Source of the DNA: Actinomycetes bacterium
Lineage (GTDB): Bacteria > Actinomycetota > Acidimicrobiia > Acidimicrobiales > Acidimicrobiaceae
Reading direction: 5' to 3'
Assembly (NCBI GenBank): GCA_021785255.1
Contig: JAJYGA010000111.1
Coordinates: 1-36,395 of the forward strand
DNA: 36,395 nt
How positions within the stretch are numbered: the stretch's first letter is position 1; each line of letters starts with the position of its first letter. Shown here in pieces: positions 1 to 36,395 of the stretch. A program made the translations under genes and the position numbers. The notes beneath the pieces were generated by a model that did not search any database, was not told the DNA's origin, and saw only the letters and a program-made list of their open reading frames with translations.

Positions 1-846
1 CTCATCTACCAGTATCGATTCATCGATGCCAGACCAGTTGGTCACGCTAACGTGATGGAAGCGATGTTAGGTAACCCCAACCAATCGGCGAGGCCAGAAG
101 CCCTGTCTGTAAGGACGAGGAGGTTCACCGCCACCATCTATTTCCTCGGGCGCATCTTGTGACACTCGGTATTTCGGAAATACGCCAGGTAAAACGCCAT
201 AGCAAATATGAAATGTTTTGACTGCCCGAGAACATAAACATTAGTTCCTATGATCCCAAAAAATATTGGCCTGAGATGATCCAGAGGCTATCCCCGGAAC
301 GGCTAAAGCGACGAGGTGGATGGGATGTTCTCCCAATCGTATGGGGGCAGTTGTATTTGTTTCTAGTTTCTGGGTCAGGATTGGCAACGCCACCAAGCAA
401 GTCCATAGGGACGACATGGTTCGTTATCAACAAGACCACCGAGTTACTTCCGCGAGAGTCCAGGCTGACCCTACACGGAACCGGCAAGATTAAATTACAG
501 CATGTCAGACTATGTTTCTATGGCGAGAACCATGGTCTTGTGCCGCGATCGCTATACAAACCTGATTTGGAGTTCCCTTGTATTGACTCAATTGAGTAGA
601 GAGTGCTGCTTTGTCCGAAGAGTTTGGCATTGTATTGATCTCTTCTGAAACTGATGAGTGCAAAGTAGCTCGCATTTCTTTGGCAGACAGGGAAGAGTTG
701 TTCCATTTGTCACCTGATTTATGCACTGGTGTAATTGGAAGATTTGCGGGAATGTTTACGCACAATGATCGTACAGGATGCGGATTGAGATTTATTGTCC
801 CTAAATACCGATATAAGTGTTAAAAGCAAGAGATACGATAGGACAG
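1..846. other. Gene-poor left edge, no confident gene
   Basis: No gene can be supported here. Frame 1 stays open from base 1 to a TGA at about 171, so the far left could hold the 3' end of a gene starting outside the window, but I recognise no motif in it. An open frame at 276-599 on the plus strand reads like decayed coding sequence in places, yet has no clear ribosome binding site. A 70-codon frame at 611-823 runs towards the DUF6457 gene and is also unrecognised. The stretch resembles the other decayed intergenic regions in this window. Confidence 0.4.
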
Positions 847-1068
847 ATGGAATCTGTTGAGTTTTTAAAGATCGTGGCGCAAGAGTTCGGAGTAGACCAG
901 CCAACCGATCACGAAATGGACGCGGTGTTAAAGATTGCGTCTATATCTGCGCACTCAAGTGAGCGAAAGATGGCTCCTATTGTCTGTTGGCTTTCGGCTA
1001 AGGCTGGAGTTTCTCCCAAAGATGCCTTGGAGATTATGTCCAAGATCGCTGACGATAAGCAAGACTAA
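847..1068 (+). CDS. DUF6457-type small protein upstream of mobA
   Basis: The product is a 74-residue, mostly helical soluble protein. It resembles the small DUF6457 proteins that in Actinobacteria sit beside molybdopterin-guanylyltransferase genes. The family has no established biochemical role, so a function in molybdenum cofactor maturation is inferred from position only. Recognisable parts are the N-terminal FLKIVAQEFGV segment and the C-terminal half with SAKAGVSPKDALEIM. The frame is open upstream to 817, but I chose the ATG at 847 because the protein then begins with the conserved-looking part and a weak AGGA lies just before it. The gene ends 11 bases before the mobA start, so the two are very likely cotranscribed. 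Confidence 0.75.
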   Translation: MESVEFLKIVAQEFGVDQPTDHEMDAVLKIASISAHSSERKMAPIVCWLSAKAGVSPKDALEIMSKIADDKQD

Positions 1069-1079
1069 AGAGTAATTCG

Positions 1080-1664
1080 TTGGTCAATGGCGACTTTGGT
1101 GCGGTAATTCTAAGTGGTGGTCGTAGTGAACGAATGGGTCGGGATAAGGCTCTGCTCTTGACACCTTCTGGGAAGACGGTTATCGAAGTCGTCTCTGAAG
1201 CTGCCTCTTCAATAGCAAAGTGTGTTATTGAAGTCGGAGGATCGTACTCAGATTTTCCACGTATTCCTGACAAAAGAGAACACGAGGGACCCTTAATGGG
1301 AAGCCTTGCAGGTTTACGGGCAATATCTGCAATGGGAAATTTTGATGGCATCTTTTTGTTGGCCTGTGATCTTCCGATGATTGACCCAGAGAGTTTGAAC
1401 TCCCTAGTTTTTCTTTCTCGAGGTTGTACAGTTGTGCCGATCGTATCAGGACGAGCCCAATACAGTTGCAGCTTTGTCTCTGCGTTAGGTATTCGCAGTG
1501 TTCTAACGAAAAAAGAGTTTCCTGACTTTAAGTGGTCGGGACTTTTCGAGGCGACTCCTGATTTGATCTACTTAGATATCGATGCTGAACGTAACCTCTC
1601 GACTGCAGCGTTTCTTGATGTCGATACTCCGCTGGACTACTTGAATCTATACCGGAGGTCATGA
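1080..1664 (+). CDS. mobA: Molybdenum cofactor guanylyltransferase MobA-like
   Basis: MobA transfers GMP from GTP to molybdopterin, giving the guanine dinucleotide cofactor used by DMSO-reductase-family enzymes such as formate dehydrogenase. It acts in the cytoplasm. The 194-residue length is normal for the family. The nucleotide-binding signature is near the N terminus, ILSGGRSERMGRDKALL (about residues 9-25), matching the LAGGxSxRMGxDK pattern. A second family landmark, LLACDLPMI, lies near residue 98 and carries the metal-binding Asp. The start is TTG, preceded by a modest AAAGAG. It lies 11 bases after the DUF6457 gene. With fdhD 1.35 kb downstream it suggests an old molybdoenzyme locus, although no catalytic subunit is present. 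A MobA-like cytidylyltransferase of another cofactor pathway is less likely given the DUF6457 neighbour. Confidence 0.88.
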   Translation: MVNGDFGAVILSGGRSERMGRDKALLLTPSGKTVIEVVSEAASSIAKCVIEVGGSYSDFPRIPDKREHEGPLMGSLAGLRAISAMGNFDGIFLLACDLPMIDPESLNSLVFLSRGCTVVPIVSGRAQYSCSFVSALGIRSVLTKKEFPDFKWSGLFEATPDLIYLDIDAERNLSTAAFLDVDTPLDYLNLYRRS

Positions 1665-3012
1665 TGTCACTTAAGCCGATTGTGTCAAAAGACCTGGTTT
1701 CTTCCTGAGCAGCTCAATTTCAGAGTGGTAGTGTTCGACTCCATAACAGATTGTCCAAACTGAAGGAGAGATCTGCCGCGTTGTTTGGCTGGCAAAAGTG
1801 ATAGTCGAAGATGAATAAGTTTGGTTCGATAGTGCTGAAGGACTTGTCGATGCGCTGAGAAGGTGCGGTTGGATTTTCCGTACATGGGTTGTAGCGGCGT
1901 TTTATGTCCAAATAGAACTGGACGCCCCCTCTTCTTTGAGTGTTTTATAGGGATTCTGAAAGGATTGCACTGCGTGCAGTAGTCAACCAACTGTATAGTT
2001 GAAATGCCCAACTTTGTTTGTAGTAAGTTTTGGTTTTGATGGTAGGCGTTCGAGGAGTTGTCTGCTTATCTTTGAAGTTGTCGATGATAGGGCCAATCTC
2101 GAGTATGACCCTTGTCTAATATCTATTCAAGAACCGCAGGTCAGGTACTTTCATGTTGGCAACATATGCCACGGGATCAAGCAAGTGGATTGTATGCCCT
2201 TTACTTTGATTGAAGTAGCTGTCAGACTTGCAAGAGAGGAGAGCAAAATACGGTACATTGACAAAGCTTATTTTGGAGAGGATCGGTGAAGAAGCGAGTT
2301 CAGTTAGTAATCAAGGCACGAAAACCAACTGTATGTGCTCAGGAATATCTCTAGGAGCATGGAGGCTATCAGTGGCAGACCTTGTCGAACTCCGATGTGT
2401 TTGATTACGTATTTTCGACACGAAGCTAGCTGTGAAGGCGGAAGTCTAAGTGCAGAACGTCGATCCTTGCTTCAAGGACATAACCTTAGATTTTGTAGAT
2501 GGACTACATGACGAGGTCTGATGGTTGAGATTAGATGGGATTGTACGGGCTGGGCTGTGCCGTCTGACGAACGTAAAAGAAAGGAACGGAAGTGGCGAAA
2601 GTGTTGGAATGTAAGGTTTATGCAACTGCTATCGAACCTGATAGCAGTTCTCAGGCTCAATCTGCATTGGATAAACCTCTCGAGAAAAAAACCTTGAAGA
2701 GCGCGAAGAGCGTGTTAGAGTGCGCTTGTGAACCTAGTATTCGCCACCTTGAAAGACCTGACACTGAAACAGGACAAGGGATTATGACCAGCTTTACTCT
2801 CCCATTGACCTTCCTTGTGAAAGCCTGTACTTCAAAGTTGGACAGGAAGCATTGTATTTGTCCGCATAATACAGGAGTAACTAGCTATTTACCCGTATCG
2901 TCATGTTCTTTGGAAGGTTGGCGTCCTGACTTTTCAATGGTCATAGAGGACCCCTTTGGTTCTGTAGATGCTCTCCAGGAACTCTGGCGTGCAGATCGCA
3001 AGGAACCGTCTC
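1665..3012. other. 1.35 kb stretch without a recognisable gene
   Basis: Between mobA and fdhD no frame gives a recognisable protein. Open frames exist on the plus strand at 1999-2289 and 2592-3020; the latter overlaps the fdhD start by eight bases. Neither shows family motifs, a good ribosome binding site or convincing codon use. The spacing and position suit a deleted or heavily decayed molybdoenzyme-related gene, but no motif survives to prove it. The only clear structure is a perfect hairpin at 2624-2649, listed separately. Confidence 0.4.
2624..2649. other. Perfect 10-bp hairpin between mobA and fdhD
   Basis: The arms AACTGCTATC (2624-2633) and GATAGCAGTT (2640-2649) are exact reverse complements around a six-base loop. 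No T-tract follows on either strand, so a classical intrinsic terminator is not supported. It could be an RNA structure in an fdhD leader, a protein-binding site, or a remnant. Confidence 0.5.
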
Positions 3013-3843
3013 ATGTTTAACCGAAGGTCCGGACCCACGTCCAAGAGGCTGGTAACTATCTACGCAACCGGCCTGTCTCAGCGTTTTGATGAAGTCGTGG
3101 GTGAGGAACCTTTAGAGATACACATCTCTCAAGGTGGCTACGTCTCGCCATTTAGCGTGACGATGCGAACTCCTGGTAACGACTTTGAACTAACGACAGG
3201 CCTTCTGTACTCAGAAGGATTTATAAATAACCGCAAGGATATAGCAGAGTTAAGATATAGCTGCAACGGACCTGAAGGACAAGACTACAACGTGATGATT
3301 GCTCATCTTCGCGAAGTGCGAAGAGAGTTGGAGAACTCAAAAAGAGCAACCTTCATGAGTAGTGCATGCGGGGTATGTGGTAAGAGTAGCCTAAGCGACC
3401 TGCTGAACCTAGGTGACAAGATCGAAGCAGATTACTGCGTAGATCCTTTGTTCCTTCTTTCTTTGGTTGATGTTATGAGAAGTGAACAAAGATACTTTAA
3501 CGCTACTGGCGGAGTGCATGCCGCAGGAGTGTTTGATTTAACAGGTAGAAAATTAGTGGTTAGAGAAGATGTTGGAAGACATAACGCGGTGGACAAGGCA
3601 GTTGGATATCTTCTACTCAATGACGTTTTGTCCAAGGCATCTGTGATGGTGGTTTCTGGTAGAGCGGGTTTTGAGATCTTGCAAAAGGCATTAGTTGCTC
3701 AAATAGCAGTGGTGGCGTCTGTCTCAGCACCAACGTCGTTGGCTATCGATCTAGCAACCGAGATGGGCATAACTCTCGTAGGATTCTTGCGGGACGGTTC
3801 GTTTAATATATATTCACACCCAAGTCGTATTTCTACCAAATGA
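3013..3843 (+). CDS. fdhD: Formate dehydrogenase accessory sulfurtransferase FdhD
   Basis: FdhD carries sulfur from a cysteine desulfurase to the bis-MGD cofactor, which activates formate dehydrogenases. The 276-residue product shows the family hallmarks: an N-terminal EEPLEIHISQGG block, the TPGNDFELTTGLLYSEGFI region, the catalytic cysteine loop SSACGVCG (CxxC, about residues 115-122), then TGGVHAAGVF and EDVGRHNAVDKAVG. I chose the ATG at 3013 because AAGGAA lies eight bases upstream; the frame itself is open from 2968. It belongs functionally with mobA, but no formate dehydrogenase structural gene lies in the window, so its client must be elsewhere or lost. The gene appears complete. Confidence 0.95.
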   Translation: MFNRRSGPTSKRLVTIYATGLSQRFDEVVGEEPLEIHISQGGYVSPFSVTMRTPGNDFELTTGLLYSEGFINNRKDIAELRYSCNGPEGQDYNVMIAHLREVRRELENSKRATFMSSACGVCGKSSLSDLLNLGDKIEADYCVDPLFLLSLVDVMRSEQRYFNATGGVHAAGVFDLTGRKLVVREDVGRHNAVDKAVGYLLLNDVLSKASVMVVSGRAGFEILQKALVAQIAVVASVSAPTSLAIDLATEMGITLVGFLRDGSFNIYSHPSRISTK

Positions 3844-4213
3844 TGATGAGCACCTTGGAAACGTTGCATGGAAGGAACTTGGAGCTGAGGGCTATTTGAC
3901 GGATAAGTGATCTATTTATCGAGAGGTGATCCACTAGGCGACGAGATAGTTAGTTGTTGTTGTAACGGCTACACGCCGCATGTCCCCAAAGCAATTCGAA
4001 CTCTCGATGCAAGCACGAATGCTGCAACGAGAGAATTGGAAATAGTATCTAATGTGACGTCAGAAATGCGCAAATCCAGCACGCTTATGGGCTTTAACCT
4101 TCGCGAACTGGATCTGACTCTAACTCTTGTCTCCAGAGAACTTCAACGTCGATCGTTTAGACCGTAAATTGACTTATCTGCCAGAAACAAATACTTACTA
4201 TTACTGAGAGGTA
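3844..4213. other. Intergenic stretch, no confident gene
   Basis: About 370 bases separate fdhD from the convergent cold-shock gene. A plus-strand frame at 3907-4167 is open but has no recognisable motif and no clear ribosome binding site. I see no hairpin terminator after fdhD. Confidence 0.35.
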
Positions 4214-4414
4214 TCAGATTACCCGTACGTTCTTCGCTTCATCGCCTTTGTTACCAGGTGCGATGTCAAACTCGACCTCTTGACCTACCTCAAGAGTTTT
4301 GTATCCCGTTCCAACGATGTTGGTGTGGTGTACAAAGACATCGGCTTCACCATCTCTGCTGATGAACCCGTATCCTTTGTCGGAGTTGAAGAACTTAACT
4401 GCTCCCTTTGCCAC
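4214..4414 (-). CDS. Cold-shock domain protein (CspA family)
   Basis: This is a 66-residue single cold-shock-domain protein, the normal length for bacterial Csp RNA chaperones that bind single-stranded RNA or DNA and melt secondary structure. Both nucleic-acid-binding motifs are present: RNP1 in KGYGFISRD (about residues 13-21) and RNP2 in DVFVHHTNI (about 25-33). The C terminus, GDEAKNVRVI, is typical. The start is GTG with an AGAGAAGAGAT-like purine tract upstream. The gene is monocistronic and reads towards fdhD. A hairpin lies in its leader, listed separately, which fits the family habit of RNA-structure-based control, though thermosensing is only inferred. Confidence 0.95.
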   Translation of the reverse strand: MAKGAVKFFNSDKGYGFISRDGEADVFVHHTNIVGTGYKTLEVGQEVEFDIAPGNKGDEAKNVRVI

Positions 4415-4439
4415 TTTTTATATCTCTTCTCTTTCAATT

Positions 4440-4491
4440 CGTAGTTCTACTTTTTGAACTACGCTTATTACAATACTCGATTAATTGTAAA
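4440..4491 (-). promoter_or_regulatory. Putative csp promoter and leader hairpin
   Basis: On the minus strand TTTACA (4486-4491) and TAATAA (4465-4470) could form -35 and -10 boxes with a slightly short 15-base spacer. Just downstream, an 8-bp perfect stem (4440-4447 with 4456-4463) encloses an 8-base A-rich loop, about 25 bases before the GTG start. Cold-shock genes often carry structured leaders; the regulatory role here is inference. Confidence 0.4.
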
Positions 4492-4584
4492 GAGCGGCAC
4501 TAAAATACTGTGTCTCCGCGTTGGCACTGAACGATCATGTTAAGCAGCGCCTGGCGTTTAGCGCTAGTGTGGATAGTTGAAGCG

Positions 4585-4866
4585 TTAGAGCGGATGATCA
4601 GTTCGCCCAATCAATTCTGTCATTCGCTCCTCGAACTCTTCTTTGGAGATCTGTCCCTCTGCGAAGCGTCTTTTCAGAGTATCTTCAGGAGTTTCGTCAG
4701 TGGGAAGTGCAGATCCGCCAACGTACTTGCTAGCTGAAAACCTTCGATAGAGAAGTATGCCAAGCAATGTTGTTGTGCCGATTAATAGTAGGATCAACAT
4801 TATCGGTAGCATCAAATAGGGTCCCATATTGAACTGATGAAATCTCGCAAACTGATCAAACGGCAT
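4585..4866 (-). CDS. Small membrane protein with C-terminal SHOCT domain
   Basis: The product is 93 residues. A single hydrophobic segment (about residues 15-38, rich in Leu, Ile and Met) is followed by a linker and a C-terminal SHOCT domain, recognisable by the pattern L-x-x-R-[FY]-A-x-G-x-I-[ST]-x-E-E-[FY]-E-x-[RK] in LKRRFAEGQISKEEFEERM. SHOCT modules are short helical oligomerisation segments common at the ends of actinobacterial membrane proteins of unknown role. The start is well supported by AAGGAGG seven bases upstream of the ATG. It appears to be transcribed alone; the neighbouring minus-strand gene upstream is a relic. No specific function can be assigned. Confidence 0.88.
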   Translation of the reverse strand: MPFDQFARFHQFNMGPYLMLPIMLILLLIGTTTLLGILLYRRFSASKYVGGSALPTDETPEDTLKRRFAEGQISKEEFEERMTELIGRTDHPL

Positions 4867-4947
4867 ACAATGGCCTCCTTCAGTCCTCTTCTTGTTCTTT
4901 ACAACGCCATTCTGAGAGTAACCCTTGAGCAGACTGATAATATGACG

Positions 4948-5400
4948 CTAAAGACGATATATCGATGAAAGTGGCGGATTATTAGCTTGGGAACTCGTTC
5001 TATATCCTTCATCTGGAGATACAACGTCAAACTTACCATACAGGCCGTGCGTCTCACTTGTACGAAGTAGCTAACGACGGTTGGCCTCGTTAATCATGAC
5101 TTTTAGCATGGACGAAACTACACCTTGCCCTTTGTAGGGTTCGTGTACAAAGACGTTGGCCAGATACGCGGCGAAGGCATAATATAAGGTGGCTTAAGAG
5201 AATCTGCAAAGTACGTTCAGGAGTTGCTCGATTACAAGGAGCTACGATTTTCCATGCGGTTTCAATCTGCCTCTCTATGCCTTGAATTGTTTGGGACGTA
5301 CTCAATGTGCCCGAGTTGATAGAAAGTCTCAAATGGTATCAACATGTATTCGTTCCGTGTTGTCATCTATCTCGAACTGAGAAAATTTGGTCGTAGCCAA
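4948..5400 (-). pseudogene. Decayed GNAT-family N-acetyltransferase
   Basis: Read on the minus strand, pieces of a small GNAT acetyltransferase appear in order. An N-terminal FEIDDNTERIHVDTI is followed by a TGA and DFLSTRAH, then a second TGA. IERQIETAWKIVA lies in another frame, then YLANVFVHEPYKGQGVVSSML with the acetyl-CoA-binding loop (R/Q-x-x-G-x-G-like) in a third. The C-terminal RTSETHGLYGKF follows an in-frame TAG. Two of the three stops fall where family members have tryptophan (the YW pair and the RRW before the LYxxFGF end), so TGG-to-stop changes are likely. At least two frameshifts separate the blocks. The gene cannot be functional. Limits are approximate: the TTG at 5400 as old start and the final stop at 4948. 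Confidence 0.8.
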
Positions 5401-5491
5401 CCACGCGTATCTCCAATCGTCTGCTTTGCGAAGTAGATGTCAACTATAGAGTCCAGTAATCTTTGCAGCTAGCGTCTTGTATCATTTTCTA

Positions 5492-6472
<981 letters not shown>

Positions 6473-6693
6473 GAGACCTCCTTACTATTAGTTGCACTTT
6501 CCAATCAGTCTACCTGTCGCCCCTGTCTTGACTGAAGAACAGACGTATACAAAGAACGACTCGATTCGATCGTTTTGTGGCTGCAAGATATTTTCGTGTT
6601 TTTAATTTGTGCTGCGATGAAAAGAGGAAGATCCAATGTAACTGCTAAATCATATGATCATATTGTCTGGGATACGAATAATGAGGAGAGTCG

Positions 6694-7002
6694 ATGAAGC
6701 GTGATCAAGGTGGCTCAAACCTAAGCAGAAAAGCACTTATTATAGGAGTCTCGCTGCTAGGTTTAGGACTTCTACTGCTTTATGCGCCTTTTATTCATGC
6801 TCTAGGAACGACCTTCAGTGTTGTAAGTGCTCAAGCCGAATGCAACAAACCTTTGGGTAGAGTCGTGCAACTGTTCTCTACATCTTTGAACAGCGATTGC
6901 AAAATGGTAGCTACCGGATATATGGTTGGAGTGATACTGGTGATTAGTGGTACTTTAGCGTCAGTACTTGGTTTTATCGGTAGCTTGATTAAGCGTCGTT
7001 AA
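6694..7002 (+). CDS. Small two-helix membrane protein
   Basis: A 102-residue protein with two hydrophobic segments (about residues 13-36 and 74-97) joined by a loop carrying two cysteines (in AECNKP and SDCKM) that could form a disulfide outside the membrane. It ends with KRR, consistent with a cytoplasmic C terminus. I recognise no family. The ATG is supported by GAGGAG five bases upstream. It is divergent from the aldo/keto reductase, and the 220-base gap between them probably holds promoters for both. The coding call rests on the good start and the coherent membrane topology. Confidence 0.7.
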   Translation: MKRDQGGSNLSRKALIIGVSLLGLGLLLLYAPFIHALGTTFSVVSAQAECNKPLGRVVQLFSTSLNSDCKMVATGYMVGVILVISGTLASVLGFIGSLIKRR

Positions 7003-7394
7003 TGTGTGACTACCAACACCGGTGTCCCGTCTCTAGTGTGATTAAGATAACAAATATCGTACCAAGGCGAAGATCTGATATTGTTCAAGTATTAATGGCG
7101 AGGCAGTGCGATAGATCTGCTTAAGTTGGCAGATGCTCTGTTTGTGGTGATATTGGGTAAGTGCCTGCACTCAAAAAGCTGTATCTAAGAGACAGCCTCT
7201 CCGTCGCGATTTGGCTCCATGGTGTATTTAAGAGACTGCGTTTATGGGTATCTGTGGAAAAAAGCAGCTTTTCTCGCTGAAGAAGGGTAAGAGTCCCCTA
7301 GTAAATATTTGTGTTACATCATAAAGTTGTCGTTAACAGTTCAAGGAGTACTTGATAAAGTTCGATAAATTAAGAATGATGTAGGAGGTAGGCA
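7003..7394. other. Intergenic stretch before the sulfur operon
   Basis: No gene is seen in these 392 bases. Two loosely similar segments (GTATCTAAGAGACAG near 7181 and GTATTTAAGAGACTG near 7217) are short and imperfect. The promoter of the DsrE-TusA-SQR operon presumably lies near the 3' end, but I cannot pick boxes with confidence. Confidence 0.4.
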
Positions 7395-7808
7395 ATGAGT
7401 TCAAAGATGTCATTCGTAGCGTTTTCTGGAACCGCGGACAAACTGCAAGCATTAGCAACGATGGTTTCTGGCGCAGCCGCAATGGAGGTTGAAACTCATG
7501 TGTTTCTGACCTTTTGGGGAATTATGGCTCTGCGAAAAGACGCTGTCGACAAGCCATTACCTCTGCCCACTGAATATGGTGAACAAGGGAAACAGATTCT
7601 GGAGATTATGGAGCAAAGAGGTGTAACTCCATTTGCCGAACTCCTCAGACTTGCTACTTCGGTTGGCGATGTACATATTCATGCTTGTGCGATGACCGTG
7701 GATTTGTTCAATATGGGAAAAGACGACTTAGATGATATGGTTGAAGACATCATCGGTGTCGGTACTTTTATACAACTCGCTGAGGGCGGAAGCGTGGTCT
7801 TTATTTGA
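7395..7808 (+). CDS. DsrE/DsrF-like sulfur-carrier family protein
   Basis: A 137-residue protein of the DsrE/DsrF/DrsH-like (DsrE2-type) family, which accepts and relays sulfane sulfur on a conserved cysteine. The N-terminal beta-strand FVAFSGTADKLQAL, the FLTFWGIMAL segment near residue 40 and the cysteine in VHIHACAMTVDLFNM (about residue 99) fit the family. The protein is soluble apart from a hydrophobic patch. A strong AGGAGG lies seven bases before the ATG, marking it as the first gene of the operon. The TusA-like partner and an SQR-like flavoprotein follow. Family knowledge suggests it passes sulfur to or from TusA; the direction of flow here is inference. Confidence 0.88.
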   Translation: MSSKMSFVAFSGTADKLQALATMVSGAAAMEVETHVFLTFWGIMALRKDAVDKPLPLPTEYGEQGKQILEIMEQRGVTPFAELLRLATSVGDVHIHACAMTVDLFNMGKDDLDDMVEDIIGVGTFIQLAEGGSVVFI

Positions 7809-7935
7809 AAATGATTTTGTCTTTGTAGAAAGAATGTGGTGTCAAGGCGAAGTTGACTCGTTGCAGGTCAACAAATTTATTATGACGAACCTTCATATTT
7901 ACAAAGCTAATGAGTGACAAAATGAAAGGATGAAG

Positions 7936-8193
7936 ATGGCGGAGAATTCAGATCTAGATGCTGTTGAAACGGTCCAAGAGATAGATGCTCGAGGATCGTT
8001 TTGTCCAGGTCCATTGATGGAAATGATTAGGGCCGTTCGAGATTCGCAAGTTGGTGATGCCGTAGCAGTATGGTCAAAGGATCCTGGATCGCGTACTGAC
8101 ATACCGGCGTGGATCCAAAAGGCAAAACATGAGTTAATAGGTGTACAAGATAAAGATGGATACACCCGATTTGTAGTCAGAAAGATGCATTGA
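7936..8193 (+). CDS. TusA-family sulfurtransferase
   Basis: A small TusA/SirA-like protein, 85 residues from the preferred start. It carries the defining CPxP motif in DARGSFCPGPLMEM, whose cysteine (about residue 24) holds the persulfide. The C-terminal half, DAVAVWSKDPGSRTDIPAWIQKA, has the conserved Asp-rich turn seen in TusA proteins. The ATG at 7936 is preferred over the one at 7930 because AAAGGA then sits five bases upstream. It lies 127 bases after the DsrE-like gene, and its stop overlaps or nearly touches the flavoprotein start, so cotranscription is very likely. It probably hands sulfur between the DsrE-like protein and downstream acceptors. Confidence 0.92.
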   Translation: MAENSDLDAVETVQEIDARGSFCPGPLMEMIRAVRDSQVGDAVAVWSKDPGSRTDIPAWIQKAKHELIGVQDKDGYTRFVVRKMH

Positions 8194-8195
8194 AT

Positions 8196-9383
8196 ATGCC
8201 GGAAGAGATTGTTATTTTGGGGGGAGGAGTTGGGGGGACACTTACAGCGAATCTATTAGATAAACGTCTTCCTAAAGGGAGTGCTCGGATCAAAATTGTT
8301 GACCCAATGGGGATTCATGTCTATCAGCCTGGATTTCTTTATGTGGCCTTAGGTCTGGCAAACAGCGGATGGTTGTCTCGAAGCCTGCGATCACTACTTC
8401 GTCCAGGTATTGAGGTCGTCATCGACAGTGCTGTGAAAATTGACGCAAAGTCCAAGAAGATTTTACTCGAACGAGATGGTGAACTCTCTTATGATAGATT
8501 GGTCATTGCCACTGGTTCTTATTCGGACGAACAAAAGGTGCCGGGACTTCATGAGGGGTCCTACAACTTTTATTCCATGGCGGAAGCCGAACGACTTCGT
8601 GAAGCCTTGAACAACTTTACTGGAGGAACCATACTGATTGGTATCGCCGGCATGCCTTACAAGTGTCCACCAGCACCAGTTGAATTTGCATTTCTTCTTG
8701 ACGAAATGTTGAGGAAGAGAAAAATTAGAGATAAAACTCGTATACGTTTTCTTTCTCCGTTGAACCGGGCGTTCACTATAGAGTCAGCGTCAAAAATGGT
8801 ACAACCGCTTTTTGAAGAACGAGGCATAGAACTTGAAACGTTTGTGAACGTTGATACAGTTGATCCCGAAAAGCATGAACTTACTTCTATTGAAGGTGAG
8901 ACATATAGTTATGATCTGGCAGTTCTTGTTCCTCCACACAGAGCAGCAGCTTTTCTCGTTGACTCTGGTCTGGTCGACAAGTCGGGTTGGCTAGCAGTTG
9001 ATCCCAATACTCTTGAAGTAGTTGGTCAAGAGGGTATGTATGGGATTGGCGACACCACTAACTTGCCTATATCAAAAAGCGGATCTACAGCTCACTTTGA
9101 GTCTCCGGTGGTGGTGGAGCAGATTCGTAGATCAATCGTGGGTTCCAATACCAACCTACTGTCGTCCATTGGACGTATAAAGAGAAGGTCGGTGTCACCT
9201 TCCAAGCTTCGGTATAAGGGCAAGGTGACGTGTTTTTTGGAAACCGGACATCGAAAAGCAACGATCCTTATATTCAATTATGACAAACCACCGAATCCTC
9301 CAAAACCGTCGGTGGTCTGGCACTTGGCAAAGTGGTTCTTCAACAGAATATATTGGATTACCGTACCAAGAGGTCGTGTTTGA
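8196..9383 (+). CDS. Sulfide:quinone oxidoreductase-like flavoprotein
   Basis: A 395-residue FAD-dependent pyridine nucleotide-disulfide oxidoreductase of the SQR/flavocytochrome c-sulfide dehydrogenase type. The FAD-binding motif ILGGGVGGTLTA opens the protein, the ATG-loop is LVIATGSYS (about residue 105), and the second FAD contact is YGIGDTTNLPIS near 285. A conserved cysteine sits in YKCPPAPVEFA (about residue 154). I see no equivalents of the other two SQR redox cysteines, so it may be an SQR-like variant with altered chemistry. The C-terminal amphipathic segment HLAKWFFNRIYWITVPRG is typical for membrane attachment. An overlapping TTG at 8190 is an alternative start. Last gene of the DsrE-TusA-SQR operon. 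Confidence 0.9.
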   Translation: MPEEIVILGGGVGGTLTANLLDKRLPKGSARIKIVDPMGIHVYQPGFLYVALGLANSGWLSRSLRSLLRPGIEVVIDSAVKIDAKSKKILLERDGELSYDRLVIATGSYSDEQKVPGLHEGSYNFYSMAEAERLREALNNFTGGTILIGIAGMPYKCPPAPVEFAFLLDEMLRKRKIRDKTRIRFLSPLNRAFTIESASKMVQPLFEERGIELETFVNVDTVDPEKHELTSIEGETYSYDLAVLVPPHRAAAFLVDSGLVDKSGWLAVDPNTLEVVGQEGMYGIGDTTNLPISKSGSTAHFESPVVVEQIRRSIVGSNTNLLSSIGRIKRRSVSPSKLRYKGKVTCFLETGHRKATILIFNYDKPPNPPKPSVVWHLAKWFFNRIYWITVPRGRV

Positions 9384-9384
9384 G

Positions 9385-9404
9385 TTCAAACTCAAGAGTT
9401 TGAA
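9385..9404 (+). terminator. 9-bp inverted repeat just after the SQR-like gene
   Basis: TTCAAACTC and GAGTTTGAA are perfect reverse complements separated by two bases, starting one base after the stop codon. The stem is A+T-rich and no U-tract follows, so it is at best a weak terminator or an mRNA 3'-end stabilising hairpin for the sulfur operon. Confidence 0.4.
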
Positions 9405-9840
9405 GCGGTGAACCTTATCTGATCAAGTGGACTGGACTGAAGGGACCAGCCACTAGTCAGTTCATATTGAGAGTTGCACACACGTCTGGGAAGATGAGAT
9501 GCAAAATGTTCAAACGGTCCCAAGTTTTACAAAGGAGAGTATCGGCGGCAACTGTTTCATGAATTATCTACCTCACATCTATGAAGGCGAGCTTTCTCTG
9601 GCATTTTTCAAGATGCGGAGGTTTTGACTAATAGCACTCAGTAAGTTTTATATTCTCTTGCTGCCTAGGGGTAGAATACCTTTACTGAGGTGGAGTTCTT
9701 GATTTGATTAAGCCGAACGAATGACTGTGTTTACAGTTCAAGTGCGAGAGATTCTAAAGTGCGGTCGAATATCACAGATATGTTAAATGCACAAAAGATA
9801 ATAGATTTCGGGCAACTTTACATCGCCAACTAATCTACTG
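9405..9840. other. Intergenic stretch, probably erased 5' part of an amidohydrolase
   Basis: I see no gene in these 436 bases. The following relic lacks the first half of a normal amidohydrolase, so this stretch may once have encoded it, but I could not recognise the expected HxH metal motif in any frame. Confidence 0.35.
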
Positions 9841-10394
9841 TGGATTTATTACTGCTTGGACGATCAAGCGGATGGCACTATGACTGCGGTTCGCGTAGCG
9901 GAAGAGTTCGGATATGACCTTGTCAGCGATCATGGTAGGGAAGCGCACCTGGTAGTAGATTTTCTTGCGATGCGCGACATGTCCGCAATCATCGGCCTCT
10001 CCTTTCCTCGCGATCCAAAGTTGAGTTCATTAACAGATTTTTGCGGAATCCGGGAAAACTTGTACGTAAAGGAGTAACAATGGCTCTCACGACAGATCAT
10101 CCCGTAATGCCTGTACAGTTCTTGGTCCATGAGGCAACTCCGGCAGCGAAGGAGAACCTGGATCGAGATACCGTTCTTAGTACAGTCACTATCAATTCAG
10201 CGAAGATTCTCGGCATGGACGAAAGAGTCGGATCATTGGAGGTGGGCAAAGATTCCGACCTTTGTAACTGCTCTGGTAATTCACTTGACGTGATGCAGCA
10301 GGTCGGAGTAACGTTTTCGCGAGGTAGCCAAATCTACATATATCACTACACGCGGTTTCGAGGTATTTGTCGAGCTTTAACCCCACAATATTAA
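9841..10394 (+). pseudogene. Amidohydrolase-superfamily relic (imidazolonepropionase-like)
   Basis: The 3' half of a metal-dependent amidohydrolase survives in two frames. The first carries TAVRVAEEFGYDLVSDHGREAH (9886 onward), with the conserved histidines of the DHGxEAH metal/substrate loop. The second, entered by a single frameshift near 10015, reads through RFLRNPGKLVRKGV, the catalytic-Asp block ALTTDHPVMPVQFL and the C-terminal INSAKILGMDERVGSLEVGKDSDL. The first roughly 200 residues, including the HxH site, are missing. Such enzymes hydrolyse cyclic amides or C-N bonds, so an intact acetamidase-type gene 40 bases downstream suggests the two once formed an amide or ureide catabolic unit. 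The frameshift and missing half make activity implausible. Confidence 0.8.
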
Positions 10395-10434
10395 ACGAAC
10401 TTTCATACGAGCAACTGTAAAAGGAGATTTCCAT

Positions 10435-11358
10435 ATGACTCGTTATATCCTGGCATCTGAATTCCAAACGGTTACAGATGTATTTTCACGCGACCGACCA
10501 CCAATTATAAGTATTCGATCTGGAGATCAGCTTCAAGTTCGAACCTTAGATTCTGCGGGCTCCCTGCGAAAGCACGTTTTCCCTGGGGAGAAGGTGCCTA
10601 CTATGATCCCGGGACGTAGAGGCCACTGTCTTGTTGGCCCGATAGAGGTGAAAGATGCACAGGTCGGGACTGTTCTTGCCGTCAAGTTTAAGTCTTTGGT
10701 GCCTGAAAACTGGGGCTGGACGGCTGCGGCCGTGCTGGACAACCCATTAAATCAAAGAATGACTGTGTTGGACGATGGGCCGAGATGGCTGCTCTGGTCT
10801 ATAGACGTTGAAAAAAATATAGCCACCAACCAATTCGGAATATCTAGGTGTATAGCCCCATTTTTAGGTGTCGTAGGACTCCCTCCGGCTACAGCAGGAG
10901 AACATTCGACTATCCCGCCCAGAACTGAAGGTGGAGGAAATATTGACTGTAGAGAGCTTGTTGCGGGATCAACACTTTTCATTCCCGTTACGGTCCCAGG
11001 AGCGATGTTATGTCTCGGTGACGGGCATGCGGCTCAAGGTGACGGTGAAGTCAGCGGGACCGCCATTGAATGTGCTATGACCTCTGAAATTGTGGTTGAG
11101 GTTGTGCAAGAGCCGTCTTGTCAAGGTGTCTATGCCGAGACTCCCAACGGACGTATAACTTTTGGATTTGATTCGAATCTCAACGTCGCAATGGGAGATG
11201 CTCTGAGCAATATGGTTTCGTGGATGCAAAAGATATTTGATCTTGATCGAGGAACTGCACTTGCCCTTGGTAGTTCGTTGGTGGATCTAAGAGTTACTCA
11301 AGTGGCAAATCAGAGTTTTGGAGTGCATGCTTTGTTGAGAGAAGATCTGCTTCGGTGA
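10435..11358 (+). CDS. Acetamidase/formamidase family amidohydrolase
   Basis: A 307-residue enzyme of the FmdA/AmdA family, which hydrolyses formamide, acetamide or similar short amides to ammonia and the acid. Matching features are the PGRRGHCLVGPIEV segment near residue 60, the metal-binding region GGNIDCREL (about residue 165), IPVTVPGAMLCLGDGHAAQGDGEV (about 183-206), and a C-terminal DLRVTQVANQSFGVHA. The GDGHxxQGDGE block is the strongest signature. An AAGGAG lies about eight bases before the ATG. It appears complete and is transcribed alone after the amidohydrolase relic. With the hydantoinase and isochorismatase-like genes nearby it adds to a local cluster of nitrogen-releasing hydrolases. 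Confidence 0.92.
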   Translation: MTRYILASEFQTVTDVFSRDRPPIISIRSGDQLQVRTLDSAGSLRKHVFPGEKVPTMIPGRRGHCLVGPIEVKDAQVGTVLAVKFKSLVPENWGWTAAAVLDNPLNQRMTVLDDGPRWLLWSIDVEKNIATNQFGISRCIAPFLGVVGLPPATAGEHSTIPPRTEGGGNIDCRELVAGSTLFIPVTVPGAMLCLGDGHAAQGDGEVSGTAIECAMTSEIVVEVVQEPSCQGVYAETPNGRITFGFDSNLNVAMGDALSNMVSWMQKIFDLDRGTALALGSSLVDLRVTQVANQSFGVHALLREDLLR

Positions 11359-11772
11359 CTGATAAGACTGAAAGAATTCTTTGAGCTCGGCTGAGCAAGC
11401 AAACTTAGGGTGATTCTGACTCCAGAGTGTAGATTTTGAGGTCGTGCCTCAATTCAATTTTAAGCCAAGGATATTTTAGTGAGTGTCACTTGTTCTCAGT
11501 TTTATTTTGATCTACTGAGCATTTGTGTTTTGAAACTTGATGGTCCGAGACAACAGTGGCCTTGCAGATGCCACAGGTGCAGGAAAGTCCGTGTAAAGGC
11601 TTGGTTGCTAACCGTGCGGAGGTTTTGGTCGGGGGAGACGCATGAGAGCTATAGAGCTTCTTCACGGTTCAACTAGATGCGGTCAGTAAAATTGGGTACT
11701 CGTTTTGGTGTGTGGTAACGGTATATATTACAAGGATATGCGAGTTTTCCAATAGTCGCCTAATGTAAAACT
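11359..11772. other. Intergenic stretch, no confident gene
   Basis: A 65-codon plus-strand frame (11479-11676) is open but unlike any family I know. Close to the right end TAATGT (11761-11766) lies six bases before the next ATG and may be the -10 box of a leaderless PaiB-like transcript. No repeat or hairpin stands out. Confidence 0.35.
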
Positions 11773-12396
11773 ATGTATATCCCGAAACACTTCTCTGCAC
11801 CCTCACTCCAGGAGGTCTATTCGATGATAGAGTCTGCTGGAGCAAGCGACCTCATAACATATAATGCCGATGGATTCCAAGTAACTACTCTCCCATTCAT
11901 CTATGAAGCAGATGTGTCGGGCAAAGGTATTCTTTTGGGACATATGGCTAGGGCCAATCCGCACTGGAAGTTAGCTAAGGGATCACATGGGCTTGTCATC
12001 GTGCGAGGTCCAAGTGCTTACGTTTCACCGAGCGTCTATCCTTCAAAAAAAGAACATCATAAGGTGGTTCCGACGTGGAATTATGTGACAGTGCATCTTA
12101 GAGGGACGGTTGTTGTGCATGAAGAAACGACGTGGATAAAAGAGGTGGTTTCTAGATTGACAGACCGTTTCGAAGTTGTCTCAGAGGCACCGTGGAAGAT
12201 ATCTGACGGTCCTGAGGATTTCATCGAATCTCAGCTCAAAGCTGTTGTGGGGATAGAGTTTTGTGTCCAGGAAATACAAGCTAAGTATAAGCTGAGTCAA
12301 AACCGACCGGAGGCGGACTTTGAAGCGGTGCGTTATGACATGCTACGGCGTTCGGAGTTGCCGATGTATGAGGCTATGACTCACTTAAAACGTTGA
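11773..12396 (+). CDS. PaiB-type FMN-binding putative regulator
   Basis: A 207-residue protein of the FMN-binding negative transcriptional regulator family (Bacillus PaiB type). It begins with the typical MYIPKHF, has the flavin-fold landmarks LLGHMARANPHWK (about residues 56-68) and GPSAYVSPSVYPSK (about 79-92), and the family-specific VPTWNYVTVHLRG (about 98-110). The C-terminal KYKLSQNRPEAD also fits. In Bacillus PaiB is linked to repression of sporulation and degradative enzymes, but many homologues may be flavin-dependent enzymes instead. There is no clear ribosome binding site; a -10-like TAATGT six bases upstream suggests a leaderless message. The gene appears to stand alone. Confidence 0.92.
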   Translation: MYIPKHFSAPSLQEVYSMIESAGASDLITYNADGFQVTTLPFIYEADVSGKGILLGHMARANPHWKLAKGSHGLVIVRGPSAYVSPSVYPSKKEHHKVVPTWNYVTVHLRGTVVVHEETTWIKEVVSRLTDRFEVVSEAPWKISDGPEDFIESQLKAVVGIEFCVQEIQAKYKLSQNRPEADFEAVRYDMLRRSELPMYEAMTHLKR

Positions 12397-12988
12397 CGCT
12401 CCAATGATGCATGTTTTAAGTTACCAATATGAACTGAGCCCCATTCGTTCCTGGTTTGCTGGTGCGCCTTTAACTGACGGCCGATGTTCCATGCTCCAGT
12501 GCCTACCAAGACAGCCTTTTCGTAGGAGATCGCGAGAAAGCATCAATTCTGGCAGTGTCTCTTTTGTGGTTTCTGCGGTTCAACGACTCTGTGAGCTGTA
12601 TGGGTGTATAACCTTTTGAAGACGGAGTTTTTCTTGTTGAGTTCTATCGTGACGTTCATCGAACATCTTACGTTGAATATCAGGTGACTACAAAAGCCGT
12701 TGTCTCCATTCTCTGTGTCTTTTGAGCCACCGCACATATCAATATTGAGTTATGTCGCGTCAATATCCTATTAACGTCCACTCGGGTTCGTTTTGAGCAA
12801 CTATCTTGCAAGAATATGGCCTTTTTAACTTCTGAGGTTCTAAGCCAATTAGCACAAGGTTTGTTCGAAGTTGTGGAAGTGTGTATCTTTCCTGATCGTA
12901 TATGGCGAGGTTCGATGAGTCGCGAAGCCGATGTGTTGGGTCTACAACAACGAACCCGGAGTTGTTTTTAGTTCTGGGAGGTCGTTCT
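12397..12988. other. Intergenic stretch, no confident gene
   Basis: Nearly 600 bases hold only short open frames on both strands without family motifs. Frames at 12404-12619 (plus) and 12760-13077 (minus) read as non-coding. The right end supplies the leader and ribosome binding site of the universal stress protein gene. Confidence 0.4.
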
Positions 12989-13522
12989 GTGTCTAAGGGA
13001 CCTAAGGAAGGACGCTCTAGAGTTCTTTTTGAAATTAGAAAGTATTTGCAAGAAGATCTAGAGTCCATGCATGGCACTTCAGAACGGTCCGTGGATAGGA
13101 CTCAAAGAATTCTCGTGCCTTTGAGTCCTGATGAAAGGATTTCAACGTCAGCTCTGTGGATGTGCGCTGATCTTATGGAACCGCATCATCCCATTGTTAA
13201 TGTTCTTCACCTGAGAGTCTGGGATCGAGTAAGAGGAAGTAGATTCTTCCTGGAAACGGAAGAAGAGGCAAATGAGATAGTTAACAAGGCAATTCAGTGG
13301 TTTGAGTCCTTGGGTCTGGTTTCATACGGTAATGTCATGGAATCTTCGCGGGTCGATTTAGCCCAGTCAATAGTCTGGTGGGCTGACTCTAACAGTATTG
13401 ATCTAATAGTGGTTGGGTCGAGGCCGAGGCGACTCGTTACGAAAACGTTGCTGGGTTCCACCTCGTATGAAATTGAGAGACTTTCTTCATGTCCTGTAAT
13501 CGTTGTTCATCCCATCTGCTAG
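12989..13522 (+). CDS. Universal stress protein (UspA family)
   Basis: A single-domain universal stress protein of 177 residues from the preferred start. The core begins at RILVPLSPDE (strand 1), and includes IDLIVVGSRPR and the C-terminal nucleotide-loop region LLGSTSYEIERLSSCPVIVVHP, which matches the G-x2-G-x9-G-[ST]-type loop only partly (GSRPRRLVTKTLLGSTS). ATP binding is therefore possible but unproven. I chose the GTG at 12989 because GGGAGG lies seven bases upstream. The frame is open to an ATG at 12902, but that extension has no family similarity, and a later ATG at 13067 lacks a good ribosome binding site. It converges with the DUF3054 gene. Confidence 0.82.
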   Translation: MSKGPKEGRSRVLFEIRKYLQEDLESMHGTSERSVDRTQRILVPLSPDERISTSALWMCADLMEPHHPIVNVLHLRVWDRVRGSRFFLETEEEANEIVNKAIQWFESLGLVSYGNVMESSRVDLAQSIVWWADSNSIDLIVVGSRPRRLVTKTLLGSTSYEIERLSSCPVIVVHPIC

Positions 13523-13557
13523 AAACGTTTTTCAATGAGATTGCGTAAATATAAGTT

Positions 13558-13926
13558 TTAGGTTAGATGGGGACGTAACTTACGCGAGTAGAAAAAATAG
13601 ACAATCCGTGCAAGCGTGGAGGTGAGGGTGAAGTAAGCGATAGATACGCCGATAAATCCGAGTGCGGTTCCTTGACCAACAACTACTCGGATAACCATTC
13701 CAACGATTACGACCGTGATGGTGACGGTAATGCCAGCGAATACCGAAGAGATTGAGTGTTTTCGAACGGCTAATAAAAGCCACCCAAGGATCGCACCGAC
13801 TAGGAACGGCCATGAGGTTCTCCAGATCCCGAGTAAAGAATCTGTATGCCCATGTGCTGAACGCCCAATAATCACAAAAGACAACACAGCTATTAGATCG
13901 ATTAGATAGAAAGCGATCTTCTTCAT
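13558..13926 (-). CDS. DUF3054 family membrane protein
   Basis: A 122-residue integral membrane protein with four predicted hydrophobic segments (about residues 5-22, 38-55, 62-84 and 91-112). The N-terminal DLIAVLSFVIIGRSAHG and the following TSWPFLVGAILGWLL match the DUF3054 family of Actinobacteria and haloarchaea, whose function is unknown. A short basic tail (SRKLRPH) ends the protein in the cytoplasm. It converges with the universal stress gene, with 35 bases between the stops and no obvious terminator. The start ATG is the only plausible one, since it immediately precedes the first transmembrane helix. Confidence 0.9.
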   Translation of the reverse strand: MKKIAFYLIDLIAVLSFVIIGRSAHGHTDSLLGIWRTSWPFLVGAILGWLLLAVRKHSISSVFAGITVTITVVIVGMVIRVVVGQGTALGFIGVSIAYFTLTSTLARIVYFFYSRKLRPHLT

Positions 13927-14153
13927 ATGATCAATCTAGCCAGCGGTTCATACTTATGGGTCAACTTGTTCTTTACTGGGATGGAGGGTCGTTTCAAGTA
14001 GATAACCAGAGCACGACTCCCAGAGTTCTTTCCAAGATAATCAAGCTGCATCTCAAGAAACGATTACTTAAGAGGTTTACTTTCTTTACGTTGTCTTTAC
14101 CTTTGTCTCGTAACGTTATAAGCGTAGGAAATCTACAGCGAAGGAGTTTACAG

Positions 14154-14375
14154 ATGTCTTGGATCGCAAAAAACCTAGTTCTTATGATTATGGTCACCAC
14201 GATTATCTTTACCATCTTGTCTGTTGGAGTGTATCTCCAATACCGAAGCGAGGAAGAATCTCTCTCAAGACCCGACTTCATGACCACCGAGGTTGAGGAT
14301 CTTCAGTCTGCGGATGAAGAAGAGTCCAAAGGTGAGATTCGTCAACTGGTAACTACCTCCAAGCGACCACATTAA
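14154..14375 (+). CDS. Small single-pass membrane protein
   Basis: A 73-residue protein with one transmembrane segment (about residues 7-29, VLMIMVTTIIFTILSVGVYL) and an acidic, probably cytoplasmic, tail. No family is recognised. Although the frame is open back to 13956, the ATG at 14154 is strongly preferred because GAAGGAG sits eight bases before it and the sequence upstream looks non-coding. The gene ends 17 bases before a perfect 22-bp hairpin. Its organisation resembles small accessory membrane peptides of actinobacteria, but no function can be given. Confidence 0.65.
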   Translation: MSWIAKNLVLMIMVTTIIFTILSVGVYLQYRSEEESLSRPDFMTTEVEDLQSADEEESKGEIRQLVTTSKRPH

Positions 14376-14392
14376 ATCTCTAGCGACAACCA

Positions 14393-14440
14393 ATAACACC
14401 AAGACAGGGGACCCATCTGGGTCCCCTGTCTTGGTGTTAT
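14393..14440. terminator. Bidirectional terminator, perfect 22-bp stem
   Basis: Bases 14393-14414 and 14419-14440 are perfectly complementary with a 4-base loop, and contain a G+C-rich core (AGACAGGGGACCC). The hairpin lies exactly between the stop of the small membrane gene (plus) and the stop of the isochorismatase-like gene (minus), so it probably ends both transcripts. T-tracts are poor on both sides. The perfection of the stem is notable. Confidence 0.85.
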
Positions 14441-14444
14441 ACTC

Positions 14445-15092
14445 TCAACCTGCTGAGCGTTGGCTTTTAAGTAACGTGGCTATCTTGTCGAAGTTTTCGA
14501 CTTCAGCGTATTTTTGACCAATGTCGAAGAGGTTTATGCGTATGACTTCAGGATCACGATCGCCCACTAGATCGCTTGCAACGAAGGGTATAAAACCGTA
14601 TTGCATTGCGTCCAGTGTTGTTGCCCGTACGCATCCTGATATCGAAACTCCCGCGATCACGAGGGTATCGATCCCCCGCAGGTGAAGATCTGATGCCAAG
14701 TTGGTGCCAAAAAATGCTGAAGCGTATCTCTTGGTTACTATGAGTTCCTCTTTGGAGGGCGAAAGTTCGAAGGGAAAATCTGAATACGGCGAACCTTCTT
14801 CAAAGGCGCGTAATGAAGGAACTTTTTTGTAAAATAATCCTCCATCGAGCATGCCTTTTGAATAACTGACCTTGGTAAATATGATTGGAAGTTTTAATGT
14901 CTGAAACACTTTTCGGGCCGCAACGATTCGTGGAACTAACTCAGCGTAGGAGGAGTGAAACAAGGGGCCGCTTGGATCTGAGTATGCTCTTGAAACATCG
15001 ATGATAATCAAAGCAGGCTTAGAACCAAAAGGGAGATGATGTCCAAAGCCAGCTTGACGATAGTCGTTGATAATTTGCTGATCTTGATCCAT
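14445..15092 (-). CDS. Isochorismatase-family amidohydrolase (N-carbamoylsarcosine amidase-like)
   Basis: A cysteine hydrolase of 215 residues from the ATG at 15092. The catalytic triad residues are visible: Asp in ALIIIDVSRAY (about residue 33), Lys in VTKRYASAFFGT (about 121) and Cys in VSISGCVRATT (about 154). The AGFGHHLPFGSKPAL N terminus and the GLFYKKVP and SAFFGT segments look most like N-carbamoylsarcosine or maleamate amidohydrolases within the family. An in-frame TTG at 15110, six bases after the hydantoinase B stop, with AGGAG just before it, is an alternative start. As last gene of the hydantoinase operon it could cleave the carbamoyl or amide product made by HyuAB. Confidence 0.88.
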   Translation of the reverse strand: MDQDQQIINDYRQAGFGHHLPFGSKPALIIIDVSRAYSDPSGPLFHSSYAELVPRIVAARKVFQTLKLPIIFTKVSYSKGMLDGGLFYKKVPSLRAFEEGSPYSDFPFELSPSKEELIVTKRYASAFFGTNLASDLHLRGIDTLVIAGVSISGCVRATTLDAMQYGFIPFVASDLVGDRDPEVIRINLFDIGQKYAEVENFDKIATLLKSQRSAG

Positions 15093-15116
15093 ATCTCCCC
15101 TTTGTCTCAAATGCTC

Positions 15117-16973
15117 CTAAGCAAACTGTGGTGGTTTGGGAGCTATCATTCCAGTCTCCGTTTCACAGTTTTCGCGTAACTCTTCTAAGGTAGCGCCAAA
15201 GTTGAAGATATTGATGTTACCTCTTGTTGAGCGCATCTTGTCCCGGAGTGCTTCAGTGGCGACTTTGTCGATGTTCAAATCATTCGTAAGCACAACGCCA
15301 TAGTTGCTTTGGGCGCCTTGTTTAGTCACCAATCCTCTTTTTACTTCTAATGCCACGAGCTCCGGATCACGTGCTAGGGGATCACCCCAGCCTCCGCCAC
15401 CCCAGGTTACGTAGTGAAGTATGTCTCCTTTGTTTACGTGTATCTTGTCGCACTTAGATGGTAAAACCTGCTTGGAGCCGTCTGTGCGAATTAAATACTT
15501 GGTGGATCGGCGTCCTGGCAAACCACCATTTACTCCCCAAGGATATGTAAACCATCTGTCGTCGTGGATGGAGATATCACCTGGCTCCAAGAACCGGTAA
15601 GCGATATCGATCCCGTTGCCGCCTCGAAACAATCCTGCGCCACCTGAGTCCGCTACCGTCTCATACCGTTCAATAAGAAGGGGGAAGTAGGCTTCCAAGA
15701 ACTCGTTTGGCACGTTAGTGAAACTGGGCCAAAGCGAATGGCCATCGGGTCCATCTCCAAAAGGTCGACCGGGAATTCCACCGAAGCCGATCTGGTACAG
15801 CTGAAACCATTCACCGTTTTTATCTGTTCCTGAGTACATAAGATGTGGTGAGGAGGAGAACCCAGCTGCATTCAAAAATTCAGGCTGTCTCTGCCCCAAG
15901 AGTCCACCGAGAATGTCAAATATTCGACCAAGAGCATGTGTCCTACACGAAAGTGCAGCGGGATAGATTGGTTTCAGGAGAGAACCCTTAGGGATCCTGA
16001 CCTCTACAAGTGGATAAAATCCATCGTTCCAGAGGATCTGTGGATCAAAAACCATGATCATGTATATGCCAAAAAACATCTTGAGCATGTTCTCGTTGAG
16101 GTAGAAGTTTATAGGTCCTTTGGACTGAGGGTCGGTACCTTCAAAGTCCAATATGACCTTTCCGTTCTCGCGCCACATGGTACAAGATATTTTGTAGGGA
16201 CCAAATCCCATGCCATCGTCGTCGAGATAGTCGACGAAGTTGAGCTTTTCTTCGCTTATAGAGGTAGCTATGAGTTGTGACATGGCTCTGAAGTTGCGAT
16301 CTAATAGAGCATCAAGGACAGAGATGTAAGTCGAGGTTCCAAACCTAGAACAGAGTTCTGTGACTCTTCTACCTGCCGTTCGACATGCGGCAACGATGGC
16401 GTTTAGATCCGATCTGTTCCACTGTTTCATTCTCACCTGATTCAAGATGAGGTTCAGCATTTCTTCGTTGAGTTCACCTTTTTTATACAGCTTTACCGGC
16501 GGTATGACCACGCCTTCTTCGTGTATGGACTCCGCGTCGGTAGGTAGTGATCCAGGAACCTTTCCGCCTACATCCGTCATATGTCCAAACATTGCAGACC
16601 ATCCTACGATGCGGCCTTCGAAGTAAATAGGCATTAGTACCAACCAATCGTTGGCGTGGCTTATGGCTCCGTCGCAGCTGTAAGGATCAGAGGTCAAAAA
16701 GACATCTCCCTCTTCCACTGTACCTTTATAGTTGTCTAAGAAACCCCCAATGAAGGAGCCGAACTGACCAACAACCATTTTCCCGTCAGGATCTGCGATT
16801 AGGGGAAACTCGTCGTGCTGTTCCCTTATCCCAGGTGACATGGCTGTTCGAAAAAGCACTGCGTCCATCTCGTATCGCGCGTTTCTTAGAGCATTCTCAA
16901 CGATGTCGACCGTAATAGTATCGATGTCGGTTCTCTCGATGGGTGCCGTGTTTGTTTGAACTATCTGTGCCAT
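15117..16973 (-). CDS. hyuB: Hydantoinase B/oxoprolinase family subunit
   Basis: This 618-residue protein is the HyuB-type subunit of ATP-dependent N-methylhydantoinase, oxoprolinase and acetone/acetophenone carboxylase-like enzymes. Recognisable features are the N-terminal VEIVENAL-type helix followed by RTAMSPGIREQHDEFPLI, FGHMTDVGGKVPGSLPTDA, the SDPYSCDGAISHANDW segment near residue 95, and the glycine-rich GGAGLFRGGNGIDIAY and GGGGWGDPLARDPE near the C terminus. Its ATG follows the hyuA stop with no gap (TAAATG), implying translational coupling and a 1:1 complex. HyuA supplies ATP use, HyuB the ring-opening or carboxylation half. The exact substrate cannot be read from sequence, but the isochorismatase-like neighbour favours a hydantoin-type ring. 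Confidence 0.93.
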   Translation of the reverse strand: MAQIVQTNTAPIERTDIDTITVDIVENALRNARYEMDAVLFRTAMSPGIREQHDEFPLIADPDGKMVVGQFGSFIGGFLDNYKGTVEEGDVFLTSDPYSCDGAISHANDWLVLMPIYFEGRIVGWSAMFGHMTDVGGKVPGSLPTDAESIHEEGVVIPPVKLYKKGELNEEMLNLILNQVRMKQWNRSDLNAIVAACRTAGRRVTELCSRFGTSTYISVLDALLDRNFRAMSQLIATSISEEKLNFVDYLDDDGMGFGPYKISCTMWRENGKVILDFEGTDPQSKGPINFYLNENMLKMFFGIYMIMVFDPQILWNDGFYPLVEVRIPKGSLLKPIYPAALSCRTHALGRIFDILGGLLGQRQPEFLNAAGFSSSPHLMYSGTDKNGEWFQLYQIGFGGIPGRPFGDGPDGHSLWPSFTNVPNEFLEAYFPLLIERYETVADSGGAGLFRGGNGIDIAYRFLEPGDISIHDDRWFTYPWGVNGGLPGRRSTKYLIRTDGSKQVLPSKCDKIHVNKGDILHYVTWGGGGWGDPLARDPELVALEVKRGLVTKQGAQSNYGVVLTNDLNIDKVATEALRDKMRSTRGNINIFNFGATLEELRENCETETGMIAPKPPQFA

Positions 16974-19037
16974 TTATGCCTCTCTTTGCGTGTTGGGTCG
17001 AATCAATACATTTCCAAAGTTGTCTATCTTGCCGAAGTGCCCAGGAATTATTAAGGTGGTAGAGTCCATTTCCACCAAAATCGCGGGTCCTTCTATCGTG
17101 TCTCCTGACTCCAAGAGCTGCCGGTTGTATATTTTTGCGATATAAATTTCACCGGCGTACCGTATCTCAGATTCACCTGAGATAGCCTGCGATGGATCAC
17201 CATCTCCCTGATTGATCGTGGGTGCGGAGACGATGCTGTCTTTTGCAGTTACGACGGCCCGTAGGTTTACGATCTCATGTTGGGAATCAAGTGCGAAGGT
17301 GAACAGGCGCTCGTGTTCACGATCAAAGCGATCCCCAGCGGCCTTAAGTCCTTCAGTCTTGAGCTCTCCTATGCTCACCTGGGTGGTTACTTCAAAACCT
17401 TGACCATGATACCTAAGGTCGAGCTCGAATCTTTCCTCCATCTCATCTTCTGTTACGCCTTCTTTGGTTAACTCAGTCTTGGCCTCCAAGAGCAAATCTT
17501 GAAGTTGCTTTACAACCTCTTCAGCAGACGTGTCGGAGAACTGGCGAATAAAGGTTCTCGAAGACTCAGCTCTCAGTGTTGTGGTAGCGTCGCCATATGC
17601 GCAGAGGACGCCTGGGGACGGTGGAATAATCACCGGCCATGAACTCATGAGTGATCCTAAAGCGTTGGCGTGGAGAGGACCAGCACCTCCAAATCCAATT
17701 AATGCGTAGTCCCTTGGATCGTAGCCTTGCTGAACGGAAACCAGACGCAAGGCACCGAACATGTTTTCGTTGACGATGTTGACGATTCCGGCGGCGGCAC
17801 TATAGACATCTACACCGAGTGCGTCTGCGACCGTACCTACAGCTTTGAATGCAGCCTCTCTATCTAACTGCATTTCACCACCTAAAAGGGAGGTGGGTAG
17901 GTATCCGAGAACTACATTGGCGTCAGTGACCGTGGGTTGAGTTCCTCCGTGACCGTAAGATGCTGGCCCAGGCACAGCACCTGCGCTCTGGGGGCCCACA
18001 CGCAGAGCCTTTGTGAGTTCGGGCACGTGTGCTATCGAGCCGCCACCTGCGCCCACGGTTCTGACATCGACCGAGGATGATCTAATTGTGAGATCGCCCA
18101 CGGAGGTCTCCCTGCCGATCGAAGCCACGCCATTTTGTACGAGAGCGACATCGGTGGAGGTTCCTCCCATATCCAACGTAAGTAAGTTTTTGTATCCTGC
18201 TTGAGAGGCAATCCAGACTGCGCCAGAGACGCCCCCAGCTGGTCCACTCATGAGCATCGATACTGGAGCTTGAGAGGCAACATCTACGCCCATTAGCCCT
18301 CCATCAGAGCGAAGGATATGGAACAACAACTCTCCAGTTCGAGACTTTAACTCGGAGTCCAAACGATTTAGATACCTTGAAGCAGTAGGACGCACATAGC
18401 TATTGGCTACTGTTGTGAGCGTGCGCTCGTACTCTTTGATCTCGGGAAGAATCTTCGAGGAGAGCGATATGGGGATCTCGGGAAACACCTCACTTACGAT
18501 CTCGGCGATCTTTTGCTCGTGAGTGTCGTTACTGAAGGAGTTGATAAGCGAGATAGTGACCGCTTCAACATTGTTTGCTTTGAGGATCTCCAGATCTTCG
18601 CGCAACTTGACCACGTCTAGCTCCCGTATCACGTTACCTCGAGCATCGATGCGTTCTTTAGCCTCAATTGTATCTTCTAGCTTGGCGAGAGGTTCTGGCT
18701 TTGGCCAGATAATCCAACCTGCCAATCCGCCGGGAACAAAAGAGCGTGCTACTTGAAGAATCTGTTTAAAACCTTCAGTGACGATTAGCCCGACTCGAGC
18801 TCCTTTCCCTTCGAGAATCGCATTTGTAGCTACCGTTGTGCCGTGCATCAAGTGTGCAATCTCAGTAGCAGAGATGTTTGCTTTTGAACATATTCGCTCA
18901 AGTCCGTTGACTACAGCTATAGAGGGATCAGCGGGCGTGCTAGGTACCTTGTCCCGAACGGTTGTTCCTGTACTCTGATCTATTAGCAGGAGATCAGTAA
19001 AGGTTCCTCCCACGTCTACGCCTAGTCGATACTGCAC
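16974..19037 (-). CDS. hyuA: Hydantoinase/oxoprolinase A-type ATPase subunit
   Basis: A 687-residue HyuA-type subunit with an actin-like ATPase fold. The phosphate-binding motif LGVDVGGTFTDLLLID starts at residue 4 and the second one, LLTLDMGGTSTDVALV, lies near residue 284. Other matches are LMHGTTVATNAILEGKGA (about 62-79), GPAGGVSGA (about 266) and GFGGAGPLHA (about 448). The enzyme class uses ATP to open hydantoins or 5-oxoproline, or to carboxylate ketones. The GTG start at 19037 is supported by AAGGAAGGGA upstream. It is followed without gap by hyuB and preceded by the CoA-transferase gene, 54 bases away. It is complete and of normal length. Confidence 0.94.
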   Translation of the reverse strand: MQYRLGVDVGGTFTDLLLIDQSTGTTVRDKVPSTPADPSIAVVNGLERICSKANISATEIAHLMHGTTVATNAILEGKGARVGLIVTEGFKQILQVARSFVPGGLAGWIIWPKPEPLAKLEDTIEAKERIDARGNVIRELDVVKLREDLEILKANNVEAVTISLINSFSNDTHEQKIAEIVSEVFPEIPISLSSKILPEIKEYERTLTTVANSYVRPTASRYLNRLDSELKSRTGELLFHILRSDGGLMGVDVASQAPVSMLMSGPAGGVSGAVWIASQAGYKNLLTLDMGGTSTDVALVQNGVASIGRETSVGDLTIRSSSVDVRTVGAGGGSIAHVPELTKALRVGPQSAGAVPGPASYGHGGTQPTVTDANVVLGYLPTSLLGGEMQLDREAAFKAVGTVADALGVDVYSAAAGIVNIVNENMFGALRLVSVQQGYDPRDYALIGFGGAGPLHANALGSLMSSWPVIIPPSPGVLCAYGDATTTLRAESSRTFIRQFSDTSAEEVVKQLQDLLLEAKTELTKEGVTEDEMEERFELDLRYHGQGFEVTTQVSIGELKTEGLKAAGDRFDREHERLFTFALDSQHEIVNLRAVVTAKDSIVSAPTINQGDGDPSQAISGESEIRYAGEIYIAKIYNRQLLESGDTIEGPAILVEMDSTTLIIPGHFGKIDNFGNVLIRPNTQREA

Positions 19038-19091
19038 TTGGTCATTCCCTTCCTTTCTGTTTAGTAGATGTTTTACTTTTTTGCTTTTGAG

Positions 19092-20330
19092 TTAGATGAC
19101 ACCTTTGGCTATGAGTTCCTCCGTCTCAGGCTTTGAGATCCCCAGTAAATCGTGGTAGATCTCCTCGTTGTGCTCGCCGAGATGTGGACCAACCCACCTA
19201 AGCACTCCCGGAGTCTTCGAAAGTCGCGGTGCTACATTGTGCATTGGAAACTGTCCGAGTTCTGGATGCTCCAAGGTTATTATGTCGTTTCGAGCTTTGA
19301 AGTGCGGGTCTTCGAACATTTCTTTGGCTGTGTAGATGCGACCCTGCGGTACACCGTTTTCATCGAGAAGCTGAGATAACTTGGCACCCTCGTAGGTGGC
19401 TGTCCACGCCGATATTAAGGTATCGAGTTCCTCCTGATTCTCACCACGAGCCGCATGGGTGGAGTATTTAGGGTCTTGAGCCAGTTCTGGATGATTCATT
19501 GCTACTGCGAGACGTCCGAAGACTGAGTCTTGATTGGCTGCAATAACGATCATCTGACCGTCTGCGGTCGGATAGACGTTTGAAGGAGCCACATTTGGAA
19601 GAATTGAGCCTGTTCGTTCACGGACATATCCAGCGAGAGCGTACTCTGGAAGTAGCGATTCCATCATCGCGAGTACTGCCTCGTATATGGCGGAGTCAAC
19701 TACTTGGCCAACTCCAGTTTTCTCCGCTAGATGAAAAGCGGATAGTGCTCCTATGGCAGCAAACAGAGCCGCCAAAGAGTCTCCGATCGAGATTCCAGAA
19801 CGTGAAGGTGCTGTTGAAGGATCACCCGTTACGTAACGTAACCCTCCTATTGCTTCTCCTATTGAACCATATCCTGCCCGTGAAGCGTAAGGACCATCTT
19901 GCCCGTATCCAGTCACTCTCACCATGACTAACCTGGGATTTATCTTGATGAGTTCTTCAAATGACAACCCCCATCTCTCCATGGTTCCTGGTCGAAAGTT
20001 TTCAATCACGATGTCGCTCTTTTTTACAAGTTCACGAAAAAGTTCTTGGCCCTTTTCAGACCTTAGATTGAGAGTCACTGACTTCTTATTGCGAGCAACA
20101 ACAGGCCACCAAAGCGACAGACCGTGAGGCTTTTCTCTGCCCCACTCTCTCATGGGATCGCCTTTTTTTGGGTCCTCGACTTTGATGACTTCGGCACCAA
20201 AATCTCCAAGTAGTTGTCCACAAAACGGTCCTGCAAGAAGTTGACCTGCTTCTATGACCCTAACATCGCTGAGAGGACCGTGGCTAAATCGTTCTATGAT
20301 TTCCTGGTAATCTGGACTGTTCATCGCCAT
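19092..20330 (-). CDS. Family III CoA-transferase (CaiB/BaiF)
   Basis: A 412-residue CoA-transferase of the CaiB/BaiF family, which moves CoA between acyl-CoA and a carboxylic acid. The N-terminal VIEAGQLLAGPFCGQLLGDFGAEVIKVE (about residues 25-52), the KSVTLNLRSEKG block, NFRPGTMERWGL and the catalytic aspartate in GQVVDSAIYEA (about residue 218) match well. Together with hyuAB and the isochorismatase-like gene it suggests that the ring-opened product ends as an acid needing CoA activation; the substrate is unknown. A GGAGG five bases before the first ATG fixes the start. It is the first structural gene after gntR, 63 bases apart on the same strand. Confidence 0.93.
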   Translation of the reverse strand: MAMNSPDYQEIIERFSHGPLSDVRVIEAGQLLAGPFCGQLLGDFGAEVIKVEDPKKGDPMREWGREKPHGLSLWWPVVARNKKSVTLNLRSEKGQELFRELVKKSDIVIENFRPGTMERWGLSFEELIKINPRLVMVRVTGYGQDGPYASRAGYGSIGEAIGGLRYVTGDPSTAPSRSGISIGDSLAALFAAIGALSAFHLAEKTGVGQVVDSAIYEAVLAMMESLLPEYALAGYVRERTGSILPNVAPSNVYPTADGQMIVIAANQDSVFGRLAVAMNHPELAQDPKYSTHAARGENQEELDTLISAWTATYEGAKLSQLLDENGVPQGRIYTAKEMFEDPHFKARNDIITLEHPELGQFPMHNVAPRLSKTPGVLRWVGPHLGEHNEEIYHDLLGISKPETEELIAKGVI

Positions 20331-20393
20331 AGCGACCTCCTTTCTAACTTGGTACTGCAGAACTCTAAAGACCTGAGTTCGTATCTGGCGCCA

Positions 20394-21035
20394 TTAACTG
20401 CGAGGTTTCGTTACCCACCTTGCAGAACGGATGTGACAATGCATTACTGCCTCTGCCCACTCTGGGTCTTGATGGCTTAAAGCAGTAATGAGCTCCCGAT
20501 GATGATTCATGGATCTACTAAGCTGTTCTTTGGAGTACAAGCTGAAGGTGTTGCGTACCATGGATACCTGAATGATTCCCTTGAGAGTAGAGATCAACAT
20601 CGTCTCTCCTGAAGCTTCATGTACGATTCCGTGGAAGGCGTTGTTTAAGTCCGTAATGAGACTGAAACGATCCGGTCGGGTGCCTTTACTAGCTCGCTCC
20701 ATCTCTTCAGCTAGAACGCAAAGTTTTTCTAAATGAAACTCTTTTATCTTTGAAGCTGCCAACTTGGAGGCCCTCCCTTCGAGAAGGAGTCTCATTTGAT
20801 ATATTTGGGCTATGTCTTCGTCGGTCCATGAGGTTACGTACGCCCCTTTGTGAGGTGATAGTTCTAGTAGTCCTTCCGCCTCCAATTGTCTTATAGCTTC
20901 GCGAACAGGTGTTCTAGAACAACCTAAATCGGTAGCAAGCTCCTCCTCCCGTATGTGATCACCGGCTGCAAGGGTCCCCGAGAGGATGCGGTCTTTGAGC
21001 GTTTTGTATACGATTGAGGCTGATGTTCGAGGCAT
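20394..21035 (-). CDS. GntR-family transcriptional regulator with FCD domain
   Basis: A 213-residue FadR-subfamily regulator. An N-terminal winged helix (about residues 6-68, with DRILSGTLAAGDHIREEELATDLGCSRTPVREAI in family order) precedes an all-helical FCD ligand domain (about 78-205) carrying the metal-binding-type His residues in NAFHGIVHEASG and MHCHIRSARW. Such proteins usually repress the adjacent catabolic operon and release DNA on binding a pathway acid. It is the first gene of the minus-strand operon. A 14-bp palindrome lies across its promoter 25 bases upstream of the ATG, so it likely controls itself and, if cotranscribed, the hydantoinase genes. Confidence 0.94.
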   Translation of the reverse strand: MPRTSASIVYKTLKDRILSGTLAAGDHIREEELATDLGCSRTPVREAIRQLEAEGLLELSPHKGAYVTSWTDEDIAQIYQMRLLLEGRASKLAASKIKEFHLEKLCVLAEEMERASKGTRPDRFSLITDLNNAFHGIVHEASGETMLISTLKGIIQVSMVRNTFSLYSKEQLSRSMNHHRELITALSHQDPEWAEAVMHCHIRSARWVTKPRS

Positions 21036-21047
21036 TGACCTAGTTTT

Positions 21048-21075
21048 ATCATAATTTCGGCATACATGTATGCAA
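21048..21075 (-). promoter_or_regulatory. gntR promoter with palindromic operator
   Basis: On the minus strand TTGCAT (21070-21075) and TATGAT (21048-21053) form a good promoter with a 16-base spacer. The perfect 14-bp palindrome GCATACATGTATGC (21060-21073) overlaps the -35 box and spacer, as expected for a repressor site. FCD-type GntR proteins commonly bind short palindromes of this kind, so autoregulation is the simplest reading. Transcription would start only a few bases before the ATG. Confidence 0.65.
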
Positions 21076-21215
21076 TTGGAGGAGTTTTTATTTAGCCAAT
21101 ATTTGGCGACTAAAGATTAGATCTTAAATTTGGGAGCAGTTTTGTTCATAGCCAGTCTTTGTAACAGCAAAAAATTAAAGTCAGAATGTTATCAATGAGG
21201 ACGAATGGTTTGTGA

Positions 21216-22355
21216 ATGTGCACTTACGAATTATCAGATAAAAATACGATTTTTCCCGAGAGAATCCTTGTCGTGAGTTGTGGGCTCAATCCCCAAGTGG
21301 TTACTGAATCCATTTACGCGCTGGCGTTAACTTCGGATGCCCCCTTTCATCCCACTTCGGTTAAGGTAATAACAACTTCCAAGGGTAAGGACAAGGTATT
21401 AACGAAACTCTCAAGTTTGGGTGAAGGATGGCTGCCGAGACTGTGTGAAGAGTATCAACTATCCCATCTAGACGTATTGGAAGAAGACGTTGTTGTACCT
21501 CAAAGTGTAGAAAATGTCGGCGATGTGCTCGACGACATTCGCAGTAGTGAAGATAATATTGTGATGGCTGACGCTATATCTTCTTTCCTTCGAGAGCTCA
21601 CAAGACGTGAGGACGTTGCTCTACATGTCTCGATAGCTGGCGGTAGAAAGACTATGGGATACTTGCTTGGCTACTCACTTTCCCTTTTTGGGAGGGTCCA
21701 AGACAGCCTCTCACACGTATTGGTCTCGCCGGAGTACGAGTCTTTGGAGGAGTTTTACTATCCAACGAAGCGACCTTTGTTGCTGAAGGCTAAAGACGGT
21801 CAAATGATGGATGCATCAAGAGCTAAAGTTGATCTAGCCATACTTCCTTTTGTGCGCCTTAGATCAGCAATTCCAAAGCAGCTTCTTGATGACAGTGTTA
21901 GTTTCTCCGAAACAGTAAGTTCGATACTTATTGATTTACGCCATTCGAGTGTGCAGATTGACACTAAAAATGCAAACCTTTACCTCAACGGCAGGCAAAT
22001 CTCCCTTACTTCTACTCAGGTCTTGCTCTTTAGCTATTTGGCGAAAAAGGCAATGACGGGAGATCAGTTAAAGTTTCCAGCAAAGAACCGCTACGACGTT
22101 GAACTCGGTCAAGAACTATTGTACGAAGCGGAGAAGATAGGAGTTACCTTTGCCCTTCGAACGGAGACACTGAAGCGACTTTCAGAAGGAGTTGACAGCT
22201 CATATCTACATATCGTGCTTTCTCGTTTGAGGAAGAGCTTGATAGAGGCAGTTGGAGAGGACGTTACCCAAAGGCTGATTCGAGAAAGCAAGTCGGGGGT
22301 GGGCATGAAGTGCGTTGAGTATGGTGCCGACCCGGATCGTGTTGTGTATCTCTAG
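21216..22355 (+). CDS. CRISPR-associated NE0113-family CARF protein with putative winged-helix tail
   Basis: A 379-residue protein whose first 190 residues match the Cas NE0113 family (annotated as CRISPR-associated ring nuclease, Csm6/Csx-type). It has ILVVSCGLNPQVVTESIYALA near residue 17, VITTSKGKDKV at 51, and the hallmark HVSIAGGRKTMGYLLGYSLSLFGR (about 137-160), then LSHVLVSPEYE. This CARF domain binds cyclic oligoadenylates made by type III CRISPR complexes. From about residue 248 the sequence (LYLNGRQISLTSTQVLLFSYLAKKA, later HIVLSRLRKSLIEAVG) resembles a winged-helix DNA-binding domain. No cas gene or CRISPR array is in the window. The ATG lacks a strong ribosome binding site. It is divergent from gntR. 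It could be a ring nuclease, a cOA-responsive regulator, or both. Confidence 0.88.
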   Translation: MCTYELSDKNTIFPERILVVSCGLNPQVVTESIYALALTSDAPFHPTSVKVITTSKGKDKVLTKLSSLGEGWLPRLCEEYQLSHLDVLEEDVVVPQSVENVGDVLDDIRSSEDNIVMADAISSFLRELTRREDVALHVSIAGGRKTMGYLLGYSLSLFGRVQDSLSHVLVSPEYESLEEFYYPTKRPLLLKAKDGQMMDASRAKVDLAILPFVRLRSAIPKQLLDDSVSFSETVSSILIDLRHSSVQIDTKNANLYLNGRQISLTSTQVLLFSYLAKKAMTGDQLKFPAKNRYDVELGQELLYEAEKIGVTFALRTETLKRLSEGVDSSYLHIVLSRLRKSLIEAVGEDVTQRLIRESKSGVGMKCVEYGADPDRVVYL

Positions 22356-22856
22356 GGCGCTGGAAGTATTCGTATTGGAGTAGCGATAGTTGTTAGTCAC
22401 CCACTTATAGAACTAGTTTCCGATGACTGAGGGGATTTGGAGATTGGTGTTGTTTCCTATTGTCGTCGAATAAGAATGTAGATGTTGCTGTAGAGGTGAG
22501 GTCAAGCAGCCTCATTGGTTATTTGAGTGGTAAAGCCTTTTGGTGAACCTATATCGCATGTTCTCCAATCAGCGGAGGGTGTCAAGGATACTTTCAAATA
22601 GGTGATCTGAAAGTGATGAAATCAAGAAACGTTTCATATCCAAGGGCTGCTTCTAGAGAGATGGAATCGTAGCCAAAGAGCTTCTTCGTTCCCAAACCCG
22701 GACGGGTCAGGATCTATCACCCGTGAGTTCCACAAATGAAAAGAACCTTGTCCGTGCAAGTTGCTTTAGGACGTAATTGTAGATAAAAGATGAATCCAGT
22801 ATCCCTTGTGGATGACAAGTTGTATTATGCTTGTATTATAAAAGGGGGATACTTAG
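22356..22856. promoter_or_regulatory. Intergenic stretch; promoter region of the methyltransferase fusion at its end
   Basis: No gene is seen in about 500 bases after the CARF gene and no CRISPR-like repeat occurs. At the right end a tandem TTGTATTAT (22820-22828 and 22831-22839, spaced 11 bases) offers two -10-like TATTAT boxes, the second just upstream of AAGGGGG (about 22842) and the ATG at 22857. The downstream copy is the likelier -10 box. Confidence 0.4.
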
Positions 22857-23996
22857 ATGTGGAATCCTGAGCAGTATTTAAAGTTCCAAGAAGAAAGGTC
22901 TCAACCTTTCTTTGATTTGACCGCGCGAGTTAGGTGTAGTCCTCGGTCAATCGTCGATCTGGGATGCGGTACAGGGGCTTTGACCGCCACTCTTCTTAGT
23001 AGATGGCCAGCAGCTAAGGTTCTCGGTATTGACAGCTCTTTTGAGATGATCGAAAGAGCAAAGACTCTGGAGGTTCCTGGACGTCTCACATTTGAACTTG
23101 TGGATATGACCTCATGGGAACCAAGAGACCCTATTGACTTAATTTTATCTAATGCTGCTTTACAATGGATTCCTGATCAAGAGTCTTTATTGGAAAAAAT
23201 GGCGAGTTGGTTAAGTCCAAGTGGCAATATGGCTTTTCAGGTCCCCGCGAACTTCGATGAACCTTCCCATATGCTCATTGACTCCGTTGTGCAGAGTCCC
23301 AAATGGCTTTCTGTTCTTGGAAGAGATTTGCCGAAACCGAAGATTTTGGGATCAGCCAAAGAGTATTTAGCTTTGCTTGCGGAGCTCGGACTTTTGACCG
23401 CAGCTTGGGAGACCACCTACCTACATGTGCTTCATGGCGGAGATGCGGTGCTTGAGTGGACAAAGGGTACAACCCTGCGTCCCGTCTTAGAGGCTTTGTC
23501 GCCTGGTCTTCAATCTGAGTTCTTGGATGAGTATGCAAAACTTCTGAGTGACGCCTATCCACCTTCCTCCATTGGCACGGTGTTTCCGTTCCGAAGAATT
23601 TTCGTTGTTGGTTCTAACGTGGATGAAAACCCCTTGGCTCCAGTAGCAGCTTTGGATCACGTCCAAGTTGCCATGCCAAAAGGTGGAGAAAGTGAAGCTC
23701 GGTATTTTTTTACGGGGATTCTTGGTCTTCGTGAGATTGAAAAACCGGATGATCTGAAGAGCCGAGGTGGCTGCTGGTTTGGAGGGGATGGGTTTCAAGT
23801 TCACCTTGGTGTCGAGGAGAACTTTACTCCCGCTAAAACGTCCCATATCGCTCTGCGTGTTACAGATCTTGAAAATATAGTTGCTTTGTTGAGAGACAAG
23901 GGGCATCATGTCCAAGATCTTCAAAGTAGAGGCTTGGAACGTTTTTGTTGCACCACTGACTCATTCGGGAATCGAATTGAACTAATCCAGACCTAG
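22857..23996 (+). CDS. Trans-aconitate methyltransferase-like / VOC (glyoxalase) fusion
   Basis: A 379-residue two-domain protein. Residues 1-255 are a class I SAM-dependent methyltransferase resembling trans-aconitate 2-methyltransferase (Tam): WNPEQYLKF at the N terminus, SAM motif I IVDLGCGTGALTATLL (about residues 33-48), then VLGIDSSFEMI, LILSNAALQWIPD and a C-terminal VFPFRRIFVVG. Residues about 264-379 form a complete VOC domain (LDHVQVAMPKGGESEARYFFTGILGL, HIALRV, FGNRIELIQ) with plausible metal-ligand His and Glu positions. AAGGGGG eight bases upstream supports the ATG. Tam proteins normally end after the first part, so the glyoxalase-like half is an added module. Substrate and whether the domains act in sequence are unknown. 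I see no frameshift at the joint. Confidence 0.9.
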   Translation: MWNPEQYLKFQEERSQPFFDLTARVRCSPRSIVDLGCGTGALTATLLSRWPAAKVLGIDSSFEMIERAKTLEVPGRLTFELVDMTSWEPRDPIDLILSNAALQWIPDQESLLEKMASWLSPSGNMAFQVPANFDEPSHMLIDSVVQSPKWLSVLGRDLPKPKILGSAKEYLALLAELGLLTAAWETTYLHVLHGGDAVLEWTKGTTLRPVLEALSPGLQSEFLDEYAKLLSDAYPPSSIGTVFPFRRIFVVGSNVDENPLAPVAALDHVQVAMPKGGESEARYFFTGILGLREIEKPDDLKSRGGCWFGGDGFQVHLGVEENFTPAKTSHIALRVTDLENIVALLRDKGHHVQDLQSRGLERFCCTTDSFGNRIELIQT

Positions 23997-24146
23997 CACC
24001 TGGTGCTACTGACCACACGGCCGTAGTAACAGTTGTTTCAAGGTGAACTCCCTCGTCAAGGAGCAAGGCGCGCAAGTTAAATTCTACGTTGGGTGAGAAA
24101 GTGAATGAGAGGTATCGTTATTCAATATTTATCTTTGTGAGAATGC

Positions 24147-25076
24147 CTAGACAACGTTTTGATCTTTCCACTTCCTAATGCGTTCCTCGGCAATCGCAAT
24201 ATAGCGCGGTTCAGAGTCGACGCATATATAACGCCGCTCGGTCTGAAGACAGGCTATCGCTGTTTGCGCAACACCTCCGAATGGGTCGAGTACGACATCG
24301 TCTTTGTACGTGTAGAGCTGAATTAGTCTTGCAGGTAACTCAGCAGGGAAAGGAGCTGGATGCTGTAGCCTTTTTGCCGATGCAGGTGGTATATACCAAG
24401 TATCTAAAGTCCAAGCTCGAAAGTCTTCTGCAGCGATGGTATCTTGATGCGGCAAGCTAAGTTCGCGTCTCTTTTTTTTGTCAATAACCCTGGAAAAGCG
24501 TCCCTTTGATGCGACGATAATTCTTTCGCTCACATCTCGAAGTACGGGGTTTGAAGCGGAGGAGTAGCTACCCCAAGCGCAAGATCCATTTGCCCCTTTC
24601 CCCTTGATCCAAAGTATCTCGCCTCTTAACAAAAATCCCAACGAATCCTGAAGGATCGAAGCGACATCGGAAGATAAAGAACGATAGGGCTTTCGCCCAA
24701 GGTTTGCAACGTTGATCGCGATTCGTCCACCAGGCTCCAACACCCGATAACACTCCGCAAAGACGTCACCTAACAACTCTAGATACTCTATATATGAGGA
24801 GGGATAGCCGTTTGCCACTTCGAGTTCGTACTCTTTGCCCACAAAATAGGGAGGTGAGGTTACGACAAGAGCTACGCTATTGTCCTCTATGAAAGACAGA
24901 TCTCTACTGTCGGCACTCCAGAGCGTGTTTGGTACGGAGCATCTTGCGATATCTTCGTCGGCAGATAACTTTGGAGGTGCAAACCTGCTGTAAAAAGACG
25001 AAGCGTCGTGTCCTTCTCGTTTGCCGCTCCCATAGGATCTTGTGGATGTGCGTTGATTTTTTGTAGATTCAGACAT
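24147..25076 (-). CDS. Orphan site-specific DNA methyltransferase (beta-type, N4-C or N6-A)
   Basis: A 309-residue DNA methyltransferase of the DpnA/beta class. The catalytic motif IV TSPPY lies at residues 73-77 and precedes the SAM motif, here VVLDPFGGVAQTAIA (about 262-276), an unusual form of the common DPFxGSGT. The order IV before I defines the beta class. TSPPY occurs in N4-cytosine and some N6-adenine enzymes, so the modified base is undecided. A central GSCAWGSYSSASNPVLRD block is typical of this group. No adjacent restriction enzyme is seen, but a nuclease-like unknown lies 2 kb upstream on the same strand. It converges with the methyltransferase-VOC fusion gene. Confidence 0.92.
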   Translation of the reverse strand: MSESTKNQRTSTRSYGSGKREGHDASSFYSRFAPPKLSADEDIARCSVPNTLWSADSRDLSFIEDNSVALVVTSPPYFVGKEYELEVANGYPSSYIEYLELLGDVFAECYRVLEPGGRIAINVANLGRKPYRSLSSDVASILQDSLGFLLRGEILWIKGKGANGSCAWGSYSSASNPVLRDVSERIIVASKGRFSRVIDKKKRRELSLPHQDTIAAEDFRAWTLDTWYIPPASAKRLQHPAPFPAELPARLIQLYTYKDDVVLDPFGGVAQTAIACLQTERRYICVDSEPRYIAIAEERIRKWKDQNVV

Positions 25077-25252
25077 CTATAGACACCCTGGGCTTTGGTG
25101 TAAAGCATACGTCAAATCTCACCGAACCATACCTTCTTAGAGCAATACTTGTGGTAATGCTAGGCGGTTTCTGTTACAAATCGTTTTGAATCCTTGGATA
25201 CTTTAGGCTAGCTCATCGAAGTCATCGTGCTGAGCTGAATTACCTGATCGGC

Positions 25253-26725
25253 TTAGTATTCTATCTCTGGAAGGCGGGCGGAGTATATTGAGTAACCGTC
25301 GATGGTTTTTGCTACCAGGGTTGCCAGAACGGTGGCAATCATGAGCGGGACGATAATGCCGAAACCGGTGTGAGTCAACTCAAGTACCAGAACGACAGCA
25401 GCAAATGGAGCCTGCATGCCCGATCCCATGATCGCTGCTGCTCCAATGAGTGCGTAGCTACCCGTTGAAGCCCCTGGCCATAACATGGACCACATAATCC
25501 CCATTGCTCCACCCAAGACGGCCCCGGTGCTTAGGGTTGGAGTAAAGAGGCCACCCGAAGCGCCACTTCCAATACATAATGCAGTTACAAATGGTTTCAG
25601 GGCAAAAAGTGCAAGAAGAAGAGTAAGTGTTCCACCTCCAACGAATACCTGGTGAGCCATGTCCTTACCGTTTCCAAAGAGCTCAGGATAGCGGATTCCG
25701 ATTACTCCCAAGATGGTGAATGCCACAAAAGGCGCGGCGATAATCTTTTTTCCACCCATGCGATAGTGACTTACCCATGCCATCATACGAACATACCCGA
25801 CGGAAATAACACCGAAGATCGGACCAGCTACTACTGCCCATATCAACTGAGATGTCGAGAAGTGAAAGTTACCCAAGTCCAAGTAAGTGGCCCGATTCGG
25901 TAGATAGATCCAAGCAGTAACAGAGGCGATGACGGACGTAGCTAAAGCTGGAAGAACAACAGAGATTGAAAGGCTTCCATAAAGTAGCTCTGCGGCAAAG
26001 AGTGCGCCACCCAAGGGAACGTTGTACACGGCTGCCAGGCCTGCTCCAGCACCACAGGCAATTAATAGTCGTCGCTGATGAGGGCTCATCTTCGTCCATC
26101 GGGCTAAGTAATCTCCAGAGACGGCTCCCATCAACTTAGGAGCCGCTTCTCGTCCAATCGATGCGCCCATTCCTATGACGATCTCAGAGATTATAGAGGT
26201 GAGAAAGCTTCGCCTGAACGATAGCTGTCCTTTGCCGAGCCACAAGATGTTGTCGGCTTCGGTGCTTTCGCCTTTGGTATACTTTCGAAGCAAGTACCAC
26301 GCAATCCCTCCGAACACCCCTGCGATCATGAGTGAAAGCACTCGATGTAATCCCGATACGTGTTCTACGGCGGTTTGGTAGGATCCGCTGTGGTAGTTGT
26401 AGGCAATGTGTTGCACTCCAAATAGCACTACCATCATCAAGTCTCCAAAAAGACCGGTTGCTATGCCTACCACAATTAATGCAAGCCAAAACTTAAGGTT
26501 GGGTTCTGCGGCATCCGGACGAGTGTTGGGTTGTTCTAAGGCACTTCTTTTTGAAGGAATAGGAGTCGAGATAAAAGGACCGGGTCGTTTTTTCCGATTT
26601 TGGCCAGCGGGGTTCTGGATTGATTGAGCCCCTAAGTCCTGATGTGAGTCGGAGTCTTGTTCGGAAGAGTCATCGTTAGAACTACTGTGTAGATTTTCAC
26701 TAGCAGTCACTTGATAGGCCCCCAA
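25253..26725 (-). CDS. ClC-family chloride channel/transporter
   Basis: A 490-residue ClC-type membrane protein that would move chloride, possibly in exchange for protons. About 75 hydrophilic, Ser/Gln-rich residues precede the membrane core, longer than in the E. coli protein. The gating-glutamate motif appears as GMGASIGREAAPKLMG (GxxxGxExP-like, about residue 180) and the GxFxP anion-site motif as GASGGLFTPTLSTGAVLGG near residue 388. I do not see the canonical N-terminal GSGIP selectivity motif, which some prokaryotic subfamilies lack. The C terminus ends right after the last helix, without CBS domains. The gene stands alone. Acid resistance is one known role of bacterial ClC antiporters and would fit an acidophile, but that is inference. 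Confidence 0.93.
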   Translation of the reverse strand: MGAYQVTASENLHSSSNDDSSEQDSDSHQDLGAQSIQNPAGQNRKKRPGPFISTPIPSKRSALEQPNTRPDAAEPNLKFWLALIVVGIATGLFGDLMMVVLFGVQHIAYNYHSGSYQTAVEHVSGLHRVLSLMIAGVFGGIAWYLLRKYTKGESTEADNILWLGKGQLSFRRSFLTSIISEIVIGMGASIGREAAPKLMGAVSGDYLARWTKMSPHQRRLLIACGAGAGLAAVYNVPLGGALFAAELLYGSLSISVVLPALATSVIASVTAWIYLPNRATYLDLGNFHFSTSQLIWAVVAGPIFGVISVGYVRMMAWVSHYRMGGKKIIAAPFVAFTILGVIGIRYPELFGNGKDMAHQVFVGGGTLTLLLALFALKPFVTALCIGSGASGGLFTPTLSTGAVLGGAMGIMWSMLWPGASTGSYALIGAAAIMGSGMQAPFAAVVLVLELTHTGFGIIVPLMIATVLATLVAKTIDGYSIYSARLPEIEY

Positions 26726-27082
26726 GACCGTTTGAATTACTGACTCGATTAAGTATCGTACCTAAACTCATTAACTTTATTACCCTTGTACTGTCTCGCA
26801 ACTTACAACCAAAATGGTCAAGTTTTCTGCCTGAACAAGCTGCCGATATAAGGCAAACTATTTCATTTGTGTCTTTATTAGGTTACCTTAAGTTTAAGCT
26901 AGTTTCCAAATGCGTATACCGATATCCGTTATTAGCATTGTTATTTAACAGAGTCGGATAGATTGTGAAAACATGATGTGTGCATAGTGGAATAAATTGG
27001 ATTGACTATTTAATTCTCATGTGTCATGACTTGTGAAGCATGTTCGTTCTTGCAAATGTGCGCTGTTGAACCGAGTTGTTCT
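26726..27082. other. A+T-rich intergenic stretch
   Basis: About 360 bases with no open frame worth noting. It follows the end of the nuclease-like gene and precedes the ClC gene on the minus strand, so it should contain the ClC promoter; A+T-rich hexamers are too many to choose one. Confidence 0.4.
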
Positions 27083-28159
27083 TCAATCAAAGAGAGAGTT
27101 TTGATGATCGGCAATGCCGATCTCTGATTCCTCTTTTTCAATATCGAAATAGACTGGTAACTCTTTATGTGGCGTATCTAAGTAAACCTTGGCTTCAGGG
27201 TTTTGATTAAAGCGTCCGTGACTCCATCTGACCTCTACGTGACCTTGGACATAAAGCTCTTTTTGGGTAACCTTGTTTATGACGATCGCCCTCCACGACA
27301 CCGTCGGTTGTCCAGCACTTTTAGGAGTTATCTCAAGTCCTTTAAGTTTGAAGAGGGAGTTCCAATCCCAAGGAGTGCCTATGCGGAGACGCAAAGTTTC
27401 TTTGGCATCTTTTGAGACTCCGAGCATGTAATAAGGAGCTTCGGAGATTCGTAGCATCCTCCAAAGTAGTAGTTCTTGGAGTTTTATATCCTTGAGGTTC
27501 TTTTTCCAACGGTTTGCAGTGTTGGAAGCTACGACATCACATAGCGCTTGATAGTAGGGGAAGAGTTCGCTTGGCCATCTGTTCTCCGAGAGCACTTCTT
27601 TAATGAAGGCTTTGTCTTGAGAGGTGAGTGACAAATACGAATCGGGCATTCTTGAATAAGGATGAAGATGTTCAATGTAGGATTTGGTCTTTTGGAAAAG
27701 GGTATTGAACTCGTCTTTGGCAACTTCAAGATACCAGTTTTTTGAAGGATTTGTGGGTCTGCTTTGCAAGAGGTTGTCAAAGAGGTGGGTGGGTGAAGGA
27801 TTTATAAGAACGTTTGAGGCATATTTGCAGGACACAAGATATACGTGATCAATTCGGAGATCTGCGGGAACCATCTCAAACCCCGTGGTTCTTGTGGGCC
27901 CCCTCCACTCGACCTTCGCTGGCAGACGCCCCCTGAGAGCTGAGTGGGCATGCAAGAAGGCGTTCCCATTGATAAGAGCACAAGAGAGCGTTTTGCTGTG
28001 AGTGGAATGTTTCAACGTGTTGAGCAGACTCTGCCAATCAGATGGTCCGACGCGCTCAAGTTCTTTCGGTGGAGAAGAGGGCATGTCAAGGATTGACTCG
28101 TATCCTAAGGTGCCTAAAGCAGTACAGAGTTCTGTGGCAATAGTGAGTTCTGCTGGCAA
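27083..28159 (-). CDS. Unknown protein with PD-(D/E)XK nuclease-like motif
   Basis: A 358-residue soluble protein that I do not assign to a named family. The N-terminal third ends in ADLRIDHVYLVSCKY (about residues 99-113), a strand-turn-strand with acidic residues (Asp100/Asp104) before S-x-K, resembling the core D-x(n)-[ES]-x-K of PD-(D/E)XK nucleases; Glu84 or Glu95 could supply a third acidic residue. This is suggestive only. The rest is mixed helix with several Trp and Pro residues and an acidic C-terminal tail. The TTG at 28159 is a weak start (AGGAAG is 13 bases away) and the true start may be a later ATG near 28086. Its neighbours, a DNA methyltransferase and a CARF protein, make a genome-defence role possible. 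Confidence 0.7.
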   Translation of the reverse strand: MPAELTIATELCTALGTLGYESILDMPSSPPKELERVGPSDWQSLLNTLKHSTHSKTLSCALINGNAFLHAHSALRGRLPAKVEWRGPTRTTGFEMVPADLRIDHVYLVSCKYASNVLINPSPTHLFDNLLQSRPTNPSKNWYLEVAKDEFNTLFQKTKSYIEHLHPYSRMPDSYLSLTSQDKAFIKEVLSENRWPSELFPYYQALCDVVASNTANRWKKNLKDIKLQELLLWRMLRISEAPYYMLGVSKDAKETLRLRIGTPWDWNSLFKLKGLEITPKSAGQPTVSWRAIVINKVTQKELYVQGHVEVRWSHGRFNQNPEAKVYLDTPHKELPVYFDIEKEESEIGIADHQNSLFD

Positions 28160-28321
28160 CTATCTGCAGTTCTTCCTAAGTTTAATCTCCACAGTCAAGA
28201 GACTAATGCTGAAACATCAACTGAAGCGCTTGTCAATCGGGTGAGCGAGATCTGGTAGAAACAGAACACTTGGGCAAAGTAAGATGATAGGCGTGCACAA
28301 AGAGTTGGGAGGTTAACTGCC

Positions 28322-29323
28322 TTGAGTGTGGATAACGTGGTTCGTCTTGGCCGTAGTGGGTTGAAGGTATCAAGATTGTGCCTGGGAACGATGACCTTTG
28401 GAACCCAAGCCGATGAAGACATGTCTTTTGCCATCATGGACAAAGCCTTGGGCGCTGGTGTCAACTTCTTTGATACTGCAGATGTGTATCCTCTAGGTGG
28501 GGGACACGAACTGGCGGGCACCACGGAGACGATAATCGGTCGATGGCTACCAAGACATAGACATGAGATAATATTGGCAACCAAGTGCGTTGGTGAGATG
28601 GGCCCATTTCCACATCAAAAAGGTGCTTCTCGCAAGCATATTCTGGATGCGGTTGATGCATCTTTGCGTCGTTTAAACACGGACTACATTGATCTTTATC
28701 AGCTTCATAGTTATGACACTGAGACCCCCATAGAGGAGTCTCTTGCCGCTCTTGACTATTTGGTGCACGTGGGAAAGGTCCGGTATGTAGGTTGTTCAAA
28801 CTTTAAGGCTTGGCAGCTGGCGCGAGCACTTGGAAAATCGGAAGCCCGAGGATATGTACGTTTTGACTCAGTTCAACCTCGCTACAATCTTTTGTTTAGA
28901 GAGATTGAACGTGAACTTCTTCCACTTAGCCAGGAGGAAGAGGTAGGGGTGATACCTTACAACCCAATTGCTGGTGGGCTGCTGTCGGCAAAGCACAATC
29001 CGAAGTCTGAGCCTCAGGTCGGAACAAGATTCAACTCCTCCCGTGCATCGCAGCTTTATAGGGAACGTTACTGGCATGAAGATAAATTTGAAATGGTCAA
29101 GGAATTAAAAGAACTTGCTCATGAGGCGGGTATTCCCATAGTCACCATGGCCGTTGCATGGGTAGCGGCTAATCCCGTCGTAACTGCTCCGATTATCGGT
29201 GCCTCTAAGGCTGAACAATTAAACGACTCCCTGAAGGCTCTGGAGTATGAGATCGATCATGATCTAAAAGCACGCCTTGACGAGATGACACAACAGTATC
29301 GTCGTGGTGACGCAGAACGTTAG
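28322..29323 (+). CDS. Aldo/keto reductase
   Basis: A 333-residue NADP-dependent aldo/keto reductase with all four catalytic residues: Asp and Tyr in FFDTADVYP (about residues 51-56), Lys in ILATKCVGEMG (about 85) and His in YQLHSYD (about 125). The long LGGGHELAGTTETIIGRWL segment and VRYVGCSNFKAWQLA fit the YajO/Tas-like actinobacterial group that reduces small aldehydes. The start is TTG with GGGAGG about ten bases upstream; a GTG six bases later is possible. It is divergent from the nuclease-like gene and converges with a tetR gene. It differs clearly from the reductase at 5492-6472 and is not a recent duplicate. Confidence 0.93.
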   Translation: MSVDNVVRLGRSGLKVSRLCLGTMTFGTQADEDMSFAIMDKALGAGVNFFDTADVYPLGGGHELAGTTETIIGRWLPRHRHEIILATKCVGEMGPFPHQKGASRKHILDAVDASLRRLNTDYIDLYQLHSYDTETPIEESLAALDYLVHVGKVRYVGCSNFKAWQLARALGKSEARGYVRFDSVQPRYNLLFREIERELLPLSQEEEVGVIPYNPIAGGLLSAKHNPKSEPQVGTRFNSSRASQLYRERYWHEDKFEMVKELKELAHEAGIPIVTMAVAWVAANPVVTAPIIGASKAEQLNDSLKALEYEIDHDLKARLDEMTQQYRRGDAER

Positions 29324-29439
29324 TGACTCCGCGAATAAGAACTTAAAGCTCTTCAGGCGGGCAAGAATGCTTGCACGTCTGGCACATCTACTTTGTTTGT
29401 GACTATTTTAAAGTTGAGTCAGGGACGTAGAATCATAAA

Positions 29440-30123
29440 TCACCCAACATTAGTTGCAGAGGCATGAATATCTATAAGACAAGGTCTAATTCGACATGAT
29501 CGTTCATATACTCCGATATAACGTCGGTAACTCTGCATGAATAGAGGGCTTTTTGTGGCTTCTTCAACTCCAGATTGAGCACACTCGAGCAGAGCAAAGC
29601 GAATGCCCCCAATTACAGCTCTAGCAATTGCTATGGAGCTAACTCTGGCTTCTTCAGGGTCGACAAAAGGAAAACTTTTGATAATGCGTTTTTGCAGTTC
29701 CGCTTGGAGTTGTTCTTCATACAACCAAGAGATTCGAGCCAAGTCCTTAGCGAGCTGATCGTCAAAGCTTCCTCGTGAAACAACCAACATAGTACTGGCA
29801 GCCATGCCATATCTGGGATTCATTTCGGAAAGAACTCTATCCACTGCATCGAGAATCTCTATTGACTCTGGCTGTTCGTTGAGGAGAGAGAGAAACAGAT
29901 CGTTTAATCTCGTTATCTCCTCAAGTATGGTGGCTTCTTTGCTAGCGAAGTATCGATAGAAGGTTCTCTCGGTTACGCCAGCAAGCTCTGCTATCTGTGC
30001 AATCGTTGTACTGTGATAGCCATAAAGCGAAAACGCTTTTGCAGCAGCGCTAATCAACGAACTCTTTGTTAGCTCGCGCTTTCGAGGTTTTTTATTCTGT
30101 TGTATGGAGTTAATCTGACTCAT
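29440..30123 (-). CDS. TetR-family transcriptional regulator
   Basis: A regulator of 227 residues from the ATG at 30123. The N-terminal TetR helix-turn-helix is clear: AFSLYGYHSTTIAQIAELAGVTERTFYRYFASKEAT (about residues 32-67), with the usual TFYRYFxSKE recognition end. The C-terminal ligand-binding domain is all-helical and not assignable. An in-frame TTG two codons earlier is an alternative start. A basic linker, KKPRKRELTK, precedes the helix-turn-helix. It is convergent with the aldo/keto reductase gene and divergent from the sortase gene, so its targets may be either neighbour; no operator palindrome could be picked with confidence. Confidence 0.92.
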   Translation of the reverse strand: MSQINSIQQNKKPRKRELTKSSLISAAAKAFSLYGYHSTTIAQIAELAGVTERTFYRYFASKEATILEEITRLNDLFLSLLNEQPESIEILDAVDRVLSEMNPRYGMAASTMLVVSRGSFDDQLAKDLARISWLYEEQLQAELQKRIIKSFPFVDPEEARVSSIAIARAVIGGIRFALLECAQSGVEEATKSPLFMQSYRRYIGVYERSCRIRPCLIDIHASATNVG

Positions 30124-30445
30124 CCCCAAGCACTATAATCATGAAACTTATCTCACTTAGAAAAATAATTTGCTTTACATCTAAAAACTAATTTAGCTCT
30201 AAACACCTTGGCTATGCATTTCGGATCCCACAATAATGGGAAACCACTGCCATCAGTTATCGCCGCGAGCTAGACAACTGTTACACTATGTCCTCCAGAT
30301 TCAAAATTTTCTTACGCACTGCCCCGTTCCTGTCGCCTAAGCCATAAAGGCAGAAGGTTCGTGGTAAAATAAGTAGAATGTAGTGCAATAATTACTACTC
30401 TTAGTAATATTATAATGTAATTTTCACTGAGGGTGCATTTGGCCG
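30124..30445. other. Divergent regulatory gap between tetR and sortase genes
   Basis: No gene is visible in 322 bases. The part near the sortase start is very A+T-rich (TAATATTATAATG around 30405-30417) and likely contains its promoter. I found no convincing palindrome for the TetR protein. Confidence 0.4.
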
Positions 30446-31513
30446 TTGAAATCAAAACATTCTTCCAAATCATCTCGTAAGTTTATGACTGCGAGGTTGT
30501 CCTTAGGGATCGTATTACTGTTACTCGCTCTTGGTGGTGCCGCCTATCCGATTTGGTGGCACAATCGATCCTCAGCTGGTGCGCAAAAACTTCTCAAGTC
30601 CCAAAATCATCGGTTGGCCATTGCTCTCAAGAACACTTACCACGGCAACAGCTGCAAGGCTCGGCCAGGTCCCGGAGTGTTGAAGATACCTTCTTTGGGT
30701 TTAACGGCTCCAGTGCAACAAGGACTGACTAACTCGGTCTTGGACGTTGCAATCGGACATGATCCTGCAACGGCATGGCCCGGACCGTCTTCAGCGACTT
30801 TGTTAGCGGCTCATGATGTCAGTTTTTTCTCGGAGCTAAATCAGCTGAAGAAGGGAGATATCGTTACCTACACAGTGCCCTGTGCTACCTATGAGTTTAC
30901 GGTGTCTCAAGCGGTCGTTAGTGCTCCGGGCAGGCAAATTCCTGTTCCTTCAGGGGGTGCGATCGTCATGGACACCTGTTGGCCCCCTAATGCATTGTTT
31001 TTTACACCAGATAGGTATGTTGTTACCGCTAGTTATGTGAAAACCCTTCCTCAAGATCCTGCGGCAGTCAAGATTGGCAACGTTGTAAATCTCACTCAAG
31101 GACTTAGTATCAACGATCCGAAAGGTCTTCCCTTTTCAAGCCTGGAACTGCAAAATAATACTCAACCATTAGGTTTGATGAACTTCGAAGGAAGTCCTTC
31201 AAAGGCCTTTATTCAATCTGACGCCCCACTTCAGTTAGATGGTGTGGCATTAGAAGCTTGGTTTGCAGCAATACATTCCATAGAGGCGAATCATAGTTCA
31301 TGGTGGAGCGAGTTTGCGCCGGGCGCCCCTTTCCCGAGTGCATACGCAGGACGACCGATCACCCAGAACTCACCGTTGCAGGTGTCTGAGAACGTCAGAG
31401 GTACAAAACCCATATCGGTCAGCTTGTCAGGCGACATCAACGGTTACCCAGTGAAGGTAACCGAGGTAGTCAAGGGAAAGAAACTGTTCATAGCCTCCTT
31501 TACCATTGGGTAG
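30446..31513 (+). CDS. Sortase-family protein with long C-terminal extension
   Basis: A 355-residue secreted, membrane-anchored sortase-like transpeptidase. A basic N terminus is followed by one transmembrane segment (about residues 16-36). The sortase barrel carries the catalytic His123 (LLAAHDVSFF), Cys178 (VMDTCWPPNA) and Arg190 (TPDRYVVTA). Sortases join LPxTG-like proteins to the cell wall or to pilin subunits. The sortase domain ends near residue 200, leaving about 150 further residues with no recognised domain; typical class D/E enzymes stop there. The start is TTG with GAGGGTG upstream; an ATG at 30484 would shorten the cytoplasmic part. No substrate with an LPxTG-type tail is encoded nearby. 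Confidence 0.88.
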   Translation: MKSKHSSKSSRKFMTARLSLGIVLLLLALGGAAYPIWWHNRSSAGAQKLLKSQNHRLAIALKNTYHGNSCKARPGPGVLKIPSLGLTAPVQQGLTNSVLDVAIGHDPATAWPGPSSATLLAAHDVSFFSELNQLKKGDIVTYTVPCATYEFTVSQAVVSAPGRQIPVPSGGAIVMDTCWPPNALFFTPDRYVVTASYVKTLPQDPAAVKIGNVVNLTQGLSINDPKGLPFSSLELQNNTQPLGLMNFEGSPSKAFIQSDAPLQLDGVALEAWFAAIHSIEANHSSWWSEFAPGAPFPSAYAGRPITQNSPLQVSENVRGTKPISVSLSGDINGYPVKVTEVVKGKKLFIASFTIG

Positions 31514-31601
31514 CGGTCAACTATTTATGAACCTGTTTGCTCGTCTATGGGCTTAGGCGTATGAAGACCTCGACAGGATAGTCAAGCCATCTGCCCTACG
31601 T

Positions 31602-31979
31602 TCAACCCTGGGCGCCTTGCGTTTGCGCCTCAGCGACCTTTTTGCGGACTTCTTCCATGTCTACGTCACGAACCTGCTGAATTAGTTGTTCAAAAGTGGG
31701 TGCAGGAAGAGCACCAGGCTGGGAAAATATTAGGATCTTTTCTCTAAAAACCATAAGAGTAGGTATGGACATGATTCCAAATGCGGCGGCCAATTCCTGC
31801 TCTGATTCAGTGTCAACTTTGCCAAACACCACGTCTTGATTTTTCTCTGAGGCAGATTCGAAAACTGGGGCAAACATCCGACAGGGACCACACCATGCGG
31901 CCCAAAAGTCAACGAATACTATATCGTTTGAGTTAACGGTGTCTTCAAAGTTTTCTGCGGTCAAAGTGACGGTCGCCAT
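31602..31979 (-). CDS. trxA: Thioredoxin
   Basis: A 125-residue thioredoxin. The redox motif WAAWCGPCRMFAP (Cys about residues 31 and 34) is canonical, the cis-proline segment is MSIPTLMVF (about 73-81), and the protein ends with an alanine/glutamine-rich tail beyond the usual 108 residues. It reduces disulfides in cytoplasmic proteins with electrons from thioredoxin reductase, which is not in the window. GGAGG lies seven bases upstream of the ATG. It converges with the sortase gene and appears to be transcribed alone. One imperfect inverted repeat at 32100-32125 lies upstream. Confidence 0.95.
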   Translation of the reverse strand: MATVTLTAENFEDTVNSNDIVFVDFWAAWCGPCRMFAPVFESASEKNQDVVFGKVDTESEQELAAAFGIMSIPTLMVFREKILIFSQPGALPAPTFEQLIQQVRDVDMEEVRKKVAEAQTQGAQG

Positions 31980-32884
31980 TATTCCTCCAATTTACTTACT
32001 TTAGAACGCTCAACACAACTCTGAACGCTTATACCCCTAATGGTATTCCTGAGATAGTCTAATTTCGACTATATCTAAGTGCATCTTCGAAAACATACGC
32101 AGATATACCCACGTAGGTATGTCTGAAACGTGGTGATGGTAGGGTTGGGGCGTGAAACTCTTGGTTGCGTCTTTGTGATCGGAGATGTCAAATCGCTCCG
32201 ATTTTGGGGAGGTTTACGTAGAGGCGTTTTGGGCGTAAGAGTTGATCTGCTACAACTGTATGCTGCGATGTTCCTAACAAGCGTTGGGTCGTTTGGCCTA
32301 GACTAAGTTGAAGTGGGCCAATGGGACTTGCATGGAATACTGTCGGAAATTTAAACAATGAATACAAATATGAAAGTGCGGCGGGTTAGTGCACTTCAAA
32401 CGGAGCTGTTCCACAGGGGTAATCATAAGGTGAAAGACAAAATGTTTTGTTGATCTGTGCCGATATGCATGATCTGAGCTTGCCGTGTGCCGATCCAATG
32501 GTGGTAATGTCCCACGTTTCACTCCTTAATTGGAATTCGCAAAGATGTATGGAACGCTAGGCAAATGAGAATAGGGACTCACGATTTCTTGTTACTGGAA
32601 GTCCAAGAACGGAGTTAGATTCTCTGCGCTCGGTATCTATATGAGGTTGTGTATGGCTGCGGTGAAATGGGAGTAATTTAAGCACCTTTGGAGGTATGTG
32701 CAGGTACTCTCCGCACTTTGGTATCCTTATTTTCCGTAAAGAGATTAACGCATTGTGTGAAAATTACGTCTTATGAACTCCTAAGATCTGATTTCACAGG
32801 GTGTTTCGGTCTTGGTAAACACATGGCGAAGGGAACTCTGCCTGATATCGTCTTGGTGGTCTATAGGATGTTTCTTCGTAAGTT
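31980..32884. other. Long gene-free stretch between trxA and tRNA-Arg
   Basis: About 900 bases contain only short frames without motifs. The one structure I can point to is an imperfect inverted repeat, CAGATATAC (32100-32108) and GTATGTCTG (32117-32125), matching at eight of nine positions and possibly a regulator site for trxA. Confidence 0.4.
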
Positions 32885-32957
32885 GCGCTCGTAGCTCAAC
32901 GGATAGAGCATCTGACTACGGATCAGAAGGTTGGGAGTTCGAGTCTCTCCGAGCGCG
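32885..32957 (+). tRNA. tRNA-Arg (anticodon ACG)
   Basis: A complete cloverleaf folds in 73 bases without encoded CCA. The 7-bp acceptor stem is GCGCTCG with CGAGCGC, the D stem GCTC/GAGC, the anticodon stem TCTGA/TCAGA with loop CTACGGA (anticodon ACG), and the T arm GGGAG-TTCGAGT-CTCTC with one G-U pair. It is the only intact tRNA gene in the window and lies immediately upstream of an integrase relic, the usual position of a chromosomal attachment site. Confidence 0.96.
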
Positions 32958-33127
32958 CTCATTATCCCAGTTCGGAAGCCTAATCTCAATATCATCTCTG
33001 CTACGATCCCCTTTAACCCAACAGAACACCCAATATTTGTCACAAGGGATGGTTGTGGTAGGAACGATTCGTCTCAGAGGACAGTCCAACGTCTGAGAAC
33101 TGCGAGTCTTCTTTGGGAGAGACGCTA

Positions 33128-33522
33128 ACGGCAATGTCAAGCATCACTACTTCACCTTCGTCGGATCCAAACGTGATGCAGAGCGTGAACTCACTCGCCG
33201 GTTACTCCTCCTCGAGGAGGCTCCAGCTTCAGTCATCGAGGACTCCAAGTGGAACAAGCGCACCACCTTCAACGAGGCGATTGAATCTTGGAAGAAAAAC
33301 CGTTGGAAGGATCTATCCCCAAAGAGACAGTTGGCCTATCAACAACTCTGAAACAAGTGCGTCGGAGAGGACATGAGCATCCGTGCCATCGGCTCCACTG
33401 ATATCTTGAGGTAGAGCGCTACCTTCGCAATCTCTTAGATGGCGGTCTTGGTGCGTCTGGTATCCGACCGATCCGAGCGATTCTGCATCGATACCGCGAG
33501 ATTCCGAGTCCACAGTCGTAAG
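33128..33522 (+). pseudogene. Tyrosine integrase relic (N-terminal and core-binding part)
   Basis: Plus-strand frames read as the first part of a phage-type tyrosine recombinase. KHHYFTFVGSKRDAERELT is the arm-binding region, followed by TTFNEAIESWKKNRWKDLSPK. After an in-frame TGA (following YQQL) come NKCVGEDMSIRAIGSTDI and, after a frameshift near 33410, VERYLRNLLDGGLGASGI and ILHRYREIPSPQS, the end of the core-binding domain. The catalytic domain with the R-H-R-Y residues is missing. Its place just downstream of tRNA-Arg is typical for integrases of tRNA-targeting elements. Frame interruptions and truncation make it non-functional. Confidence 0.8.
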
Positions 33523-33782
33523 TGATCGCGTGAGCATGTTAGGAATCTCTATACAACTATCAAGGCCGGGCTGGCGACGCGTAGCGCGTCGCTCGACTCT
33601 GCCCAGGTCTGTCAGCCCAAGACTACCGCAGCCGAACTCGTTGACATCTTTGTCCGGACCGGGACCACCTTCATCGACGGCAAGCTACAAGAGAGGAGCA
33701 GTACGACGACGATCGAGGCACCCAACACCGACGCCAAAAAAAGATCCGCCACCACCTGAGCGAGATTTCTGGTCCAGAGCTC
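33523..33782. other. G+C-rich stretch, possible decayed coding sequence
   Basis: This piece has visibly higher G+C than the chromosome around it. One plus-strand frame reads AAELVDIFVRTGTTFIDGK (about 33626-33682), which looks protein-like but is unassigned and soon ends in a stop. It is probably part of the same integrated and eroded element. Confidence 0.4.
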
Positions 33783-33811
33783 TTGACAATGACGCTCGGG
33801 CTTTGTAGACT
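33783..33811 (+). promoter_or_regulatory. Promoter of the SRPBCC gene
   Basis: TTGACA (33783-33788) and TAGACT (33806-33811) are separated by exactly 17 bases, an ideal sigma-70-type arrangement. Transcription would begin about 6-8 bases before the GTG start at 33826, which has no Shine-Dalgarno, so the message would have a very short leader. Confidence 0.6.
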
Positions 33812-33825
33812 CAGCGCTCATACGT

Positions 33826-34278
33826 GTGTCCACCTCGAAGGTTCGCATTCAGGCTCGTCCGGAGACGGTGCAGGCCGCGCTGACCGACTCAAAGTACGTG
33901 AAGCAGTGGCAGTACGGCAGCGTCTTACGCACCACGTGGGCGGTCGACTCTCCGATCTGCTTCACCAGCGATTGGGAAGGCAAAACCTTTGAGCAGTGGG
34001 GAACGGTGCTGGCGTTCGATCCCGCCTCTCGGCTTCGCTACTCATTGTTCGCACCTCGGCCCGATCTCGAAGACCGGCCCGAAAACTACTTCACGATGAC
34101 CTACACGCTCGAAGCAGCAGGCGAGGTGACTGTTCTGATTATCACTCAGGAAAACCCGCGCGAGCCAGGCACTGACCAACCTGCGGACAACGAACTAGGC
34201 ACGGACGAAGAAAACCCCATCCTCGACGCCTTGAAGAAGCTCGTCGAGTCGATGGAGCAATTGGCACCGGAGAAGTAA
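33826..34278 (+). CDS. SRPBCC-domain protein (AHSA1/START-like)
   Basis: A 150-residue protein of the SRPBCC (polyketide cyclase/AHSA1-like) hydrophobic-ligand-binding superfamily. It shows the N-terminal strand KVRIQARPETVQAALTD (a helix after the first strand, as in the family), GKTFEQWGTVLAFDPASRLRYSLF in the middle and a C-terminal helix LDALKKLVESMEQLAP. A glycine/proline-rich insert (ENPREPGTDQPADNE) precedes that helix. The ligand is unknown. The gene is richer in G+C than its surroundings, has its own promoter, and sits downstream of the integrase relic, so it is probably cargo of a tRNA-targeting element. The start is GTG without a Shine-Dalgarno. Confidence 0.85.
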   Translation: MSTSKVRIQARPETVQAALTDSKYVKQWQYGSVLRTTWAVDSPICFTSDWEGKTFEQWGTVLAFDPASRLRYSLFAPRPDLEDRPENYFTMTYTLEAAGEVTVLIITQENPREPGTDQPADNELGTDEENPILDALKKLVESMEQLAPEK

Positions 34279-34907
34279 AGCCCGGTCGCGCCATTTCGAG
34301 CACCGTCTCGGCAGTGATAACACGCTGTTGCCAGCAACCTATTTTTGACTCATTAACAGCAAGATATTTCTGACCCACCCCGCCTATTAGGGTAGCACTT
34401 TTGACCAGCGCTAGAGGCGGACACTGGACCAGGCGGTGAATCCTGAACGTCGCCGATCGGAGAGCGTTCCAACTGTGGTTGACGTGTGAGAATCGCTGTT
34501 CGCGCTTCTGCTGAGTATCGGCCAACGCTCAGCTGCAAACATCACCGCAGCGTGAGTAGACGATCTCGTAAAGTCACTACAACCCGTCAACGACGCTCCA
34601 GCGGCTCGTGAGTGGACACGACACTCAGCGGCTACTCAAGCGATACACGTGCCCAAGTGTCTGGTAACTGTGAAACGAATGTTCGGGTTGAGCTGAAACG
34701 GGTGTCAAAACGCCTCCGCAATCTCCCATAACTGTAGACCGTCATTCTGGAATTGCCCTCAACCCAACGTCAACCCAACTTTTCCCTTGCACGTACTCGC
34801 CGTGCCTGGCAGCGGGAATTGACTCTCCGTAGTTGCACAGTTTCTGACAGGCGTAAATGCAACTCCGTGCGACTGCATGACGACACATGATGTTGTAAAG
34901 ATACACC
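34279..34907. other. G+C-rich element remnant, no gene
   Basis: About 630 bases continue the foreign base composition after the SRPBCC gene. Minus-strand frames (for example 34142-34525) are open but look like shadows. A short tandem TCAACCCAAC occurs twice near 34768-34788. I could not recognise a transposase or other protein. It ends at the first tRNA-derived repeat. Confidence 0.4.
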
Positions 34908-34964
34908 TTCGGATCAGAGGGTTGAGGGTTCGAGTTCCTCCGAGTGCGCTTTATAAGTACAGGT
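34908..34964 (+). repeat. 57-bp direct repeat copy 1: tRNA-Arg 3' half, attachment-site-like
   Basis: This copy is identical over 57 bases to 35878-35934. It begins in what would be the anticodon loop (TTCGGA), and continues through the 3' anticodon stem (TCAGA), variable loop, complete T arm (GAGGG-TTCGAGT-TCCTC) and acceptor 3' strand (CGAGTGC), then 14 further bases. The 5' half of the tRNA is absent. It differs from the intact tRNA-Arg(ACG) at about six of 41 aligned positions, so it comes from another tRNA-Arg gene. This is the usual content of att sites of tyrosine integrases. Confidence 0.9.
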
Positions 34965-35173
34965 CGTACGCCATATCAAGACCTTTTGGTATCTGGACAA
35001 ATCTGCTTTGGTGGGTAGTTTGTGTACAGTTTAAAGAATTCTTCGATGGTTTCCAGATCTGGTTTTACGACTTCTTTTGATGAGTATGGCCAGCACGAAC
35101 GGGACTCTAGGCAGGTGCTTACAGGTAACTTTTTGACAACTACTGTCAAACTGCTGTCATCTCTATTTCAGGA

Positions 35174-35206
35174 ATGGTACCATAGTGCATACCACAGTGG
35201 TATAGT
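35174..35206 (+). promoter_or_regulatory. Toxin-antitoxin operator and -10 box
   Basis: Two palindromes lie directly upstream of the antitoxin: ATGGTACCAT (35174-35183) and ATACCAC-A-GTGGTAT (35189-35203). The second overlaps a -10-like TATAGT (35201-35206) that ends six bases before the ATG. This places the start of transcription at or next to the start codon, giving a leaderless message, in line with the lack of a Shine-Dalgarno. Autorepression by the antitoxin is typical of such operons; binding here is inferred. Confidence 0.55.
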
Positions 35207-35212
35207 TAAGTC

Positions 35213-35446
35213 ATGAGCAAACAAATAGCGGTTCGTCTGCCTGAAGATCTTGTAAAATTTGTCGACGCTCTTGTTGCCAAGGGCGAGGTCCCCAGTAGGG
35301 CAGCGGCGGTAGTGCGGGCACTTACCCACGAGCAAAGGCGGATGAGAATTGCTGAAGATGTCGCGATACTGAGTAGATCACGAGTTACCGACGACCTCGA
35401 TGAGCTGGCTGAATATGGTGTCCACCAGCCGATTGAACTAGATTAG
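35213..35446 (+). CDS. Ribbon-helix-helix antitoxin (MazE-like)
   Basis: A 77-residue antitoxin. The N-terminal KQIAVRLPEDLVKFVDALVAKGEVPSRAAAVVRAL is a ribbon-helix-helix DNA-binding domain (first beta-strand IAVRL, then two helices). The acidic C-terminal half, with TDDLDELAEYGV, would wrap and block the MazF toxin. The stop codon shares one base with the toxin start (TAGTG), so the two are translationally coupled. It has no Shine-Dalgarno; operator palindromes and a -10-like box lie immediately upstream. The gene lies inside a 913-bp interval bounded by 57-bp tRNA-derived repeats. Confidence 0.9.
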   Translation: MSKQIAVRLPEDLVKFVDALVAKGEVPSRAAAVVRALTHEQRRMRIAEDVAILSRSRVTDDLDELAEYGVHQPIELD

Positions 35447-35754
35447 TGCGACCCATATATATCGCGCAGCTCGATAAAGCACGACCCGTACTTGTGCTCA
35501 CAAGAAGCCCAGTTAGACCATTTCTAAACAACGTCACAGTCGCTCCAATCACCACCACGGTGAGGGGCCTTTCGACCGAGGTTCCAGTGGGGAAAATAAA
35601 TGGGCTCAACTCAGAATGCGTGATCAGCTGCGACAACATAACCACTGTGCCAACATCTGCATTAGCGCGTCAAATCGGGATGCTACTTCCCGAGCAGGAA
35701 CCAGCGTTGACTCAGGCAATCTTAGCTGCATTCGATCTAGAAGATGGCTTTTAG
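35446..35754 (+). CDS. mazF: MazF/PemK-family endoribonuclease toxin
   Basis: A 102-residue MazF-type toxin, which cuts mRNA at short specific sequences. Family landmarks are the N-terminal IYIAQLDKARPVLVLTRSP (with the RPVLVL strand), the VAPITTTVRGLSTEVPVG block (conserved TTT/RG turn with the catalytic Arg-Thr region, about residues 32-49), SECVISCDNITTVPTSAL and the helix RQIGMLLPEQEPALTQAI. The extreme N terminus is slightly short, lacking the usual RGDI start, which uses the GTG at 35446 overlapping the antitoxin stop. It appears intact. Together with its antitoxin it would stabilise the repeat-flanked interval against loss. Confidence 0.92.
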   Translation: MRPIYIAQLDKARPVLVLTRSPVRPFLNNVTVAPITTTVRGLSTEVPVGKINGLNSECVISCDNITTVPTSALARQIGMLLPEQEPALTQAILAAFDLEDGF

Positions 35755-35877
35755 CTGCGTATCTCAAAAGGTATTGCCCACATGCGTCAATAGTGATTTC
35801 CATGTTTATAGTTGTCTAACCGTCTATGAAATAATCTGACGCCACAAGGCGCCATTTGAAACGAGTTCTATCTATCT

Positions 35878-35934
35878 TTCGGATCAGAGGGTTGAGGGTT
35901 CGAGTTCCTCCGAGTGCGCTTTATAAGTACAGGT
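35878..35934 (+). repeat. 57-bp direct repeat copy 2: tRNA-Arg 3' half, attachment-site-like
   Basis: This copy is identical to 34908-34964 and in the same orientation, 970 bases downstream. The identity stops abruptly on both sides, as at the junctions of an integrated or duplicated segment. Together with copy 1 it brackets the toxin-antitoxin operon, and recombination between the two would excise a 970-bp circle carrying it and leave one copy behind. Confidence 0.9.
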
Positions 35935-36395
35935 AGAGGAATATTTATAGCGTTACCCTTCGAACCTGGATTTCCGCTAGGTCAGTCGCTGCAAGTTGTT
36001 CGCTTCCTTAGTGATCGAATTTGATCCCTGCCTTTTCTCATTCAATCCGCTACAAGTTCGTTGTCTTGACCGGTCAAATGCGAGTAGATGTCAAGCCTGA
36101 CAAGAATCAAGTTGTGTCCCAGAGTTCTGGAAACTTTATGCATCGGTACGAGGCCACTTAATGGCTGGCTCACTGCGGTATGCCTAAGTTCGTGCACGCT
36201 CTACGCTCTCCCGTCTTCGTGAGGCTCGATATCGGCCTTTTGCCTACCAAGGGAAAGCGTTTTTGGTCCCGCCAATTTAGCAAGACAAAGGGGGAATACA
36301 TGTGGAACCTGCATTGGACGGCCAAAACTCTCAAAGTGGAAGTTCAATACAGCAAGATATGTCGTTTATCTAATCGGAGATGTATCCATGATTGT
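35935..36395. other. Right edge, possible start of a gene near the end
   Basis: No gene is supported in most of this stretch. Close to the end, AAAGGGGG about seven bases before an ATG at 36300 looks like a good ribosome binding site, and the frame stays open to the window edge (32 codons), but its product is unrecognised. A GTG at 36302 in another frame ends after 24 codons. Either could be the start of a gene continuing outside. Confidence 0.35.

Follow-up and report, generated by a model that had tools for sequence, protein, structure and literature searches.

The window analysed here, a stretch of 36,395 nucleotides that makes up the whole of contig C48 of genome G000 (a 2.57 Mb draft in 173 contigs, 96.3% complete), contains a gene for a CARF protein that has no cas gene beside it, and the question is how such a gene came to stand alone and what its product might do. 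The original prediction, made from the sequence alone, proposed a protein that senses and degrades cyclic oligoadenylate while binding DNA, and named structure prediction of its C-terminal part and a genome-wide search for type III genes as checks. The gene (21216..22355, + strand) starts with ATG and encodes 379 amino acids. Its product matches TIGR02584 (cas_NE0113; E 5.6e-58, 196.4 bits against an NCBI curated cut-off of 80.65), PF09623 (E 6e-38) and, over residues 15-358, the PADLOC profile CARF5--CARF (E 1.3e-96). The NE0113 family (TIGR02584, PF09623; CARF5 clade) was predicted in 2014 to consist of direct transcription regulators (PMC4012209), and the window protein is a member of this known family of predicted transcription regulators, which it resembles in its whole sequence and domain layout. 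It retains the family motifs G-L-(S/T)-P-Q-V-x-T-E and A-G-G-R-K-T-M, but differs from the family in having Asn for the Ser/Thr of motif I, at residue 25, and in being encoded by a genome without cas genes.

The absence of cas genes and repeats from the neighbourhood, as originally claimed, holds for the window, in which neither the tblastn search nor the array search gave anything convincing. With 20 sister cas proteins as tblastn queries only chance-like matches were obtained, and the window yielded no CRISPR-like array. The best of the matches (E 0.003), a chance-like one of 102 amino acids inside the aldo-keto reductase gene, was rejected. The genome-wide search gave the same picture: Cas1 is absent from the whole of G000, the Cas10 of the sister species found no match there and the sister CRISPR repeat had 0 matches. 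A single Cas10-palm match in G000, on contig C131, belongs to a GGDEF diguanylate cyclase and was rejected. The HEPN Csx1 domain (PF09455) was found neither in G000 nor in five relatives. Presence of cas10 in the encoding genome, taken as the mark of a type III ancillary gene, was found in the congeners G134 and G314 and not in G000. Contig C131 also carries, at 2385-3863 on the - strand (L014), an ORF of 492 amino acids with an HNH motif and an RRXRR-like start that appears IscB-like by eye.

A plain cause for this Cas-less state is given by G134, in which a complete III-B locus lies between the same flanks. On the left, the window and G134 share HyuB, HyuA and a CoA-transferase (15117..20330, - strand; 85, 80 and 79% identity, order kept), followed by the divergent GntR/FCD regulator that the original prediction had rightly noted (20394..21035, - strand; 75% identity), which stands beside the CARF gene in G134 as well. 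Contig C92 of G134 carries these four genes, then the CARF gene in divergent orientation, cmr1, cas10, cmr3, cmr4, cmr5, cmr6 and csx16, and thereafter a gene for a CARF-PDDEXK protein, cas6, a Cas4-Cas1 fusion, cas2 and a terminal CRISPR repeat. The repeat of C92 recurs, with 1 mismatch, at the end of G134 contig C74, and beyond it, with the DNA methylase directly after the CRISPR array, come the DNA methylase, ClC, restriction-like ORF, aldo-keto reductase and TetR genes in the order of window positions 24147-30129. From the common repeat and the window's own order, rather than from a spanning contig, we infer that C92 and C74 are neighbours in G134.

Between these flanks the window has only the CARF gene, about 0.5 kb of non-coding DNA and a methyltransferase gene. 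The non-coding interval (22356..22856) lies where cmr1 begins in the sisters, marks the left end of the inferred loss and contains no convincing match to any sister cas protein. The trans-aconitate methyltransferase-like gene with a glyoxalase domain (22857..23996, + strand) lies between the CARF gene and the right flank, and it adjoins the DNA methylase in G314 too. The right flank opens with the N6/N4 DNA methylase (24147..25076, - strand), shared with both G134 and G314, and continues with ClC, the restriction-like ORF, the aldo-keto reductase and TetR (25253..30129), ordered as on C74 of G134. The genes of defence type announced downstream are this methylase and an ORF at 27083-28159 that is weakly restriction-enzyme-like (PADLOC, E 1.7e-5), with the ClC channel gene between them. 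By synteny on both sides a type III-B locus was lost here. Most probably the window gene once headed that locus and was then orphaned, and the simplest reading is that everything after it was lost in place. The second congener, G314, has a CARF-cmr1-cas10 operon, and its contig C147 holds 23 repeats and C24 a single one, but its locus (C24, C147; L023, L024, L131) sits between hisG and pheST, unlike that of G134. The ancestral position therefore rests on G134 and G000, and the CARF-III-B locus of G314 was either relocated as a whole or acquired separately. The window in this way shows what a type III locus looks like once it has been lost, its two flanks and a single gene remaining, and offers a testable reason for the occurrence of lone CARF genes.

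A profile search of genome contigs, started from the alignment, gave 80 loci of NE0113 CARF relatives, and in at least 67 of them type III genes lie nearby, usually with the CARF gene directly before cmr1/cas10 on the same strand. The remaining 13 loci are mostly cut off. Cas10-palm matches above the cut-off were found in 10 of 13 genomes (the 12 without a type III match at the locus, plus that of L095), some of these matches being short and GGDEF-like. With type III genes beside the gene in two congeners and in this large share of relatives, the CRISPR-independent design that had been supposed for the protein finds no support.

The predicted structure of the protein comprises two domains. An AlphaFold2 model built with 67 homologues reached a mean pLDDT of 91.4 and a pTM of 0.83 and confidently predicts a CARF domain (residues 15-215; 21258..21860, + strand) joined to a C-terminal winged helix (residues 242-379; 21939..22352, + strand), the former supported by VIA-align comparison with solved CARF structures and the latter, in which residues 242-377 match OmpR/PhoB-type DNA-binding domains, by VIA-align Z scores and the family profile. 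A model of the C-terminal domain alone, made without an alignment, had a pLDDT of 40 and was discarded. Among solved structures the CARF domain is closest to that of Cad1 (8z3k; Z 15.0), followed by the ring nucleases Sis0455 and Sso2081 (Z 13.0 and 12.6). The N-terminal CARF signature in the original prediction is borne out, and the domain is of ring-nuclease type (Z 13 to Crn1). The guess of a C-terminal winged helix also proved right in the predicted model, in which this domain is not part of the ring-nuclease core and has an OmpR/PhoB-type fold. VIA-align matched it to the DNA-binding domain of CadC (Z 9.3 over 98 residues, 2.5 A), to CovR (Z 9.2), to CosR bound to DNA (Z 9.1) and to RitR, the OmpR/PhoB comparisons together spanning Z 9.1-9.3, 92-98 residues and 2.5-2.9 A. 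All 17 solved chains matched by the family profile at E up to 1 are OmpR/PhoB-type regulators (best E 0.09), and it is the C-terminal portion of the profile that aligns with them. The Trans_reg_C profile itself matched weakly, in 1 of 68 family members (E 0.19). The fold matches and the exclusively OmpR/PhoB-type profile matches argue for the winged-helix reading, and the protein presumably binds DNA.

This architecture can be set beside several known proteins. Csa3, the archaeal cA4-binding CARF-wHTH transcription factor, shares the combination of CARF and winged helix and the proposed control of transcription by cyclic oligoadenylate, but the winged helix of the window protein is OmpR/PhoB-like, and Csa3 aligns well over the CARF part only (Z 9.4, 134 residues; whole-chain rmsd 9.5 A). 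Cad1, a CARF-adenosine deaminase of the CARF5 clade, provides the nearest solved CARF domain (Z 15), but bears a deaminase effector where the window protein has its winged helix. MM_0565 of Methanosarcina mazei is likewise a CARF-wHTH protein and binds CRISPR leader DNA (PMC7465815), but it is archaeal and linked to type I-B, and is not known to be related to NE0113.

Whether the protein might also cleave its ligand was judged against the ring nuclease Crn1 (Sso2081), in which motif I is Gly9-Thr10-Ser11 and motif II Gly104-Arg105-Lys106, with Arg105 and Lys106 as the ligand-binding residues of motif II; Glu17 and Asp75 contact the adenines and the S11A substitution impairs cleavage (PMC10018336). 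Motif II of the window protein, G143-R144-K145 (21642..21650, + strand), is intact in its ligand-binding RK and invariant in all relatives. Motif I reads G23-L24-N25 (21282..21290, + strand), with Asn where Crn1 has the catalytic Ser11. The pairing of Ser11 with residue 25 and of Glu17 with residue 31 assumes a gap-free first strand and loop (residue 15 against residue 1 in the structural alignment), and that of Asp75 with D107 follows conservation and not a residue-level structural alignment. The presumed ligand-binding residues E31, D107, R144 and K145 are thus all intact. Across 67 relatives column 25 is occupied by Ser (46), Thr (19) or Ala (2). The CRISPR-bearing congeners G134 and G314, like G287, have Ser there, and the other orphan, G014, has Ala. 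With the binding residues kept and the catalytic position altered, cleavage of cyclic oligoadenylate by the window protein appears doubtful from its sequence, and the claim that it degrades this ligand finds no support, the motif-I Ser/Thr being Asn here. The position of Thr10 is moreover Leu or Met across the whole NE0113 family, so that for the family at large, too, a ring-nuclease activity is no more than putative. The likeness to Crn1 (Sso2081, Sis0455) accordingly comprises the CARF fold (Z 13), the G-R-K of motif II and the equivalents of Glu17 and, by conservation, Asp75; the differences are G-L-N instead of G-T-S in motif I and the additional DNA-binding domain.

A candidate DNA target emerged from the relatives. 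The sequence CAAGCTTG occurs upstream of the CARF gene in 43 of the 66 relatives with usable upstream DNA, and 34 of these 43 have GCAAGCTTGC, where about 2 would be expected. The aligned sites form a 14-bp palindrome, YSGCAAGCTTGCSR, of which CAAGCTTG is the core, with information at background on both sides. In 20 of the 43 loci the distance from the start of the core to a downstream in-frame ATG is 48-51 nt (exactly 50 in 14), a spacing that holds although the N-termini of the CARF proteins vary in length. All loci together hold 104 sites, whereas Markov-3 simulations gave 3-7; the exact palindrome has 77 copies, against 4 for the next palindrome of equal composition. Most of the remaining sites precede cmr1 (often by 62-66 nt) or cas10, or fall within the end of cmr3 ahead of cmr4, as would be expected if a single regulator acted at several promoters inside the type III operon. 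The loci that carry YSGCAAGCTTGCSR (L026-L104) belong to the family of the window protein and lie outside the window. In the 13 relatives without any site the recognition helix is often different, a link confounded by phylogeny because these relatives are also separate lineages. Direct repeats upstream of the relatives showed no convincingly prominent spacing.

The obvious candidate for the binder of the palindrome is the CARF-wHTH protein encoded by the first gene, and the sites suggest that the NE0113 family autoregulates type III operons through it. The role in transcription itself had already been predicted (PMC4012209); what is new is the family-wide palindromic operator, a computational result from the relatives, and a limited literature search found no paper naming the palindrome together with CARF. 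Through this operator in 43 of 66 relatives the prediction of 2014 becomes directly testable, and it suggests that transcriptional wiring to the operon's own second messenger may be common among bacterial type III operons.

The palindrome is missing from the genus of the window, where the best matrix scores are about -11 in G000, -12 in G134 and -7 in G314, and the recognition helix there differs from that of the palindrome-bearing relatives; the operator argument therefore applies to the window protein only by way of its family. Upstream of the window gene a different element, TTTGTAAC (21158..21165, + strand), lies 101-104 nt before the codon of the first CARF strand in G000, G134 and G314 alike; shuffled sequences share any 8-mer with P 0.0045. 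A direct repeat GTAAC-N9-GTAAC is present in G134 and G314, its second half being lost in the window. TTTGTAAC also precedes the DNA methylase gene, both in the window (25173-25180) and in G314 (L130, near 2060), with a TAGC/TAAC half-site 14 bp on. Its role as a CARF-specific operator is therefore doubtful and it may be a promoter element; judged from sequence, it could be either a promoter box or an operator half-site. Promoter and terminator scans around the window gene gave no more than chance. Near the start of the GntR gene a perfect palindrome, GCATACATGTATGC, at 21060-21073 is likely a GntR/FCD operator (putative).

The orphan CARF gene shows no sign of decay. As synonymous sites were saturated, dN/dS was set aside and dN branches were compared: the CARF branch lengths are about 0.18 for G000 and 0.17 for G314, a ratio no worse than for neighbouring genes. 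Of the 75 CARF positions that 90% of relatives conserve, 11 are changed in the orphan, 14 in G134 and 13 in G314. Accordingly, either the loss happened recently or the gene continues to be of use. A second orphan NE0113 CARF-wHTH gene is present in G014 (L015:18002-19258, - strand), a single-contig genome of 2,158,157 bases from the same family as that of the window, in which no Cas10 was found. A Cas1 match in G014 lies 1.1 Mb from the CARF gene, so that this orphan stands beside some other CRISPR remnant or type. It has Ala in motif I, keeps the palindrome as GCAANNTTGC at the expected place and has TTGCAACATTGCAA upstream.

We consider it highly probable that the window gene encodes a two-domain CARF regulator left from a lost III-B locus, that its counterparts in relatives bind their own operon under the control of cyclic oligoadenylate, and that the orphan itself is a leftover. 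In the protein a CARF domain whose ligand-binding residues are intact would be joined to a winged helix of OmpR/PhoB type. Its counterparts in relatives that carry CRISPR systems would most likely bind their own operon, via YSGCAAGCTTGCSR in the main lineage, and be switched by the cyclic oligoadenylate made by Cas10. Because no Cas10 was found in G000, the orphan is probably a leftover that would still fold and may still bind its old promoter, with no home-made signal; both this present state and the ligand control are what we infer. That the species does have a type III locus which the draft merely skips is hardly credible. The assembly is in 173 contigs and the sister contigs do break in the CRISPR array, but the window runs unbroken from the CARF gene into the same right flank, and none of the other contigs of this 96% complete genome contains Cas1, Cas10 or the repeat.

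Retention of the protein after the cas loss as a Cas10-independent regulator, with cleavage lost and binding kept, is a tentative alternative that we hold to be unlikely rather than far-fetched. The ORF is intact with no excess of substitutions over the CRISPR-linked sisters, E31, D107, R144 and K145 persist while the catalytic Ser has become Asn, and the second orphan, G014, without a detected Cas10, combines Ala at that position with GCAANNTTGC at its expected place. However, these are two orphans only, Ala at position 25 also occurs in two CRISPR-linked relatives, a recent loss would look alike and no target gene is known. A wider form of this reading, in which NE0113 CARF-wHTH proteins are cyclic-oligoadenylate-gated autoregulators acting at several internal promoters via one palindrome and the Ser-less orphans are Cas10-independent regulators, is somewhat more doubtful still. 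The self-resetting transcription switch of the original prediction, by which the window protein would sense and cleave cyclic oligoadenylate and control genes near 21216, survives in part: a switch is plausible, and favoured for the family by the operator in relatives, but self-resetting is unlikely for the window copy. As a whole we judge it very improbable, since the closeness to Crn1, the intact motif II and the winged helix are set against G-L-N in place of G-T-S, given the effect of S11A in Crn1 (PMC10018336), and against a genome with no Cas10 to make the ligand. The conserved ligand-binding residues would also suit a response to a nucleotide supplied from outside, for instance by a plasmid- or phage-borne type III system, or made by a different cyclase, but no such source was seen in a cyclase search covering Cas10 and no relatives of the window protein were found in viral contigs, which leaves this proposal, if anything, a shade less probable than the self-resetting switch. 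The leftover of a lost III-B locus accordingly remains our preferred reading.

Elsewhere in the window, a perfect 23-bp inverted repeat with a 2-nt loop lies at 14393-14440 between convergent ORF ends. A tRNA-Arg(acg) is encoded at 32885-32958, and its 3' end is resembled by identical 57-bp copies at 34908-34964 and 35878-35934; these copies, 970 bp apart, flank a MazF-like ORF (35446-35754) and look like the attachment sites of a small element.
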